DNA of 64,000 bases, taken from the NCBI RefSeq assembly GCF_026109735.1, contig NZ_CP069620.1, positions 682,001 through 746,000 on the forward strand, given 5' to 3'. Source of the stretch: Salinimicrobium tongyeongense (GTDB taxonomy: Bacteria; Bacteroidota; Bacteroidia; Flavobacteriales; Flavobacteriaceae). The position numbers were made by a program, and so were the translations under genes. The notes below the pieces were generated by a model that was given only the letters and a program-made list of their open reading frames with translations, was not told the origin of the DNA and made no database searches. Below are positions 1-64,000 of the stretch, in pieces (positions within the stretch are counted from its first letter, which is position 1; each line of letters starts with the position of its first letter).

Positions 1-492
1 CCCGATCTGTTCCGCATCGAATAATCGCTGGATCTGTTTATACACCTGTTGTGCCTGTTCCAAGCGCTGTTGCTCCAGCTCTTCTCGCTGCTGCAGAATT
101 TGAAGCTCGAAAAGCTCTTTTTTGGCCTGCAGAAGGACTTCTTGGCGCATGGCGTCGTACTCTAGTTCGAGTAGCTTCTTTTGTTTGTCAATCCGTTTGC
201 TGCGGGCCGCATAGACCGTCGGAAATTCAAAGCGCTGAGATATTTGATATTCATAATAATCTTCTGTCTCATGCTCCCCAAATGGTAAATAATATGCTGA
301 AGCCTGAGGGTCCGGCAGATTATTTTCAGTTTTGTTTCCAAGCTTCTGACTGCGAATAAACGACTGATATGCCTGTAGCTGCCTATTATTCTGGCTTATC
401 TCCTTTAAAATGTCATTCCTTCCGGTATTCTGGCCAAATGAGCCGGTAGAGATAAGGAATCCGCAGAAAGCGGAAACTATATATCTGAACAT
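1..492 (-). CDS. TolC-family outer membrane efflux channel, N-terminal part (runs off window)
   Basis: The reading frame is open from an ATG at 492 to the window edge (164 codons, no stop), so only the N-terminus is seen. It begins with a signal peptide (MFRYIVSAFCGFLISTGSFGQ minus its last residue as an approximate cut), then a segment with features of CusC/CzcC-type TolC proteins: ILKEISQNN near the start, QKLGN, LPDP, a QRFEFPT motif, and a long Gln/Glu/Lys-rich helix that would enter the periplasmic tunnel. In Flavobacteria such proteins export heavy metals with an RND pump and adaptor, which would lie left of the window. The His-rich secreted gene lies 71 bp upstream on the same strand, a common arrangement at metal-efflux loci. 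Family assignment is fairly sure; the metal is inferred. Confidence 0.75.
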   Translation of the reverse strand, partial: MFRYIVSAFCGFLISTGSFGQNTGRNDILKEISQNNRQLQAYQSFIRSQKLGNKTENNLPDPQASAYYLPFGEHETEDYYEYQISQRFEFPTVYAARSKRIDKQKKLLELEYDAMRQEVLLQAKKELFELQILQQREELEQQRLEQAQQVYKQIQRLFDAEQIG

Positions 493-563
493 AATTTTTG
501 ATTTTAGTTTAATCTATATGATAAGATCGGCCTGCTATTTTAAATAGTGGCCTGACTAGTTAA

Positions 564-1001
564 TCAAACTAAGTCGGGAGGTCCCCGAAGTGAGAGTATG
601 GATAAATAAGGGTTGAAATATTCATTGGGAGGCTGATAAATTTCAAAACTTTCTGAATCTTGATCAGCTAAAACCCAATTCTCTGAATAGTATTTATTTG
701 AGGCTTTCTTTTTGGCTTCTGTCTTTTGCAATCTTACATCCTCGGAATATTCCTTAATAACCGGAATTTCATTCAAAGCAATCGTATGCGAATGAATGGC
801 CAACAGATAGGACAAGAATCCCCCCTGCTTATCTTCTTGCTTCTTTTCGTGGTGATGATCTTCACCGGAATGATGATGATGCGCAACCTCCTTCTTCTCC
901 TGCCCATGTGCATGGTGTGCATGTGGAATTATCTGATGAAGAGACATCAGCATAAAGATACCAAGGAGGAATAAAGCTTTTATTTGAGATTTTGTACGCA
1001 C
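564..1001 (-). CDS. His-rich secreted or membrane-anchored protein of a metal-efflux locus
   Basis: 145 residues. The N-terminus (residues 5-25) is a hydrophobic signal or anchor. It is followed by a His-dense stretch: 12 histidines between residues 22 and 51, including runs of four (41-44) and three (49-51), among Glu, Asp and Lys. The rest is polar with no domain I recognise. Proteins of this type commonly stand immediately upstream of TolC/CusC-type channels in Flavobacteriaceae, as here, and are thought to bind divalent metals or Cu in the periplasm. Binding is inferred from composition only. The gene is probably cotranscribed with the TolC gene downstream. It shares the 331-bp upstream region with the divergent DUF302 gene. 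Confidence 0.7.
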   Translation of the reverse strand: MRTKSQIKALFLLGIFMLMSLHQIIPHAHHAHGQEKKEVAHHHHSGEDHHHEKKQEDKQGGFLSYLLAIHSHTIALNEIPVIKEYSEDVRLQKTEAKKKASNKYYSENWVLADQDSESFEIYQPPNEYFNPYLSILSLRGPPDLV

Positions 1002-1332
1002 AGACTACAAAAGTAGTAATTTATCACAGAGATTTGAGAAAAAATAGTAAACCACAAGAACCTTAGCTCCTATGGTTTATACTTCAACTAATTAAATTGC
1101 TAACTATTTAAGTTATACATTTAAATAAAATTTCTTTTGAGTTAGAAAATCATGTAAAATACCAATTTCCACTACTTCGAGTTCTTCGAGGGTATCATCT
1201 TTAATAACTTGAACTTTTTCAAAGAAAAGCCGCAGATGACGATTAAGCTTAAAATCTTATGTAACAATTGTTACTGAAAGTCTCTTTATATAAATTTATT
1301 TTCATGAGTTAATCATTTAAAAAGAAAAATGT
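1002..1332. other. Divergent intergenic region between His-rich protein and DUF302 gene
   Basis: AT-rich, 331 bp. No complete gene is visible. On the minus strand at about 1120-1250 there is a stop-to-stop open frame of about 47 codons without a start codon, which may be a remnant of a lost gene. A perfect 14-bp palindrome (1261-1274) is listed separately. Promoters for both flanking genes must lie here, but I could not place a clear -7/-33 pair. Confidence 0.5.
1261..1274. promoter_or_regulatory. Perfect 14-bp palindrome, candidate operator upstream of DUF302 gene
   Basis: GTAACAATTGTTAC is its own reverse complement and ends 58 bp before the DUF302 start codon. A dyad of TAAC/GTTA half-sites is the sort of site bound by Crp/Fnr-family dimers. 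Which regulator binds is unknown. Confidence 0.4.
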
Positions 1333-1719
1333 ATGAAATATTATTTTGCCAAAACAGTGTCGGGAGAATTTGAAGAAGTAATTAAAAAAGTTACCAATGA
1401 ATTGGAAAAGGAAGGTTTTGGGGTGCTCACCCAAATAGATATAGCAGCTACCCTAAAGAAGAAACTGGATGTTGATTTTAAAAAATATCAAATCCTGGGT
1501 GCCTGCAATGCTCCCTACGCACACAAAGCACTAAAAGCCGAAGATAAGATCGGTACTATGTTGCCTTGTAATGTAATTGTTCAGGAAGTGGCAAAGGGTA
1601 AAATTGCGATCGCTGCAGTAAACCCTTCGGCATCTATGCAGGCGGTAGGAAACAAAGATTTAGAAGAGATCGCCACAGAAATTGGAAATAAACTACAAAA
1701 AATAGTGGATAACGTTTAA
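1333..1719 (+). CDS. DUF302 domain-containing protein
   Basis: 128 residues, the whole length being one DUF302 domain: KYYFAKTVSGEFEEV at the start, GFGVLTQIDI near residues 34-43, the LGACNAPYAHKAL segment near residues 55-67 and a LLPCNV-type segment (here MLPCNVIVQ) near residues 76-84. No signal peptide, so cytoplasmic. The function of DUF302 is not established; in Bacteroidota these genes often sit beside metal-resistance and mobile-element genes, which fits the neighbours here. A short hairpin (CTCGAT/ATCGAG, 1746-1758) follows the stop codon. Recognition of the family is confident, the role is not. Confidence 0.85.
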   Translation: MKYYFAKTVSGEFEEVIKKVTNELEKEGFGVLTQIDIAATLKKKLDVDFKKYQILGACNAPYAHKALKAEDKIGTMLPCNVIVQEVAKGKIAIAAVNPSASMQAVGNKDLEEIATEIGNKLQKIVDNV

Positions 1720-1854
1720 ATTAAACAACTTCGGAGTATTTAAATCTCGATTATCGAGTAAATTTTCCAGAATTTGGAGAAAGAAAAACGAACTCAAAAA
1801 ACTAAAACTCAGAATTATACTGAAAGCCGGAAAACCGTATCGATTTGGAATTCT

Positions 1855-2024
1855 ATCAAAGAAGGTATAATTCACGAAGGATGGCAGGATACGGTTTTAT
1901 TAATGCCCGGAATGAAAATTCGTTTGATAATGGATTTCAACGATTTTAAAGGTCTTTTGTATATCATTGCCATAATCTGGAACATGAGGATATGGGAATG
2001 ATGAGAATTTTCCTCATAAAATAA
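1855..2024 (+). pseudogene. Multicopper oxidase C-terminal remnant, frameshifted
   Basis: The frame reads EGWQDTVLLMPGMKIRLIMDF followed by GLLY, which matches the last cupredoxin domain of CopA/CueO-type multicopper oxidases (the first segment is given in two pieces in the family as GW-DTVL and PG-RI--L--F). At 1961-1965 there are two extra bases; after them another frame gives HCHNLEHEDMGMMRIF and a stop at 2022-2024. HCHN-LEHED-MGMM is the signature of the type 1/type 3 copper ligands (HCHxxxHxxxxM). Sequence before about 1855 does not look like the family, so more than two thirds of the gene is gone. It is a relic of a copper-oxidase gene that once stood in this island. A 75-codon open frame from 1774 covers most of it but is not expected to be functional. 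Confidence 0.7.
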
Positions 2025-2168
2025 AGCCTTTCATAAGAAAAGGGATAGATATTATATAAACTACTTTTATAAAAGCTCCTTAATATCCTTAATGAGTTGA
2101 ACAGGACCAGAAAAAATAAACTTTTTATAAATTTAAATAACCGATTTAATAATTTTTAAAACTAGAAT

Positions 2169-2780
2169 ATGAGAACAATAGTAAAAACTTTAATGATTAT
2201 TGGAGTAGCAAGCACTTTACTTAGCTGTAAATCAACCTTCAATGCTGCCGAAACGATGGATGTAAATGAAAATCGATATGCGGTCTATCAGGAAATTATA
2301 TCGAATCCGAATAATTTTAAGGAATTTATTGGCCAGGCTCAGCAAAGTGAAGAGGCTAAAAAAATCATGATACAGGAACACATGCAAATGATGGAATCGG
2401 GAAAAATGAAAGGTATGATGGCCAATAATCCCGAAATGAAAGAAAAAATGAAATCGCATATGCAAAAAATGATGGAGGAAAATCCTGAAATGCAGGAAAT
2501 GATGATGAAAAAAATGATGGATAAGCAGGAAATGCGTCAGAAGATGATGGAAAAAATGCAGGAAAATCCGCAAATGCGTAAGCAAATAATGGAAAAAATG
2601 CACGGAATGATGCGAAAAAATCCGGAAATGCGTGAACAGATGACACAAAGTATGCAAAAAATGATGCAGGAAAACCCCGAGATGATGGAAAAAATGATGC
2701 AGAAGATGATGGAAAATCCAGAGATGATGCAAAAAATGAAAGATAAGATGAAACAAAAACCAGGAAATCGTAAAAACTAG
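2169..2780 (+). CDS. Met-rich repeat lipoprotein, probable copper-binding
   Basis: 203 residues. N-terminal lipoprotein signal with lipobox LLSC (Cys20). Residues 21-66 form a polar linker. Residues 67-194 contain 42 methionines among Lys, Glu and Gln, with the motif NP(E/Q)M at 87, 105, 133, 151, 169 and 183 and a KQEM variant at 119. The spacings are 18 or 14 residues, close to five and four helical turns, so a long helix with Met on fixed faces is likely. Met clusters bind Cu(I) in CopA-like, CusB/F and PcoA-type proteins; copper binding here is inferred from composition, the stump of a multicopper oxidase upstream and the metal-efflux genes at the window edge. Low-complexity coding makes the opposite strand open too, but only this frame has a signal and lipobox. 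Confidence 0.75.
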   Translation: MRTIVKTLMIIGVASTLLSCKSTFNAAETMDVNENRYAVYQEIISNPNNFKEFIGQAQQSEEAKKIMIQEHMQMMESGKMKGMMANNPEMKEKMKSHMQKMMEENPEMQEMMMKKMMDKQEMRQKMMEKMQENPQMRKQIMEKMHGMMRKNPEMREQMTQSMQKMMQENPEMMEKMMQKMMENPEMMQKMKDKMKQKPGNRKN

Positions 2781-2882
2781 AATTCTAACCGCAAAAAATA
2801 TTCAAATACATACATTGAAAAATTAACTCCTAAATCTGAGGAAGAAGGATATTTAAAAACATTTGTGTCCGGTTAAATTTTT

Positions 2883-2917
2883 AAAAGCGGGATTCCCTTG
2901 ATGGGTTTCCCGCTTTA
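2883..2917 (+). terminator. Hairpin after the Met-rich gene
   Basis: AAAGCGGGA pairs with TCCCGCTTT around a loop. The T tract is poor, so it is a weak terminator candidate or part of a decayed repeat. Confidence 0.35.
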
Positions 2918-2951
2918 GAGTAATTTGGTTTTTACCACAAAATCAAATACT

Positions 2952-3000
2952 ATGAACAAAAGTACTCACTTTAGCGGACATCCAATAAATAAAAAATTAG
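2952..3000 (+). pseudogene. Remnant of a DUF4372/IS4-type transposase N-terminus
   Basis: ATG at 2952 opens MNKSTHFSGHPI, which resembles the conserved start of DUF4372-type IS4 transposases (MNK-T-FSGQP-F). The similarity stops after about 12-16 codons. It looks like a short scar of a lost insertion sequence. Confidence 0.4.
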
Positions 3001-3099
3001 GACTATCTCATAAACTGTGTAAATGTAAAACATGTAGGTTTGCCAACCTCCAAGTCTTTTAAATCTTGCCTGCAAATTCCAGACAATAATATTTACACA

Positions 3100-3901
3100 A
3101 TGAAAAAAGATTTATTCGATGATGAATTTTTAAAAGAGTTTAAATCAGGAGAAGAACTTGGAATTTTTTAATCAACTTTAAAAACGTGGATTGGAGAAAA
3201 TGCTTGAGTGTGAATTGGATGACCATTTCGATTATGATAAGCACTAGAAGTCTAGATCTGGAGTTCTTTTGGTGAAGGCACTGTAAAGGTTCCTGAGACC
3301 GGGTTGGATCCTTTGTTCCCAAGGGACAGAACATGGTTGATGCCATCGAAAATATCAAGGAATGAGCAATAGCGATTTTGAGGAACACATCTCTGAGGTT
3401 AATGGTTTTGATGTCTCTACTCCCGAATTACAGACCGAATCAGCAGTGATATCGTTGCCGGGTAAAATCATCCTTTAAATACCTGTAGATATGTAGTTTG
3501 GAAATATAAAAAAGTCTTTACCAAAGACATTAAGCTCATTTATGATGCACTTCCCCAACAAGCAGCAGAAGCTGCTCTGGAGGATTTTGTCAACAAATGG
3601 AATTCCACATACTCTTATGCTAATAAAGCTGGAGAGACAACTGGAATGACCTTACCGTCTTCTATGAGTTCCGCTGGAGATCAGACGAATTATTTATTCC
3701 ACCAATCGTTTTGAGAACCTGAACGGGAAGATCAGAAAGTACACCAACAACCAATTATCCTCACCAACCGATGATGCTGTAATCAAATCTGTATATTTAG
3801 CTCCGAAGGAAGCAATTAAAAAATGGTCAACGCCTATTAGAAACTCGGGAATCGTCCTCAATCAGTTCTTGACTATCTACGAAGAAAGAGTTCAGTTTTA
3901 G
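3100..3901 (+). pseudogene. Degenerate IS256-family transposase
   Basis: Pieces of an IS256-type transposase can be read in changing frames. The start is MKKDLFDDEFLKEFKSGEEL, then a stop and a frame giving the LEKMLECELDDH segment. Near 3540 there is DALPQQAAEAALEDFVNKW; near 3650-3800 the segment corresponding to [18 protein letters not shown]; at the end [14 protein letters not shown] and a stop at 3899-3901. Several stops and shifts, and loss of the middle of the catalytic domain, make it non-functional. It is distinct from the intact IS256-family element to its right. Confidence 0.6.
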
Positions 3902-4004
3902 ATTTTAAAGTCAAACACTTTTATTTTAAATTTCCACGCTTTAAGGGATAGTGTCTAAAATCACTTTTTTAAACTTTCAAACGTTACGGGAAAGTCTCAC
4001 CTAA

Positions 4005-4099
4005 TCAAAAATTTATCACACTATCCAAAGCTTCATCAGCATCTCGATGAATGAAATTGGCCTGATAATTCAGAGTAGTCTTTAGATTACTATGTCGCT
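4005..4099 (-). pseudogene. Severed 3' end of the tyrosine integrase gene
   Basis: On the minus strand this reads RHSNLKTTLNYQANFIHR followed by DADEALDSVINF and a stop (TGA at 4005-4007). It is the C-terminus expected after the LQKLYR end of the integrase frame on the far side of the IS. It carries the conserved His of RHS and the nucleophile Tyr in LNYQ. Joining the two parts across the IS restores a normal integrase end in frame. Confidence 0.8.
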
Positions 4100-4101
4100 A
4101 A

Positions 4102-5437
4102 GGGTCTGTAATTTAAACTCTGTCTGATCTTTCAATATTTCTGTTGATGATTCCAGAGGTACTGGTATTTATAGCCAGTGGTATCCTGTCTCCAAATTTA
4201 ATATAAAATTGCTGAATCGTAAGGCTCCAATTATGAAGAGGAGCTGTCCATTTCTTTTCGATGTTCTTGGTGGCCAAGTAGACCAGCTTCAGTAGTGACA
4301 TGTCATTAGTGAAGGCTCCTTTGGTTTTTGTAACCTTACGAACCTGACGATGGAAACCTTCAACGGCATTAGTAGTATAGATTATCCTTCTGATTGGTTC
4401 GGTGTACTGAAAATACTGTGAGAGTTCCTCCCAATTGCGTTGCCAGCTATCAATGACTACTGGATACTTCTGACCCCATTTTTCTTCCAGGTTAAGCAGT
4501 TCATCTTCAGCTATTTCTTTGTTCACGGCCCTATACACTTTCTTAAGATCTCGCATAAATTCCTTTTGATTCTTTGAAGCAATGTACTTTAGGGAGTTTC
4601 TTATTTGATGAACAATACAAAGCTGTACCTGTGTCTTAGGAAACACGCTTAGAATAGCATTAGTAAAACCTTTTAGATTATCTGTACAGGCAATTAAAAT
4701 ATCTTCCAGTCCCCGGTTTTGTAGATCGGTTAGCACCTGGAGCCAAAAATTAGCGCCTTCGCTTTCAGAGATGTACATACCTAGAACTTCCTTATATCCC
4801 TCTTTATTGATTCCTAAAATATTGTAGAGAGCCTTATGTTCTATTTTTCCTTCTACCTTCACTTTGTAATGCATCGCATCAAGCCATACAATGCAGTAAA
4901 GGGAATCCAGAGGACGGCTCTGCCATGCTTTTACATCGGGAATGATCTTGTCAGTGATCTGACTTAAGACCGTGTGAGAAATGTCCGTGTCGTACATCTC
5001 CTTGATGTGTGAAGATATGTCACGGTAGCTCATTCCAAGGCCATAGAGACCTATGATCTTTTCAGATAGATTATCCGCTAATATAGTCTGGCGCTTCTTT
5101 ACCAATTCTGGCTCAAAACTGCTTTGCCGATCTTGTGGGGTATTAATTTCAAAGGATCCGAAGCCGCTCTTTATCTTCTTTTTTCCTTTGCCGTTGCGCT
5201 TATTACCACCGGAACGTTCTTCCTCATTAAGATGAGAATCCATCTCTGCTTCAAGAGCTTTTTCAATAAAATTCTTAAGCATAGGTGCAAAGGCACCATC
5301 TTTTCCGAAGAGACTCTTGCCCGATATAAACTGCTCCAGGGCTTTCTTCTCTAAATTTTGTTGTTCTTCTGTTGTCATGGGTTTGTCTGAATAAAATTAT
5401 TTAAAAATCCTTTTCAGACAGAGTTTATTTTACACCC
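4102..5437 (-). mobile_element. IS256-family insertion sequence
   Basis: About 1336 bp, bounded by imperfect inverted repeats that share AAACTCTGTCTGA inside and GGGT at the tips (left tip 4102, right tip 5437). It contains one transposase gene on the minus strand. It is inserted in the integrase gene. The flanks share only CGAC, so no clean 8-9 bp target duplication is visible, and the exact boundaries could differ by a few bases. Confidence 0.8.
4113..5378 (-). CDS. IS256-family (mutator-type) transposase
   Basis: 421 residues, a normal length for the family, with no internal damage. Domain order is typical: N-terminal MLKNFIEKALEAEMDSHL, the RNGKGKKKIKS/FEINTPQDRQSSFEP region, and the DDE catalytic fold. 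Likely catalytic residues are Asp in IVWLDAMHYK, Asp in ACTDNLKGF and Glu in YTTNAVEGFHRQVRK. The CIVHQIRNSLKY segment between them is characteristic. It should catalyse copy-and-paste transposition of its own element. The start ATG at 5378 lies about 60 bp inside the right inverted repeat. Confidence 0.93.
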   Translation of the reverse strand: MTTEEQQNLEKKALEQFISGKSLFGKDGAFAPMLKNFIEKALEAEMDSHLNEEERSGGNKRNGKGKKKIKSGFGSFEINTPQDRQSSFEPELVKKRQTILADNLSEKIIGLYGLGMSYRDISSHIKEMYDTDISHTVLSQITDKIIPDVKAWQSRPLDSLYCIVWLDAMHYKVKVEGKIEHKALYNILGINKEGYKEVLGMYISESEGANFWLQVLTDLQNRGLEDILIACTDNLKGFTNAILSVFPKTQVQLCIVHQIRNSLKYIASKNQKEFMRDLKKVYRAVNKEIAEDELLNLEEKWGQKYPVVIDSWQRNWEELSQYFQYTEPIRRIIYTTNAVEGFHRQVRKVTKTKGAFTNDMSLLKLVYLATKNIEKKWTAPLHNWSLTIQQFYIKFGDRIPLAINTSTSGIINRNIERSDRV

Positions 5438-6682
5438 TCGTCGATAGAGCTTTTGCAGCATCAAAGGATGAATTTTATCACCTGCAATATTCCCAAAGCT
5501 ATGTCTTGCAATGTGATTGGATAAATTTTTATCTATACCACATTCCTCTGCAATTCGTTTTAGATATTTATTGAGAAGTTTGGTAGCATTTTTTGTTTTA
5601 ATATAAATTTCTTCAGCATCTTTAGGATGGACATTTTTTAGAAAAGGAAATACATATCCATTATAAAGTATCTTGTCCTTTCTGTAATAGCTTAATATTT
5701 TTTCGGCTTTATCAGGAATTTTTAAGCTCAATGCCTTTTCATTCTTATTCATTACATAATAAAGACGATTATCTTTAAAATCAGACCATTTCAGTTTAAC
5801 CACATCAGAAATACGTATGCCTGCAAAATAGAAAGCAAACAACCATACATTATGAGTATGCCAAATTGAAGCACCTTCTTCAAATTTTAGAACTTCTATT
5901 TTTTCAACCTCTTCTATAGTTAGACCGATTTTATTACCAGAACCAATTCGAATTTTCTCTTTTTCCCCTGCAAAAGGATAATATTTTTGATCAATAATAC
6001 CTTCTTTTATTGCTAGATTAAAAAGTGTTCTAATAAAAATAAGCTGATTCGTAACAGTTCTAGTTGTTTGGTTTAAATAAGAAAGACAAAAAGTTTTATA
6101 TTTATTTATAAATGCCTCATCAATTTCCTGAAATCGTAAAGCTGTACTTTTTTGAAAATAGTTCACTCCATCCATCCACATATATTCGGCCCTTTTTGCC
6201 CTACTTATACGCTCTCTACGTCGTTCTTTGATCTCTTTGATAACTGTAGATTTGTTTTTAGATTTTTTTAGATTTAAAAATTCTTCTAAATTATAGAGGA
6301 TTGACAATTCAGATTTGGCTACAGAGAATGTCCCCCTTTCATATTTGTCCTTTATACGTTCAGCTGCTAATGCAAAAAAAGATTTTAAGCCTCCAGGACC
6401 TTTTAATTTTTGTTTGGCTTGTTTGGGAGTAATACGATCTTTCGACTCAAAATAAATATCATTGACCTCGGTCAACTTTTTCATCAAAAAATTGTTCAAT
6501 TTTCTATAATTGGGATGAGTTCTCTTAACTTTTCCAGCAGTTTTATCCCAGTCCTTTTCAAAAACATATTGTCCAAGCCAATGATAATTTGTTTTATAAT
6601 TTTCACTAATCCTCAATGCAAGGGGAATTGTGCCATCCTTTCTTATCATGTTCTTCCGTAAAACAATCTTTACATTAGCCAT
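5414..6682 (-). CDS. Tyrosine recombinase/integrase, C-terminus cut off by IS256-family insertion
   Basis: 422 residues as read, but the true protein ends at about 5438 (LQKLYR); the last residues and stop come from the IS end. Order: Arm-DNA-binding N-terminal domain of the Bacteroidota type (residues 1-90), SAM-like core-binding domain (about 105-245), catalytic domain with Arg in AGIRISDVVKLKW and His/Arg in NHIARHSF. The RHS and the nucleophile Tyr lie in the piece at 4005-4099, on the other side of the IS. The product should therefore be inactive for strand cleavage. Its start lies about 200 bp from the tRNA-fragment attachment site and it is transcribed away from it, as expected of an element integrase. 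Confidence 0.85.
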   Translation of the reverse strand: MANVKIVLRKNMIRKDGTIPLALRISENYKTNYHWLGQYVFEKDWDKTAGKVKRTHPNYRKLNNFLMKKLTEVNDIYFESKDRITPKQAKQKLKGPGGLKSFFALAAERIKDKYERGTFSVAKSELSILYNLEEFLNLKKSKNKSTVIKEIKERRRERISRAKRAEYMWMDGVNYFQKSTALRFQEIDEAFINKYKTFCLSYLNQTTRTVTNQLIFIRTLFNLAIKEGIIDQKYYPFAGEKEKIRIGSGNKIGLTIEEVEKIEVLKFEEGASIWHTHNVWLFAFYFAGIRISDVVKLKWSDFKDNRLYYVMNKNEKALSLKIPDKAEKILSYYRKDKILYNGYVFPFLKNVHPKDAEEIYIKTKNATKLLNKYLKRIAEECGIDKNLSNHIARHSFGNIAGDKIHPLMLQKLYRRGCKINSV

Positions 6683-6731
6683 AATGATCTGATTTAAAAC
6701 TTAGTAAAGATAGTGAAATGTTTAGGCAGTT

Positions 6732-6773
6732 AGTACAGAATAAGTACAGAATAGTACAGAATAAGTACAGAAT
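6732..6773. repeat. Four direct repeats of AGTACAGAAT
   Basis: Copies start at 6732, 6743, 6753 and 6764, so the spacing is 11, 10 and 11 bp, about one helical turn. They lie between the integrase start and the attachment site. That is where arm-type sites for an integrase or excisionase would be expected; this role is inferred. Confidence 0.6.
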
Positions 6774-6879
6774 AATTTGATTTTAATACCTTCTAATTAA
6801 GATCAGGTATTATATAAAGCACTGTAAATCAAATATTTTGCATGGTTTTAGTTGAAATTGCATAGATAAAACATCAAGT

Positions 6880-6920
6880 TCATAACCCGGAGGTCACGAG
6901 TTCAAATCTCGTTCTCGCTA
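6880..6920 (+). other. tRNA-Met(CAT) 3'-half fragment, element attachment site
   Basis: The sequence reads as the anticodon loop (TTCATAA), 3' anticodon stem, variable loop, complete T arm (ACGAG TTCAAAT CTCGT) and 3' acceptor strand TCTCGCT with discriminator A of an initiator-type tRNA-Met. There is no matching 5' half upstream, so it is not a working tRNA. Integrases of this family recombine at tRNA 3' ends and leave such a copy at the far end of the element. The intact tRNA should be at the other end, left of the window. Confidence 0.75.
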
Positions 6921-6933
6921 CTCTTACTCAACA

Positions 6934-6961
6934 AAAGCCGGGAATTTCTCCCGGCTTTTTT
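6934..6961 (+). terminator. Rho-independent terminator after the tRNA fragment
   Basis: AAAGCCGGGA and TCCCGGCTTTTT form a strong hairpin followed by a T run. It probably belonged to the original tRNA gene, which places the element boundary just before it. Confidence 0.8.
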
Positions 6962-7249
6962 ATTGCCGGTGGTTTAAGGATCATCCTGGTTTAAAAAGTT
7001 TCTTCTCCTGCTACTTTCGGTATATTTTTACCTACACAAAAAACTTCAATAAAATTTACATAAAAGATAAAACTAGAAGAAGCAAATTTTGTGCAATGAT
7101 TTGCAAATAAAGTGCAAATATCTTAAAAGCATCTTAATTAGTTTTATACCACATAAACTTTTTAAATCTAAGTTGCAGAATTGAGTAGCATTACTCCTCC
7201 TTAAATACTACATCGATTTCGCTTGGATACTAACCACAAAAAATAAAAA
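6962..7249. other. Intergenic region upstream of the susC-like gene
   Basis: AT-rich with no open frame. It should hold the promoter of the susCD pair, but no convincing -33/-7 pair could be placed. The repeated GCAAATA-like words (7090-7125) have no clear meaning. Confidence 0.4.
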
Positions 7250-10200
7250 ATGAAACAAAAATTACTTGTGTTAATTCCACTTTTGGTGTTCTGTCTCACA
7301 GTATATTCTCAACAGGCTGAGACTCCAGTTAGTGGAATAGTTGTAGACGCAGAAACAGGAACACCGCTTCCTGGGGCAAACATTCTAGAAAAAGGCACCT
7401 CTAATGGTGTAATGACTGATTTCGATGGAAATTTTGAAATTTTGGTGCCTGCCGATGCCACTTTGGTAGTGTCATATGTTGGTTACACTTCACATGAAGT
7501 ACCAGTTGAAGGAAATTCTAAATTAACCATAAACCTCAAGCCTGATGCCGCTACTCTTGATGAAGTAGTGGTTGTGGGTTATGGTACTCAAAAGAAGGCT
7601 AACCTTACGGGAGCGGTAACAACAGTAGACTCTGAAGTTCTTCAGTCCCGTCCTGTTCCCAATGTAAGTGAAATGCTACAGGGGGTGGTTCCAGGTCTTA
7701 ATTTTCAAACATCCGGACTGGGGGGTGAATTAAATTCCGGACTTAGTTTCAACATACGTGGCTCGGGTACTATTGGCTCCGGTTCTAACTCTGCTCCACT
7801 CGTTCTGGTAGATGGTATGGAAGCAAACCTGGATGCTCTAAATCCCCAGAACATCGAATCTATAACTGTGCTAAAAGATGCAGCTGCTGCCGCTGTATAT
7901 GGTTCAAGGGCTGCCTTTGGTGTGATTCTGGTTACCACAAAAGATGGCAGGTTGGGCATACCAACTATTAACTACAGTAATAACTTTCGTTTTAGCTCTC
8001 CGCTGCACGTTCCAAACATGATGGATTCCCATACATTTGCTTTGTACTGGAATGAAGCAGCTGAAAATTCGGGTCAGGCACCGCCATTTTCGCAAGAAGT
8101 AATTGAAAGAATAATTAAATATCAAAACGGAGATATTGACTATGGCACAGTACCCAATGCAAATGGCGACAGGTATCAATATTATACTGGGTCTAATGCC
8201 AATACAGATTGGTTTGAGGAACTATATAAAGATTATTCATTTTCACAAGAGCATAACCTGAGTCTAAGCGGAGGTACTGAAAAAACTACATATTTCACTT
8301 CTGCAAGGTTTCTGGATCAAGGAGGTCTACTTGCCTACGGGGAAGATAGATTGGAAGATTACGATTTTAGCGGTAAGTTGAACACAGAAATTTCGAAATA
8401 TGTAAGGTTCAACTCCAGCACCCGGTTTTCACGCAGAGAATATGAAAGACCTACACAGCAGGGAGGCTTATTCTATCACAATATTGCCCGAAGATGGCCA
8501 ACCGTACCCGTGAGGGATCCAAATGGGAATTTTGGTGACTCTTCAGGAGAAATTCCGCAACTGGTGCAGGGAGGACGCACCAATGACCTTGTTGATAGAT
8601 TATATTTACAGGGGCAGTTGACAATTACACCTCTTGAGGGATGGAATATATACGCCATTGGTAATTACAAGATCACCAATGTAAACAACCATTCGGAAGT
8701 TCTTCCGGCTTATGCATATGATGTGGCTGGAGACCCTTACCCTGTTGCTGTAGGATGGAATTCTCCTGGTTATAGTTCAGTCTACGAGTACAATCGCAAA
8801 GAAGATTATTTCAGCACTAACATTTACTCTGATTACACCTTTGACTTCAATGAGGTTCACAATTTCAAAGTCATGGCCGGCTATAATTCGGAATTGACAA
8901 AGTATCGAACAATAGGTGCTTCAAGAAGTGGATTAATCACACCCGATCTTCCCACTATTGATACTGCCACAGATGAAAGTAGGGCAACAGAAGGCCAATA
9001 CCAACACTGGTCTGTAGCAGGATTCTTTGGCAGATTAAATTACAATTACAAAGAAAGGTATTTACTGGAGGTTAACGCCCGCTATGATGGTTCTTCCCGC
9101 TTTATCAATGATAAACGCTGGAACCTGTTCCCTTCAGTATCGGCAGGCTGGAACATTGCCAACGAAAGATTCTGGCATTTAGACAAAACCATTCAATTGC
9201 TAAAACTAAGAGGTTCTTATGGAGAACTTGGTAACCAGAATACAAGCAACTGGTACCCCTTTTACCAGTCTATGCCCGTAGGTACGGCTAATGGTAGCTG
9301 GTTACTCAATGGTGAAAAACCAAATACAGCAAGTGCACCCGGTCTTGTAAGTTCCCTGCTTACATGGGAAAGAGTGACCAGCTGGAACGTGGGCTTAGAT
9401 ATGGCACTTTTGAGAAACAGATTGAATTTAAGTGTAGAATACTTTAACAGAAAAACTCTTGATATGGTAGGGCCTGCACCCCAATTACCTGCCATACTTG
9501 GAACTGCAGTGCCACGAATTAATAATGCCGATATGGAGTCAACCGGAGTTGAACTTGAAATAAACTGGAGAGATTATATTGGAGATTTCAATTACAGTAT
9601 TAGAGGAACCATTTCTGATTCCAAACAAAAGGTGCTCAGCTATCCGAACCCTACAAATAATATTTCAGACTGGTATGACGGTAGGGCAATGGGTGAAATT
9701 TGGGGATACAAAACTATTGGAATTGCCAAAACAGATGAAGAAATGCAGAACCATCTGGCAAACACCAGTCAAAGCCAATTAGGAAGTAACTGGGAAGCCG
9801 GTGATATTATGTATGCCGATCTAAATGGAGATGGTGAGATTAATTCAGGAGATGGCACCCTTGAAAATCCGGGAGACTTAACTATAATAGGTAACTCTAC
9901 TCCTCGCTACACCTTTGGAATTGACATGAGCGGTGACTACAAAGGGTTTGATTTCCGTGTATTCTTACAGGGTTTCGGGAAAAGAGACTATATGCCAAAT
10001 GGCCCCTATTTTTGGGGAGCTAATGGAGGAATGTGGCAATCTGCCGGGTTTGAAGAACACATGAACTTCTTTAGAGATGAAAATTCACCCATGGTGCAGG
10101 CAGGGCTGGCAGAGGTCAACCCCAATGCTTACTTTCCCCGTCCAATGTTCGGAAGTGGCAAAAATCAACAGACACAAACCAGGTATTTACAAGATGCTTC

Positions 10201-10414
10201 ATACCTAAGAGTAAAAAATGTTCAGCTTGGATACTCCTTTGGAGCCTTTGAAAAGGCGCGTTTTAGAGTCTATGTTTCCGGGGAAAATTTGTTGACCTTT
10301 ACAGATATGATAGATATGTTTGATCCTGAATCTATTGGTTTGGGAGGCTGGAATGACGGTAAAACATACCCTTACTCACAGGTATATTCAGTTGGTCTTA
10401 ATATCACTTACTAA
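7250..10414 (+). CDS. SusC/RagA-type TonB-linked outer membrane transporter
   Basis: 1054 residues. Signal peptide (KQKLLVLIPLLVFCLTVYSQ region), a carboxypeptidase-regulatory-like domain (about 27-102, VSGIVVDAETGTPLPGAN), a TonB-box-like LDEVVVVGYGTQKK, a plug domain (about 113-235, ending in the AAAAVYGSRAAFGVILVTTK motif), then a 22-strand type barrel ending in the usual aromatic terminus (YSVGLNITY). These pump glycan oligomers across the outer membrane using TonB energy, with the SusD lipoprotein as lid. The partner gene starts 18 bp downstream. The uronate-degradation cluster downstream suggests a uronic-acid-containing glycan, but no lyase or hydrolase lies in the window, so the substrate is inference. 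Confidence 0.95.
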   Translation: MKQKLLVLIPLLVFCLTVYSQQAETPVSGIVVDAETGTPLPGANILEKGTSNGVMTDFDGNFEILVPADATLVVSYVGYTSHEVPVEGNSKLTINLKPDAATLDEVVVVGYGTQKKANLTGAVTTVDSEVLQSRPVPNVSEMLQGVVPGLNFQTSGLGGELNSGLSFNIRGSGTIGSGSNSAPLVLVDGMEANLDALNPQNIESITVLKDAAAAAVYGSRAAFGVILVTTKDGRLGIPTINYSNNFRFSSPLHVPNMMDSHTFALYWNEAAENSGQAPPFSQEVIERIIKYQNGDIDYGTVPNANGDRYQYYTGSNANTDWFEELYKDYSFSQEHNLSLSGGTEKTTYFTSARFLDQGGLLAYGEDRLEDYDFSGKLNTEISKYVRFNSSTRFSRREYERPTQQGGLFYHNIARRWPTVPVRDPNGNFGDSSGEIPQLVQGGRTNDLVDRLYLQGQLTITPLEGWNIYAIGNYKITNVNNHSEVLPAYAYDVAGDPYPVAVGWNSPGYSSVYEYNRKEDYFSTNIYSDYTFDFNEVHNFKVMAGYNSELTKYRTIGASRSGLITPDLPTIDTATDESRATEGQYQHWSVAGFFGRLNYNYKERYLLEVNARYDGSSRFINDKRWNLFPSVSAGWNIANERFWHLDKTIQLLKLRGSYGELGNQNTSNWYPFYQSMPVGTANGSWLLNGEKPNTASAPGLVSSLLTWERVTSWNVGLDMALLRNRLNLSVEYFNRKTLDMVGPAPQLPAILGTAVPRINNADMESTGVELEINWRDYIGDFNYSIRGTISDSKQKVLSYPNPTNNISDWYDGRAMGEIWGYKTIGIAKTDEEMQNHLANTSQSQLGSNWEAGDIMYADLNGDGEINSGDGTLENPGDLTIIGNSTPRYTFGIDMSGDYKGFDFRVFLQGFGKRDYMPNGPYFWGANGGMWQSAGFEEHMNFFRDENSPMVQAGLAEVNPNAYFPRPMFGSGKNQQTQTRYLQDASYLRVKNVQLGYSFGAFEKARFRVYVSGENLLTFTDMIDMFDPESIGLGGWNDGKTYPYSQVYSVGLNITY

Positions 10415-10432
10415 AATTTAAAATAAGCAATT

Positions 10433-12415
10433 ATGAAATTTATTAGATATATATTTGTCATCCTTACCACCCTGCTTGTTATGAGCTGTGAAGTTGATGA
10501 CTTTCTTGACAGGGAACCTCTGTCTGACGTCACGCCCGATGCTTACTTAAACCGAGAAGCCGATCTTGCCGCTTATACCATTGCCCGATACAACTTCCCC
10601 ACACATGGGGGATGGGGAATTGGTACTTTTGCACAGGATAACCATACCGATAATCAAGCAACTACCGGCTACAGTAATATCTGGGCTCCCGGAGAATGGC
10701 GGGTACCTCAGTCAGGCGGTATATGGAATTTTGGAAATATACGGCAGCTTAATTATTTCCTTGAAACAGTGGTTCCAAGATGGGAAGCCGGAGAAATTGA
10801 GGGAACACCTCAAAATGTTGAACATTACATAGGAGAAGCTTATTTCCTTAGAGCTTATGAATATTTTCAAAAAGTTGAAGCAGTAGGTGATTTCCCTATT
10901 GTAACTAAAACCCTTAAAGATGATTTAGAAGAACTAATTGCAGAGTCTAAGAGGAGACCAAGAAATGAAGTAGCACGTTTTATCCTTTCCGATCTTGATA
11001 TTGCAATTGAACTTTTACAGGAGACACCGCCTAATGGCAAGAACAGGATTTCAAAATATGCAGCACTTTTATTAAAATCGCGAGTAGCACTGCATGAAGG
11101 CAGCTGGTTAACCTACCATAAAGGCACTCCATTTGTACCAGGTGGCCCTAATTGGCCCGGAACAGGTTTAGTCAATGATTTTGAAATTAGTATAGATGCT
11201 GAAATTGATTATTTTCTCACTGAGGCGATGGATGCATCTTCAACAGTTGCAGATGCTATCTCATTAGTACCTAATATTCCTAATGATGATATTGGTTACA
11301 ACTCCTCCAGCAATCCATATTTCACCATGTTTGGTTCAGATAATCTAGAGTCTTATGAAGAGGTTTTATTGTGGAGAGATTACGACCCAACTTTGGGTGT
11401 AAGTCATAACGTAAACCATTACATAAACCAGAATGGTGGAAATTCTGGATACACCAGAAGTTTTGTAGATAACTTTCTAATGACAAACGGACTCCCCATA
11501 TATGCCCCTGGATCTGGTTACGCAGGAGATGATTTTATTGAAGATGTTAAAGTGGACCGCGATCACAGGCTTCAGCTTTTTATGAAAGCACCGGGTGAGC
11601 TCAGATTAATTGACGCCACAGAACCCGGCGGCAGTCCAATTCTTATTGGAATACCTGAAATAACAGGTTTACAGGAAACAAAAGATGTAACCGGATACTC
11701 CATTAAAAAAGGTTTCTCCTACCTTCAAAGTAACACTGAAGGAAATAATGGCTCTACAGGTAGTATTGTTTTTAGAGCTGCAGAAGCATATCTTAATTAT
11801 ATTGAAGCTTCATACTTAAAAGAGGGAACAGTGAATGGAAAAGCTACTGAATACTGGCAAGCAATTAGAGAAAGAGCTGGAGTAAATCCAGATTTTACAG
11901 TGACAATTGCAGCAACAGATATTTCAAAAGAGGCTGAAAATGATTTTGCCGCTTATTCTGGTGGTATACTTCTTAGTGATCCCGTGTTATACAACATAAG
12001 AAGAGAGAGACGAAGTGAACTAATGGCTGAAGGAATGCGCCTTTTTGATTTAAAACGTTGGAGAGCATTAGACCAGCTAAAAAGCGCCCCTCATATTATC
12101 AAAGGCTTTAAACTTTGGGGGCCTATGAGCGAATGGTATGAAGACGAAGATGGAAATTCTATCTTAATAGAACCTGGGGAAAGTGGTGTTCCTAATGTTT
12201 CTAGCAGTGATGAAAGTGATTACCTGATGCCATACAGGATAAACGTTGGTTCTGGGAACCTTGTAAGTGACGGATATTCTTGGGCGTATGCTCATTACTT
12301 AAACCCAATTGCCACAGAGCATTTTCTTATTACGACGACCGGAGGAGCATCTGAATCTGTAATTTATCAAAACCCGGGTTGGACTAAAGAAGCCGGAACA
12401 GGAGCTAAATTTTAA
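10433..12415 (+). CDS. SusD/RagB-type outer membrane glycan-binding lipoprotein
   Basis: 660 residues. Lipoprotein signal with lipobox LVMSC (Cys19), then EVDDFLDREPLSDVTPDAY, the standard SusD N-terminus. The TPR-like helical part includes YIGEAYFLRAYEYFQKVEAV; the C-terminal RagB/SusD region includes IRRERRSELMAEGMRLFDLKRW. It caps the SusC barrel and delivers oligosaccharides. The start is 18 bp after the susC-like stop codon, and a strong terminator follows, so the two form a bicistronic unit. It is longer than many SusD proteins because of insertions around residues 210-330. Confidence 0.95.
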   Translation: MKFIRYIFVILTTLLVMSCEVDDFLDREPLSDVTPDAYLNREADLAAYTIARYNFPTHGGWGIGTFAQDNHTDNQATTGYSNIWAPGEWRVPQSGGIWNFGNIRQLNYFLETVVPRWEAGEIEGTPQNVEHYIGEAYFLRAYEYFQKVEAVGDFPIVTKTLKDDLEELIAESKRRPRNEVARFILSDLDIAIELLQETPPNGKNRISKYAALLLKSRVALHEGSWLTYHKGTPFVPGGPNWPGTGLVNDFEISIDAEIDYFLTEAMDASSTVADAISLVPNIPNDDIGYNSSSNPYFTMFGSDNLESYEEVLLWRDYDPTLGVSHNVNHYINQNGGNSGYTRSFVDNFLMTNGLPIYAPGSGYAGDDFIEDVKVDRDHRLQLFMKAPGELRLIDATEPGGSPILIGIPEITGLQETKDVTGYSIKKGFSYLQSNTEGNNGSTGSIVFRAAEAYLNYIEASYLKEGTVNGKATEYWQAIRERAGVNPDFTVTIAATDISKEAENDFAAYSGGILLSDPVLYNIRRERRSELMAEGMRLFDLKRWRALDQLKSAPHIIKGFKLWGPMSEWYEDEDGNSILIEPGESGVPNVSSSDESDYLMPYRINVGSGNLVSDGYSWAYAHYLNPIATEHFLITTTGGASESVIYQNPGWTKEAGTGAKF

Positions 12416-12437
12416 CCTTAAAAGTAATACTATATTA

Positions 12438-12480
12438 TTGTCCCCTGGTTCTCTTAAAGAAAACCAGGGGACAAATTTTT
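12438..12480 (+). terminator. Rho-independent terminator of the susCD pair
   Basis: A 13-bp perfect stem, TTGTCCCCTGGTT with AACCAGGGGACAA, followed by ATTTTTT. It ends the susC/susD transcript. Confidence 0.9.
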
Positions 12481-12848
12481 TATTGTAGTATAGTGTTGTC
12501 CTATTAAATAATTAAACAGGAGCTAAGGTCATGAATAACTAACAATAAAGCCATTTAGTTTGAATGAATAGTGAACTTTACTTATTAAATAGAATTAAAT
12601 TTCACTGTGAATCTGCTGTTGTAAAAATATAGAATTCTGGTTCTAACAGCGATGCGATCCTGATTCTTTCACTGGACTACAATAATTATAATTTTAAAAA
12701 AATAGACTTCATTAAAGTTTAAGCAGGTCTCTGATTGTTGTCCTTCCGGTATTTAATTAAAAACACTTCTTCAAAAATAATTTGATTAAGATTATATTCA
12801 CGAACATCACTAGCAACCTATCCTCCCTCCTCCTCCCAATTTAAAAAA

Positions 12849-12914
12849 AGTCTAAATAACAATTGGAGAAGTTAGCTGCGCTAAGTAACTTAGCCGCCAC
12901 TTTTATTTAGACTT
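12849..12914. repeat. Nested inverted repeats
   Basis: Outer arms AAGTCTAAATAA (12849-12860) and TTATTTAGACTT (about 12903-12914) are inverted copies. Inside lies the palindrome GCTAAGTAACTTAGC (12880-12894), with 7-bp arms around one A. Together they could form a cruciform or an RNA hairpin, or be paired operator half-sites. Confidence 0.6.
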
Positions 12915-12922
12915 AATCTAAA
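12906..12922. promoter_or_regulatory. DtxR/IdeR-like operator candidate
   Basis: TTTAGA-CTTAA-TCTAAA is a perfect 6-5-6 dyad. It resembles the metal-dependent DtxR/MntR-family operators that contain TTAG-type half-sites. It lies about 200 bp upstream of the PepSY protein gene, a family often iron-repressed. The assignment is inference. Confidence 0.45.
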
Positions 12923-13118
12923 GTAAAATGAACTTACAGCACTGTCGCTTTCTGCTTTGCCAGACACCCTTTTTGGATGCAATGATATTTCGCAGCCTAG
13001 ATTTAGCTGTATGGCAAAGTGCCACAGTTAAGAAGAGAAAGAACAAAGCTTTTATAAAACTATAATTAAACCGGCCCCCAAAAGTGCTACTGGCATTAGG
13101 GACCTTTTTTATTTTCTC

Positions 13119-14297
13119 ATGAAAAAGAAGGATAAGAAAAGTAAATCGAATTTTAAAAAATGGATAAGACAAATCCACCTTTACCTGGGGCTGCTTACCG
13201 GCGCAGTGGTGTTTGTTGTTGCCATTACAGGCTGCCTTTGGGTTTTTCAGGAAGAGATAAAAGCGCTTACCAATGACCTTCCCGAGATTGAAGTAAGGAA
13301 CACTGCTGTACTTACCCCTTTAAAAGCCAAAGCTCTTGCTGAAGAGGTTTTACCTGGCAGATATGTACATGGCACGCTTTACGGAGAAGAGAACGAACCT
13401 GTAGAGGTGATCTTTTATGAAATGGAACCCGAATTCTATCAATCTGTGTTCCTGCACCCCTATACAGGCGAGGTGCTGAAAGTTGAAGACCACATGACAG
13501 GCTTTTTCCATTTTATACTCGACGGCCACATGTACCTGTGGCTCCCCCATGAAATTGGAAGTCAGGTAGTAGGCTGGAGCACCTTCATTTTTTTCCTCAT
13601 GCTGGTTACGGGGATAATTCTATGGTGGCCTAAGAATAAGAAAATGAACAAACAGCGGTTTTCTTTTGACTGGAAGAAAACCACGAAATGGAAACGAAAG
13701 AACTTCGACCTGCATTCCGTAATGGGATTTTATGTGAGTTTTTTAGCAGTAGTTATCGTTTTCACAGGTCTCGTCATGGTCTTTGAGTGGTTTGCCGAAG
13801 GCGTCTACAAAAGTATGGGAGGAGAAAAAGAAGTGGTTTTTACTATTCCTGAAAACACTTCCGGTGCTTTTATTGCTACTGAAAATCCGCCTATAGAATC
13901 CCTCATCGAAGATCTTAAAAAGGAATATCCCGAAGCTTTAGACCTGGAGATACATTATCCTTACACAGATACTTCGAGTATTTATGTAGAAGTAGCTTAC
14001 CAGGATGGTGTTTACTACAGTGCCGATTATCGGTTTTACGATCAAAATACCCTGGAGGAAATTGAAACCCCCAGCGTTTACGGAGTTTATGAAGACGCAG
14101 GTTTTTCAGAAAAAGTACTCAGGATGAATTATGACATTCACGTGGGTGCCATTGCCGGCCTGCCCGGAAAGATTATTGCTTTCTTTGCCAGCCTCATCTG
14201 CGCCAGCCTTCCGGTTACAGGCTTCCTGCTATGGTACGGACGCAAGTTCAAAAAGAAAAGCCCCAGGTTTAGAGCCAGAGAACTGGAATTCACCTGA
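13119..14297 (+). CDS. PepSY-associated TM helix protein (iron-uptake type)
   Basis: 392 residues with four clear membrane segments: about 21-45 (HLYLGLLTGAVVFVVAITGC), about 147-169 (GWSTFIFFLMLVTGIILWW), about 199-223 and about 345-368. This is the PepSY_TM layout. Conserved histidines occur at the membrane borders: RQIHLYLG, DGHMYLWLPH, FDLHSVMG and YDIHVGAIAG. In related proteins these may coordinate haem, and the family is linked to ferric-siderophore reduction in the inner membrane. Here the gene is alone, without a TonB receptor next to it. The upstream palindrome fits iron-dependent control. Family sure, biochemical role tentative. Confidence 0.85.
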   Translation: MKKKDKKSKSNFKKWIRQIHLYLGLLTGAVVFVVAITGCLWVFQEEIKALTNDLPEIEVRNTAVLTPLKAKALAEEVLPGRYVHGTLYGEENEPVEVIFYEMEPEFYQSVFLHPYTGEVLKVEDHMTGFFHFILDGHMYLWLPHEIGSQVVGWSTFIFFLMLVTGIILWWPKNKKMNKQRFSFDWKKTTKWKRKNFDLHSVMGFYVSFLAVVIVFTGLVMVFEWFAEGVYKSMGGEKEVVFTIPENTSGAFIATENPPIESLIEDLKKEYPEALDLEIHYPYTDTSSIYVEVAYQDGVYYSADYRFYDQNTLEEIETPSVYGVYEDAGFSEKVLRMNYDIHVGAIAGLPGKIIAFFASLICASLPVTGFLLWYGRKFKKKSPRFRARELEFT

Positions 14298-14816
14298 TTA
14301 TCTTCTTCGGAAAATTTCATTTTACAGCAGAAGAAATTTGCTGAAAAAGGATCTTTTTAATGCTGAAATCTCTTCTGCTTGTTTAGAAGTTTCAAAGACC
14401 TGAAGGGAATTCAGATATTAAAATTTCTCTTCCCAAGACAGAAAAAGAGGCTGAAGGTATTTTCTAAGAAGATTATCTATTCTTTCTCTATACCTGTCTA
14501 AAAGTGGAAAAACCTGCCTCCTTTTTCAGCAGCTATTTTGTTCGCTAAACTATAACAGGTCTTGTATTTCGTAAAAGCCTCTCATGACGCAAGGCTGCCG
14601 CAATTTCTTTTCCCAAAGAAAATCCGGTGGAAGCAGGTAACCTACTTTAATCAGTTCCCCACGGTTTCGTGTTTCAGGTTCTATTTACACCAGGCTAGCT
14701 GCTACTCCCGCCCGCCGAATTTTCAACACAGCCCTAAGCTGTGCCCCGGCTGCTTTTAGCAAACCTGTCGCCCACCCCAAAAGAATATTTTTCTTTATGC
14801 TCACATGTCTCTCAAT
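14298..14816. other. 519-bp region without a recognisable gene
   Basis: Between the convergent ends of the PepSY gene and the SDR gene. Part of it (14560-14800) is more GC-rich than usual spacer. Two open minus-strand stretches are seen, one from GTG at 14803 (39 codons) and one after it ending near 14552, but neither resembles a protein I know. CACAGC/GCTGTG forms a small hairpin near 14728-14744. It may be a decayed gene or repeat element. Confidence 0.4.
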
Positions 14817-15623
14817 TTACACCCCGCTAAAAGCTCCAAAACCACCATCTACAGGTATTACCGTTCCCGTCACAAAAGAAGATCCTTCTCCTGCAAGCCA
14901 GTTGGCTGCGCCCTGCAACTCTTCAGGCTTCCCAAATCTCTTCATTGGCGTTTGGTTTACAATAGTCTCGCCACGCGCGGTTAAACTGCCATTTTCATTT
15001 AACAATAAACTTCGATTCTGCTCCCCTATAAAAAATCCGGGGGCGATGGCATTTACCCTTATTCCGTCTCCATATTTTTGGGCCATTTCTACAGCCAGCC
15101 ATTTGGTGAAATTGTCTACACTTGCTTTTGCTGCGGAATAACCCAGCACTCGTGTAAGCGCCCTTTGAGCAGAAAGTGAGGAAATATTTATAATACTCCC
15201 ACTTTTTTGCTCCACCATTCCGCTGGCAAATACCAGGGTAGGAAGTACGGTTCCCTTAAAATTCAAGCCGCTAACCTTGTCGAGCGCATCGAGATCAAGA
15301 TCAAAAAAACTCTGATCGGGGCCTATGGTAGCCCCTTTTTGATTGCCTCCGGCAGCATTGACAAGGATATTTACATTTCCATATTGCTTTTCAATCTCCT
15401 CTTTTGCAGATCTTAAACTCTCCCTGTCAAGAACATCTGCCACAAGTGCTATGGCTTTACCGCCGTTGTTCACGATCTCGTCGACCCTGGCCTGCGCAGT
15501 TTCTGGGGTACGCCCCAGTATGCCTACCTTCACTCCTTCAGCAGCCAGCCCTAGGGCAATCGCTCCCCCCAATACTCCGTTACCACCGGTAATAACAGCA
15601 ACTTTATCTTTTAAATTATTCAT
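14817..15623 (-). CDS. SDR-family oxidoreductase, probable D-mannonate/fructuronate reductase
   Basis: 268 residues, a classical short-chain dehydrogenase. NAD(P)-binding TGGNGVLG at 12-19, NAAG at 89-92, catalytic Ser149 in NISSLS, Tyr162 and Lys166 in YSAAK, and the C-terminal PVDGGF motif. The gene starts 11 bp after the uxuA stop, so the likely reaction is interconversion of fructuronate and mannonate, replacing the unrelated long-chain UxuB of enteric bacteria. An SDR reducing another keto-uronate, such as DEH from alginate, is the main alternative. It is the last gene of the leftward uronate cluster. Confidence 0.8.
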   Translation of the reverse strand: MNNLKDKVAVITGGNGVLGGAIALGLAAEGVKVGILGRTPETAQARVDEIVNNGGKAIALVADVLDRESLRSAKEEIEKQYGNVNILVNAAGGNQKGATIGPDQSFFDLDLDALDKVSGLNFKGTVLPTLVFASGMVEQKSGSIINISSLSAQRALTRVLGYSAAKASVDNFTKWLAVEMAQKYGDGIRVNAIAPGFFIGEQNRSLLLNENGSLTARGETIVNQTPMKRFGKPEELQGAANWLAGEGSSFVTGTVIPVDGGFGAFSGV

Positions 15624-15634
15624 TTTTACTACAA

Positions 15635-16834
15635 TTATTCGTTTTCAAAAGATTTTACAATTCCCATTTCCAATCCTCTCAATTCGGCTAAACCTCTTAA
15701 CCTTCCAATAGCCGAATATCCGGGATAAGTGGTTTTTACAAGATCGTCTAACATTTGATGCCCATGATCTGGCCTCATGGGGATGGGGGCTCTTTTTTGC
15801 CCTTTTTGACACTCATAGAAAGTGCGAACAAGCTTGTACATTTCTGCACTGCCTTCAAGATGGTTGGCTTCATAGAACCTGGAATGGGCCTCGCGCTGCA
15901 CCGATCTCAAATGCACAAAATAAATTCGGTTAAAATAGGTTTTAATGATGGTTGGCAGATCATTTTTTTCTGAAGCTCCAAAACTTCCGCTGCAAAAGGT
16001 GAGTCCGTTGGTCATTTGCGGCACCCGACTAAATATATATTCAAGATCCTCTATGTTGCTCATAATTCGGGGCAGCCCCAAGACCGGCCATGGCGGATCA
16101 TCTGGATGAATTGCCATGCTTACGCCGGCATCTTCTGCTACGGGGATCACTTCCTTTAAAAAATCTACCAGATTGTCCCGAAGTTGTTCTGCTGAAACTC
16201 CGTCATAACTCTCCAGTCCCTGTCTGAGTTTTTCCAGTGTAAAACCCTGCTGATCGCCGGGCAATGCCATTAACAGGCTCTTACTGAGCCGTTCGATTTC
16301 TTCCTTCTTCATTTGAGGAAACCGCTTCCTGGCTCGCTCTACCATTTCGGGTTGATAATCTTCTTCTGCATTTTTCCTTTTCAGAATAAAAAGGTCAAAA
16401 ACAACAAGATCTTCGAGGTCGTGCAGCAATGCCGTGCTTCCATCTTCCAACTGGTATTGAACATTGGTACGCAGCCAATCCAGCACAGGCATAAAATTAT
16501 AGCACACGCGGAAAATACCACTTTTGCCAAGGTTTCTCAGGCTCTGCTTATAATTTTCGATGTATTTTGCTTTATCGGCCCTTCCCTGTTTAATATGCTC
16601 ATGTACCGGAAGGCTTTCCACCACATTCCAATGTAGTGGAAACTTATTCTTCCTGTTACTTTCCTCCAACAGGTCTTTTCGCTTCTGAATTTCTTCAAGG
16701 CTCCACACCTCCCCTACCGGAATATGATGTAAAGCAGTGACCACACCCCTGGCACCTGCCTGTTTTATATCTTTAAGGCTTACCGGGTCGTGAGGCCCAT
16801 ACCACCTCCAGCTTTGTTCAAAAATTTGTGTCAT
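15635..16834 (-). CDS. uxuA: Mannonate dehydratase
   Basis: 399 residues, normal length. It converts D-mannonate to 2-keto-3-deoxygluconate (KDG) in hexuronate breakdown. Family motifs: QSWRWYGPHDPVSLKDIKQ at the N-terminus, RVCYNFMPVLDWLRT near 110-125, MAIHPDDPPWPVLGLPRI (metal-binding His and Asp) near 240-257, FCSGSFG near 280, and RPDHGHQM near 358-365. The TIM-barrel enzyme needs Mn2+ or Fe2+. It sits between the TRAP transporter and the SDR gene, so import, reduction and dehydration are encoded together. Uronate isomerase UxaC is not in the window. Confidence 0.95.
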   Translation of the reverse strand: MTQIFEQSWRWYGPHDPVSLKDIKQAGARGVVTALHHIPVGEVWSLEEIQKRKDLLEESNRKNKFPLHWNVVESLPVHEHIKQGRADKAKYIENYKQSLRNLGKSGIFRVCYNFMPVLDWLRTNVQYQLEDGSTALLHDLEDLVVFDLFILKRKNAEEDYQPEMVERARKRFPQMKKEEIERLSKSLLMALPGDQQGFTLEKLRQGLESYDGVSAEQLRDNLVDFLKEVIPVAEDAGVSMAIHPDDPPWPVLGLPRIMSNIEDLEYIFSRVPQMTNGLTFCSGSFGASEKNDLPTIIKTYFNRIYFVHLRSVQREAHSRFYEANHLEGSAEMYKLVRTFYECQKGQKRAPIPMRPDHGHQMLDDLVKTTYPGYSAIGRLRGLAELRGLEMGIVKSFENE

Positions 16835-16928
16835 TGTATTTAATTATTCATCTAAAGAAGGTTATTTTCCAACTAACGGAGCATGTGTTCCAGAGGTACT
16901 CCTCCATAATATGTTTTTCATATTTAAT

Positions 16929-18218
16929 CTATTCAAATAATCTGGGTAACCACAAACTAATTTCAGGTATAAAAGTCACCAGCATTAGTACAATAAACAT
17001 AGCTACATACAAGGGCAGGAGAGGTTTTATTACTTTCTGAATACTGGTTTTTGCCACACTTACCCCAATGAACAATACCGAGCCTACGGGCGGGCTACAC
17101 AGGCCCACACACAAATTCATTACCATCATAATTCCGAAGTGAACCGGGTCAACCCCAAGTTCGGTTACCACAGGAAGAAAAATGGGCGTGAAGATTAAAA
17201 CGGCCGGGGTCATATCCATAAATGTTCCAACAAACAACAACAGCAGGTTTATGATGAGGAGAATCACAAAAATATTGTCACTCAGGCTTAACAGCGCATC
17301 GCTCACTGCCTGCGGAATATTCTCATAAGACATCACCCAGCTCATGCTCATCGAGGTAGCAATGAGCAGCATTACTATAGCCGTTGTCCCTACCGAACTC
17401 AAGAACACGCTGTGCAGGTCACTTATCTTCAATTCTTTATTGATGAAAGAAAGGATAAGGCAGTACAGCACTGCAATTCCCGATGCTTCGGTCGCTGTGA
17501 ATATTCCTGAAACTATTCCTCCAATTACCACTACCAGCAATAACAGGCTTGGCAGGGCCTGAAGGAAAGTGACCAGTATATTTTTTAGATTCGCCGGTGC
17601 CCCTGCCGGGTATTTCTTCTTTTTGATCCAAACTGCGGCTACAAGCATGAGAGCCAGCCCCATGAGGATTCCTGGGAGATATCCTGCCAAAAACAACGAT
17701 GCAATAGACACTCCGCCGCTCGCCAGGGAATATACAATAAGTACGTTGGAAGGTGGAATAACAAGTCCGGTGGTTGAAGCCGTAATATTCACAGCAGCCC
17801 CAAATTGTTTGGAATAACCTTCTTTTTCCATGGCAGGCCCTAGGATGCCACCCATGGCCGAGGTCGCGGCCACTGCCGATCCTGCTATGGCTCCAAACAA
17901 CATGGCGGCAACTACATTAACATAGATCAAACCTCCCGGTAAAGCCCCCATGAGGGCTTTTGCAAAAGCAATGAGCCGGTTGGCAATCCCTCCCTGATTC
18001 ATTATTTGACCTGCCAGTATAAACAGGGGAATGGCCAAGAGTGAAAAACTATCGAGACCGGTGGCCATACGCTGTGCAACGGTAGTAAATGCAGCCAGAC
18101 TATCTATAGACGCCAGGATAGTAAGTATACACGAAATCCCAATTGACCAGGCAACAGGTACTCCAATAGATAAAAGGATAATAAAGGAGAGTACCAATAT
18201 CAATACTTCAGACATCAT
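16929..18218 (-). CDS. dctM: TRAP transporter large permease subunit (DctM)
   Basis: 429 residues, almost entirely hydrophobic, with about 12 predicted membrane segments. It shows DctM-family motifs such as the N-terminal SIGVPVAWSIGIS, GNQ-like IMNQGGIANRLI, GSAVAATSAMGGILGPAM and GLVIPPSNVLIVYS. It forms the Na+-coupled channel of a tripartite ATP-independent periplasmic transporter. It overlaps the small-subunit gene by 4 bp (18215-18218), a sign of translational coupling. The neighbours indicate a hexuronate as substrate. Confidence 0.93.
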   Translation of the reverse strand: MMSEVLILVLSFIILLSIGVPVAWSIGISCILTILASIDSLAAFTTVAQRMATGLDSFSLLAIPLFILAGQIMNQGGIANRLIAFAKALMGALPGGLIYVNVVAAMLFGAIAGSAVAATSAMGGILGPAMEKEGYSKQFGAAVNITASTTGLVIPPSNVLIVYSLASGGVSIASLFLAGYLPGILMGLALMLVAAVWIKKKKYPAGAPANLKNILVTFLQALPSLLLLVVVIGGIVSGIFTATEASGIAVLYCLILSFINKELKISDLHSVFLSSVGTTAIVMLLIATSMSMSWVMSYENIPQAVSDALLSLSDNIFVILLIINLLLLFVGTFMDMTPAVLIFTPIFLPVVTELGVDPVHFGIMMVMNLCVGLCSPPVGSVLFIGVSVAKTSIQKVIKPLLPLYVAMFIVLMLVTFIPEISLWLPRLFE

Positions 18219-18682
18219 ACTAAATACTTTTTGGAATTAAAGATCTCGTGCATTTTATAGTAAATAACCAGCACTCCGCTAAGCGGCACTACACTGTAAA
18301 CCCAGGATAGTGGCACCCCCAGTGCTGCCGAAGACTGCCCTAAGAGGTCATTTACATAAACCAGGTTTCCTCCTCCAATTACGAGAACCGTCAGACTAAA
18401 GAGAATGATGAGGATATTAATAAAGATGCGAAGCTTTACTCTATTTTCGGGGTTGAGTTTTGGAGGTAGAATATCTATCGCCAAATGTGTTTGTTGCCCC
18501 GATGCATAAGCTGCTCCCAATATCCCAATCCATATAAAGAGGTACCTTGCCAGCTCTTCGGTAAATGAACTGGGGGAATTCATAAGGTACCTTGAAAATA
18601 TTTGCCACAAAACCGACAGCACCATGAGCACAAGAAGTACCACCAAAAAACTGCCCAGGATTTTATTTACTTTACTTCTCAT
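18215..18682 (-). CDS. dctQ: TRAP transporter small permease subunit (DctQ)
   Basis: 155 residues with four membrane segments. It has the DctQ pattern: LWQIFSRYLMNSPSSFTEEL near residues 25-44, RYLFIWIGILGAAYAS, and a C-terminal GVPLSWVYSVVPLSG. It works with DctM in the inner membrane. It starts 2 bp after the substrate-binding-protein stop and overlaps dctM by 4 bp. Confidence 0.92.
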   Translation of the reverse strand: MRSKVNKILGSFLVVLLVLMVLSVLWQIFSRYLMNSPSSFTEELARYLFIWIGILGAAYASGQQTHLAIDILPPKLNPENRVKLRIFINILIILFSLTVLVIGGGNLVYVNDLLGQSSAALGVPLSWVYSVVPLSGVLVIYYKMHEIFNSKKYLV

Positions 18683-18684
18683 AA

Positions 18685-19677
18685 CTATTTGATTTCCTGA
18701 ATAGCCTTAATTAGTTCTTTCATTTCTGGATCTTCTGAAAACTCTTCGTACATAGGCTGTACTTTCTGCCTAAAGAGTTCTTTATCGGGGTACAGCACCG
18801 TAACTCCTGCTTTCTGAATTTCATCTAAAGCTTCCAGTTCTGCTTTGCGCCATATCTCTTTTTGGTATTCTGAAGATTCCATAGCTGCCTCTTTCAACCA
18901 TTTTTGTTCCTGTGAACTCAAATCATTCCAAATCAAAGTGCTTATCAGCAGTTCATCGGGAAGGGCAGTATGTTCATTCATTACAAAATATTTGCATACC
19001 TCATAGTGGCGGGAAAGGTAAAAACTGGGTAAATTATTTTCAGCTCCATCTACAATCCCCTGCTGTAAGGCAGTGTAAAGCTCTCCCCAGGCAATGGGCG
19101 TAGGCGAACCTCCCAGGTGTTTTACCATGTTGATAGCCGTAGTGCTTTCCATTACCCGCAGCTTTAATCCTTTAAGAGCTTCTGGCTGTTCTACCGGCAC
19201 CTTGGCATAAAAACTTCTACTCCCGGCATCGTAAAAAGTGAGACCTTTTAAGCGTTTATCTACACTTTTATTCAGAAAACTTTCCCCAATCTCACCTTCC
19301 AGCACTTCAAATCTATGTTCTCGGTCGCGGAATAGAAACGGAAGCCCGAAAAGCTGCAGGCTCGGAACAAAATTCTCCAGAACACCTGTAGATACTTTGG
19401 TCATTCCAAGGCTTCCTATTTGCAGGAGTTCGAGACACTCTCTTTCTGAACCCAGCTGCTGGTTTGGATAAATGTCTATGGTCATACTGCCCCCCGATTT
19501 TTCGTACAAACGCTCTGACATATACACCATGGCTTTATGAACAGGATGAGAAGTATCAAGGCCGTGTCCAAGTTTTATTTTCCTTACATCACTTTGGTCA
19601 TCACATCCTGCTAAAATTAGAAGCAGGAAAAGAATTAAACCAGAGTGATATATTTTTTTCAGTTTAAGGATATTCAT
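18685..19677 (-). CDS. dctP: TRAP transporter substrate-binding lipoprotein (DctP/SiaP-like)
   Basis: 330 residues. The signal ends in lipobox LAGC (Cys25), so unlike most proteobacterial DctP proteins it is membrane-anchored. DctP features: KLGHGLDTSHPVHKAM, YPNQQLGSERECLELLQIG, LKGLKLRVMES (Arg expected to bind the carboxylate), and GELYTALQQGIVDGAENN. It captures the acidic sugar in the periplasm for DctQM. First gene of the transporter set; a 58-bp gap separates it from the PfkB kinase gene upstream. Confidence 0.93.
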   Translation of the reverse strand: MNILKLKKIYHSGLILFLLLILAGCDDQSDVRKIKLGHGLDTSHPVHKAMVYMSERLYEKSGGSMTIDIYPNQQLGSERECLELLQIGSLGMTKVSTGVLENFVPSLQLFGLPFLFRDREHRFEVLEGEIGESFLNKSVDKRLKGLTFYDAGSRSFYAKVPVEQPEALKGLKLRVMESTTAINMVKHLGGSPTPIAWGELYTALQQGIVDGAENNLPSFYLSRHYEVCKYFVMNEHTALPDELLISTLIWNDLSSQEQKWLKEAAMESSEYQKEIWRKAELEALDEIQKAGVTVLYPDKELFRQKVQPMYEEFSEDPEMKELIKAIQEIK

Positions 19678-19735
19678 TCTTTTGATGTTAATTAGTTCCC
19701 GGAATTTGGTGATTTCTCTGCCGGTTGATCAAATT

Positions 19736-20761
19736 TTATCTCTTAATTCTTCCATCAGTTTTTCCTTTTGCCACTTCAAGCACCTCCTCTACCCCCACCA
19801 GGTTAACATCTCCCATGTGGGTATGTTTTAAAGCACAGGCAGCATTGGCAAAATTGAGCGCCTCTTCATCACTAAAATGCTTTAATCCATAGATAACTCC
19901 TGCCGCAAAAGCGTCACCTGTTCCTATACGGTCTATCACATTGGTGATTTCAAGCTCTGTGGTTTTCAAATATTTTTCACCATTCCAGCATTGGCCATAG
20001 ATCTTTTGCCACGAAGCATTCACACTGGTACGCACTTTGTCGAAAACCTTTTTTATCTTCGGAAATTTCTCCATCAACGCCCTGCTACCTGCAATAAACC
20101 CTTCTTTATCTGAAGAAAAATTGGCATCAAGCAGTTCATTGATCTCATTCACGCCTCCTATAAATATCGTGGAAAGGGAAACCAGGTCTTCAAGCACCTC
20201 CCGGCTGCTTCTTCCGTAATTCCAGAGATTACTCCTGTAAGCCAGATCTACCGTAACAGTTATTCCTCTTTTTTGCGCCAGTTCAAGACCGGCTTTTAAG
20301 GTTTGGTAAGCTCCTTCAGACACTCCCGGGGAAATACCGCTCCAGTGCAAAAATTCAGCATCAAAAAGCACTTTTTGCCAGTCTACCTGTTCAGGAGAAA
20401 TATTTGCAAAAGAACTGTGAAGACGGTTATAAGAAACCTGACTTGAACGCAGAGAAGAACCTACTTCCAGAAAATAAAGCCCCAAAGGAAAATTGACCTT
20501 TTTGACTGCCGAAACGCCAATCCCATACTTTCGCAGCGTGGCCAGGGCGGCATCACCTACTATATCGTTTGAGATATTGGTCACGTGTTGAACTTCTACC
20601 CCCATATTAGCGAGCGAAGCACCTACATTCATCTCTGTTCCCCCAAAAAAGAAATCCATTTGGGTCGCCTGCAAAAGCTTCCTGTTATCTGATGGTGATA
20701 AGCGCATCAAAACCTCACCAAAGGTGATGATCTTTTTTGTTTCTGAAGCTTTTTCCTGCAT
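19736..20761 (-). CDS. kdgK: PfkB-family sugar kinase, probable 2-keto-3-deoxygluconate kinase (copy 1)
   Basis: 341 residues. Ribokinase/PfkB fold: N-terminal TFGEVLMRLSP, substrate lid GGTEMNVGASLANMG near 43-57, and C-terminal ATP/anion-hole motif DRIGTGDAFAAG with the catalytic Asp. It would phosphorylate KDG to KDPG. It is paralogous to the kinase at 21597-22637 (both end in ALKHT--GD-NLV--EV). Which copy is the KDG kinase and whether the other prefers a different keto-sugar cannot be told from the sequence. It is separated from the aldolase gene by 154 bp, which may hold its own promoter. Confidence 0.85.
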   Translation of the reverse strand: MQEKASETKKIITFGEVLMRLSPSDNRKLLQATQMDFFFGGTEMNVGASLANMGVEVQHVTNISNDIVGDAALATLRKYGIGVSAVKKVNFPLGLYFLEVGSSLRSSQVSYNRLHSSFANISPEQVDWQKVLFDAEFLHWSGISPGVSEGAYQTLKAGLELAQKRGITVTVDLAYRSNLWNYGRSSREVLEDLVSLSTIFIGGVNEINELLDANFSSDKEGFIAGSRALMEKFPKIKKVFDKVRTSVNASWQKIYGQCWNGEKYLKTTELEITNVIDRIGTGDAFAAGVIYGLKHFSDEEALNFANAACALKHTHMGDVNLVGVEEVLEVAKGKTDGRIKR

Positions 20762-20915
20762 GTGTATTATAAAAGAGGCTGACTTAAAATTAAGGCTTAC
20801 ATCTTTTTAAGATCGAAGTATAACTGAAGGTGTTTTTCATCCTGAAGTACCAGTACCCGGAGAAGTCTTTCCTATTTATGATCGCAAATTTCAAGGCAGC
20901 CCCTGCTTTATTGTC

Positions 20916-21584
20916 TTATTTTTTTAGCTTTTTGATTAGATCCAGAGTCTCGCTTACCATTTTTTCAAGACCTGCATAATCTTTATTGGCGATGACCTCT
21001 TTTGAAATTAATTTAGATCCCATCCCTACACAGGTTACCCCGGCATCAAACCAGCCTTTTAAATTTTCTTCGGTGGGAGAAACGCCGCCGGTAGGCATAA
21101 TGCTGGTCCAGGGTTGTGGTCCTTTAATTCCTTTTACGAAAGCGGGGCCATAAGTTCCTCCAGGGAAAAGTTTCACGATCTCGCATCCCAGTTCCTCGGC
21201 ACGAGCTATTTCTGAAAGTGAGCCACAGCCGGGAGACCATAGCACCTTTCGGCGGTTACACACTATGGCAATATCTTCTCTTAAGACCGGGGTAACGATA
21301 AAGTTCGCCCCCAGTTGCATGTATAGAGAAGCTGCGGCAGCATCGGTCACAGAACCCACTCCCATAACCATTCCCGGAAGTTCTTTTATTGCGTATTTAC
21401 TTAACTCCCCAAACACTTCGAAAGCAAAATCACCACGGCTGGTGAATTCCATAAGACGGGCACCCCCATCGTAACAGGCTTTCAGTATTTTTTTAGCCAC
21501 TTCAACATCCTGGTGAAAAAATAGAGGAACCATCCCCTGATCTTTCATGATTGATGCTACTTCTATTTTTGAGTATTGAGCCAT
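20916..21584 (-). CDS. eda: KDPG/KHG aldolase
   Basis: 222 residues. It cleaves 2-keto-3-deoxy-6-phosphogluconate to pyruvate and glyceraldehyde 3-phosphate, the last step of the pathway here. Motifs: Glu in RLMEFTSRG (near residue 46), GVGSVTDAAAA, TPVLREDIA, SPGCGS, and the Schiff-base Lys in CEIVKLFPGG; then MPTGGVSPTEENLKGW. The start follows the upstream kinase stop by 12 bp, so these two are cotranscribed. Confidence 0.93.
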   Translation of the reverse strand: MAQYSKIEVASIMKDQGMVPLFFHQDVEVAKKILKACYDGGARLMEFTSRGDFAFEVFGELSKYAIKELPGMVMGVGSVTDAAAASLYMQLGANFIVTPVLREDIAIVCNRRKVLWSPGCGSLSEIARAEELGCEIVKLFPGGTYGPAFVKGIKGPQPWTSIMPTGGVSPTEENLKGWFDAGVTCVGMGSKLISKEVIANKDYAGLEKMVSETLDLIKKLKK

Positions 21585-21596
21585 AACATTTACATT

Positions 21597-22637
21597 TTAT
21601 CGGGCAACACGGCCGGAGGCGTCACCGCCCATTAGTTTTTTCACTTCATCTACAGTTACCAGGTTAGCGTCACCTTTAATAGTATGTTTTAAGGCTGATG
21701 CTGCTACGGCAAAATTCAGGGCATTTTGATCATCTTCAGGGTATTTCAGTAATCCGTAGATCAAACCTGCCATAAAGGAATCTCCTCCTCCAACACGGTC
21801 TACTATGTGAGTAATATTATATTCAGGAGATTTGAACATGGTCTTACCATCATAAAGAACACCGGCCCAGGTATTGTGGGAAGCTGAAAGTGAACCTCTT
21901 AAGGTAGTGATCACTTTTTTGGCGTTGGGGAATTTTTCCATCATTTGCTCACAAACAGAAAGAAAAGCTTCAGCCTTTACGTGCTCTCCCTGGGTGGTAA
22001 TATCCAAACCTTCAGGTTTAATTCCGAAATGCTTCTCTGCATCTTCTTCGTTCCCTAAAATAATATCGCAATAGGATGTGAGTTCGGTCATGATCTTTTC
22101 AGGTTCAACCCCATATTTCCATAGCTTCGCACGATAATTAAGATCGGTTGAAATAGTTATTCCTTTAGCACTGGCAGCCTTTACTGCTTCAAGGCAGGCA
22201 TCGGCTGCTCCCTGTGAAATTGCCGGGGTAATACCCGTCCAATGGAACCAGCCTGCATCCTCAAACACCTCATCCCAGTCTACCATTCCCTTTTCAATTT
22301 GAGACATGGCAGAGTGGGCACGGTCATAAACCACTTTACTCCCGCGGCTAACCGCACCGGTCTCTAAAAAATAAATTCCCAGGCGTTCTCCTCCAAAAAT
22401 GATCTTCCCGGTACCTACATTTCTTTTGCGCATTTCCATCAAAGCGCACTCACCAATGTCATTTTTAGGAAGGCGGGTAACAAAATCTACCGGCACCCCG
22501 TAATTGGCAAGAGATACTGCCACGTTAGACTCACCTCCGCCATACACCACATCAAAACTTGTTGCCTGCGAAAACCGCAAGTGCTCCTGAGGGGCAAGAC
22601 GTAACATTATTTCTCCAAAAGTCACTACTTTTTTCAT
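21597..22637 (-). CDS. kdgK: PfkB-family sugar kinase, probable 2-keto-3-deoxygluconate kinase (copy 2)
   Basis: 346 residues. PfkB features: TFGEIMLRLAP, VYGGGESNVAVSLANYGVP near 31-49, DRAHSAMSQ, TDLNYRAKLWKYG, and DRVGGGDSFMAGLIYG with the catalytic Asp. It is the first gene of the leftward uronate cluster and lies 12 bp from eda, so it is the more likely dedicated KDG kinase. It resembles the kinase at 19736-20761 along its whole length but differs in the lid (GGGESN versus GGTEMN). The leader contains a strong hairpin. Confidence 0.87.
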   Translation of the reverse strand: MKKVVTFGEIMLRLAPQEHLRFSQATSFDVVYGGGESNVAVSLANYGVPVDFVTRLPKNDIGECALMEMRKRNVGTGKIIFGGERLGIYFLETGAVSRGSKVVYDRAHSAMSQIEKGMVDWDEVFEDAGWFHWTGITPAISQGAADACLEAVKAASAKGITISTDLNYRAKLWKYGVEPEKIMTELTSYCDIILGNEEDAEKHFGIKPEGLDITTQGEHVKAEAFLSVCEQMMEKFPNAKKVITTLRGSLSASHNTWAGVLYDGKTMFKSPEYNITHIVDRVGGGDSFMAGLIYGLLKYPEDDQNALNFAVAASALKHTIKGDANLVTVDEVKKLMGGDASGRVAR

Positions 22638-22669
22638 AAATCTGTGTTGATTAAATATAATACATATTC

Positions 22670-22702
22670 CAGCTGTAGCCCTTGCAGATGCAGGCTAAGC
22701 TG
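22670..22702 (-). promoter_or_regulatory. Hairpin in the leader of the kinase-aldolase operon
   Basis: CAGCT-G-TAGCC pairs with GGCTA-AGCTG, giving 10 base pairs with one bulged G, and the loop contains two TGCA words. It lies 33 bp upstream of the start codon at 22637. It could be an operator for a uronate-responsive regulator or an mRNA stability element. Confidence 0.4.
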
Positions 22703-23075
22703 TTTTAAAATTCAAAATATTCTTTTGCATTATGGTAACTGATATTCGCTACTGTCTACCCTAAAAGATCATGTTACGGGGTAGTTCTCCTCTTGGCATT
22801 TATTCCCCGAACAAGTTACATAAAAGTTTGCTAAAATTCTCATGCCGAAGAAAAGAAAGGAGCGCCTGAAATGAGTCTACATCCCAATAATAACACTAAC
22901 CAGCTCCATATTGTAAAGTGCCATCTGGTGCTTTTAAAAACTTATACCTGAAGCTTACTTTGTTACCCAGCTTTAAAACAGCAAATTACATTTAAGACCC
23001 AACAAAGAAAATAAGAAATAAAATAAAAATGCAATAGATTACCTGTAGTAAGAAAATGCATATTACAGGTACAAA

Positions 23076-23111
23076 AAAAGCATCAGCGAAAATTAATCCC
23101 GCTGATGCTTA
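23076..23111 (-). terminator. Rho-independent terminator of the CarboxypepD_reg gene
   Basis: On the minus strand AAGCATCAGCGGGA and CGCTGATGCTTTTTTT form a strong hairpin with a T run, just after the gene ending at 23136. Confidence 0.85.
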
Positions 23112-23135
23112 GAGTTATTATTTATAAAAACCTTC

Positions 23136-23936
23136 TTACCTCTTCATAAATTCCGTGCTTTGCAGCACCATTAGGTCCAGGAGCTGTAGTTCGTTCTCTT
23201 TTTCTAACAGGGCGTGTGATACGCCTTTTTTATGCAGATATGCGATAAAGGCGAGAATTTCTTCTTTGTCTATTTTTAGAACTTCCTGGAAAAATTCACG
23301 GTCATACCGCCTCAGCAACTCCCGCTCAAGCCGGTCATAACCTGCTCTTGCCCTTAGTATTTCCTGAGACCTGTCTTTTGGGGCCGGAGCTACAAGGTCT
23401 ACAAGACCGCCAATGATCTTTATGGGCTGAAAACCATATTCCATATTTGCCGGCATTCCCGGATTTGCAATACCTGTCTGGCTATCGGGTGAAAAGCTAT
23501 AATCCATACCCATGACTTCAGCGGCAGACCATGTGGGCAGGTCAAGTTCGAGAACGGGAATATTTTTAAGGTCGGCTGCAAGGTTTCCGGTGAGGTTGTG
23601 GGGCTTAATCACCACTTCTGCCAGTTCATTGATATCTTCGGTGATTTCTACCTGCAAGATTCCCGTGCTCATCACATGCTCATCAACTACCACCAGGAGA
23701 TCCCTGTATTGTACAGCCGAAATGTAAAGAGAATCTTTCAAGCTCGCACTAATAATAAAATCTCCATTCCTGTTGGAAACACTACCTTTCCCGGTGTTTT
23801 TATTATAAATACTAATACCCTGGGCGTCGGCTTCCGCAGGTACTTTTATGCTCCCCTTAATTTCGACTTCCCCTATAGATTGAGCAGCAGCCGTAAATGT
23901 TGTGAAAAGCAAAACAAAAATGTAAATATGCTTCAT
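23136..23936 (-). CDS. Secreted CarboxypepD_reg-like domain protein (paralogue A)
   Basis: 266 residues. Signal peptide (about 1-19, ending AAAQ), then a carboxypeptidase-regulatory-like beta-sandwich (about 24-110: GSIKVPAEADAQGISIYNKNTGKGSVSNRNGDF, shown here in parts as GSIKV-PAEA and GKGSVSNRNGDF) and a helical C-terminal half with YDREFFQEVLKIDKEEI. It shares both halves with the neighbour at 24056-24850. Such proteins are common and uncharacterised in Flavobacteriaceae and probably sit in the periplasm or on the surface. No catalytic motif is seen. Confidence 0.75.
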   Translation of the reverse strand: MKHIYIFVLLFTTFTAAAQSIGEVEIKGSIKVPAEADAQGISIYNKNTGKGSVSNRNGDFIISASLKDSLYISAVQYRDLLVVVDEHVMSTGILQVEITEDINELAEVVIKPHNLTGNLAADLKNIPVLELDLPTWSAAEVMGMDYSFSPDSQTGIANPGMPANMEYGFQPIKIIGGLVDLVAPAPKDRSQEILRARAGYDRLERELLRRYDREFFQEVLKIDKEEILAFIAYLHKKGVSHALLEKENELQLLDLMVLQSTEFMKR

Positions 23937-24055
23937 ATTATTAATAACGACACAAATCTGCCATAATTACATCAAAATTGCAGTAACTCAAAAAAAGGTA
24001 TTACAAGTCAGGTCTCAAAAATGTCAAATTCGGTAAGTATTTTTATTACTGGCTC

Positions 24056-24850
24056 TTAATCTTCCGCAGGAGAACCCGCCTGCCGCTGTTTAAATTTCTG
24101 GCTTTGCGCCACAAGGAACTCAATTAACATCATCTCGTTCTCAGGTTGCAGCATTTGGTCGGTAAGGCCGTTATCTGCAGCAAAATATATGAACTCTTCT
24201 ATCTTTTCTTCGGAAATATTCAGCTGTTCCTTGAAAAATTCATCATCATGCAGCCTTAGAATCTGTTCATCAAGATCATCGTCACCGCCCAGGGTTGTGG
24301 TCACATCACGGGAGGTAAAAATGTTCCGGAAGATATTGGCAAAGTCCATCCCGCTGTAAATCATTCCGCTGCGCATGGCTGCATTGGGGGGAGAAACCAG
24401 CGAATCGGGTCGAAAAGTGTGATTATACGGATTAATTTCTGCGGCCGATTTTGTAGGAAGATCGGTTGGGGTCACAGGAATGATCTTTACATCTACCTCT
24501 ACATTTCCCGAAAGGTCATAAGGGCTCACCACAACTTCGGGTAGTTCGGTAACAGCTTCTGAAAGAAAAACGTTGAGCTGCCGGTTTTGAACCACCCCTT
24601 TGTCTACCACTACCGAGAAATCCTGAAATTGCAGGGCCGAAAACTGCAAAGTATCCCCGGCTGTTACCCGAATAGTGAAATTGCCATTGTCATTGACCAC
24701 GGTGGCACTTTTGGCAGTTCGGTTCACTACGGTAATACCTTTTGGGCTCTCCCCAACAGGCGGCGTAACACTTCCGTTAATTTGCACTCTGTCCTGGGAC
24801 AGCACTGTGCACGAAATAAAGAAAATAAGACAGGATAATAATGATTTCAT
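24056..24850 (-). CDS. Secreted CarboxypepD_reg-like domain protein (paralogue B)
   Basis: 264 residues. Signal peptide ending VLSQ near residue 19, CarboxypepD_reg-like domain (about 24-108, with GITVVNRTAKSATVVNDNGNF), then a helical C-terminus with DDEFFKEQLNISEEKIEEFI that matches the same region of the downstream paralogue. The 119-bp gap between them and the shared strand suggest tandem duplication followed by strong divergence. Function unknown. Confidence 0.75.
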   Translation of the reverse strand: MKSLLSCLIFFISCTVLSQDRVQINGSVTPPVGESPKGITVVNRTAKSATVVNDNGNFTIRVTAGDTLQFSALQFQDFSVVVDKGVVQNRQLNVFLSEAVTELPEVVVSPYDLSGNVEVDVKIIPVTPTDLPTKSAAEINPYNHTFRPDSLVSPPNAAMRSGMIYSGMDFANIFRNIFTSRDVTTTLGGDDDLDEQILRLHDDEFFKEQLNISEEKIEEFIYFAADNGLTDQMLQPENEMMLIEFLVAQSQKFKQRQAGSPAED

Positions 24851-25079
24851 AGTGCTGGTTTTCTTAAAGGAACAAAATCTAATCTTTATAAAAATTTAAT
24901 TCGCGACTAAACTTTCGTTAAATATCTCTTCCGCAGAGAGAATCGCTGTTACTGCTCAAAATGCCTCTCTCCAGCCTTTTCTTCTCGATTTTATTCGACT
25001 TTCCCTACAGAATTGGCCAAATTTTAGAATCTCCCTGTGCCATATTTTTTAATTTTACATCAACTACTAAAAAGCCCGC

Positions 25080-25787
25080 ATGAAAAATCTCGTTCTTGCC
25101 AGTACTTCTACCCTGCACGGCCAGGAATATCTTGAATATTTGCTGCCCCTCATAAAAAGCCATTTTAGGGACTGCAGTAAAATTTTGTTTATCCCCTATG
25201 CCCGCCCCGGCGGGATCTCCCATGAAGATTATACTGCAACAGCCGGAAAAGCCTTTGAAAAAGCCGGACTCCAGGTTCACGGAATCCACGAATTTGATTC
25301 TCCTCATGAAGCTGTGAAACAAGCTGACGGCTTCTTTACCGGTGGCGGAAATACTTTTCTGCTTGTCCAGCAACTTTACAGGAACGACCTGCTTCCTGCG
25401 CTTAAAGAGGCCATAAATAAAGGGGTGGCCTATTTAGGTACGAGCGCCGGAACCAACATTGCCGGCCTAAGCATGAAGACCACTAACGATATGCCTATAG
25501 TTTACCCGCCTTCCTTCAATACCCTGGGCATTGTACCCTTCAACATCAACCCGCATTACCTTGATCCCGATCCTGCTTCAACCCATAAAGGAGAGACCCG
25601 GGAAACCCGTATCAGGGAATTTCACAGCCATAATCCGCAACCCGTGGTAGGGCTTCGCGAAGGAAGCTGGCTCGAGGTAAAAGGAAAAAATATTAAACTG
25701 AAAGGCGACCTTACCGCCAGGATTTTTGAAGCCGGGAAGGAAGCTTTTGAAGTAGAACCGGAAACCCTGCTGAATGACCTCAACTAG
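25080..25787 (+). CDS. pepE: Dipeptidase E (alpha-aspartyl dipeptidase)
   Basis: 235 residues, peptidase family S51. It hydrolyses dipeptides with N-terminal Asp. Nucleophile Ser in YLGTSAGTNIAG (near residue 121), FTGGGNTF motif near 86-93, FNINPHYLD near 157, and the conserved GLREGSWL. No signal peptide, so cytoplasmic. The stop overlaps the glutaminase start by 14 bp, so the two are translationally coupled; both act on acidic or amide amino acids. Confidence 0.92.
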   Translation: MKNLVLASTSTLHGQEYLEYLLPLIKSHFRDCSKILFIPYARPGGISHEDYTATAGKAFEKAGLQVHGIHEFDSPHEAVKQADGFFTGGGNTFLLVQQLYRNDLLPALKEAINKGVAYLGTSAGTNIAGLSMKTTNDMPIVYPPSFNTLGIVPFNINPHYLDPDPASTHKGETRETRIREFHSHNPQPVVGLREGSWLEVKGKNIKLKGDLTARIFEAGKEAFEVEPETLLNDLN

Positions 25788-26703
25788 CGTAGATTATCAA
25801 AAGATCCTCAACCAGATCAACCAGGAGTTCATAGACCAGCCAAGGTCGGGCAAAGTGGCATCTTACATCCCCGAACTTGCCAAAGTACCGTCAAGCAAAT
25901 ACGGCATGCACCTTTACGATCTCGATGGCAACAACTACTGCTTTGGCGACAGCAAAGAACGCTTTTCAATACAGTCTATCTCAAAAGTGTTCACGCTCTC
26001 GCTCGCCATGAAAGTAATGGGAGATAAGTTGTGGAACCGCGTGGGCGTTGAACCTTCGGGCGATCCCTTTAATTCCCTCTCGCAGCTCGAAAACGATTCG
26101 GGAATTCCCAGGAATCCGTTTATTAATGCCGGGGCACTTGTAGTTGCCGATGTGCTGGTCTCGTCTTTTAGCAACCCCAAGGCTGCACTGCTCACCTTTC
26201 TTCATGAAATTACCGGAAATCAGGAAATTGCGTTCGACCCTGTGGTGGCAGCCTCCGAACAATCTAAAGGTTACCGCAATTACGCCATTGTGAACTACCT
26301 TAAATCTTTTGGAAATATTGAGAACGATGTAGAAGACGTGCTCGATTTCTACTTTCACCAGTGCTCCATTTCCATGTCGTGCAAAGAACTGGCCAATGCC
26401 TTTATCATATTTGCCAATAACGGCACCACCATAGAATCTGAACGTGAATTTCTCACCGGCCGCCAGGTGAAAAGGGTAAATGCGCTCATGCAAACCTGCG
26501 GATTTTACGACGAGGCCGGCGAATTTAGTTTTGAAGTGGGTTTACCCGGAAAAAGTGGCGTTGGCGGGGGCATAGTTGCCGTTCACCCCGACAGGTTTGC
26601 GGTGGCCGTGTGGAGCCCGCCGCTCAACCCAAAAGGAAATTCGGCACTGGGAATGGCATCGCTCGAACGGCTCACTACCCTCACCGGGTTTTCGATCTTT
26701 TAA
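25774..26703 (+). CDS. glsA: Glutaminase A
   Basis: 309 residues, normal length. It hydrolyses glutamine to glutamate and ammonia, using the beta-lactamase-like serine fold. Catalytic SxxK in FSIQSISKVFTL (near residue 65), NPFINAGAL near 108-116, YRNYAIVNYLKS, and KSGVGGGI near 265. The chosen ATG lies inside the end of pepE. The 3' end overlaps the convergent AlkB-like gene by 23 bp. Confidence 0.93.
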   Translation: MTSTSVDYQKILNQINQEFIDQPRSGKVASYIPELAKVPSSKYGMHLYDLDGNNYCFGDSKERFSIQSISKVFTLSLAMKVMGDKLWNRVGVEPSGDPFNSLSQLENDSGIPRNPFINAGALVVADVLVSSFSNPKAALLTFLHEITGNQEIAFDPVVAASEQSKGYRNYAIVNYLKSFGNIENDVEDVLDFYFHQCSISMSCKELANAFIIFANNGTTIESEREFLTGRQVKRVNALMQTCGFYDEAGEFSFEVGLPGKSGVGGGIVAVHPDRFAVAVWSPPLNPKGNSALGMASLERLTTLTGFSIF

Positions 26704-27286
26704 TATTTCTGAAGGTGAGGTTGATACGCATATGCTTTATTTTCTTTGACTTCGGAAGGCTGTGCAGCCAGTTTTTCTGAGTATCCCCCGCCATAAGCAG
26801 TAAACTTCCCGGCTCAAGCTGAAGTTCTATTTTTTCTGCTGAAGTCTTGTGCTTAAACACAAACCTGCGCTCCACGCCCAGGCTCAAAGAGGCAATGGCC
26901 GGCTGTTTTCCAAGTTCCGCTTCTGCATCACTGTGCCATGACATTCCCTCTTCCCCGCTGTGGTAGAGATTGAGCAGGCAGGAATTAAACTCCAGGCCTG
27001 TTGCTTCCTGCACTTTTTCCCGCAGGGCTAACAACACCGGAATCCAGAGCTTTGCCTTTTTTGTCATTTTTGAATAAGTGTATTCAAACTCCATATCTCC
27101 ATACCAGGCGGTTTTTCGGGCAGTGACAATTTTTTTCCCAAAGATCATTACTTCATCATGCTGCCAGGCCACTTCTTCAAGCAAATTATTGAAAAAACGC
27201 TGCGCTTCAAGGTGGGTTAGTATTCTTCCGAAGTAATAACTCTCACCGTCACGCGGCAAAATATTTGGAGGATAAGCTTTTTTCAT
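26681..27286 (-). CDS. AlkB-like 2-oxoglutarate/Fe(II) dioxygenase
   Basis: 201 residues. It probably repairs alkylated bases in DNA or RNA by oxidative demethylation. Fe ligands: HxD in SWHSDAE (near 117-121) and the distal His in NWLHSLPK; the 2-oxoglutarate-binding Arg in MRINLTFR near the C-terminus. TAWYGD-EF-Y-Y near 58-70 matches the AlkB homologue 2/3 type. The gene is convergent with glsA and overlaps it by 23 bp. Confidence 0.88.
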   Translation of the reverse strand: MKKAYPPNILPRDGESYYFGRILTHLEAQRFFNNLLEEVAWQHDEVMIFGKKIVTARKTAWYGDMEFEYTYSKMTKKAKLWIPVLLALREKVQEATGLEFNSCLLNLYHSGEEGMSWHSDAEAELGKQPAIASLSLGVERRFVFKHKTSAEKIELQLEPGSLLLMAGDTQKNWLHSLPKSKKIKHMRINLTFRNIKRSKTR

Positions 27287-27360
27287 TGCTGAAAAATGAA
27301 GGTTTGTGATCTTTCTGAAATGAAGTTACTAAAATTTTCAGGCGGCACCCAATAGTTCCT

Positions 27361-28182
27361 TCAGCGGGAAGAAATATTCATCTCCATCTCAAACTGGTTC
27401 ACGGGGTTCGAAAAATGGCATTTCTGAAGTGTGTCTATCAGCTCTTTTCTCGCGGCATTCAGGTTTTTCAGCTTAACTTCTTTTACAACCCGGCCTGCAG
27501 CAGTTAAAAGTTCCAGGTAATTTTCGCTTTTTGAGAACAACTGAAGGATATTCCCTGAAATATCGATGACCAGGTAAGCTTCAGGAGAAGCCCGATCTCC
27601 CAGGCACCAGGTTTGAACCCGCTCTTCCATTAACTTTACCGTGCTTGCCGAATTTTCCCAGGCATAAAGCCCTTCGTTGTAAAGTCCGCTTCCCATTACC
27701 TCCGAAAAATGGCATTTTTGAAGCCTTTTTTCCGAAGGAATTTCAGGAAGGGATCCGGTGAAACTGCTAAGTTTCCGTGTTGTTTGAAAACCTATGCGCT
27801 TATACACTTTTATGGCCCTTTCATTTTCGCAGATCACCTCGAGCAGGCATTTTTCAATTCCTTCTGCTTTTAAGACAGGAATGGCATGTGCGTACAATTT
27901 GTCTACTACCGCAAGGCCGCGATAACCCGCAAGTACGCCGGTACCGGTATTATATGCGGTTAACTGCCCTTGGTGGAAGTCTATGCCGTGAATTACAAAA
28001 CCCACCAGCCGCTCATCGTCAAACATGCCAAAAGACAGCTCCCAGTTCACCCTTGTGGCAGCAAAGCGCCCTTTCCAGTAATGGAGTTCTTCGGGAAGCT
28101 TTACAAAATAGCCTTCAAAAGCCAACAAGAAGCAGGACATTACTTCTTCTAAGGCCAGGCTGGCCAGGTTCTTAATTTTCAT
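27361..28182 (-). CDS. GNAT-family N-acetyltransferase (273 aa)
   Basis: Residues 1-150 form a GNAT domain with the acetyl-CoA loop region GTGVLAGYRGLAVVDKLYAHAIP and the CLLEVICENERAIKVYKRIGFQ motif. The C-terminal 120 residues are a second, poorly conserved domain that may be a degenerate GNAT repeat (YLVIDISGNILQLFSKSE). Substrate unknown. The product is cytoplasmic. Confidence 0.8.
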   Translation of the reverse strand: MKIKNLASLALEEVMSCFLLAFEGYFVKLPEELHYWKGRFAATRVNWELSFGMFDDERLVGFVIHGIDFHQGQLTAYNTGTGVLAGYRGLAVVDKLYAHAIPVLKAEGIEKCLLEVICENERAIKVYKRIGFQTTRKLSSFTGSLPEIPSEKRLQKCHFSEVMGSGLYNEGLYAWENSASTVKLMEERVQTWCLGDRASPEAYLVIDISGNILQLFSKSENYLELLTAAGRVVKEVKLKNLNAARKELIDTLQKCHFSNPVNQFEMEMNISSR

Positions 28183-28297
28183 GAATCTCTTTAGAAAGGA
28201 CCAAATTAAATGAATTTTTCTATGGATTCGATTTATTAGTTTCGGGATTCGTAAAAAGGGAAGTCTGTTGAAGAATTAGATTAAACCTTTTAGATGA

Positions 28298-28345
28298 GGG
28301 AGACCGGGTTCCCCTCGACTCCTCTCGGGACAGGCTTCTCACCCA
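28298..28345. repeat. Partial copy of tRNA 3' sequence fused to a dispersed-type repeat
   Basis: GGGAGACCGGGTTC at 28298-28311 is identical to 14 bases of the tRNA-Gly T-arm region at 28391-28404. It continues into a TCGACTCCTCTCGGGACAGG word that resembles intergenic repeat elements of Bacteroidota. It may be a vestige of an old insertion at the tRNA. Confidence 0.4.
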
Positions 28346-28354
28346 ATCTCCCGC

Positions 28355-28386
28355 AAAAAAAAAGCCCCGACTATCGTCGAGGCTTT
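28355..28386 (-). terminator. Terminator of tRNA-Gly
   Basis: On the minus strand AAAGCCTCGAC and GTCGGGGCTTT pair (one G-U) around GATA, followed by a run of T. It begins directly after the tRNA 3' end. Confidence 0.85.
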
Positions 28387-28387
28387 G

Positions 28388-28460
28388 AGCGGGAGACCGG
28401 GTTCGAACCGGCGACATTCAGCTTGGAAGGCTGACGCTCTACCAACTGAGCTACTCCCGC
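28388..28460 (-). tRNA. tRNA-Gly(TCC)
   Basis: 73 nt. The acceptor strands GCGGGAG and CTCCCGC pair, the D arm has AGCTCAGTTGGTAGAGC, the anticodon stem TCAGC/GCTGA encloses loop CTTCCAA (anticodon TCC), and the T arm is CCGGTTCGAACCCGG-like. No CCA is encoded. Confidence 0.97.
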
Positions 28461-28513
28461 GTTGATATTGCTCTGCAAATATATATCGAAACTTTTTATT
28501 GCTCAAGAAAAAT

Positions 28514-28939
28514 TTACAGCTTTTTTAAAAAGTGATAGCCCCTTATTTCATAACCTTCATTGAGGTAAAATTTGTGACTGCGAAAATTATGCACGTAACT
28601 GTTTAATTCTGAAGTCTCACAACCTTTTTCGGCTGCATACTTATAGATAAATTCGAACAGTTTTTTTCCCACACCTTTGCCCCTGAATTCCTCCCTGATA
28701 AAAATATGATCGGGTTCACACGAGCGGCCTGCATAATGCCGCGTCATAAACCACAGCCCGAATACTCCCAGCGTTTGCCCTTCACTGCTTATCTTAAAAC
28801 ATTCGTAATTTTGATCAAACATTTCAGAAAACCTCTGGCTAAGGATCTCGTCTGAAAACTGCTGCCCCATTAACTCCTGTATCATAGGCAGTATCTGCGG
28901 AATTTCTTCCTTTAAAATCTTGTTAAATGCAAGGTTCAT
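28514..28939 (-). CDS. GNAT-family N-acetyltransferase
   Basis: 141 residues from the ATG at 28939, where GNAT similarity starts (MNLAFNKILKEEIPQIL); an upstream in-frame ATG at 28981 would add 14 residues and reach the clpP-like leader. Acetyl-CoA motif IREEFRGKGVGKKLFEFIY near residues 82-100 and the NFRSHKFYLNEGYEIRGYHF C-terminus are typical. Substrate unknown. The gene is divergent from the clpP-like gene. Confidence 0.82.
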   Translation of the reverse strand: MNLAFNKILKEEIPQILPMIQELMGQQFSDEILSQRFSEMFDQNYECFKISSEGQTLGVFGLWFMTRHYAGRSCEPDHIFIREEFRGKGVGKKLFEFIYKYAAEKGCETSELNSYVHNFRSHKFYLNEGYEIRGYHFLKKL

Positions 28940-28997
28940 CCCCTTCTTTTCTGCAAAAATAGTCATATTTTTAGCTACCAATCATTTAAAAATTCCA

Positions 28998-29558
28998 ATG
29001 AAAGACACAGATAAACCCGGAAAAATTCAGGACCGCATCGAACAGTCCCTGCTTAACGACAGAAAAATATTTTTGTGGGGCACAGTTAATGAAAAGACCG
29101 CAAAACATGTCATTGAAAGGATGATGTACCTGGATGCTACCGGAGAAGATGAAATACAATTCTACATAAGCAGTCCCGGGGGTTATGTAACATCGGGCTT
29201 TGCAATCTACGACACCATGCTAAGCCTAAACAGCCCCGTATCGACAATTTGCACAGGGCTCGCTGCCTCAATGGCTTCCATTTTACTTTCGGCGGGTGCC
29301 AAAGGACGCAGGTTTGTTCAGCCGCACGCCAAGGTGATGATACACCAGCCAAGCGGTGGAGCACAGGGCCAGGCTTCCAATATCGAAATCCAGGCCGCCG
29401 AAATATTAAAGATCAAGGAGCAAAGCGCCAGGATTCTTGCCGAAAATTGCGGCCAGTCCTACGAACGCATCTATAAAGACTTCAACCGTGACTACTGGAT
29501 GGATGCATCAGAATCTGTTGACTACGGAATCGTAGACGAAATACTTCAAAAAAGATAA
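28998..29558 (+). CDS. clpP: ClpP-like serine protease subunit
   Basis: 186 residues from the ATG at 28998 (MKDTDKPGKIQDRIEQ); the open frame extends further upstream to 28920, but that part is not ClpP-like. Catalytic triad: Ser in TGLAASMASILLSAG, His in VMIHQPSGGAQG, Asp in NRDYWMDASESVDYG. It forms the barrel of an ATP-dependent protease with Clp ATPases. It is shorter at the N-terminus than the main ClpP and stands apart from clpX, so it is probably a second ClpP. Confidence 0.88.
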   Translation: MKDTDKPGKIQDRIEQSLLNDRKIFLWGTVNEKTAKHVIERMMYLDATGEDEIQFYISSPGGYVTSGFAIYDTMLSLNSPVSTICTGLAASMASILLSAGAKGRRFVQPHAKVMIHQPSGGAQGQASNIEIQAAEILKIKEQSARILAENCGQSYERIYKDFNRDYWMDASESVDYGIVDEILQKR

Positions 29559-29560
29559 AT

Positions 29561-29857
29561 ATGAACAAAGATATTCAGCATAAAGAAACAGATGGAAAAG
29601 GCATGTTCTACATTGAGGATGATGGGGATATAGTTGCTGAACTCACCTACACGCTTCAGGACAACAATGTAATGACCCTTGACCATACCGAAACCGATCC
29701 CAAATACACGGGAGAAGGCCTGGCCAGCAGCCTTGTAAAGCACAGCGTAGACTACGCCAAAGAAAAGGATTTAAAAATTGATCCGCTTTGCGCCTATGCC
29801 GCCAAGCAGTTTGAAAGGCATGAGGAGTACCGGGAGGTACAGGCTACTGAAGGATAA
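29561..29857 (+). CDS. Small GNAT-like N-acetyltransferase (YjdJ type)
   Basis: 98 residues. The short GCN5-related fold of the YjdJ/COG2388 type: GMFYIEDDGDIVAELTYTL, DHTETDPKYTGEGLASSLVKHSVDYAKE (acetyl-CoA binding), and PLCAYAAKQFERHEEY at the C-terminus. Starts 2 bp after the clpP-like stop; the next gene begins directly after its stop codon. Confidence 0.85.
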   Translation: MNKDIQHKETDGKGMFYIEDDGDIVAELTYTLQDNNVMTLDHTETDPKYTGEGLASSLVKHSVDYAKEKDLKIDPLCAYAAKQFERHEEYREVQATEG

Positions 29858-30301
29858 ATGATCCGGAAAATATTAGCCGAAGAGACTTATAAGGTCCGCC
29901 AGGAAGTACTACGCCCCGGCCGACCTTTAAAAGAGTGCTTTTTTGAGGGCGATCTCGAAGAAGACAGCATTCACCTGGGATATTTTGTGGAAGAACAACC
30001 AGTAGCTGTTGCCACTTTTGTAGCCCGTAAAAATGCCATTTTTGAAACCCCAATACAGTACCAGCTTAGAGGAATGGCGGTTTTGCCTTCCCACCAGGAC
30101 AAAAAACTGGGTGAAAAACTGCTGCTTAAAGGGGAAGAACTCCTAAAGAGCAAAAATCCTGATATTTTATTGTGGTTCAACGCCCGGGAAACTGCCGTTG
30201 CCTTCTACAAAAAGTACGGATATACAACTACCGGCCCTGCTTTTATGATCCCAAACGTGTGCATGCATGTTGTGATGTACAAAACACCTACTAAGTTATG
30301 A
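29858..30301 (+). CDS. GNAT-family N-acetyltransferase
   Basis: 147 residues. Start ATG follows the previous stop codon with no gap, and its end overlaps the L,D-transpeptidase start by 4 bp (ATGA). GNAT motifs: QLRGMAVLPSHQDKKLGEKLL near residues 67-87 and NARETAVAFYKKYGYTTTGPAF near 108-130. Substrate unknown; it belongs to the operon that starts with the clpP-like gene. Confidence 0.87.
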   Translation: MIRKILAEETYKVRQEVLRPGRPLKECFFEGDLEEDSIHLGYFVEEQPVAVATFVARKNAIFETPIQYQLRGMAVLPSHQDKKLGEKLLLKGEELLKSKNPDILLWFNARETAVAFYKKYGYTTTGPAFMIPNVCMHVVMYKTPTKL

Positions 30302-31911
30302 AAAAGAGCTTTTTACTACCCTTAACCATATTATTTTTAAGCCTTGGCGCCTGTACCGGCGACAAAAACAACCCGGCAGACAGGGCTTCGTCTGACAAGG
30401 CCTCGGAAAAAATTGCAGAAGCCTCACCCGATGGCATTAAGACAGAAATATCTTCCAAAAATGACATTTTTGAGGGGGGACTTTTGGAAGAGGTATACAG
30501 CGAAAGAGCTTATAAATCTCTTTGGCGTGATGGCGAAAGCGTCCATTCCCTCTATAACAGCCTGCAGGAAGCCAATGAAGAAGGCCTTAATTTTAAAGAT
30601 TATCACGGAAAGGAGATTGACTCCCTGCTCTCCATTCCCGATCTTAATTCGCAACAGGCGGCCCGCCTCGACCTGCTACTTTCAGATGCGTTTATCACCT
30701 ATGCGCGGCATTTATACTTCGGAAAATTAGATCCGGAGAAGCTGCACGAGTTCTGGGGAATTAGCCGGAAAGAAAAAGACTTCAAAAAACTTTTGAAAGA
30801 TGCTGTTGAGCAGAAGGAAGTAAGCTCAATTCTCGAAGGCCTGAAGCCCAATCACCACGTATATGAAGGCCTGAAGAAAAGCCTGGCCGATTATAAGGAG
30901 CTGAAATCTCAGGAAAAAAAGATCAATAAGATCTCTCGCGGAGAGCTCATTGAGCCGGGGCAGACAGATCCCCGAATTCCTGCCATAGCACAAAGGCTTC
31001 AGGAGCTTGAGATCTTTAAAGCAGATACTTCAGAAATAGGACAAACTTATTCTGAAGATTTGACAGATGCAGTGAGAAAATTTCAGCAAAAGAAAAGTAT
31101 ACAAACCGACGGGATTATAGGTAATGCCACCATTGATGAGCTGAACAAAGGCCCCGAAGAAATTTACCATCAAATACTGGCAAACCTCGAAAGGTGGCGC
31201 TGGTACCCGCGAGACCTGGGGGAGCATTACATCCTTATCAATATCCCTAATTTTAAGCTTGCAGTAATCAAGGATGGCGACACGGTGAGGCAACACAATA
31301 TAATTGCCGGAGCCAAAGAACGCCCCACTCCAATTTTTTCTGACACCATAGACCACCTGGTGATCAACCCTACCTGGACGGTTCCGCCAACGATCAAATC
31401 TCAGGATGTACTTCCAAAAATGGCAGCAAACCGCTCTTATTTAAGTGATAACAACATGATCATCACCAACCGCAGCGGGGAACGTGTAGATCCTTCAAAA
31501 ATTGACTGGAGCAGCGATGAGGCCTTAAATTACAATATAACGCAACGTGCCGGCCCTGCCAACCCGCTGGGGCGGGTAAAAATCATGTACCCTAACCAAT
31601 ACCTTATCTATTTGCACGACACTCCTGCCAAAAGCCTGTTTAGTCAAACCCAGCGCGCAGAGAGTTCGGGTTGCGTGAGGGTTGAAAATGCTGTTGATCT
31701 GGCTGCTTACGTGGTAGAGAACCAGGATGACTGGCAAAAGGAAAAGATTCAGGAGATTATAGCAACCGGGGAAACCACTACTGTAAAAGTGAACCGGCCC
31801 ATCCAGGTCCATCATTTTTACTGGACTGCCTGGCGGGCCGGAAATGAAACTGTTATCTTGAATGACGTGTACGATCTCGATGAACAGATCTACACGAAAT
31901 TAACTGACTAG
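30298..31911 (+). CDS. YcbB-type murein L,D-transpeptidase (lipoprotein)
   Basis: 537 residues. Lipoprotein signal (SLGAC, Cys19). Order: a scaffold domain (about 60-220, YKSLWRDGESVHSLYNSL), a peptidoglycan-binding domain (about 225-285, KFQQKKSIQTDGIIGNATIDELN), and a YkuD catalytic domain (about 305-500) with the His of YLHDTPAKSLF and nucleophile Cys in SSGCVRVENAVDLA. It makes 3-3 cross-links between stem peptides in the periplasm. It overlaps the GNAT gene upstream by 4 bp. Confidence 0.92.
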   Translation: MKKSFLLPLTILFLSLGACTGDKNNPADRASSDKASEKIAEASPDGIKTEISSKNDIFEGGLLEEVYSERAYKSLWRDGESVHSLYNSLQEANEEGLNFKDYHGKEIDSLLSIPDLNSQQAARLDLLLSDAFITYARHLYFGKLDPEKLHEFWGISRKEKDFKKLLKDAVEQKEVSSILEGLKPNHHVYEGLKKSLADYKELKSQEKKINKISRGELIEPGQTDPRIPAIAQRLQELEIFKADTSEIGQTYSEDLTDAVRKFQQKKSIQTDGIIGNATIDELNKGPEEIYHQILANLERWRWYPRDLGEHYILINIPNFKLAVIKDGDTVRQHNIIAGAKERPTPIFSDTIDHLVINPTWTVPPTIKSQDVLPKMAANRSYLSDNNMIITNRSGERVDPSKIDWSSDEALNYNITQRAGPANPLGRVKIMYPNQYLIYLHDTPAKSLFSQTQRAESSGCVRVENAVDLAAYVVENQDDWQKEKIQEIIATGETTTVKVNRPIQVHHFYWTAWRAGNETVILNDVYDLDEQIYTKLTD

Positions 31912-31915
31912 CTTT

Positions 31916-32671
31916 TTAAACAGACCGGGAATTCAAATATGTGGAGTTAGAGATATAGTCCTTATTCGTGTGGTAAATGAACAGGGCCGACCCTCCTTTG
32001 ATCTTATTGATGATCTCTTTGGAAACTTCGGTAGGCACGGCCGGGCATCCGTAGCTGCGGCCTAATCTGCCAAGTCTTTTGATAGCTTCTTCTTTGGCGT
32101 AATCTGCTCCGTGAATCACCACATAGCGCTCACGGGCATTTGAGTTGAAGTCTTCTTCCATCCCATCGATGAAAAGCGAAAGGCCGTTTTTTCCGTAGTA
32201 AGTTTCCGCGGTAACATAAAATCCGAGGGAACTTTGCAGGGAATTAGGGGTGTTAGAAAATTTGGTTGCCATATTCCCACCGGTATTCTTGCCGTGCGAA
32301 ACGTAAGTGTGGTAAAGGATCTCATTGTTTTCCATATCAAGGATCCAAAGCCTTTTTTCAGTTGAAGGAAGGCTGAAATCTACGATACTCAACAATCTGT
32401 TTTCGATCTTTTCTTCGTTTTCAAGTTTGTTATACCCGGTAATTGCATAGGCAAAAGAAACTTTTGAAGGCATTTGTGCATTAACAGCGGCGAATTCCTC
32501 ATAAAGAAGATCAATTTTTTCTTCGGCAGATAATTCGGTTTTTACGGTAGCCACTTCTTTTTCAGAAGTTTTTTCAGCAAAAACTTTTTCGGAATTTAAG
32601 GAATTGGTGGTAAAGGCGAAGGAGGCACTTATGGTAAGAAGAAGAGCAAATACAGTTGTTTTGTTTATCAT
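31916..32671 (-). CDS. Murein L,D-transpeptidase catalytic domain family protein (YkuD_2)
   Basis: 251 residues. Signal peptide (about 1-20). The catalytic part is of the YkuD_2/DUF4397-unrelated type: HGKNTGGNMATKFSNTPNS near 125-143, YVVIHGADYAKEEAIKRLGRLGRSYGCPAVP with catalytic His and Cys near 183-213, and a C-terminal ALFIYH. It lies convergent to the YcbB-type gene with a 4-bp gap. It probably acts on peptidoglycan or related stem peptides; the exact reaction is not known for this branch. Confidence 0.83.
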   Translation of the reverse strand: MINKTTVFALLLTISASFAFTTNSLNSEKVFAEKTSEKEVATVKTELSAEEKIDLLYEEFAAVNAQMPSKVSFAYAITGYNKLENEEKIENRLLSIVDFSLPSTEKRLWILDMENNEILYHTYVSHGKNTGGNMATKFSNTPNSLQSSLGFYVTAETYYGKNGLSLFIDGMEEDFNSNARERYVVIHGADYAKEEAIKRLGRLGRSYGCPAVPTEVSKEIINKIKGGSALFIYHTNKDYISNSTYLNSRSV

Positions 32672-32916
32672 ATCTTTTTGTTAAATAGTTAGTTACCTAT
32701 AATGTTTCAAAGGTCATACCAAAAAGGGAAGATGATCAATTAATTCAGTAATAATGAGCATTTTAACATTCACCTCCTCCTTTTATAAGAACTGCAAAAT
32801 CTTAATAATATTGTGTAATTAAAACCTATAAGTGTTAAAAAAAGCTTTTCAGGGTTTTTCTACTTTTCGGGCTAATTATAACAGCCTTACAAGCTTTCCT
32901 TACTATGCATATTTCG

Positions 32917-32924
32917 TATCTTTG
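32917..32924 (+). promoter_or_regulatory. Bacteroidota-type -7 box for gpmI
   Basis: TATCTTTG fits TAnnTTTG and lies 18 bp before the gpmI start codon. The -33 element is not clear. Confidence 0.45.
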
Positions 32925-32942
32925 TGAAAATTCCCTAATTCG

Positions 32943-34460
32943 ATGAATAAAAAAGTAATATTGATGATCCTGGACGGCTGGGGGATCAGCAATGACCCCA
33001 ACACTTCGGCCGTTGATAAGGCAAATACACCTTTTATTGATTCCCTTTATAATAAATACCCTCACAGCAAGTTACGCACCGACGGAATGAACGTTGGCTT
33101 ACCTGAAGGACAAATGGGCAACAGCGAGGTTGGCCATATGAACCTTGGTGCCGGACGAATAGTTTACCAGGACCTGGCAAAGATCAACCTGGCGGTACAG
33201 AATAATTCGCTTGGGAAAGAGCCGGTTTTGGAACAGGCTTTTAACTACGCAAAAACCCATAACAAAGCCATTCATTTTATGGGCCTTGTGAGCGATGGCG
33301 GAGTACATTCACACATTAACCACCTCAAAGGCCTGCTTACCGCTGCCGAGGAATTTGGCATTTCCAAAAAGTATGTGCATGCCTTTACCGATGGCCGCGA
33401 TGTGGATCCCAACTCGGGAAAAGGCTTTATCGAGGAGCTGGAAGATCATTTACATAAAACCAACGGCAAACTGGCTTCGGTTATAGGAAGATATTATGCG
33501 ATGGACCGCGATAAACGCTGGGAACGCACAAAACTGGCCTATGCCCTCATAGTGAATGGCAAAGGAGAACCCTGTCAAAACGCTGTGGAAGCTATTCAGC
33601 AAAGCTATAATGAAGGCGTGACCGACGAATTCATTAAACCAATTGTCATGACCGATGCCCAGGGTAATCCTGTGGCTACAGTTTCCGAAGAAGATGTGGT
33701 AATCTTCTTCAACTTTAGAACCGACCGCGGAAGACAACTCACAGCAGCACTCACACAACAGGATTTCCCGGAACAGGAAATGAAAGCCTTACCCCTGTAT
33801 TTTGTGACCATTACCCGCTACGATGAGACATTTAGAAATGTTCATGTTGTTTTCAGCAAAGAAGATATTAAAGCTACGCTTGGCGAAGTGCTTGAGCGTG
33901 CCGGAAAATCACAAATAAGGATTGCGGAAACAGAAAAATACCCACACGTGACCTTCTTCTTTTCTGGCGGAAGGGAAAACCCTTTCCACAAAGAGCGCCG
34001 CATTATGATCAATTCTCCCAAGGTGGCAACTTACGACCTGCAACCTGAAATGAGCGCGTATGAATTGACCGATGCTATTGTGCCTGAAATCAACCAGAAG
34101 TCGGCCGATTTCATTTGCCTTAACTTTGCCAATCCAGATATGGTAGGCCATACCGGAGTATTTGAAGCCGCAGTGAAAGCCTGCGAAGCAGTTGATGAAT
34201 GTGCCAAAAAAGTAGTGGATGCTGCAGTAGCCAACGATTATTCGGTGCTGGTGATTGCCGACCACGGGAACAGTGAATTCATGATCAATGAAGATGGCAG
34301 CCCAAATACGGCACACACCACCAACCCGGTACCTTTTGTACTTGTAGACAAAGATATAAAGGCAGTTAAAGATGGCATTTTAGGAGACATTGCTCCTACG
34401 ATCTTAAAGCTGATGAGCGTTGAACAACCAGAATTAATGACACAAAAACCACTTTTTTAA
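32943..34460 (+). CDS. gpmI: 2,3-bisphosphoglycerate-independent phosphoglycerate mutase
   Basis: 505 residues, normal length. It interconverts 3- and 2-phosphoglycerate in glycolysis with two Mn2+. Motifs: LMILDGWGI at the N-terminus, phosphorylated Ser in MGNSEVGHMNLGAGR, HAFTDGRDVDP, IGRYYAMDRDKRWER, NFRTDRGRQL, NFANPDMVGHTG, IADHGNSE and NTAHTTNPVPFVL. Followed after 2 bp by the thioredoxin-fold gene. Confidence 0.97.
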   Translation: MNKKVILMILDGWGISNDPNTSAVDKANTPFIDSLYNKYPHSKLRTDGMNVGLPEGQMGNSEVGHMNLGAGRIVYQDLAKINLAVQNNSLGKEPVLEQAFNYAKTHNKAIHFMGLVSDGGVHSHINHLKGLLTAAEEFGISKKYVHAFTDGRDVDPNSGKGFIEELEDHLHKTNGKLASVIGRYYAMDRDKRWERTKLAYALIVNGKGEPCQNAVEAIQQSYNEGVTDEFIKPIVMTDAQGNPVATVSEEDVVIFFNFRTDRGRQLTAALTQQDFPEQEMKALPLYFVTITRYDETFRNVHVVFSKEDIKATLGEVLERAGKSQIRIAETEKYPHVTFFFSGGRENPFHKERRIMINSPKVATYDLQPEMSAYELTDAIVPEINQKSADFICLNFANPDMVGHTGVFEAAVKACEAVDECAKKVVDAAVANDYSVLVIADHGNSEFMINEDGSPNTAHTTNPVPFVLVDKDIKAVKDGILGDIAPTILKLMSVEQPELMTQKPLF

Positions 34461-34462
34461 AG

Positions 34463-35011
34463 ATGAAGATATTCCTTTATTTATTGCTGTTGATCACAGC
34501 AGCCAATTGCGGAAATTCGAATAATGCCGAAAATGGACAGGAGACGACAGCACCAATTTCCCAGGAGGAAGAGACAGGGAACCTGATTGGAGAAATCAAT
34601 CGGGAAGATTTACAGCAAGCCCCTTTCTCTGCCTGGTTTGATCCCATGTACCAATCCTATAAACCGGGAGAGGAAGCACTCAGCACTATTAAGGAAAATA
34701 TCAATGAGTATGACATCATAATGTTCATGGGAACCTGGTGTGCAGATAGCCAGCGGGAAGTGCCAAAATTCTACAAGCTGCTTGAGCTTAGCGATTACGA
34801 TTTAGACAGGCTGCAGGTGATGGCGGTAAGGGAAGACAAAACCCTTCCCAACAAAATGGAAGAGGAATATGATGTTACCTACGTACCCACGATAATCTTT
34901 TTAAAAGATGGCGAAGAAGCAGGGAGGTTTGTGGAATACCCACAGGAAGAACTGGAAGATGACATTGCAAAAATAGTTTCGGGGCAGGAATACAGCCACT
35001 CTTACGAGTAG
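34463..35011 (+). CDS. Thioredoxin-fold lipoprotein with single active-site Cys
   Basis: 182 residues. Signal with lipobox-like TAANC (Cys17). A thioredoxin fold spans about 75-178: IMFMGTWCADSQREVPKFYKLL, then a cis-Pro region DVTYVPTIIFLKDG. The active site reads CADS instead of CxxC, so it cannot form the usual disulfide between two Cys. It may act as a monothiol reductase or sensor, or have lost redox function. Cotranscribed with gpmI (2-bp gap); no functional link is evident. Confidence 0.8.
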   Translation: MKIFLYLLLLITAANCGNSNNAENGQETTAPISQEEETGNLIGEINREDLQQAPFSAWFDPMYQSYKPGEEALSTIKENINEYDIIMFMGTWCADSQREVPKFYKLLELSDYDLDRLQVMAVREDKTLPNKMEEEYDVTYVPTIIFLKDGEEAGRFVEYPQEELEDDIAKIVSGQEYSHSYE

Positions 35012-35043
35012 TATTCACAGCCATTAAATTATTATTTTTGCGT

Positions 35044-35460
35044 ATGCCCAAAATGTTGACCATAGCTGTAGATTTTGATGGAACATTGGTGGAAAACCGC
35101 TATCCTGAAATAGGCAAACCCATTTTGTTTGCTTTTGAAACGCTACAAAAACTGCAGCAGGAAGGACATCAAATTATACTCTGGACCTATAGGAGCGGGG
35201 TGAAATTGCAGGAAGCCGTAGATTTTTGCAAGAGCAAGGGCATCAGGTTTTATGCAGTGAACAGGAGTTATCCTGAAGAGGAATTTGAAGAAGGGCACAT
35301 GAGCCGCAAAATTTTGGCCGATCTCTTTATAGACGACCGCAACATAAATGGTCTCCCCCCATGGGGGGAGATCTATCACCAGCTTTCAGAAAATTCTGAA
35401 GTTGAAGCCGGGCTTCCGAAGAAAGAAAATAAATTGCTAAGAATTTTTAAAAAACTATAA
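35044..35460 (+). CDS. HAD-like hydrolase (BT0820-like)
   Basis: 138 residues from the ATG at 35044; a TTG at 35038 in the same frame and an ATG at 35053 are alternative starts. HAD motif I VDFDGTLVENRYPEIG, motif II region IILWTYRSG, and DLFIDDRNINGLPPWGEIY near the C-terminus. It matches the small phosphatase family represented by Bacteroides BT0820. Substrate unknown. Its stop codon overlaps the map start (TAATG). Confidence 0.85.
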   Translation: MPKMLTIAVDFDGTLVENRYPEIGKPILFAFETLQKLQQEGHQIILWTYRSGVKLQEAVDFCKSKGIRFYAVNRSYPEEEFEEGHMSRKILADLFIDDRNINGLPPWGEIYHQLSENSEVEAGLPKKENKLLRIFKKL

Positions 35461-36283
35461 TGATCATACCAAGAACCAGAGAGGAAATCGAACTTATTCG
35501 CCACAGCGCATTAATCGTGTCGAAAACGCTGGGCATGCTGGCTTCTGAAGTCAAACCGGGCGTCACTACCCTGCAGCTCGATAAAATGGCCGAAGAATTT
35601 ATTCGTGACCACGGTGCAGAACCGGGTTTTCTTGGAATGTACGACTTCCCGAATTCTTTATGTATGAGCCCCAATGCACAGGTGGTGCACGGCATTCCCA
35701 ACAATGAGCCCCTAAAGGAAGGAGATGTGATTTCTATTGACTGCGGGGCTTACAAAAATGGCTTTTACGGCGATCACGCTTACACCTTTGGCGTGGGGGA
35801 AATAGACCCGGAAACCCAAAAACTTCTGGATGTGACCAAAGAATCCCTCTATATAGGGATCAGGGAATTTAAACTGGGCAACCGCGTGGGGATGTAGGTT
35901 ACGCCATTCAGCAACATGCCGAAAAGAACGGTTTTGGAGTGGTAAGAGAATTGGTGGGCCATGGGCTGGGGTCTAAAATGCACGAGGATCCCGAAATGCC
36001 AAACTACGGAAAACGCGGCCGCGGAAAAAAATTCATTGAAGGCATGGTAGTGGCCATAGAACCCATGATCAACGCCGGTACCCACCGCATTAAACAACTG
36101 CGTGACGGCTGGACCATTCTCACTGCCGACAATAAGCCCAGTGCACATTTTGAACACGATGTAGCTTTAATTGACGGAAAACCAGAACTTCTCTCAACTT
36201 TTCATTACATTTATGAAGCCTTGGGTATAGAAAGCAACGAAGAAGAAGAATTCAGGGCACAAACAATCAATTTCCATGATTAA
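35460..36283 (+). pseudogene. map: Methionine aminopeptidase, type I, with a one-base frameshift in this sequence
   Basis: The gene reads normally to about codon 142 (IPRTREEIELIRHSALIVSK, then CMSPNAQVVHGIPN, ISIDCGAYKNGFYGDHAYTF with metal ligands), then stops at 35897 after GNRVGM. Adding one G to the GGGG run at 35888-35891 gives GDVGYAIQQHAEKNGFGVVRELVGHGLG and restores the frame to 36283, with the ligands in GHGLGSKMHEDPEMPNYG, VAIEPMINAGT and FEHDVAL. The restored protein has 274 residues, normal for the family. It removes N-terminal Met and is essential in most bacteria, so a sequencing error or recent mutation is likely. It is linked tightly to its neighbours on both sides. Confidence 0.9.
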
Positions 36284-36839
36284 GAATTTTCGGCAGGAAA
36301 AATGGCTCCCCTATTCCAGAGAGAAATGGCAAGAGCGCTTTAAGTACGCTGTTTCCAATTACGGGAGGGTGGTGAGCTATGTTAAAAATCCTGACGGAGA
36401 TCTTTTAAAAGGTGGCAAGTCCCAAGGCTTCCTCACCTTTGTGGCAACCCTCAAAAATGGCAAAAAACAAGCCTGTTATATTCACCGGGTGGTTGCCGAA
36501 CTCTTTCTTCCGAAGAAAGAAGGAGACGAATATGTAATCCACAAGAACTACAATAAGACAGAAAATAAGGTTAGCAACCTTGCCTGGGTGACAAAAAAAG
36601 AATGGGTTGCGCATCAACAGAACAACCCGCAGGTAAAGGAAAATAAGCTGAAGCGAAAGCTGGGCACCATTAAATGCTATTCTAAGCTAAGTTATGCCCA
36701 GGCCACCGTGCTCAAGAAGAAACTGCTCGACCCCAACCGAAAGACCCGCATCAGGGTGCTGGCAAAGCAATTCGGAGTTTCAGAAATGCAGCTCTACCGC
36801 ATTAAATCGGGAGAAAACTGGGGAGATATCAAGGTATGA
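36276..36839 (+). CDS. NUMOD4/HNH-like protein with C-terminal HTH-like region
   Basis: 187 residues. A NUMOD4 motif (about 6-45) ends in YAVSNYGRVVSY; an HNH_3-like segment follows (about 60-115): CYIHRVVAELFLP, VIHKNYNKTENKVSNLAWVT and HQQNNP. The C-terminus (about 130-187) contains SYAQATVLKKKLL and IRVLAKQFGVSEMQLYRIKSGENW, a helix-turn-helix of the type in homing-endonuclease relatives. The gene overlaps the end of map by 8 bp and the methyltransferase start by 4 bp, so it looks like a stable operon member and not a selfish insertion. It binds DNA in all likelihood; cutting activity is unproven. Confidence 0.78.
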   Translation: MIKNFRQEKWLPYSREKWQERFKYAVSNYGRVVSYVKNPDGDLLKGGKSQGFLTFVATLKNGKKQACYIHRVVAELFLPKKEGDEYVIHKNYNKTENKVSNLAWVTKKEWVAHQQNNPQVKENKLKRKLGTIKCYSKLSYAQATVLKKKLLDPNRKTRIRVLAKQFGVSEMQLYRIKSGENWGDIKV

Positions 36840-37603
36840 TTGGAAAGGCTTTTAAGTTTTTTCTGAACAGGGTTCCCCGGCCTGTACTTATCCGACTTAG
36901 TTATGCGGTAAAACCCCTTTTTGTACTTAGCCTTCGCGGAAGAAAATACACAGACCCTATAGACGGCCGAAGTTTTTCAAAGTTTTTGCCCTATGGCTAC
37001 GGGCAGCAACGCGAGAATGTGCTTTCACCCTCTACCCTTTCCCTGGAGCGGCACCGGCTATTATGGCTTTACCTGAAAGAGCACACCACCTTCTTTACCG
37101 CCCCGCATAAAGTGCTGCATTTTGCTCCTGAACAGGCATTTTACAAGCGTTTCAGGAAATTAGGAAACATTAAGTACACCACAACCGACCTCAATTCTCC
37201 CCTGGCCGACGTAAAAGCCGATATTTGCAATCTCCCTTTTGAAGATAACAGCTTTGATTTCATCTTGTGCAATCACGTACTGGAACACATCCCCGATGAT
37301 ACAAAGGCCATGCAGGAAATTTTCAGGGTTTTAAGCCCCGGCGGAACTGCCATTCTGCAAATACCGCAGGATCTAAATCGCGAAAAAACATTTGAAGACA
37401 ACTCAATTACCGACCCTGCCCTGCGAGCAAAGATCTTTGGGCAATACGATCATGTAAGGGTTTACGGAAGAGATTACTTCAACAAATTAAGAGAAGTGGG
37501 CTTCAGGGTAGAAGAGGTAGATCTTACTTCACAAATGGAGCCACAACTGGTAGATAAATACCGTCTGGCGAAGGGAGAGATCATTCCGGTGGCAAAGAAG
37601 TGA
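36836..37603 (+). CDS. Class I SAM-dependent methyltransferase
   Basis: 255 residues. SAM-binding core: VLHFAPEQAFYKRFRK near residue 96, DLNSPLADVKADICNLPFEDNSFDFILCNHVLEHIPDD near 120-158 (given here in its characteristic parts ADICNLPF and FILCNHVLEHI), and LSPGGTAILQIP. The N-terminal 85 residues are basic (FKFFLNRVPRPVLIRL) and may bind the substrate. Substrate unknown. It overlaps the NUMOD4 gene by 4 bp. Confidence 0.85.
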   Translation: MIGKAFKFFLNRVPRPVLIRLSYAVKPLFVLSLRGRKYTDPIDGRSFSKFLPYGYGQQRENVLSPSTLSLERHRLLWLYLKEHTTFFTAPHKVLHFAPEQAFYKRFRKLGNIKYTTTDLNSPLADVKADICNLPFEDNSFDFILCNHVLEHIPDDTKAMQEIFRVLSPGGTAILQIPQDLNREKTFEDNSITDPALRAKIFGQYDHVRVYGRDYFNKLREVGFRVEEVDLTSQMEPQLVDKYRLAKGEIIPVAKK

Positions 37604-37808
37604 GCAGTTATTGGTTAATGGGGGATCAGGAATAATTATTTCAGAAAAATTGAATGAAAATTATTCTGCATAGTCCAACTTTAAGACCTTCCTAAGGCTT
37701 TAAGTGAATAGGAAAAAAATTTGTTCGAAATTACCTGGAGAACAACTTAGGAAGATACCCTGCCTATTCTTTTTGATACTAACCACTCAATAGTCATTCA
37801 TTGCTTAA

Positions 37809-38825
37809 TTATAAATCTTTCATAAGCTCGTCAAAACCCGGGGTGGCATATTCCTTCATTTCACCTCCAAGAGTAGAATAAATGAGGAAAGCATCTAAAT
37901 TATTTTCCTGCGAAAGTACCATTTTTGAGAGGTCAAACCCCATAGCCATAAAAGCAGTGGCATAGGCATCGGCCAACGCACAATTTTCAGCAAGAACAGT
38001 TACGCTAAGCAGGTCACTTTTTTGGGCAAAGCCGGTGAGCGGATTAATAGTATGAACGTAATGAGCCCCTGTTTCGGGATCTGTACGGTGTTTTCGGTAG
38101 TTTCCCGAAGTCGCCATAGCGCGGTTTCTCAGCTCAATGGTTGCCGTAAGTTCCCTTTGCCCTACTTCCTGCATAGGGTCATCAATCCCCACGGTCCAGT
38201 ACGCCCCTTTTTGTACGTTCATTCCTTTAGCAAGAAGTTCTCCCCCCAGCTCAATAAGGTAGTTATCCACATTCTTTGAATCGAGGTAATATCCCACAAG
38301 ATCAATGGCGTAACCTTTGGCAATAGCGTTAAAATCGAGGTATATGTTGGGAGTATCTTTGATAAGCAGGTTGTCGTTCAATTCCAGCTTTTCAAAACCC
38401 ACAAATTGCATAAGGGAATCTATGGTGACCGAGTCTATTTCTTTAGGGCCATTTTCGGGGCCAAATCCATATTGATTCACAAGGTCGCCCACGGTAGGAT
38501 CAAAGTACCCGTTACTTTGGCGCCACACCTCTTTTGAGAGTTTAAATACATTCTGAAAAAGAGTGTCTACCTCTACCAGGCTGTCTCCCCTGTTTATCCT
38601 CGAAATATCTGAAGATTCCCTGTAGGTGCTCATGGACTGGTTCACCCGTTCAAAAATGGAATCGAGAGCTTTCTCAAGCGGTATTTCATCTTCAGAATAA
38701 TAGCTTATTGAATAGGTAGTGCCCAGGGCTTCTCCATACGCATTCCTTTCTTCATCTGCTTGTGAACATGAAACAACCAGGGAACACAACAACAGCAATC
38801 TGATAGCAGGTCTTAAAAATGTCAT
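37809..38825 (-). CDS. apbE: FAD:protein FMN transferase (ApbE)
   Basis: 338 residues. Lipoprotein signal with SLVVSC (Cys20), so it acts in the periplasm. ApbE motifs: GTTYSISYY, STYRESSDISRIN, YFDPTVGDLVNQYGFGP, YLDFNAIAKGYAIDLVG, and the Mg-binding region HTINPLTGF, CALADAYATAFMAMG. It attaches FMN through a phosphoester to Thr in NqrB and NqrC, which are encoded upstream. It follows the 118-residue gene after 2 bp, and a terminator precedes both. Confidence 0.94.
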   Translation of the reverse strand: MTFLRPAIRLLLLCSLVVSCSQADEERNAYGEALGTTYSISYYSEDEIPLEKALDSIFERVNQSMSTYRESSDISRINRGDSLVEVDTLFQNVFKLSKEVWRQSNGYFDPTVGDLVNQYGFGPENGPKEIDSVTIDSLMQFVGFEKLELNDNLLIKDTPNIYLDFNAIAKGYAIDLVGYYLDSKNVDNYLIELGGELLAKGMNVQKGAYWTVGIDDPMQEVGQRELTATIELRNRAMATSGNYRKHRTDPETGAHYVHTINPLTGFAQKSDLLSVTVLAENCALADAYATAFMAMGFDLSKMVLSQENNLDAFLIYSTLGGEMKEYATPGFDELMKDL

Positions 38826-38827
38826 TT

Positions 38828-39184
38828 TTAGATTTCTTTTAATCCGGGGTAATTAACTACATAATCTTCTGACCTCATAACGGGCAATTCATAGTCTTTG
38901 GAATTTGCGAGCCCCACGCCGGCATAAAAAGTGCGGGCATTAAATTTTAAAGCCTGCTCTTTTACAGTTTCCAAAAAGATCATATCAATATCTCGCGGAT
39001 CGTGTGGATATTCTATTGCCCGCACTACAACGAAATGCAACTTTTTATTCCTTAAAGCCACGAACTGAGGGTCCTTTTTAAAATCACTATTGACACCCAG
39101 AAATTCATATCCCTGTTCTTCCAGATCTTTACCCACAATGTTCATTGCAAGGTTATGCAGTTCCTGATCGGTTAATTGTGACAT
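38828..39184 (-). CDS. Nqr-associated small protein (118 aa)
   Basis: 118 residues, no signal peptide or membrane segment. It has a mixed alpha/beta pattern with KLHFVVVRAIEYPHDPRDID and FYAGVGLANSKDYELP. In Flavobacteriaceae this gene lies between nqrF and apbE and is often mislabelled as an NqrF subunit, but there is no Fe-S or FAD motif here. It may help assemble or flavinylate the complex; that is inference from position. It is cotranscribed with apbE. Confidence 0.75.
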   Translation of the reverse strand: MSQLTDQELHNLAMNIVGKDLEEQGYEFLGVNSDFKKDPQFVALRNKKLHFVVVRAIEYPHDPRDIDMIFLETVKEQALKFNARTFYAGVGLANSKDYELPVMRSEDYVVNYPGLKEI

Positions 39185-39228
39185 GATTCAAAATTAGTTA
39201 ATTCAGCTTAATATAATGTGTCCAAATC

Positions 39229-39259
39229 AAAAACAGCCACCAATAGGCAGCTGTTTTTT
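39229..39259 (-). terminator. Bidirectional terminator between nqrF and the 118-aa gene
   Basis: AAAACAGC and GCTGTTTT pair exactly around a 12-base loop, with T runs on both strands. It lies 21 bp after the nqrF stop and 45 bp before the next start codon. Partial read-through could set a lower level of apbE relative to nqr. Confidence 0.8.
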
Positions 39260-39279
39260 ATCATTTTAACTTCTTCAGA

Positions 39280-40569
39280 TTATCCTCCAAAGTCATCAAA
39301 TCTCACGTTTTCTGGTGGCACTCCAAAATCTTCGGCCATTTTCTCTACAGCCTTGTTCATTAGCGGAGGTCCACAGAAATAGAATTCAATTTCTTCCGGT
39401 TCATCGTGCAGGCTAAGGTAGTTATCAATAACCACCTGGTGAATAAATCCTACAAAACCGTCTCCTTCTCCCTCAATTCCATCTTTTACTTTCCAGTTGT
39501 CTTCTTCAAGAGGTTCAGAAAGTGCGATGTAGAATTTGAAGTTAGGGAAGTCTCTTTCAAGAGCCCTAAAATGTTCAGTATAGAACAACTCCCTTTTAGA
39601 ACGCCCACCGTACCAGTAAGTTACTTTTCTTCCGGTCTTAAGGGTTCTGAAAAGGTGGTACAAATGCGAACGCATTGGCGCCATTCCTGCTCCCCCACCA
39701 ACGTAAAGCATTTCTGCGTCGCTGTGGTTGATAAAGAATTCTCCATAAGGTCCTGAAATAGTGACTTTATCTCCTTTTTTCTGATTGAAGATGTAAGAAG
39801 AAGCTATACCAGGGTTTACGGTCATCCAGTCGTTCTTGGCACGATCCCATGGCGGGGTGGCAACACGAACGTTAAGCATGATCCTTCTTCCTTCGGCAGG
39901 GTAAGAAGCCATGGAATAGGCTCTTTCAACTACTTCGGGGTTCTTCATTACAAGTGGCCAAAGATTGAATTTATCCCACTCAAGTTTAAATTTATCAGGT
40001 TCTCCTGGGTGTTCTTCAGGATGCGCGGTAATATCCATATCTTCATACTTGACCTCGCATTTTGGGATTTCGATCTGGATATATCCTCCAGCCTTGTAAT
40101 CCATATCTTCAGGAATTTCCACAACAAATTCCTTAATGAACGATGCCACGTTGTAGTTGCTCACTACGGTAGCCTCCCATTTCTTAATTCCGAATACTTC
40201 TTCGGGAATGGTGATCTTCATATCCTGCTTTACCTTTACCTGGCACCCAAGACGCCATCCATCGGCAATCTCTTTACGTGTAAAGTGAGGTTCTTCAGTA
40301 GGCAGGATAGTTCCGCCACCTTCAGCAACAATACATTTACACTGAATACAGGTACCACCTCCACCACAGGCAGAAGGGAGGAAAAGTTTGTTTTCACCCA
40401 AAGTAGACAGAAGCGTACCTCCAGATCCTACTTCAATATCTTTTTCGTTGTTAATATTGATCTTTACAGGTCCCGATGGTATTAACTTGGCTTTTGCTCC
40501 CAATAGAACAGCAACCAGGATTAAGATAAGGACTAAGAATACAATAACACTTGCTATAATTACTTCCAT
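39280..40569 (-). CDS. nqrF: Na+-translocating NADH:quinone reductase subunit F
   Basis: 429 residues. One N-terminal membrane helix (about 1-25), a plant-type 2Fe-2S ferredoxin domain (Cys in [16 protein letters not shown] and LGCQV, about 65-112), an FAD domain with RAYSMASYP near 218-226, and an NADH-binding domain with [15 protein letters not shown] near 288-302. It takes electrons from NADH to start the chain through the other subunits. It starts 10 bp after nqrE. Confidence 0.97.
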
Positions 40570-40579
40570 TGCTTTCTCT

Positions 40580-41194
40580 CTATATTTTGATTCCCATGAA
40601 ACTCATGAATCCAAGAGCCATAAGTCCGGTGATTATAAAAGTGATCCCCAAACCTTTGAGCGGCGCAGGAACGTTTGAATAAGCGATTTTTTCACGAATG
40701 GCTGCAATACCCAGAATGGCGAGGAACCAGCCAATTCCACTTCCAAAACCATAAGTTACAGCTTCCCCAAGACCTGAAAAATCTTTTTGCTGCATGAACA
40801 GTGCCCCTCCCAGGATGGCACAGTTTACCGCGATAAGCGGAAGGAAGATCCCCAGGGCACCATAAAGCGCGGGAGCAAACTTCTCAACCACCATTTCTAC
40901 GAGCTGAACCATAGCGGCAATAACGGCGATGAACATTATGAAACTAAGGAAACTCAGGTCGATGGTTGCATATTCTTCGTTCAACCAGGAAAGTGCACCG
41001 GGTCTTAGAAGATATTTATCGAGTAAAAAGTTAATAGGCACGGTCATGGTCAAAACGAAAATTACCGCTGCACCTAATCCAACCCCTGTTTTTACGGTCT
41101 TGGAAACTGCGAGGTACGAACACATCCCAAGGAAGTATGCAAAGATCATGTTCTCAATGAAGATGCTTCGTACGAATAAATTTATATAATCCAT
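40580..41194 (-). CDS. nqrE: Na+-translocating NADH:quinone reductase subunit E
   Basis: 204 residues with six membrane segments. The family signature appears in [20 protein letters not shown] with its conserved Cys, and in [13 protein letters not shown], the second conserved Cys region. Together with NqrD it binds the membrane-embedded Fe centre and forms part of the Na+ path. It starts 24 bp after nqrD. Confidence 0.97.
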
Positions 41195-41218
41195 AGTCGA
41201 ATTTTTTGAGGTTATAGA

Positions 41219-41977
41219 TTAGGCTTCTATTAGTTTACGGTTTCTTGAGCGTTGTACCCAGATGATGATCCCCACCACTATAAGTGCCATAGGAGAAAGG
41301 AGCATTAAACCGTTGTTTTCATATCCAAGAGCATAAAACCCAGTAGATTCTGCCAGGGTAGCTCCTTTGTGCCCAAGGATCTCATAGCCAAAAAGCTTAC
41401 CTGCTCCAAGAAGCTCGCGGAAGAAAGCTACAATGATAAGGATCAAACCATATCCGGCAGCATTTCCTATTCCATCAAGAAAAGATTTATACACCCCGTT
41501 ACCAAGGGCAAAGGCTTCAAGCCGCCCCATCACGATACAGTTGGTAATAATAAGACCAATAAATACCGACAGCTGTTTACTCACATCGTAGGCATAGGCC
41601 CTAAGCACCTGGTCTACAAGCGCCACCAGCGAAGCTACTACCACAAGCTGAACGATAATCCTGATCCTGTTTGGAATAAGGTTTCTAAGTGCCGAAATGA
41701 TCATGTTACTAAAAGCCATAACCGCCATAACCGCAATTGCCATAACAATTGCAGGTTCCAGCTGCACGGTGATCGCAAGAGCCGAACAAATACCCAAAAC
41801 CTGAACGGTAATAGGGTTATCATCATCAAGAGGATCTGTAAGTAACTTCCTGTTGGCCCTTGATAAAAAATGCTCTTTTTCCTCGGAATCAGAAAGGAAA
41901 AGGATCATTGCGTCTTTCTTATTTTCATTGTCTACCTCAGCAATTTGCTCAGGTTTATTTTTTGTCTCCTGTGCCAT
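41219..41977 (-). CDS. nqrD: Na+-translocating NADH:quinone reductase subunit D (with N-terminal extension)
   Basis: 252 residues with six membrane segments from about residue 56. Conserved: [29 protein letters not shown] and [19 protein letters not shown], with the Cys residues for the Fe centre shared with NqrE. It carries about 38 acidic, soluble residues before the usual start ([22 protein letters not shown]), which is longer than the roughly 210-residue family norm. An internal ATG at 41911 or so could be the true start, but the ATG at 41977 lies 2 bp after nqrC, which favours it. Confidence 0.93.
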
Positions 41978-41979
41978 AA

Positions 41980-42723
41980 CTATAAATTACTTGCAACGTT
42001 TAACTCTGTTTTGCTCTTGAAATAGGGCAGGTAATGCTGAAGCCTTTCAGAAATCATATCTGAAACCCCGTCTCCGGTAATAGTTGCTCCAGAAATTGCA
42101 TCAACCTTATTATCATCTTTAGAAGAACTGCTGTTACCTTTCACAACAGACACTCCTATAAGTTCTCCATTCTCATCAAAGATCTTCTCATCGGTAAAGC
42201 GCTCTCTAAACCATTCCTGGGTGATCTCGGCACCAAGTCCCGGAGTTTCTCCCAGGTGATCAAATACGGCACCTTTAATGGTATTTACATCATCCTTTAA
42301 AGAAATATATCCAAAAATGGCATTCCAAAGCCCCGCTCCTCTTAGCGGAATAATGTAATAAGTTTCACCGTCAACCTCGGCTATATATAGCGGGAAGTTT
42401 TGCTCTGTATCAACCTTTTTAAGCTCTTTGGCAAGATCTACATCAAAAGCATTCACTCCTTCTTTTTCCTGGCCTTCATTATTAAGAACAAGCTGTTCTT
42501 TAATATACTGCTCAAATAAAGCTTCGGCTCCGGCCCTGTCGGTTTCAACACCCACTGTAGCCAGGATGTTCTGCATCTTTTCCTGACGCATGTTCTCATA
42601 CTGCCTTGGCTGCAACGAAGTAGCTGCAAAAGCCAGAACAACCCCTACTACCACAACCATAACGATGGCAAAAATGAACGTGTACGAATTGGTGTTCGTT
42701 TTATTTACTGTTTTCTCTTCCAT
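41980..42723 (-). CDS. nqrC: Na+-translocating NADH:quinone reductase subunit C
   Basis: 247 residues. One N-terminal membrane helix (about 13-34) and a periplasmic FMN-binding domain. The flavinylation motif SGATIT occurs in [19 protein letters not shown] near 212-230; Thr is the FMN-bearing residue set by Apb[12 protein letters not shown] near 154-164 is also conserved. Adjacent to nqrB by 2 bp and nqrD by 2 bp. Confidence 0.97.
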
Positions 42724-42725
42724 AA

Positions 42726-43928
42726 CTATACTACAGTTTCAACTTGTTTGTTAATACCTGCTGCTTTTCTTTTCACACGGCGTTTGATGTTACCCTGAAT
42801 CACGTAGTGATCTATAGTTGGAGCAAATACGTTCATTAAAAGAATTGCCAGCATCACTCCTTCAGGATATGCAGGGTTGAATACCCTGATCATCACCGAC
42901 AAGAAACCGATCAGGAATCCATAGATCCACTTCCCTTTGTAGGTTTGTGCCGCCGAAACAGGATCGGTTGCCATATAAACAATCCCGAAAGCCAGCCCTC
43001 CGGCTACCAGGTGATTGTACCATGGGAAGTTGGTAAGAGCATTCCCTTCAAGCCCCATAGCTGGAAGAGCGTTAAAGATCAAGCCCATTACTGAAGCTCC
43101 CAACACTGCACTTAGCATGATCCTCCAGCTACCCACTTTAGTGAATATGAGGAAGAGAGCTCCTAAAAGACACAATGCTGCTGAAGTCTCAGAAACTGAA
43201 CCAGGGATCATTCCCCAGAACATATCCATTGTGGTATACTCAACCGGCTGACCGGCAGCAAGGGTTCCTAAAATCGTTTCTCCCGAAACCCCGTCTACCT
43301 GGGAAGCGTTCATTACCCACACCTGGTTACCCGACATATAAGTAGGATACGCAAAGAAGGCAAAAGCCCGTGCTGTAAGGGCGGGGTTAAGGATATTCAT
43401 CCCGGTTCCCCCAAAAGCTTCTTTTCCAATAATTACAGCAAAAACTACCGAAATTGCCAGCATCCAAAGCGGAAGACCTACAGGCATGATCATCGGAATT
43501 AAAAGCCCCGTTACCAGGTAACCTTCGTTCACCTCGTGCCCTCTAAAAATGGCAAAAGCAAACTCAATTCCAAGCCCTACCGCATAAGAGACCACAATCA
43601 TTGGCAGTATTTCAAGTGCCCCGTGACCAAATGCATCCCAGAAGTCAACTTCAGGCTGAATTTGTTTGAGGTACTGATAACCCACGTTCCACATACTAAA
43701 GAGCAGTACAGGCAGCAGGGCGATCACCACAGTGATCATCACCCTCTTTAAATCTACCGCATCCCTAACATGGGCACCTTTTCTTGTAGTGTGATTTGGA
43801 GTAAAGAGAAAAGTATCCAGCGCGTTAATGGCAGGAGAATACTTTTCAAGTTTTTTACCCTTAGCAAAGGGCTCCTTAAATTTATCTAATTTTTGTCTAA
43901 TCCATTCCATAGTAAACAGTTTATCCAA
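42726..43928 (-). CDS. nqrB: Na+-translocating NADH:quinone reductase subunit B
   Basis: 400 residues. About ten membrane segments, with riboflavin and covalent FMN sites. The probable flavinylation site is SGETIL in NASQVDGVSGETILG near residue 215. Other conserved parts: RDAVDLKRVM, GKEAFGGTGMNILNPALTARAF and YMATDPVSAAQT. It overlaps nqrA by 8 bp (43921-43928). NqrB holds the ubiquinone/menaquinone site and the Na+ channel in part. Confidence 0.97.
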   Translation of the reverse strand: MDKLFTMEWIRQKLDKFKEPFAKGKKLEKYSPAINALDTFLFTPNHTTRKGAHVRDAVDLKRVMITVVIALLPVLLFSMWNVGYQYLKQIQPEVDFWDAFGHGALEILPMIVVSYAVGLGIEFAFAIFRGHEVNEGYLVTGLLIPMIMPVGLPLWMLAISVVFAVIIGKEAFGGTGMNILNPALTARAFAFFAYPTYMSGNQVWVMNASQVDGVSGETILGTLAAGQPVEYTTMDMFWGMIPGSVSETSAALCLLGALFLIFTKVGSWRIMLSAVLGASVMGLIFNALPAMGLEGNALTNFPWYNHLVAGGLAFGIVYMATDPVSAAQTYKGKWIYGFLIGFLSVMIRVFNPAYPEGVMLAILLMNVFAPTIDHYVIQGNIKRRVKRKAAGINKQVETVV

Positions 43929-45267
43929 CTTCGGTGATCATGAGATCCAGCCCTAAGCGTATTATTTCTTGCGCCTCTAATTTTGAAGTGTTCACATAAT
44001 CTACAAGTGCAAAATCTTCGGGAGCCACTTCATAGATCCCAAGATTTTCCATTTTTTCAATATCTGCCGCCATACAGGCTTTTAACAGCTGCATAGGGAA
44101 AATATCCATTGGCATCACTTCTTCCATCTCACCCGTAACTACCAGTGCCCTCTCTTCTCCGTGCAGGTTGGTGTTCACTTCGAATTTCTTATTCGGGAAC
44201 ATCCAGCTTAGGGAAGTACGGGAGTTAGAAGGAATGTTATTGTAAGTGAACGGCAACCATCCAAACATGCGGTATTTGTTACCCTCAGGTATCAAAGTGA
44301 GCTCATTTGGGAAAAAGCCGATATACTGCCCGGTATTCACCTGCTCTCCTGTAAGAACATCTCCCGAGATCACCCTTACATTCTTCTCATCTACCAAACC
44401 TGTAAAATCTTTTACAGCAGCCCCAATTCTGGCTTTAAAATACTTTCTGTCTTTTGCCTCACTTCCACAAACAGCTACTGTGCGTACGGGAGTAAATTTA
44501 CCTGTAAGAAAAAGATCCCCAATATTGGCAACATCTTCAGGCTTGACAGTCCATACGCGATCGCCCATGTTGATTGGGTCGATCTTATGGATTTGCACCC
44601 CAACATTGGCTGCCGGGTGCGGACCAAAAACATTGTGAATTTCAACATTTTTGAGACCCTTTAAAGCCCCACTGCCTTTTCCATCTACAGAAACATGCAC
44701 CTTCCCGGGAGTTAACCTGGTTAGCGCATTAAGCCCTGCCTGGAAAGCCTCTAGGCGATCTTTCAGAATAAACTCCACATCTGCAGAAAGCGGCGCAGTG
44801 TTCATTGCCGAAACAAAGATAGCTTTTGGGGTATCTGCCGGGTCTGCCGGGATATCGTAAGGCCGCTGATTCATAAAAGCCCAGCTCCCACTTTCGAGGA
44901 TGCGGTTCTTTACGGCTTCAGCATCAGCATTTAACGGATCGAGTGTTCCAAATTCCCGGAATTCATCCGAAGCATCGGCCTCGATGACCACCTCAAGAAT
45001 GCGGCGCTTCTCTCCTCTTACAATCTCCTTTACAGTACCACTAACAGGAGAAGTGAAACGAATTTGATCGGTGTATTTAGAAAAGAAAAGTTCATCACCC
45101 ACCTTTACTTTTGCACCCTCTTTCACCACCATCTTTGGTATTACCGAATGAAAATCGGGTGGTTTTACAGCATAGGTTTTGGAGCGGGGTGCGTCAACAA
45201 GGGTTTTGTCGGCCTCACCCTTAAGGCGAAGCGTAAGCCCTCTTTTAATTCTAATGTCGTTGGACAT
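43921..45267 (-). CDS. nqrA: Na+-translocating NADH:quinone reductase subunit A
   Basis: 448 residues, soluble, facing the cytoplasm. Characteristic: IRIKRGLTLRLKGEAD at the N-terminus, RSKTYAVKPPDFHSVIPKM, NGDELFFSK-like GDELFFSKYTDQIRFTSPVSGTV, and GDLFLTGKFTPVRTVAVCGSE. It is the first gene of the leftward operon, and the -7 box is at 45301-45308. NqrA contributes to quinone binding; no redox centre of its own is known. Confidence 0.97.
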   Translation of the reverse strand: MSNDIRIKRGLTLRLKGEADKTLVDAPRSKTYAVKPPDFHSVIPKMVVKEGAKVKVGDELFFSKYTDQIRFTSPVSGTVKEIVRGEKRRILEVVIEADASDEFREFGTLDPLNADAEAVKNRILESGSWAFMNQRPYDIPADPADTPKAIFVSAMNTAPLSADVEFILKDRLEAFQAGLNALTRLTPGKVHVSVDGKGSGALKGLKNVEIHNVFGPHPAANVGVQIHKIDPINMGDRVWTVKPEDVANIGDLFLTGKFTPVRTVAVCGSEAKDRKYFKARIGAAVKDFTGLVDEKNVRVISGDVLTGEQVNTGQYIGFFPNELTLIPEGNKYRMFGWLPFTYNNIPSNSRTSLSWMFPNKKFEVNTNLHGEERALVVTGEMEEVMPMDIFPMQLLKACMAADIEKMENLGIYEVAPEDFALVDYVNTSKLEAQEIIRLGLDLMITEVG

Positions 45268-45300
45268 AGGACGAAGTGTTAAATTTCATTTAAAATCGGG

Positions 45301-45308
45301 CAAATTTA
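45301..45308 (-). promoter_or_regulatory. Bacteroidota-type -7 box for the nqr operon
   Basis: TAAATTTG on the minus strand fits TAnnTTTG and lies 33 bp before the nqrA start. A TTTG word about 15 bp upstream may be the -33 element, although the spacing is shorter than usual. Confidence 0.5.
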
Positions 45309-45426
45309 CTCATTTCCGACCCACAAATCCCAATATAAAACGAATAAATTCCCCTTAGAATTTGTTAAAATGAACAAATAATGATACTAATCAGTTTTTG
45401 AGTATATTTAAATTTATTTTTGGTGC

Positions 45427-46674
45427 ATGAAGTCAATTTTACCCCTCTCTATATTTCTCCTCTTCGGATTTTTTTCTGCTGCACAAAACGTAGAAACCGC
45501 ACCGCCCAATTACATACGTACCGTTATCTTCACGGGCGCCGGTGATTACAGCGGAGTTCCCATCGTGCAACTGGGCGAGCCACTGCTGCTCACCTTTGAC
45601 GATCTCGTGGGGGATGAGGCCAATTATTACTACACCATTGAGCATTTTAACTACGATTGGACACCTTCAGAATTACTTAAAAATGAATATCTGGAAGGTT
45701 TTGACAATGTGCGCATCACCAATTACGAGAACTCGTTCAACACGCTCCAGCTTTACTCGCATTACGAGTTGCGCATTCCCAACGACAACACCCGCGCGCT
45801 CAAAGTTAGCGGCAACTATCTCATCAAGATATTTAACGACAATAAGGAGCTGGTGTTCTCCCGAAAATTCATTGTTTACGAGCCCCTAACAAGGGTACAG
45901 GTGACAGTGAGAAAGGCTGGTGAAGTAAGAAATATCCAGACCAAACAGGTGGTGAATTTTGAAGTAGACTCTCCCGAGTTCATCATTCGCAACCCACAAC
46001 AATCGGTTTGGGCGGTTATTTTGCAAAACAACAATCTCAAGACCGCCATTTATAACATACGCCCGCAGTACCACATTGGCACTAGCCTCATTTACAAGTA
46101 CGATGACCTCACCTCTTTCTGGGCCGGCAACGAATACCTTAGCTTTGACAGTAAAGATCTTAGGGCCGCCACAGTTAAGATAAGATACATTGAGCTGAAC
46201 GATTTGTACCATCACTACCTTTTTCAGGATCCCATAAGGGCATTCCAACCCTATACTTACAATCCGGATATTAACGGAAAGTTCCTGGTAAACAAATTTG
46301 AAGCGCTTGAAGACGATATTGAGGCCGGTTATGTGTGGACCCATTTTGCCCTAGCGGCACCCCAACCTCTGGAAGGTGGCGAGGTACACCTTTACGGCGA
46401 ATTCAATAATTTTGTGCTTGATGAAAGTACAAAGCTCGAATACAACCCCAACACCGGTGCTTATGAAACGGCACGTCTCTTCAAACAGGGATACTACGAT
46501 TATAAATATGTATTTCTTCGGAAGGATGGCATTCTTGATGAAGGTTTTATAAGCGGAAATTTTGTTAGCACAGAGAACAATTATACCGTGCTGATCTATT
46601 ACCTGCCTCCCGGCGGAAGGTTTACCAGGGTTATAGGAATGGGCTCAGCTACCTCATTAAACATCAGCAATTAA
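45427..46674 (+). CDS. Type IX secretion system plug protein (DUF5103)
   Basis: 415 residues with a signal peptide ending AAAQ near residue 19. The N-terminal T9SS plug domain (VETAPPNYIRTVIFTGAGDYSG, here in the PPNYIRTVIF part) and the DUF5103 core follow, with YYYTIEHFNYDWTPSELLKNEYLEGF, LYSHYELRIPNDNTRALKVSGNY in parts, and VHLYGEFNNF near 320. The family includes the plug that seals the SprA translocon of T9SS. It stands alone beside the nqr operon. The two giant T9SS-type proteins at the right end would depend on this system. Confidence 0.85.
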   Translation: MKSILPLSIFLLFGFFSAAQNVETAPPNYIRTVIFTGAGDYSGVPIVQLGEPLLLTFDDLVGDEANYYYTIEHFNYDWTPSELLKNEYLEGFDNVRITNYENSFNTLQLYSHYELRIPNDNTRALKVSGNYLIKIFNDNKELVFSRKFIVYEPLTRVQVTVRKAGEVRNIQTKQVVNFEVDSPEFIIRNPQQSVWAVILQNNNLKTAIYNIRPQYHIGTSLIYKYDDLTSFWAGNEYLSFDSKDLRAATVKIRYIELNDLYHHYLFQDPIRAFQPYTYNPDINGKFLVNKFEALEDDIEAGYVWTHFALAAPQPLEGGEVHLYGEFNNFVLDESTKLEYNPNTGAYETARLFKQGYYDYKYVFLRKDGILDEGFISGNFVSTENNYTVLIYYLPPGGRFTRVIGMGSATSLNISN

Positions 46675-46693
46675 GTCATCTGCATAGTTTCTC

Positions 46694-47776
46694 ATGAACG
46701 AGGGTCAAAATTTACCAAAGATCTACAAGGAGCGGCACAAACTGAAGTACCGCAGCACAGAATGCCTAAACTGCCATCACCCTCTTGATATAAGCGACCA
46801 GTTCTGTCCAAATTGCAGCCAGCTTAACAGCACCAAAAAGCTGTCATTTAACGATTTTTTCAACGAATTTTTTGCCGGAATTTTTGCTTATGATTCCCGG
46901 TTTTACAGAACGCTGGGAGCCCTGCTTTTTAAACCCGGGAAAATTTCTAAAGATTACATTCAGGGAAAAAGGGTGCGTTATGCCAACCCTTACCGGTTCT
47001 ACCTTAGCGCATCCATCATTTTTTTCCTGCTTTGGAGTGTCACCCACGAAATTGAATCCCCCGTGAACCTCAACCTCGATGGCAATGCTGCAGAACAAAG
47101 GGAAGTTGATTCCATTTTAACCGCCCAGGGTATAGAAAATCAGCCCTTAGAAGCCTTTCTTCCTTCCAACGACAGCGTCTCAACCCATGAATATATTGCG
47201 GAAAAAGACCTGGACACCATGAGCTTTTTTAATGCCCGAATAAAGCAATGGCAGGTATTTTCAGATCATTACGAAGCTACCGGGATGAGAAATTCCGAAG
47301 TTGCTCTAGACAGCCTCAACTACTCCAATTCCCGTTTCAATCAATGGTTTTACAGGAAAACCGTGAACTTTAAAATTTTCAGTTCAGACGCTAACCTGTT
47401 CTGGAACTATTTTTACAGCAAGCTGCCGTTCATCATTTTCTTTTACCTGCCGGTGTTTGCCCTCTTTATCTGGCTGCTTTATTTGCGAAGGCCCTTCACC
47501 TACATGGAACATCTCATCTTTACCTTCCACAACCAAACCACCTGGTTTGTGCTGTTTGGGATAGCAGTGGGAATAAATACCCTCTTCAGCAGTAAAATTG
47601 CCACCGATGCTGCCATGCTCATCTTCGCTTTTTACCTCTATAAAGCTTTTAGAAAATTCTACGGGCAGGGAAGAGTTAAAACGTTGATAAAGTTTATTAT
47701 AATAAATATTATATTCTTTACTTTAGCCTTATTAGCATTCATATTTTCGGTGCTGGCTTCATTTGCGATCTACTAG
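46694..47776 (+). CDS. DUF3667 membrane protein with zinc ribbon
   Basis: 360 residues. The N-terminus has a double-Cys zinc ribbon, CLNCHHPLDISDQFCPNC (about 19-36), followed by the DUF3667 region LSFNDFFNEFFAGIFAYDSR and NPYRFYLSASIIFFLLWSV. A central soluble part (about 125-240) lacks known motifs. Further membrane segments come after about 235 (FIIFFYLPVFALFIWLLYL, AVGINTLF, FIIINIIFFTLALLAFIF). Function unknown. It is transcribed with the plug gene or alone (19-bp gap). Confidence 0.85.
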   Translation: MNEGQNLPKIYKERHKLKYRSTECLNCHHPLDISDQFCPNCSQLNSTKKLSFNDFFNEFFAGIFAYDSRFYRTLGALLFKPGKISKDYIQGKRVRYANPYRFYLSASIIFFLLWSVTHEIESPVNLNLDGNAAEQREVDSILTAQGIENQPLEAFLPSNDSVSTHEYIAEKDLDTMSFFNARIKQWQVFSDHYEATGMRNSEVALDSLNYSNSRFNQWFYRKTVNFKIFSSDANLFWNYFYSKLPFIIFFYLPVFALFIWLLYLRRPFTYMEHLIFTFHNQTTWFVLFGIAVGINTLFSSKIATDAAMLIFAFYLYKAFRKFYGQGRVKTLIKFIIINIIFFTLALLAFIFSVLASFAIY

Positions 47777-47777
47777 C

Positions 47778-48164
47778 ATGATTCAACAAATTACCAGAGG
47801 CATAAAAATCTCTATAGAAACAAATTTTGAAGGGACCTTTTATAAAAATTACCGGGTCCACTTTGCCTTTGGCTATCAGGTAACCATAGAAAATCAAAGC
47901 AAGGATTCCGTGCAACTAAGCTCCAGGTTCTGGAAGATAAAAGATGCCCTCAACCGCACTGAAATCGTGGAAGGAGAAGGCGTTATTGGGAAAAAGCCAG
48001 TTTTAAAACCGGGAGAATCCCACACCTACAAAAGCGGATGCTTACTCACCTCCCCCTTTGGAGCCATGAGCGGCTTTTACAGCATGATCAACTTTACCTC
48101 CTCCAGGAAGTTCAGGGTTGCCATTCCATCTTTTAAGCTAAGTGCCCCTTTTGCACTGAATTAA
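47778..48164 (+). CDS. apaG: ApaG-like protein
   Basis: 128 residues starting at ATG 47778; a TTG at 47763 would add five residues inside the previous gene. The ApaG fold is a fibronectin-like beta-sandwich. Motifs: YRVHFAFGYQVTIENQSKDSVQLSSRFWKI (in parts VTIENQS and RFWKI), EVEGEGVIGKKPVLKPGESHTYKSGC (in parts GEGVIGKKP and PGESHTYKSG) and FGAMSGFYSM. Linked to Co2+/Mg2+ homeostasis in Salmonella; the biochemical role is unclear. The start overlaps the last codons of the DUF3667 gene. Confidence 0.9.
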   Translation: MIQQITRGIKISIETNFEGTFYKNYRVHFAFGYQVTIENQSKDSVQLSSRFWKIKDALNRTEIVEGEGVIGKKPVLKPGESHTYKSGCLLTSPFGAMSGFYSMINFTSSRKFRVAIPSFKLSAPFALN

Positions 48165-48169
48165 TTTTG

Positions 48170-48197
48170 GGTTCAAGGTTTAAGGTTCAAGGTTCAA
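48170..48197 (+). repeat. Short GGTTCAAGG tandem repeat
   Basis: GGTTCAAGG and GGTTTAAGG words follow each other in the spacer after apaG. It looks like a slipped simple repeat of the kind seen between genes in Flavobacteriaceae. Confidence 0.5.
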
Positions 48198-48301
48198 AAA
48201 AATAAATTTCTCAAAATACCTTTTTTGACACCCAAAAAACCGCAAGCCGAAACCGGCAACGCGTAACGAGCAACCGTCACAGGGAGCTGTGCAACCTGCC
48301 A

Positions 48302-49012
48302 CTAAACCTCTAAATCGAGCCTGGATTCCTCCATCGCCTCCAGGTCTTTGTAATAAAAAAATCCTTTCCCTTCAAAAATGGCAATTTGGGAGATACTTTT
48401 GGTCTTCACAAAACCCCGGTCTATAATCACCCCTTTGTCACTGTCTCCTTTTCCTGCTGAAAAGTGGAAATTCAGGAGCGTTTTGGGAGTGAGTGCCTGT
48501 TCCTGCTGAAGTTTTAAAAACCATTCTTCCCGTAGTTCTTTCATTTCTGAAGTGTACAGCGGGCTAGATGACCAGATGTGAGGCTTCAGGGGTAACTTTT
48601 TATAGTGTTTTTTAGTGCCATCCCAAACAAATTCAGCAAAAAAGAGCTCTTTTTGCCAGTCGGCTGCTACAATGGTGAAAGGTTCAACTTCAGAAAGGTC
48701 GTATTTTTCAACAGCTTCAGTAAAATCTTCAGCAGCCAGAAGATCTTTTACTACCACTCCCCTGCTTTTGCCGTAAGGCAGTTTTCGTTCATGCTTTTTA
48801 AAGGCACCATTCAGCAGACAAATTACCCGCTTCTGTTCACTTAAACCCAGCCAGGTGCCGCCGGCCAAAACATCTTTTGGAAATGCCATTTTTAAGCCTT
48901 TAACATTGTACAGCTTTGGCGGCAGGGTTTTCCTGCCCGGGGCTTCATCGCGGTTGGAGGTAAGAACGAACGAATTTTGGCCTTTTAGAGGCAGAATAGT
49001 CACCGTGCACAT
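48302..49012 (-). CDS. NRDE (TANGO2) family protein
   Basis: 236 residues. Begins MCTVTILPLKGQNSFVLTSNRDEAPGR, with the conserved Cys2 and the NRDE motif that names the family. The internal FAVA-type AGGTWLGLSEQKRVICLLNGA near 49-69 fits too. The fold resembles Ntn-hydrolases with Cys2 as potential nucleophile. Eukaryotic TANGO2 is linked to Golgi organisation and haem handling; bacterial function is unknown. Confidence 0.88.
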   Translation of the reverse strand: MCTVTILPLKGQNSFVLTSNRDEAPGRKTLPPKLYNVKGLKMAFPKDVLAGGTWLGLSEQKRVICLLNGAFKKHERKLPYGKSRGVVVKDLLAAEDFTEAVEKYDLSEVEPFTIVAADWQKELFFAEFVWDGTKKHYKKLPLKPHIWSSSPLYTSEMKELREEWFLKLQQEQALTPKTLLNFHFSAGKGDSDKGVIIDRGFVKTKSISQIAIFEGKGFFYYKDLEAMEESRLDLEV

Positions 49013-49153
49013 TATGAAAAAATTAAGATTCTTTACCTTTTAGCTGCTGATCTTGAGTAAATTTCAGAAAAAAATGGATGAAGCAAAGTTCTTTTAAATT
49101 TTTTACCTTTACGACCACACATTTTAGAAATCAAAAAAAATTATTACAACACT

Positions 49154-50779
49154 ATGGGAAAAGGTGTATTCCAGGTTCCGCAGGCAGTAAATGAACCCGT
49201 AAAGTCATATGCCCCGGGAACACCCGAAAGAGATGCCGTTTTAAAGGCTTATAAAGAATTGTACAACAGCAAGGTAGAGGTTCCACTTTATATTGGTGGC
49301 GAAGAGATCAAGACGGGAGATACAGCCCCAATGAATCCGCCGCACGACCATCAACATCACCTTGGCGACTACCATAAAGCTTCAAAAGAGCATGTGGAAA
49401 AGGCCATAAAATCTGCTCTTGAAGCCCGCGAAAAATGGGCAAACCTTGAATGGGAACAAAGGGCTGCCGTATTTTTGAAAGCTGCCGAACTTATTGCCGG
49501 GCCTTACCGTTACAAGATCAATGCTGCTACCATGATTGGGCAGTCAAAAAATATTTTTCAGGCTGAAATTGATTCGGCCTGTGAGCTTATAGATTTTCTG
49601 CGTTTTAACGTGGAGTACATGACCCGCATTTACGAAGAGCAGCCAGAGTCTTCTTCGGAAGCCTGGAACCGGCTTGAATACCGCCCGCTTGAAGGTTTTG
49701 TGTATGCGGTAACCCCGTTCAACTTTACGGCTATTGCCGGTAACCTGCCTTCGGCCCCTGCTTTAATGGGAAATGTTGCCGTTTGGAAGCCAAGTGACTC
49801 GCAGGTGTATTCGGCCCGGGTGATCATGGAAGTTTTTAAAGAAGCAGGACTGCCGGACGGAGTAATCAACATGGTGATGGGAGATCCAAAAATGATCTCT
49901 GACACTATTCTTGAGAACAGGGATTTTGCCGGACTTCATTTTACCGGAAGCACCACGGTGTTCAAGAACCTTTGGAAACAAATAGGAGAAAATATACATA
50001 ACTACAGATCTTACCCTCGAATTGTAGGTGAAACCGGCGGTAAAGATTTCATCATCGCCCACCCAAGTGCAAAACCAAAGCAGGTTGCAACCGCAATTTC
50101 GCGTGGGGCATTCGAATTCCAGGGGCAAAAATGTAGCGCTGCTTCAAGAGTGTATCTTCCAAAGAGCATGTGGGAAGAAGTGAAATCTTATGTAGTTGAA
50201 GATGTAAAGTCTTTCAAAATGGGATCTCCCGAAGATATGAGCAACTTCATTACAGCAGTGATTCACGAAGCTTCATTTGATAAACTGGCCAAATTCATTG
50301 ATGCCGCCAAAAATGACAGTGATGCAGAAATCGTAGTGGGCGGAAATTACGACAAATCTAAAGGATGGTTTGTTGAACCTACTGTTATTCTTACTAATGA
50401 TCCTAAATACAGCACAATGTGCACCGAGTTGTTTGGACCTGTAGTGACTGTGTATCTCTACGAAGATGAAAAGTGGAATGACACCCTGAAGTTGGTAGAT
50501 GACAATGAATATGCCCTTACCGGAGCTATTCTTTCTCAAGACCGTTACGCAGCTGCCGAAGCTACAAAAGCTTTACAAAATGCTGCCGGAAACTTCTATA
50601 TCAACGACAAACCTACCGGTGCCGTGGTTGGACAACAACCTTTTGGAGGTGCGCGTGGTAGTGGAACTAATGACAAAGCCGGTTCAATCCTGAACCTTTA
50701 TCGATGGATTTCGCCAAGAACCATTAAGGAAACATTTGTTCCCCCTACAGATTACAGGTATCCATTCCTGGGAGAATAG
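49154..50779 (+). CDS. pruA: L-glutamate gamma-semialdehyde dehydrogenase (P5C dehydrogenase)
   Basis: 541 residues, the usual length of this monofunctional form. It oxidises pyrroline-5-carboxylate/glutamate semialdehyde to glutamate with NAD+, the second step of proline breakdown. Motifs: FNFTAIAGNLPSAPALMGN near 194, FTGSTTVFKNLW near 263, catalytic Glu in VGETGGKDF near 292, and catalytic Cys in FQGQKCSAASRVYLP near 324. No proline dehydrogenase is in the window. A strong terminator follows. Confidence 0.96.
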   Translation: MGKGVFQVPQAVNEPVKSYAPGTPERDAVLKAYKELYNSKVEVPLYIGGEEIKTGDTAPMNPPHDHQHHLGDYHKASKEHVEKAIKSALEAREKWANLEWEQRAAVFLKAAELIAGPYRYKINAATMIGQSKNIFQAEIDSACELIDFLRFNVEYMTRIYEEQPESSSEAWNRLEYRPLEGFVYAVTPFNFTAIAGNLPSAPALMGNVAVWKPSDSQVYSARVIMEVFKEAGLPDGVINMVMGDPKMISDTILENRDFAGLHFTGSTTVFKNLWKQIGENIHNYRSYPRIVGETGGKDFIIAHPSAKPKQVATAISRGAFEFQGQKCSAASRVYLPKSMWEEVKSYVVEDVKSFKMGSPEDMSNFITAVIHEASFDKLAKFIDAAKNDSDAEIVVGGNYDKSKGWFVEPTVILTNDPKYSTMCTELFGPVVTVYLYEDEKWNDTLKLVDDNEYALTGAILSQDRYAAAEATKALQNAAGNFYINDKPTGAVVGQQPFGGARGSGTNDKAGSILNLYRWISPRTIKETFVPPTDYRYPFLGE

Positions 50780-50794
50780 GAAGAATATGCCATC

Positions 50795-50835
50795 AAAAAG
50801 CCGCCAAAAAAATGCCTTTTTTGGCGGCTTTTTTT
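50795..50835 (+). terminator. Rho-independent terminator of pruA
   Basis: AAAGCCGCCAAAAAA pairs with TTTTTTGGCGGCTTT, followed by a T run. Confidence 0.9.
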
Positions 50836-51049
50836 ATTCCTGCTATGCATCAGCTTGCACAGCCTCTAAATTTCTACATACTTTTCTTACACAGAATAAG
50901 TTAAAATTATCTAATAATAGTTAAATATCAACTATTTACCCGATAATTCTAACTCTTGCCAAAAACCCCTAAAAAATATACTTAATTCACAGTAAATTAG
51001 TACGTTAACGCTCCCCTCCTATTTTCTTGTCCCCAAACGTGCTGTGAAT

Positions 51050-54000
51050 ATGGTAAAAAAACTACTCGGTAAAATTGCTGTTTTTTGGGCTCTTATTCTT
51101 ACTCCGTTTATAAGCTGGGGGCAGGAGTGTACAGACGCTGTGCCTACGTTTTCCATTACCAACCATACCGGGAGCAGTATTTGTGAAGGCGAACCCTTAA
51201 ATTTTAGTGCCGCGGTATCTCCATCCAATCCACAGATCCCCTATGAATACCAGTGGCAGGTACAGGTAAACGGGGGTGCATGGACCAATATTTCCGGTTT
51301 TGGCGCAGAGACTGCCAACCTTTCAAATTATGCAGCGGCTATTGGCAGTAACAGGATAAGGTTGCAAGTAACCTACTGTGGCGGCACTACAGGAGTAAAT
51401 ACCCTAACCAGCAACTCTTCCGCAACCATCACGGTTTATGAAAACAAGACAGGCAGTGTTAACATAAGTGCCGATAAAACCCATATTTGCCCCGGCGAAC
51501 AAATCACTTTCTCTTCAAGCCCTTTTAATCACGGGGGTTCGGGGGCGACTTATGAATGGAGGCTGCTCAGCAACAACAGCATTTTAAGCACAGCTTCTAC
51601 ATTCACCTCTGCTGCCATTCCAGATGGCGGGCAGGTAAAACTCTATATGACCTCCTCTGTTCCCTGTGTTGACCCTTTTGAAAGCAACATTATCAATATT
51701 TCGCACAAAGCAGGAATGCCTTCCCAACCTTCGGCCATCTCCATTGACACAGAACCCGACACGGTTATATGTCCCGAAACCTCAGTTACTTTTTCAGTCA
51801 CAAGTGATCCTGCCGCCAGTAATTACATCTGGACTTTACCCACAGGATGGGAAGGTGCCAGTACAACAAATATTATCACGCTCACCACCGGCCAGGCCGG
51901 TGCTACGATGCAGACAATTTCTGTTAAGGCCGAAAACGAATGTGGCCAAAGTGCTACGACTACGCTGGATGTCACAGTGGGTCCCGGCATACCCGCCACA
52001 CCTTCGGAAATTCAGATCACAGATGAAGATAATGACGGCATCATTTGCCCCGGTGAAAACATAACACTTTCGGTAACAAACGACAGAGAAGCAACCAGTT
52101 ATACCTGGAGCCTGCCTGCCGGATGGATTGGATCCAGCACCTCAAATTCAATCGCCGTTAGCGGGATCGAATCCGGAGAAAATGGTACTGTCTCTGTCTA
52201 TTCCTCCAACGAATGTTCGCCCGGTACCAGCAGCAGTCTTAGTGTGAGTGTTAATGATCCGGTTCCTTCCATGCCCGGAGCTATTACAGGCGCAAACCTG
52301 GTGTGCACTGGTATAGACGCCACTTATTCAATAAGTGCCGTGCCATACGCCGACACTTATGAATGGATCCTGGACGGGAAGCTGATTAATGAAAATACCG
52401 GAACAAATTTCCTTTTTAATTCCACAGCAGTTGGCCCCCATACCCTGGAGGTCCTGGCGAAAAATGAATGCGGCAGCAGCACAGTCTCATCTATGATCAT
52501 AGAAGTAGACGACGGCGCTCCCGGTGCTGTAAAGATTAGCAATTCTAATGGGGAAAGCAGCTTTTGTGAAGGAGCCACAGGCCTGATCTTTTCTGTACCC
52601 GCAGATGCCAAAGCAGATAATTACTCCTGGACGGTTCCTGCCGGCTGGATTATCACCTCCAGCAATGAGAACTCAGTAACCGTAACAGCAGGTTCATTTG
52701 GGCAGGATGGAAATATATCGGTGACCGCATCCTCAGCACAGGCTTGTGGTGAGGTGAGCGACAGCTTTCCGGTTTCTGTAAAGCATCTCGTTCCCCCTGC
52801 ACCGGCAGGTATTTCAGGCCCCGCACAGGTTTGCATGGGAAGCACCAACACCTTTACTGTAGGCAGTGTAAATTATGCTACCGGCTATAAGTGGATACTG
52901 TCTAACGGTACTTCCCTTACCACCACGGGACCTTCAGTTGAACTCCCTATCACTTCATCCGGAGCATTAGGCCTAACTGTTCTGGCTATAAATGAATGTG
53001 GGGAAAGTTCAGCCTCACCAAGTTTCGCAATAGAATCTTTTAATTCAGTTCCTTTAAAACCTGGCCCCATAAGGAGCAGCCTATCCAGCCTTAATGTTTG
53101 CCCACCTATTAACGGAGTTACTTTTACTATTGATAAAACAGATCATGCAACAGATTATACCTGGAATCTGCCAGGCGGCTGGTATATTGTTGATGGCAAA
53201 GGCACTGAAAGCATTACTGTAGATATTTCCGCAAATGTTGCTTTAAGTAGCGGCAGTGTTAGTGTAAAAGCAAATAATACTTGCGGAAGTAGTGTAGCTT
53301 CAGACCCATTTGTGATAACCCTGGGTAAATACGTAGTTGCCGATTTAGGCCCAGATCTAACAGTTTGCGAAGTCTCCGCTCCCATCTCATTTACTGCCAA
53401 TGTTTCCTTCAGCAACAAATCTATTAAGGTAGTTAACATTTACTCCCCCGATGCTTCCGGTGCTCTCCCCAATCCTCCCAATGGACCAGTTAAGAATTTC
53501 ACTTTTAGTTACACCCCGGTGGCAGCCGATTTTGCAAAAGAATATATTAGCATCCGCTTAAAAACAGAAGACCCCAAAGGAGAATGTGACTCTCCAATTG
53601 AAGAGTACAATGATGAAGTAAAGGTCTATTTTCGGGATAAGCCTAGTGCCAGCTTCACTTCTGCAAATTCTGAAGTGTGTTACAATACAGGCACCACATT
53701 GGAAATCTCGGGAACTCCAAATACCACAATTTCCTACTCCAATGGCGCCTCAAGTTTTACTGCCAATCTCGACAGCTCGGGCAAGGCTTCGGTGACAACG
53801 GGAAATCTGCTTCAAACCACAACTTACACTTTAATGTCGATCGCCTACACCAATGGTGCCGGGTGTTCCGAGAATATTACAGGCAGCACCACCATCTTAG
53901 TAAACCCCATTCCCAATGCTGTGCTGACATATAACCAGGATTCCTTCTGCAATTCTGATACCCAGGTTTATACGCCTCAATTTTCAAATACGGCAGGAAT

Positions 54001-57000
54001 TTTTGAAGGGGGGCTGTTTTCGGCTACGGGCATTGCCGTAAATGCCACAAATGGTTCCTTTTCCCCAAATGGCGTTCCTCCCGGAAATTATATTATCACT
54101 TATGCTTTTGATGATCCTTTATCCTGCGGATATCCACCTCTTACTACCGAAATAACCATTTTCGAGTCAGTTGCCATTACTTCGCAGCCTCAGGAAACAA
54201 GGATTTGCGAAGGGGAGGCTGTTAATCTTTCAGTAGAAGCTTCAGGAGACGGCTTAACCTATCAATGGTTCAAAGGCAGTGGAAGCGGTACGGCCATTTC
54301 AGGTGCAAATTCGGCTACTTACAGTATTCAGTCTTCGACGGAAGCAGATGAAGCTTACTATTACGTGGAAGTGAGCGGTGCCTCCCCCTGTTCCACCGTA
54401 AAATCTAATGAAGTACAACTGATCATTGATCAAAAAATGGAAATCCTGGCCCTCGTTTCCGATGCGGCTAATAATGAAATATGTGAAGGCGGTGCTGTTA
54501 CTTTCTCGGTTACTACTACTTCAGATGATGAAAACCTGGTATATCAATGGTTTGACAATTCCGGAAATCCAATTTCGGGAGCAAATCAAAGTACCTATAG
54601 CCTGGCAGGAGTTACTCCCGGCGATGCGGGGAATTATTCCGTAGAAATAGGAGGAGCCACAGGCTACAGCTGTAGTAAGCTTACCTCGAACAATATTGCG
54701 CTTGTTGTTAATGAAACCCCTAATGCCGATATTAGTTATTCGGGATCCTATTGTACTTCAGACTCGGGTGTCAAAAATGTCATTTTCGGGAATACTTCCG
54801 GAAATTATTCCGAAGGAACTTTTTCATATTCAGCAAATACTGCAGCTAATATCCTGAACCTCGACCCTGTTACCGGGGCCATAAATCCGGCAGCCAGTGA
54901 TCCGGGCATTTATACGGTCATTTATACTATTTCTGAAGCCGGGGGTTGTGCTTCCAGTGAAGAAACCACGCAGGTAACAATTACTGCCGCCCCCACTGCC
55001 AGTCTTGCTTTTGCAGGAGGTCAAACCGAATTTTGCAACGATAGCAGCCAGACTGCACTAACGCCTCAATTGACCGGAACCGGCAACTATACGGGAGGCA
55101 CTTTTTCAGGAATCCCGGGAATGGATCCTGAAAATGGCACTTTTGACCCGGCAGGTCTCACAGCGGGAACCTACACCCTCACCTACAACATTCCTGCTAC
55201 CAGCGGCTGCCCGGCCCGGGAGGTTTACCTGCCGGTTACGATACATGAAAAAATAGTTATTACTTCCGAACCTTTTCCTGTAGCTGTCTGTTCCGCAAAT
55301 AATACGCAGCTTGAAGTAGCGGCCTCAGGGGCCAGTTTGACTTACCAGTGGTATAAAGACGGGAATCCCGTTAACGGGGCTAACGCAGCGATCTATGAAA
55401 TTAAAACAGCCTCGGTAAACGAAGACCACGGCAACTATTACGTCATGGTAAGCGGAGCTGCTCACTGTGATGCTGTTTCTTCGGAAACTGTTACGGTGAC
55501 CGTAGATGAAAATATTGTGGTGACCACACAACCTCAGCCTCAGGAAGTTTGTGCGGGAGCAGAAATTAATCTTTCAGTTTCAGCAACAGCTTCGGGCGGG
55601 GCGCCAGGTTACCAATGGAGAAAGGATGGCGTAGCTCTGGAAGGAGCAAATTTGGCAAGCCTGGTAATTCCAAATGCCCAGGCCTCTGATGCCGGGCAGT
55701 ATGATGTGCTTATCACCGGGGCCGATGGATACGCCTGTGAGGAGGGGTTTTCAGAAATAGCTTCGGTCACCGTGAACGCTGCCCCATTTGTTGATGCCGG
55801 CAGCGCTATAGAAGCCTGTTCTACCAACACTGCTATCGCTGTTGGAAATGATGCCGTTGCAAGCAATTATGCGTCACTGGAATGGAGCACCACCGGCACG
55901 GGAACCTTTGACAATGTGAATGCTATGACCCCCAATTACCTTCCCGGCACCGGTGAAACCGGGGAAATCACCCTTACCCTTACGGCCATGGGCAATGGCG
56001 GATGTACTTCTGCATTTGATGAGGTGCTAATTACCATAAATGAACTTCCGGTGATCAACTCCTTCGGGTATGCACAATCAGAGTTTTGCGTCTCTGTCAA
56101 CACCGCACAGGCACCCGTGCTGAATATCTCAAATGCCACAATTTCTGAAGGGCTTTTTTCCTATTCCGGAGATACGGGGAATGTGCTCGATTTAAATCTT
56201 ACTTCCGGGGAAATAGATCCTTCCGGAAGTACACCGGGCAGATATTTTGTCACTTTTGAAATCCCAGAAAATGGTATTTGTACAGCCGTTTCTGAAACAG
56301 TCGAGCTGATTATTGGAGATCTTCCGGCAGCCGATTTCAGCTATACTCAGCCTGCTGTTTGCCGTGACACAAGGGCTGCAAACCCTTCCCTGAAGATCAA
56401 TGAAACCGGGCTTTTGTATACCGATACTGACTTTTTCAGCAACACTACGGGCCTGGTGTTTAAAGACGCATCTACAGGAGAAATTGATGTAGATGCAAGT
56501 GCTTCGGGAGCCCATATGGTTACCAGAACTGTAGATTATTCAGGAACAATGGAAGATGGCTGTGCTGCTGTTACATCTACTTTTGAAATATCTATTGATG
56601 ATAAGCCAGTGCCCGATTTTTCATACAATAGCAATCAATATTGTTCCAACGATCCTAATCCTCTTGTGCAATTTCCAACAGGTGCAGTGGCGGGAACTTT
56701 TTCAGAAAAAAACAATAACGGCGGACTCATTTTTGCAAACCCTGCCACCGGGGAGATCGATCTTGCTGCTTCCCAGCCGGGCTCATACGTGGTGGTTAAC
56801 ACTGTTGATAACCCTAATGACGCCTGTAACCCTGTTAGTGCTGAATTTGCTGTAACTATACAAAAGTTACCCGATGCAGGTTTCAGCTATCCTGCTTTTG
56901 CATTTTGTCAAAGTTCAGGCACTACCCCTGCTCCTGTAATAAGTGGAGACCCGGGCGGAACATTCACCGGTTCTGCGGGACTTGTAATAGATTCTGCCGG

Positions 57001-60000
57001 AGTCATAGACCTTGCCGCAAGTACCGCAAACCTTCCCAATGATCCTGCAAGTGTGCACACGGTTACCTACACCATCATGGCCAGCGGGGCCTGCCCGGAG
57101 GTTTCCACTAGCGTTGAGTTGCGAATAGACGTGCAACCTGAGGGCGGAGAGCTGTCTTTTGTAAAAGGCACTGAGGTTTTTGGCAGACTGTTTAGCACCT
57201 GTGAAATTTCAGAAAGAAATACCGGCCTCATTGCCGATCTCGTGCTATCAAATTATGAAGGTCAGATTATGGCATGGCAATACAAAACATTTTCGGGAAG
57301 CAGTGAGACCGTATTAAATTCTGATGGAACAAATTTTACCGGCACTACCCTTCCCGGGGCCACAATTGAAAGCCTTGGATTGACTGAAACTACGGTATTC
57401 CAGGTTCAAATAAGCAGTGGCTCCTGTACTGCGACCTCTCCTGTAGCTTCAAAAACAGCAATTTTAAGTGTTATTTCTTCGGATATTGAGCCTACTCCGG
57501 TAACTGCCGACAAGGCGGTGATTTGTATTGACGATCCGGTAGTGCTTACTGCAGGTAGCGGTTATGAATCGGGCACAGAAATAGGAGAAGGCGGTAATTT
57601 CGACAATTCGTCTATTACCAACCATGGCTGGACCATCATCAATAGTAATGGCAGCGAAGGAGATTTTAATTCCAGCGCAGACAATGGGAGGGCCAACAAC
57701 TGGCTTCGCACCAATCCCGTAGATCTTTGGACGGCGAACATCAATTCGCCAAATGACCTGTCACTGGTGCGGTATGACTCCGGTATTGGAAATGATGGCA
57801 ATAAAGGAATTGCAGTAGTTTCGGGTGCTTTTACCGGCTCTCAGTTAATTACTCCGGTGTTTAGCATTACAGCAATGGATGAAGCTATACTTAGATTTGA
57901 CCAGGCATACAATCTTACAGAGGCCGCAGCCATTATCGTAAAGATCACACGAGACGGTGGTAACACATGGGAGCAGCTCTATGTGAAAACAGGACCCGCA
58001 AAAAGCGGCCATACCAATGATTTTGGGGGTGGCGACAAAAATTCCCGCCCCGAGAATAAGATCGAAATTGACCTGGGTGATTATATGGGGCTTAGCAATC
58101 TACAAATACGTTTTAATTACAGGGGCCTTAGAGAGGGCGATGTATGGGCTGTAGACGGTATTAGTATTCCTGACGGCCCTGCAAATGTTGGTATGGTATG
58201 GCAGGATCATACCGGTGAGGTACCCGAAATAATAGGAACAAATTATACTGAAACCTGGTTCCCTAAACAAATAGGCTGGAATGTTTCAGATATCACCACA
58301 ACTCTTGAATACTCCAATGGATCATGTGAAACTGCTGTACATTCTGAAGAGATAAGGGTATTTGTATACGATAAGTGGACCACCGCTGTCACAGCTGATT
58401 ATGGCAGCTGCGGAAATATGCAGGTTAGGTTAACGGCTACAGCTACTGGAGCCATCTCGGGAGAAAGCCAGAGCTATCCTACTCCTGATGGCTATGTAGG
58501 TAAATGGAATATCTCAGGAAATGGCAAATTTTCAATAGCCAATATTGAACCTGCCGATACCAGCGACCCCATGTTCAACCCGAATATTATTTTTAGTGCC
58601 CATGATTTCAACTCCTTTAATGTAAGCTGGGAACTGCTGCCCGGGGAAAAAGATCCTGACGGAAATATCATAGAAAATCAAATTTGCCCTCCTGCACCCC
58701 AACCTCTTGAAGTAATTTTTAAACCCTGTACAGCTCTGGATTTTGATGGAGAAAACGACTTGATTGTTATAGAAGATGCTTATGCAGGCGTAAATAGTAT
58801 TGAAGCCTGGATAAGGCCCGAACTAGCCGGCGGAACAATAATATCGGGGCCAAATTTTCGTGTTACCACTCCGGCAAATGTCACCCCTAATTCCCGGTGG
58901 TACCACCTTGCTGTTTCTAACGGGAAACTGTATATAGACGGTATCGAAAAAAGTGATTTATCCCTGGGCAGTGGTTCAGGTTCCCAAACACTTATAGGTG
59001 CCGAATTGATCAATGGAAAACCTGCAAATCATTTTTCAGGCTGGATAGAAGAACTGAGATTGTGGAACAAGGCGCTCAGTGTTGATCAGATCCGTTTCCT
59101 GATGAACCAGCGGCTCATTGCAAACGGAGCACAAATGGGGGAACAGATTCCTATGGATGTTCCGGGAGGCCTTGACTATTCCGATCTTGCCGGTTACTAT
59201 CGGCTGATCTCTGCCGCACCCGAACCCCTGGCGAACAGCCCTGTAGCCTACCTTGAAGAAGACAAACCAACTAACGGATTCACTCCCGACAGGGCTGTAA
59301 CTCCATCTCCCGGCCGACTGGTCAATATGGAAACCAACCAGGAGAACACAGCTCCCCTCCCATATTTTTCGGGCAGCGACGGCGTTTGGGAGAATCAGGC
59401 AACCTGGCTACGCCCAAATGTTTGGGAGCTTCCAAATTCAGGGGCTGTAGATTGGAACATCGTGAGAACCTCTCATTCTATAACTTCGGGCAACAGGAAT
59501 ATCTCCCTGCTGGGATTAATATCAGAAGCCAATATTCTGGATATGGAAGGCGTAAATCCACCGGGCTGGACCAGCGGCGGCAGCGGAAACAGGCTTTTTA
59601 TCTCCCACTACCTTCTACTTAACGGCATCATTGACCTCAATGGAGAGTCACAGCTCATTCAACCAAATGGAAGTGTAGTAGATCAAACCAGTGGGATAGA
59701 CCGGCAGCTAACGGGTTACCTGGACCGGGACCAACAAGGCACCGCCAGCAGTTATAATTATAATTACTGGTCTTCGCCGGTGAGCCCCGGTAGCCTTAAT
59801 GCCGATTATTCTGTGGGAGCGGTAATGATGGACGGCACCACTCCTACTCCTGTCAATATCAATTTCGGCAATACATATCATCACGCCGATGCAGGTTTTA
59901 CAAGTCCGCGCAAAATAAGTGCTTACTGGCTGCACAAATTCCACGGCACGGCAAATAATTATTTCAGATGGGAACATATTGGTAGCACGGGAACTTTGCA

Positions 60001-61309
60001 GGTGGGAGAAGGCTACAGTATGAAAGGGACTTCGGGGGCAGCAGCAATTCTCGGTTCCCAAAACTATACTTTTAGAGGGCTTCCTAACAACGGCACAATT
60101 TTAATGGAGGCCATGAGTGCTACAGGCACAGGAGAGAACTACCTTCTTGGCAACCCCTATCCCTCAGCTATAGACACCAGGGAATTTATACGCGATAACA
60201 TGCGGGACGTGCCCAATGGCCGAAACGCTTCAAATATCTTTAACGGCACCATTTATTTTTGGTCCCATTTTGCAAATAAAACCCATTACCTCGAAGAATA
60301 TATTGGCGGTTATGCCACTTATAATCTCTCGGGCGGGGTAATTGCTGTGGCTATAGATGATCGCATAAATGCTACGGAAGATAAAGGCGGTCGCATTCCT
60401 CAACAATTCATTCCTGTAGGCCAGGGATTTTTTGTCAATACCGGTTTAGACCCTAAGATTGCAGAAGCTTCAAATATCACCATTCATGGAGGACAGGTGA
60501 CCTTTAAAAACAGCCAGAGATTTTTTATAACTGAAAACGACATCAACAAGTCAGTTTTTCATTCACAGGAAAAGAAAGATATCTTCGGAAAAGAGGAGGC
60601 AACTTCATCAACGGAAGAACAAGAACGTATTTGGCTGCAGTTCAAATCTCCAAAAGGATATCACCGTCAGATTTTAGCCACCGCCGATCCTAACGCCAGC
60701 GACAATTTCGATTTGGGATATGATGCCCCGCTCATAGAAAATAATGCTGAAGACATGTACTGGTATTTTAACAACAGTGAGTTTGTAATACAGGGCGTGA
60801 GGGATTTTGATCGGGAAAGGGAACTTCAGTTAGGACTCAAGATTAAAGAAAAAGGCAGTGTAAAGATTAGTATAGATGAGTTGGATAATATTGCAGATGA
60901 TAAAGCAATATTCCTGAAAGACAGCCTCAAAGGAATAGTACACAATCTTAGAGAGGAACCTTATATCACAGATGTTGATGAAGGCGTTTTTACAGAGCGT
61001 TTTAAACTTGTTTTTAAAGACAATACCCCAATAACAGCACCTGAAGATCCTGTGACTGTAGTAGAAGATGGTCCTTTTGAAGTGCTGTATGTAAATGGCA
61101 CCAGGAAAATTGTGATCAAAAATCCCGAATTGATCAGGGTGGATCGAATTTACCTGAACAACCTTTCAGGACAACAGGTACATATTTATTATAATATACC
61201 ATTAACAACAAAAGAGGAATTACCGGTAGAGCGATTCAGTTCGGGAGTATATGTTTTGAAGCTGCATACAGAACGCGGAATTGTGACAAAAAAAGTAGTT
61301 CTGGAGTAG
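51050..61309 (+). CDS. Giant secreted multidomain Ig/PKD-like, LamG protein with T9SS sorting domain
   Basis: 3419 residues from the ATG at 51050 (a GTG at 51044 would add two). Signal peptide about 1-26. Residues about 30-215 are Ig-like; about 220-760 hold several repeats of a PKD-like domain marked by YTWxLPAGW, NxCG and a start CPG/CxG; about 1040-1230 and 1400-1600 are further Ig-like repeats with TYQWYKDG. A beta-rich jelly-roll-like domain is at about 2170-2375 (DEAILRFDQAYN, GDVWAVDGISI), and a LamG/concanavalin-like domain at about 2560-2710 (LDFDGENDLIVIEDAY, IEAWIRPE, WYHLAVSNGKLYIDG, IEELRLWNKAL). Residues 2710-3340 are the YWSSPV/LGNPYPSAID type. The C-terminus (about 3357-3419) is a T9SS type A sorting domain ending SSGVYVLKLHTERG-VTKKVVLE. 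It is likely an adhesin or glycan-binding surface protein. Confidence 0.9.
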   Translation: MVKKLLGKIAVFWALILTPFISWGQECTDAVPTFSITNHTGSSICEGEPLNFSAAVSPSNPQIPYEYQWQVQVNGGAWTNISGFGAETANLSNYAAAIGSNRIRLQVTYCGGTTGVNTLTSNSSATITVYENKTGSVNISADKTHICPGEQITFSSSPFNHGGSGATYEWRLLSNNSILSTASTFTSAAIPDGGQVKLYMTSSVPCVDPFESNIINISHKAGMPSQPSAISIDTEPDTVICPETSVTFSVTSDPAASNYIWTLPTGWEGASTTNIITLTTGQAGATMQTISVKAENECGQSATTTLDVTVGPGIPATPSEIQITDEDNDGIICPGENITLSVTNDREATSYTWSLPAGWIGSSTSNSIAVSGIESGENGTVSVYSSNECSPGTSSSLSVSVNDPVPSMPGAITGANLVCTGIDATYSISAVPYADTYEWILDGKLINENTGTNFLFNSTAVGPHTLEVLAKNECGSSTVSSMIIEVDDGAPGAVKISNSNGESSFCEGATGLIFSVPADAKADNYSWTVPAGWIITSSNENSVTVTAGSFGQDGNISVTASSAQACGEVSDSFPVSVKHLVPPAPAGISGPAQVCMGSTNTFTVGSVNYATGYKWILSNGTSLTTTGPSVELPITSSGALGLTVLAINECGESSASPSFAIESFNSVPLKPGPIRSSLSSLNVCPPINGVTFTIDKTDHATDYTWNLPGGWYIVDGKGTESITVDISANVALSSGSVSVKANNTCGSSVASDPFVITLGKYVVADLGPDLTVCEVSAPISFTANVSFSNKSIKVVNIYSPDASGALPNPPNGPVKNFTFSYTPVAADFAKEYISIRLKTEDPKGECDSPIEEYNDEVKVYFRDKPSASFTSANSEVCYNTGTTLEISGTPNTTISYSNGASSFTANLDSSGKASVTTGNLLQTTTYTLMSIAYTNGAGCSENITGSTTILVNPIPNAVLTYNQDSFCNSDTQVYTPQFSNTAGIFEGGLFSATGIAVNATNGSFSPNGVPPGNYIITYAFDDPLSCGYPPLTTEITIFESVAITSQPQETRICEGEAVNLSVEASGDGLTYQWFKGSGSGTAISGANSATYSIQSSTEADEAYYYVEVSGASPCSTVKSNEVQLIIDQKMEILALVSDAANNEICEGGAVTFSVTTTSDDENLVYQWFDNSGNPISGANQSTYSLAGVTPGDAGNYSVEIGGATGYSCSKLTSNNIALVVNETPNADISYSGSYCTSDSGVKNVIFGNTSGNYSEGTFSYSANTAANILNLDPVTGAINPAASDPGIYTVIYTISEAGGCASSEETTQVTITAAPTASLAFAGGQTEFCNDSSQTALTPQLTGTGNYTGGTFSGIPGMDPENGTFDPAGLTAGTYTLTYNIPATSGCPAREVYLPVTIHEKIVITSEPFPVAVCSANNTQLEVAASGASLTYQWYKDGNPVNGANAAIYEIKTASVNEDHGNYYVMVSGAAHCDAVSSETVTVTVDENIVVTTQPQPQEVCAGAEINLSVSATASGGAPGYQWRKDGVALEGANLASLVIPNAQASDAGQYDVLITGADGYACEEGFSEIASVTVNAAPFVDAGSAIEACSTNTAIAVGNDAVASNYASLEWSTTGTGTFDNVNAMTPNYLPGTGETGEITLTLTAMGNGGCTSAFDEVLITINELPVINSFGYAQSEFCVSVNTAQAPVLNISNATISEGLFSYSGDTGNVLDLNLTSGEIDPSGSTPGRYFVTFEIPENGICTAVSETVELIIGDLPAADFSYTQPAVCRDTRAANPSLKINETGLLYTDTDFFSNTTGLVFKDASTGEIDVDASASGAHMVTRTVDYSGTMEDGCAAVTSTFEISIDDKPVPDFSYNSNQYCSNDPNPLVQFPTGAVAGTFSEKNNNGGLIFANPATGEIDLAASQPGSYVVVNTVDNPNDACNPVSAEFAVTIQKLPDAGFSYPAFAFCQSSGTTPAPVISGDPGGTFTGSAGLVIDSAGVIDLAASTANLPNDPASVHTVTYTIMASGACPEVSTSVELRIDVQPEGGELSFVKGTEVFGRLFSTCEISERNTGLIADLVLSNYEGQIMAWQYKTFSGSSETVLNSDGTNFTGTTLPGATIESLGLTETTVFQVQISSGSCTATSPVASKTAILSVISSDIEPTPVTADKAVICIDDPVVLTAGSGYESGTEIGEGGNFDNSSITNHGWTIINSNGSEGDFNSSADNGRANNWLRTNPVDLWTANINSPNDLSLVRYDSGIGNDGNKGIAVVSGAFTGSQLITPVFSITAMDEAILRFDQAYNLTEAAAIIVKITRDGGNTWEQLYVKTGPAKSGHTNDFGGGDKNSRPENKIEIDLGDYMGLSNLQIRFNYRGLREGDVWAVDGISIPDGPANVGMVWQDHTGEVPEIIGTNYTETWFPKQIGWNVSDITTTLEYSNGSCETAVHSEEIRVFVYDKWTTAVTADYGSCGNMQVRLTATATGAISGESQSYPTPDGYVGKWNISGNGKFSIANIEPADTSDPMFNPNIIFSAHDFNSFNVSWELLPGEKDPDGNIIENQICPPAPQPLEVIFKPCTALDFDGENDLIVIEDAYAGVNSIEAWIRPELAGGTIISGPNFRVTTPANVTPNSRWYHLAVSNGKLYIDGIEKSDLSLGSGSGSQTLIGAELINGKPANHFSGWIEELRLWNKALSVDQIRFLMNQRLIANGAQMGEQIPMDVPGGLDYSDLAGYYRLISAAPEPLANSPVAYLEEDKPTNGFTPDRAVTPSPGRLVNMETNQENTAPLPYFSGSDGVWENQATWLRPNVWELPNSGAVDWNIVRTSHSITSGNRNISLLGLISEANILDMEGVNPPGWTSGGSGNRLFISHYLLLNGIIDLNGESQLIQPNGSVVDQTSGIDRQLTGYLDRDQQGTASSYNYNYWSSPVSPGSLNADYSVGAVMMDGTTPTPVNINFGNTYHHADAGFTSPRKISAYWLHKFHGTANNYFRWEHIGSTGTLQVGEGYSMKGTSGAAAILGSQNYTFRGLPNNGTILMEAMSATGTGENYLLGNPYPSAIDTREFIRDNMRDVPNGRNASNIFNGTIYFWSHFANKTHYLEEYIGGYATYNLSGGVIAVAIDDRINATEDKGGRIPQQFIPVGQGFFVNTGLDPKIAEASNITIHGGQVTFKNSQRFFITENDINKSVFHSQEKKDIFGKEEATSSTEEQERIWLQFKSPKGYHRQILATADPNASDNFDLGYDAPLIENNAEDMYWYFNNSEFVIQGVRDFDRERELQLGLKIKEKGSVKISIDELDNIADDKAIFLKDSLKGIVHNLREEPYITDVDEGVFTERFKLVFKDNTPITAPEDPVTVVEDGPFEVLYVNGTRKIVIKNPELIRVDRIYLNNLSGQQVHIYYNIPLTTKEELPVERFSSGVYVLKLHTERGIVTKKVVLE

Positions 61310-61464
61310 AATTTGAAAACCCTGATTTAATATGTACTTACTAATTTTACCCCAAGCACATACACTTGGTCTATGTTTGAAGCTTTTAATCTATTAAAAT
61401 AAAGTAAAAATTTAAGACTTGATTTTTTTTCCTACTTTTACCACCTGATTTCTAATGGTTTGGT

Positions 61465-64000
61465 ATGGAGAAATTTTTTACTCCTGTAAAGATTCTGGTC
61501 TTATTTTTACTGGTCGGCTCCCCTGTCCCCGGCTCCTTCATGTCCATCCCAAATCTCAGATCTTATACTTACCCTCAACCAACTGAAAACTTTGGCACTC
61601 CCTGGTACGAATCTCCCAAAGGAATTTTTGCATTAAGCTTCAATACCTCCGAAGACCCTACAGTTAGCGCGCCGGCAAACATTGATAAAAATACCAATTC
61701 GGAAAAATGTTCAGCTTCCATTGGTATCCCAAATGTAACTTATACCGGAAACAGCCTTTCATGGTCTATGACTGGAGCCACAACGGCATCTGGCACGGGA
61801 CAGTTAGGCACCTACAACTTTCAAAAGGGAACAACAACTATTGTCTTTAAAGCGCATGGGGATAATAATACTACTGCTGAAGACTCCATGACTGTCACCG
61901 TTACAGACACTGAAGCTCCAAAAATTACCCTCGGAAATGACATTTTTGAGAATACAGATACAGGAAAGTGTACTGCCACTATCGCTGTTCCAACTGTAAA
62001 TTATAGCGATAACTGTTCGGGAGAAGAATTAAGCTGGATCATGAGCGGTGTGACTTCAGGAAATGGAAACGGACAGGTGGGCACCAAAACCTTCAACATT
62101 GGAAAAACCACCATTAATTACACCGTCACCGATGCAGTCGGATTAAAAACTTCTGGATCTGTCGATATAACGGTTACAGACGCTGAAGCACCAAAAATTA
62201 CCCTCGGAAATGACATTTCTGACACTACAGATGCAGGGAAATGTACCGCTTCCATCGCTGTTCCAACTGTGAATTTTAGCGACAACTGTTCGGGGGAAGA
62301 ATTAAGTTGGATCATGAGCGGTGTGACTTCAGGAAATGGAAACGGACAGGTGGGCACCAAAACCTTCAACATTGGAAAAACCACCATTAATTACACCGTC
62401 ACCGATGCAGTCGGATTAAAAACTTCTGGATCTGTCGATATAACGGTTACAGACGCTGAAGCACCAAAAATTACCCTCGGAAATGACATTTCTGACACTA
62501 CAGATGCAGGGAAATGTACCGCTTCCATCGCTGTTCCAACTGTGAATTTTAGCGACAACTGTTCGGGGGAAGAATTAAGTTGGACCATGAGCGGTGTGAC
62601 TTCAGGAAATGGAAACGGCCAGGTGGGTACCAAAACCTTCAACATTGGAAAAACCACCATTAACTACACCGTCACCGATGCAGCCGGATTAAAAACTTCT
62701 GGATCTGTCGATATAACGGTTACTGATGATGAAGCTCCAAAAATTACCCTCGGAAATGACATTTTTGAGAATACAGATACAGGAAAGTGTACTGCTTCCA
62801 TCGACATTCCGAATGTGAGTTTTAGCGATAACTGTCCGGGGGAAGAATTAAGTTGGACCATGAGCGGTGTGACTTCAGGAAATGGAAATGGCCAGGTGGG
62901 TACCAAAACCTTCAACATTGGAAAAACCACCATTAGTTACACCGTCACCGATGCAGCAGGATTAAAAACTTCTGGGTCTGTCGACATTACGGTTACTGAT
63001 GATGAAGCTCCAAAAATTACCCTCGGAAATGACATTTTTGAGAATACAGACACAGGGCAGTGTACTGCATCTATCGCTGTTCCAAATGTGAGTTTTAGCG
63101 ACAACTGTTCGGGGGAAACCTTGAGCTGGGAAATGACCGGCGCGACTAAGGCTTCAGGAACAAATCAGGTGGGAAACAGGACCTTCAATATTGGAACCAC
63201 CTCGATAAAATACACGCTTACCGATGCTGCAGGCAACACCACTTCAGCATCAATGAAAGTTCTTGTTGAAGATAAGGAAGCTCCAACCCCTCCCAATATC
63301 ACCACACTGGAAGACTGGAGTTGCGGCGAGGCTATTCCTATTCCTGTAGCTCAGGATAATTGTTCAGGAGAAATTCAGGGAGAAACGCCTGAAATGGTAT
63401 TTGATGCTCCGGGGCAGTACCTTGTTACATGGACCTTTACCGATGAAAAAGGAAATTTCAGCACTAAAGATCAAACCGTCAACATACCTGAACCCACTGT
63501 TGATGTGCCGGCAATTGACGGCAATGAATTTTGTAATACTGAATCTCTTCCTGCAATTACATTTACCGGTAACACTTTAGCAAACAAATCTTATTCCTGG
63601 TCTTATAAAAGTGCTTCCGGAAGCAGTCTTGATATTGGACTGGCTTCCAGTGGAACCGGAAATATCCCCGCTTTTACGGCTAAAAACAACACTAATGAAT
63701 CTGTTACCGCCGTATTTGAGGTTATTCCTTTCGGGAATGCCTGCGAAGGGGAGGCAACAAATTTTTCCATAACGATCAATCCTACTCCATCTGTCACAAA
63801 ACCTAATGATATTGTGGTATGTGAAGGAGAAACGATTAGTAAGATTGATCTTTCAAACGTGTCGGTAACAGGAAGTGAAGTAGCCTGGACCAATGATAAT
63901 TCTAACATTGGTCTTAACCCGGCCGGAAATGGAGATATTGCTGCATTTGTCGCCACCACTAATGGCACTCATGTGACCCAGGTTGCTACCATTAGCCTTA
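61465..64000 (+). CDS. HYR-domain repeat surface protein, N-terminal part (runs off window)
   Basis: The frame is open from ATG 61465 to the edge, 845 codons, with no stop. Signal peptide about 1-26 (ILVLFLLVGSPVPGS). A first degenerate repeat (about 70-147) is followed by five HYR-type modules of 91 residues (61906-63270), each with EAPKITLGNDI, a Cys pair in GKCTASI and FSDNCSGEE, SWxMSGVTSGNGNGQVGTKTF, and a YTVTDAAGL strand. Beyond 63270 come another HYR-like segment and Ig/PKD-like sequence (SLPAITFTGNTLANKSYSWSY). HYR modules are Ig-like and serve in adhesion. A T9SS tail is expected beyond the window. The 155-bp gap to the giant gene upstream suggests it is a second member of the same locus. 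Confidence 0.85.
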   Translation, partial: MEKFFTPVKILVLFLLVGSPVPGSFMSIPNLRSYTYPQPTENFGTPWYESPKGIFALSFNTSEDPTVSAPANIDKNTNSEKCSASIGIPNVTYTGNSLSWSMTGATTASGTGQLGTYNFQKGTTTIVFKAHGDNNTTAEDSMTVTVTDTEAPKITLGNDIFENTDTGKCTATIAVPTVNYSDNCSGEELSWIMSGVTSGNGNGQVGTKTFNIGKTTINYTVTDAVGLKTSGSVDITVTDAEAPKITLGNDISDTTDAGKCTASIAVPTVNFSDNCSGEELSWIMSGVTSGNGNGQVGTKTFNIGKTTINYTVTDAVGLKTSGSVDITVTDAEAPKITLGNDISDTTDAGKCTASIAVPTVNFSDNCSGEELSWTMSGVTSGNGNGQVGTKTFNIGKTTINYTVTDAAGLKTSGSVDITVTDDEAPKITLGNDIFENTDTGKCTASIDIPNVSFSDNCPGEELSWTMSGVTSGNGNGQVGTKTFNIGKTTISYTVTDAAGLKTSGSVDITVTDDEAPKITLGNDIFENTDTGQCTASIAVPNVSFSDNCSGETLSWEMTGATKASGTNQVGNRTFNIGTTSIKYTLTDAAGNTTSASMKVLVEDKEAPTPPNITTLEDWSCGEAIPIPVAQDNCSGEIQGETPEMVFDAPGQYLVTWTFTDEKGNFSTKDQTVNIPEPTVDVPAIDGNEFCNTESLPAITFTGNTLANKSYSWSYKSASGSSLDIGLASSGTGNIPAFTAKNNTNESVTAVFEVIPFGNACEGEATNFSITINPTPSVTKPNDIVVCEGETISKIDLSNVSVTGSEVAWTNDNSNIGLNPAGNGDIAAFVATTNGTHVTQVATISL
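61906..63270 (+). repeat. Five tandem 273-bp repeats inside the HYR gene
   Basis: Units start at 61906, 62179, 62452, 62725 and 62998. Units 2 and 3 differ at only a handful of bases; units 1 and 4 share the FENTDTGKC variant against SDTTDAGKC in units 2 and 3, and unit 5 is the most diverged. Because the period is a multiple of three, the number of modules can change without a frameshift. Confidence 0.93.

Follow-up and report, generated by a model that had tools for sequence, protein, structure and literature searches.

An IS256-family insertion splits the integrase gene of a ~129-kb conjugative element that has probably become fixed in the chromosome of Salinimicrobium tongyeongense

The window analyzed here is a 64,000-nucleotide stretch covering positions 682001-746000 of the one-contig 3.51-Mb genome of Salinimicrobium tongyeongense. 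It contains a minus-strand integrase ORF of 422 aa (5414-6682) that ends in ...HPLMLQKLYR followed by residues derived from an insertion sequence (IS), and the integrase C-terminus, RHSNLKTTLNYQANFIHRDADEALDSVINF followed by a stop codon, is encoded on the far side of the IS. The locus therefore raises the question of whether the mobile element that carries this gene can still leave the chromosome. A preliminary description had proposed that an IS256-family insertion deprives the integrase of its nucleophile Tyr and that the element should thus be locked in place. We consider it very likely that this is a ~129-kb Salinimicrobium ICE whose integrase was split by the IS, which has lost self-excision, and which is probably fixed. 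The coordinates of the features are collected in Table 1.

Table 1. Positions of the split integrase gene, the insertion sequence and the ends of the ICE. Positions are those of the window unless given as genome positions.
Feature	Position	Strand	Remarks
ICE right end, part within the window	1..6921	.	Remainder leftward, genome 559.89-682.0 kb
Integrase 3' part	4005..4097	-	Last 30 residues and stop; third catalytic His and nucleophile Tyr
Left target copy GTCGCTAA	4094..4101	.	2 substitutions relative to the uninterrupted L023 site
IS256-family insertion sequence	4102..5439	-	1,338 bp; ends from genomic copy L019
IS transposase, 421 aa	4113..5378	-	Transposase_mut / MULE
Integrase 5' part	5440..6682	-	Residues 1-414 and one base of the next codon
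Right target copy GTCGATAG	5440..5447	.	Identical to the uninterrupted L023 site
Four AGTACAGAATA arm-type repeats	6732..6774	.	Between integrase start and attR
attR	6879..6921	+	43-bp copy of the 3' part of tRNA-Met(CAT)
attL	genome 559814-559890		Intact tRNA-Met gene

The two integrase pieces, kept apart, were compared with 42 integrase loci obtained from one scan of genome contigs. Because the query of that scan was the truncated protein, the tail played no part in choosing the loci. A single open frame of 443-448 aa contains the matches to both pieces at 38 of the 42 loci, and in it the C piece begins where the N piece stops. The pieces correspond to residues 1-414 and 414-443 of the unbroken integrases of S. 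nanhaiense (L023) and S. profundisediminis (L024), and the single Arg common to both is encoded within the duplicated target, so that the integrase gene is split by the IS and its parts make up an integrase of family length, as had been proposed. At the protein level the N piece is 98.8% and the C piece 100% identical to both homologs, and the DNA of the C piece shows 0/90 differences from L024 and 2/90 from L023. Changed codons specific to this copy of the 5' part are synonymous in eight cases and non-synonymous in two, and signs of decay are absent, an observation that counts against the explanation favored here. The four loci outside the 38 (L042, L058, L061, and L064) are interrupted by in-frame stops or give matches that fall in different frames, and L064 additionally lacks the first 178 residues; loss of the related integrase through stops or apparent frameshifts thus recurs in 4/42 of these flavobacterial genes.

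In the truncated ORF, Pfam detects Arm-DNA-bind_5, Phage_int_SAM_5, and a truncated Phage_integrase match, in that order, which is the domain order of a tyrosine recombinase. The Phage_integrase match covers profile positions 31-137 of 172, as against 31-168 in the intact L023 and L024 proteins, and the 5' part accordingly consists of the arm-binding domain, the SAM-like domain, and most of the catalytic domain. When searched against the PDB, L024 weakly matches three distinct sequences named Int protein, with whole-sequence E-values of 3.1e-05 to 1.1e-04, and the H-x-x-R motif, the third His, and Tyr424 all lie within the aligned tail. The residue aligned with Tyr424 is Tyr in two of these deposited ICE-integrase sequences and Phe in the third (6EMY), which is what a catalytic-Tyr mutant would show. 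The codon of this Tyr is at 4065-4067 in the 3' part, and the IS separates His415 and Tyr424 from Arg I and H-x-x-R. The division of the active site given in the preliminary description, with the Arg and H-x-x-R on one side and the Tyr on the other, is therefore correct; to the loss of the nucleophile Tyr must be added that of the third catalytic His. With His415 and Tyr424 encoded on the far side of the IS, the full catalytic set is no longer contained in one polypeptide, and we count the gene as a broken member of the tyrosine-recombinase family. Judged from its residues, the 422-aa truncated product, without the third His and nucleophile Tyr, should not cut DNA and should be unable to make the covalent Tyr-DNA link, and it probably keeps its predicted DNA binding.

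The transposase of the insertion matches PF00872 (Transposase_mut) with an E-value of 1.6e-100, which bears out the assignment to the IS256 family, and the terminal inverted repeats are imperfect, with 21 of the 26 outermost bases matching. A further genomic copy of the IS (L019) has the same length of 1,338 bp and is flanked on either side by a perfect 8-bp duplication, CTTCGCTT; on the basis of this copy we place the right end of the window IS at 5439, not at 5437 as initially described, while the start at 4102 is unchanged. The two target copies in the window, GTCGCTAA and GTCGATAG, are alike at 6/8 bases, and agreement at 6 or more of 8 would occur by chance with a probability of 0.004 under equal base frequencies. 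L024 differs from the right copy by one synonymous base. The left copy is substituted at 2/8 bases, yet the next 90 bp of the gene are identical to L024, a pattern not predicted by a simple recent insertion; either faulty repair when the IS inserted or mutation at a later time could account for the cluster of substitutions. There are three full-length copies of the IS in this genome, the two others being 87% identical to the window copy. Among 199 sampled genomes of the family, with at most two candidates scored per genome, three including this one have an IS match at E ≤ 1e-100, and the other matches are 75-76% identical. No donor of the window copy was found in this sample, which includes one of the eleven genus relatives. 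A degraded second IS256-type element is present at window 3000-3969, where L022 matches at 74.7% and 87.7% over two stretches; no more than about 40 bp separates its end from the integrase stop, and S. profundisediminis carries part of it as well.

The element to which the integrase belongs, referred to in the preliminary description, is real and has defined ends: it extends over ~129 kb from a tRNA-Met gene (genome 559.89 kb) to the 43-bp copy of the tRNA 3' end. With up to three mismatches allowed, a 31-bp tRNA 3'-end pattern has two genomic occurrences, one at 688892-688922 and the other in the tRNA-Met gene itself. Besides the four AGTACAGAATA repeats in the window, two more are found at the opposite end of the ICE (genome 559939-559960), so that these repeats lie just inside both ends. 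A 22-bp double AGTACAGAATA unit, with up to three mismatches, occurs at three places in the 3.51-Mb genome, all at the ICE ends, and the reversed pattern used as a control occurs at none. These repeats are predicted binding sites of the integrase arm domain. At least two repeats of this type (one mismatch allowed) are found upstream of the integrase match in 37/42 of the related loci, and a tRNA-like att core with up to eight substitutions in 32/42, whereas each feature was recovered in 0/840 single-base shuffles. The 32 att-core loci comprise 12 with 0-5 substitutions and 20 with exactly eight; the latter share another tRNA-like sequence and may represent a different tRNA target. Neither form of the core is present at the remaining 10/42 loci.

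From the island we kept 116 ORFs (g19-g134), and 41 of these were scanned with Pfam. A MobB relaxase is the sole transfer protein to pass its NCBIfam cut-off. The VirD4/MobC-type coupling protein and a TraG P-loop ATPase score above the Pfam cut-offs, TraM and TraN/DUF4138 score above the Pfam but below the NCBIfam cut-offs, and TraK has an NCBIfam match alone, below its cut-off. The named transfer proteins are equal in length to their S. profundisediminis matches except for TraK, TraN, and the coupling protein, for which the matches cover 200/204, 270/279, and 525/527 residues, respectively. The island thus encodes a relaxase, a coupling protein, and components of type IV secretion, with the tra set partly identified; the element has no complete integrase of its own, and we therefore file it as a decayed ICE. 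A copper-type P-type ATPase and a CusA/CzcA-type RND pump, both above the NCBIfam cut-offs, are found on the island together with a metal-related multicopper oxidase, another RND pump and its HlyD partner (Pfam scan alone), RadC, and a type III restriction pair. No drug-inactivating enzyme was detected among the 41 of 116 island ORFs scanned; a metallo-beta-lactamase-fold match was rejected as one because it carries Beta-Casp and RMMBL domains.

Twelve genomes of Salinimicrobium, a genus of the Flavobacteriaceae, were searched, including this one. The 98.8%-identical, unbroken integrase genes of S. nanhaiense (G003) and S. profundisediminis (G004) have an att site of the same kind next to them. 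In S. profundisediminis a stretch in the same order as the ICE likewise begins at this tRNA: contig C6 gives eight matches amounting to ~83 kb of the 100 kb compared, 67-96% identical, of which ~72 kb are at 91-96%. Contig C5 carries the integrase and att end (97.4%), with more matches adjoining, and we infer that C6 and C5 adjoin. The integrase and the listed transfer genes are accordingly both present in this species, on two contigs. In S. nanhaiense a 26-kb relative lies between tRNA-Met and att (L139-L140, C80:61732-87676); it contains an unbroken integrase, TraK, TraM, TraN, the coupling protein, and the relaxase, no TraG match is found within the element, and of the gene preceding TraK just the C-terminal 53 residues are present. 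Taken together, the states of the three elements suggest that decay can set in at either end of the machinery, that of S. nanhaiense appearing complementary to the one described here.

We read the sequence flanking tRNA-Met in all of the 11 relatives but G009. In six of these ten (G005, G006, G007, G008, G010, and G011) hisS and its neighbors lie at most a few kb downstream of the tRNA, and in S. nanhaiense the hisS region comes after the 26-kb element. It was not seen beside tRNA-Met in G001, where the contig ends early, in G002, or in S. profundisediminis. In S. tongyeongense the hisS region is at genome 2584.7-2591.3 kb on the other strand, about 2 Mb from tRNA-Met, and we rejected the right flank of the ICE as the ancestral tRNA-downstream region; the window from 6922 onward holds a rearranged join. 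The same join is found in S. profundisediminis (contig C13), where the integrase is unbroken, so it probably predates the IS insertion and has no bearing on it. The displaced hisS region and the shared join mean that a large inversion or translocation broke the chromosome close to the att site. A SusC/SusD-like pair occupies window 7250-12415, between attR and a PepSY gene at 13119, a site at which S. profundisediminis has about 0.5 kb alone. Farther on, a 3,421-aa frame (51044-61309) with PKD-like, Ig-like, and laminin-G-like domains is probably a giant surface or secreted protein.

Whether the ICE can still move depends on other recombinases, for which we searched the PF00589 and PF00239 families. 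The genome has ten PF00589 matches, the broken integrase being the only one inside the ICE (genome 559.9-688.9 kb), and no PF00239 (Resolvase) match was found in the whole genome; the searches gave matches in 14/14 and 10/14 control genomes, respectively. The closest full-length paralog elsewhere (L005) is 406 aa long, with 39.5% identity across 413 alignment columns. With no other PF00589 match in the island, no PF00239 match in the genome, and a closest paralog at this distance, locking is the best reading, and an ICE locked in the chromosome is the likeliest outcome, one that we regard as probable.

The nine other PF00589 proteins, the 406-aa paralog among them, are nonetheless candidates for acting in trans on the ICE ends and keeping the element mobile, which we consider rather improbable. 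Neither the att core pattern nor the double arm repeat was found elsewhere in the genome, and the uniqueness of these sites indicates that no resident kin element shares them. Tyrosine integrases as divergent as this usually have their own sites, and rescue by L005 in particular was judged unlikely. A reversible switch of the kind known from IS256 in a staphylococcus, in which precise excision of the IS would make the integrase phase-variable and the locking temporary, is less probable still. Both integrase parts are otherwise undamaged, and clean excision of IS256 from a Staphylococcus epidermidis gene has been described, as a rare event that does not depend on transposition (PMC11178275). 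The target copies of the window IS, however, differ at 2/8 bases, which should make precise excision rarer still; the analysis covered one genome of the species. That the IS was misplaced by the assembler between two parts of an intact gene is hardly credible, since, although other IS copies in the genome could mislead assemblers, the genome assembled into a single contig, the other full-length IS copies, two in number, are too divergent to be mistaken for this one, and a target duplication, though imperfect, is present.

On the preferred reading of a locked ICE, the element would have entered at the 3' end of tRNA-Met by means of its own 443-aa tyrosine integrase, and the IS256-family element would later have jumped into the codons for integrase residues 412-415. 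Self-excision and self-integration would have been lost with this event, leaving the ICE probably fixed in the lineage. The integrase must have been working when the ICE entered, or have been supplied in trans, which suggests that the IS insertion came after integration. The locus provides a well-bounded case of a large conjugative element turned into a fixed island through one IS hit in its integrase.

Hfr-like transfer from excision-defective ICEs is known. Because the transfer genes that were identified are seemingly whole and excision is lost, the ICE may act as a natural Hfr dragging chromosomal DNA, and the truncated integrase, which keeps its arm- and core-binding domains, could additionally sit on att sites and hinder incoming kin elements. 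We regard this combined scenario as unlikely. If it were true, transfer would be initiated by the relaxase on the chromosome itself, and neighboring chromosomal DNA, rather than a circle, would enter recipients. The set of three Salinimicrobium elements would allow testing whether lost excision makes an ICE chromosome-mobilizing.

Our literature search found no paper joining Salinimicrobium and integrase. The IS resembles the IS256 family in its Mutator-type transposase, its length of ~1.3 kb, its imperfect inverted repeats, and its 8-bp target duplication (perfect at L019 and 6/8 in the window, in a family with duplications of 8-9 bp), and it is low-copy here. The integrase resembles the Int proteins of 6EMY, 6EMZ, and 6EN0, which we take to be the Tn1549 integrase, as a tyrosine recombinase in which His-x-x-Arg, the third His, and the nucleophile Tyr align; overall similarity is weak, with a best whole-sequence E-value of 3.1e-05, and those proteins presumably serve another host phylum and target. 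The transfer region has relatives of TraK, TraM, and TraN (NCBIfam Bac_Flav_CT_K/M/N), families that we take to represent CTnDOT-type elements, and it shares with such Bacteroidota conjugative transposons a MobB-family relaxase and a coupling protein related to Bacteroides MobC. It differs from them in that the Tra and MobC-type matches are below the NCBIfam cut-offs and in its metal-efflux cargo.

Decayed ICEs with integrase pseudogenes are already known, and this element is a further example of an ordinary kind of decay. In the relevant passage of PMC4542580, the phrase "disrupted by an insertion" refers to a promoter and not to an integrase. In streptococci, ICEs whose integrase is missing or a pseudogene were counted as decayed ICEs (dICEs), and the table notes of that study record elements lacking an integrase CDS (absent or pseudogene), four of Tn916 type and three of Tn5252 type, as well as one Tn1549-type element whose integrase is a pseudogene (PMC4701971). 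The streptococcal dICEs and the ICE of S. tongyeongense alike combine transfer genes with a defective integrase. In contrast to the streptococcal elements, the one described here is flavobacterial, occupies a tRNA-Met site, was interrupted by a single IS with defined ends, and has 98.8%-identical unbroken counterparts of its integrase in two other species.
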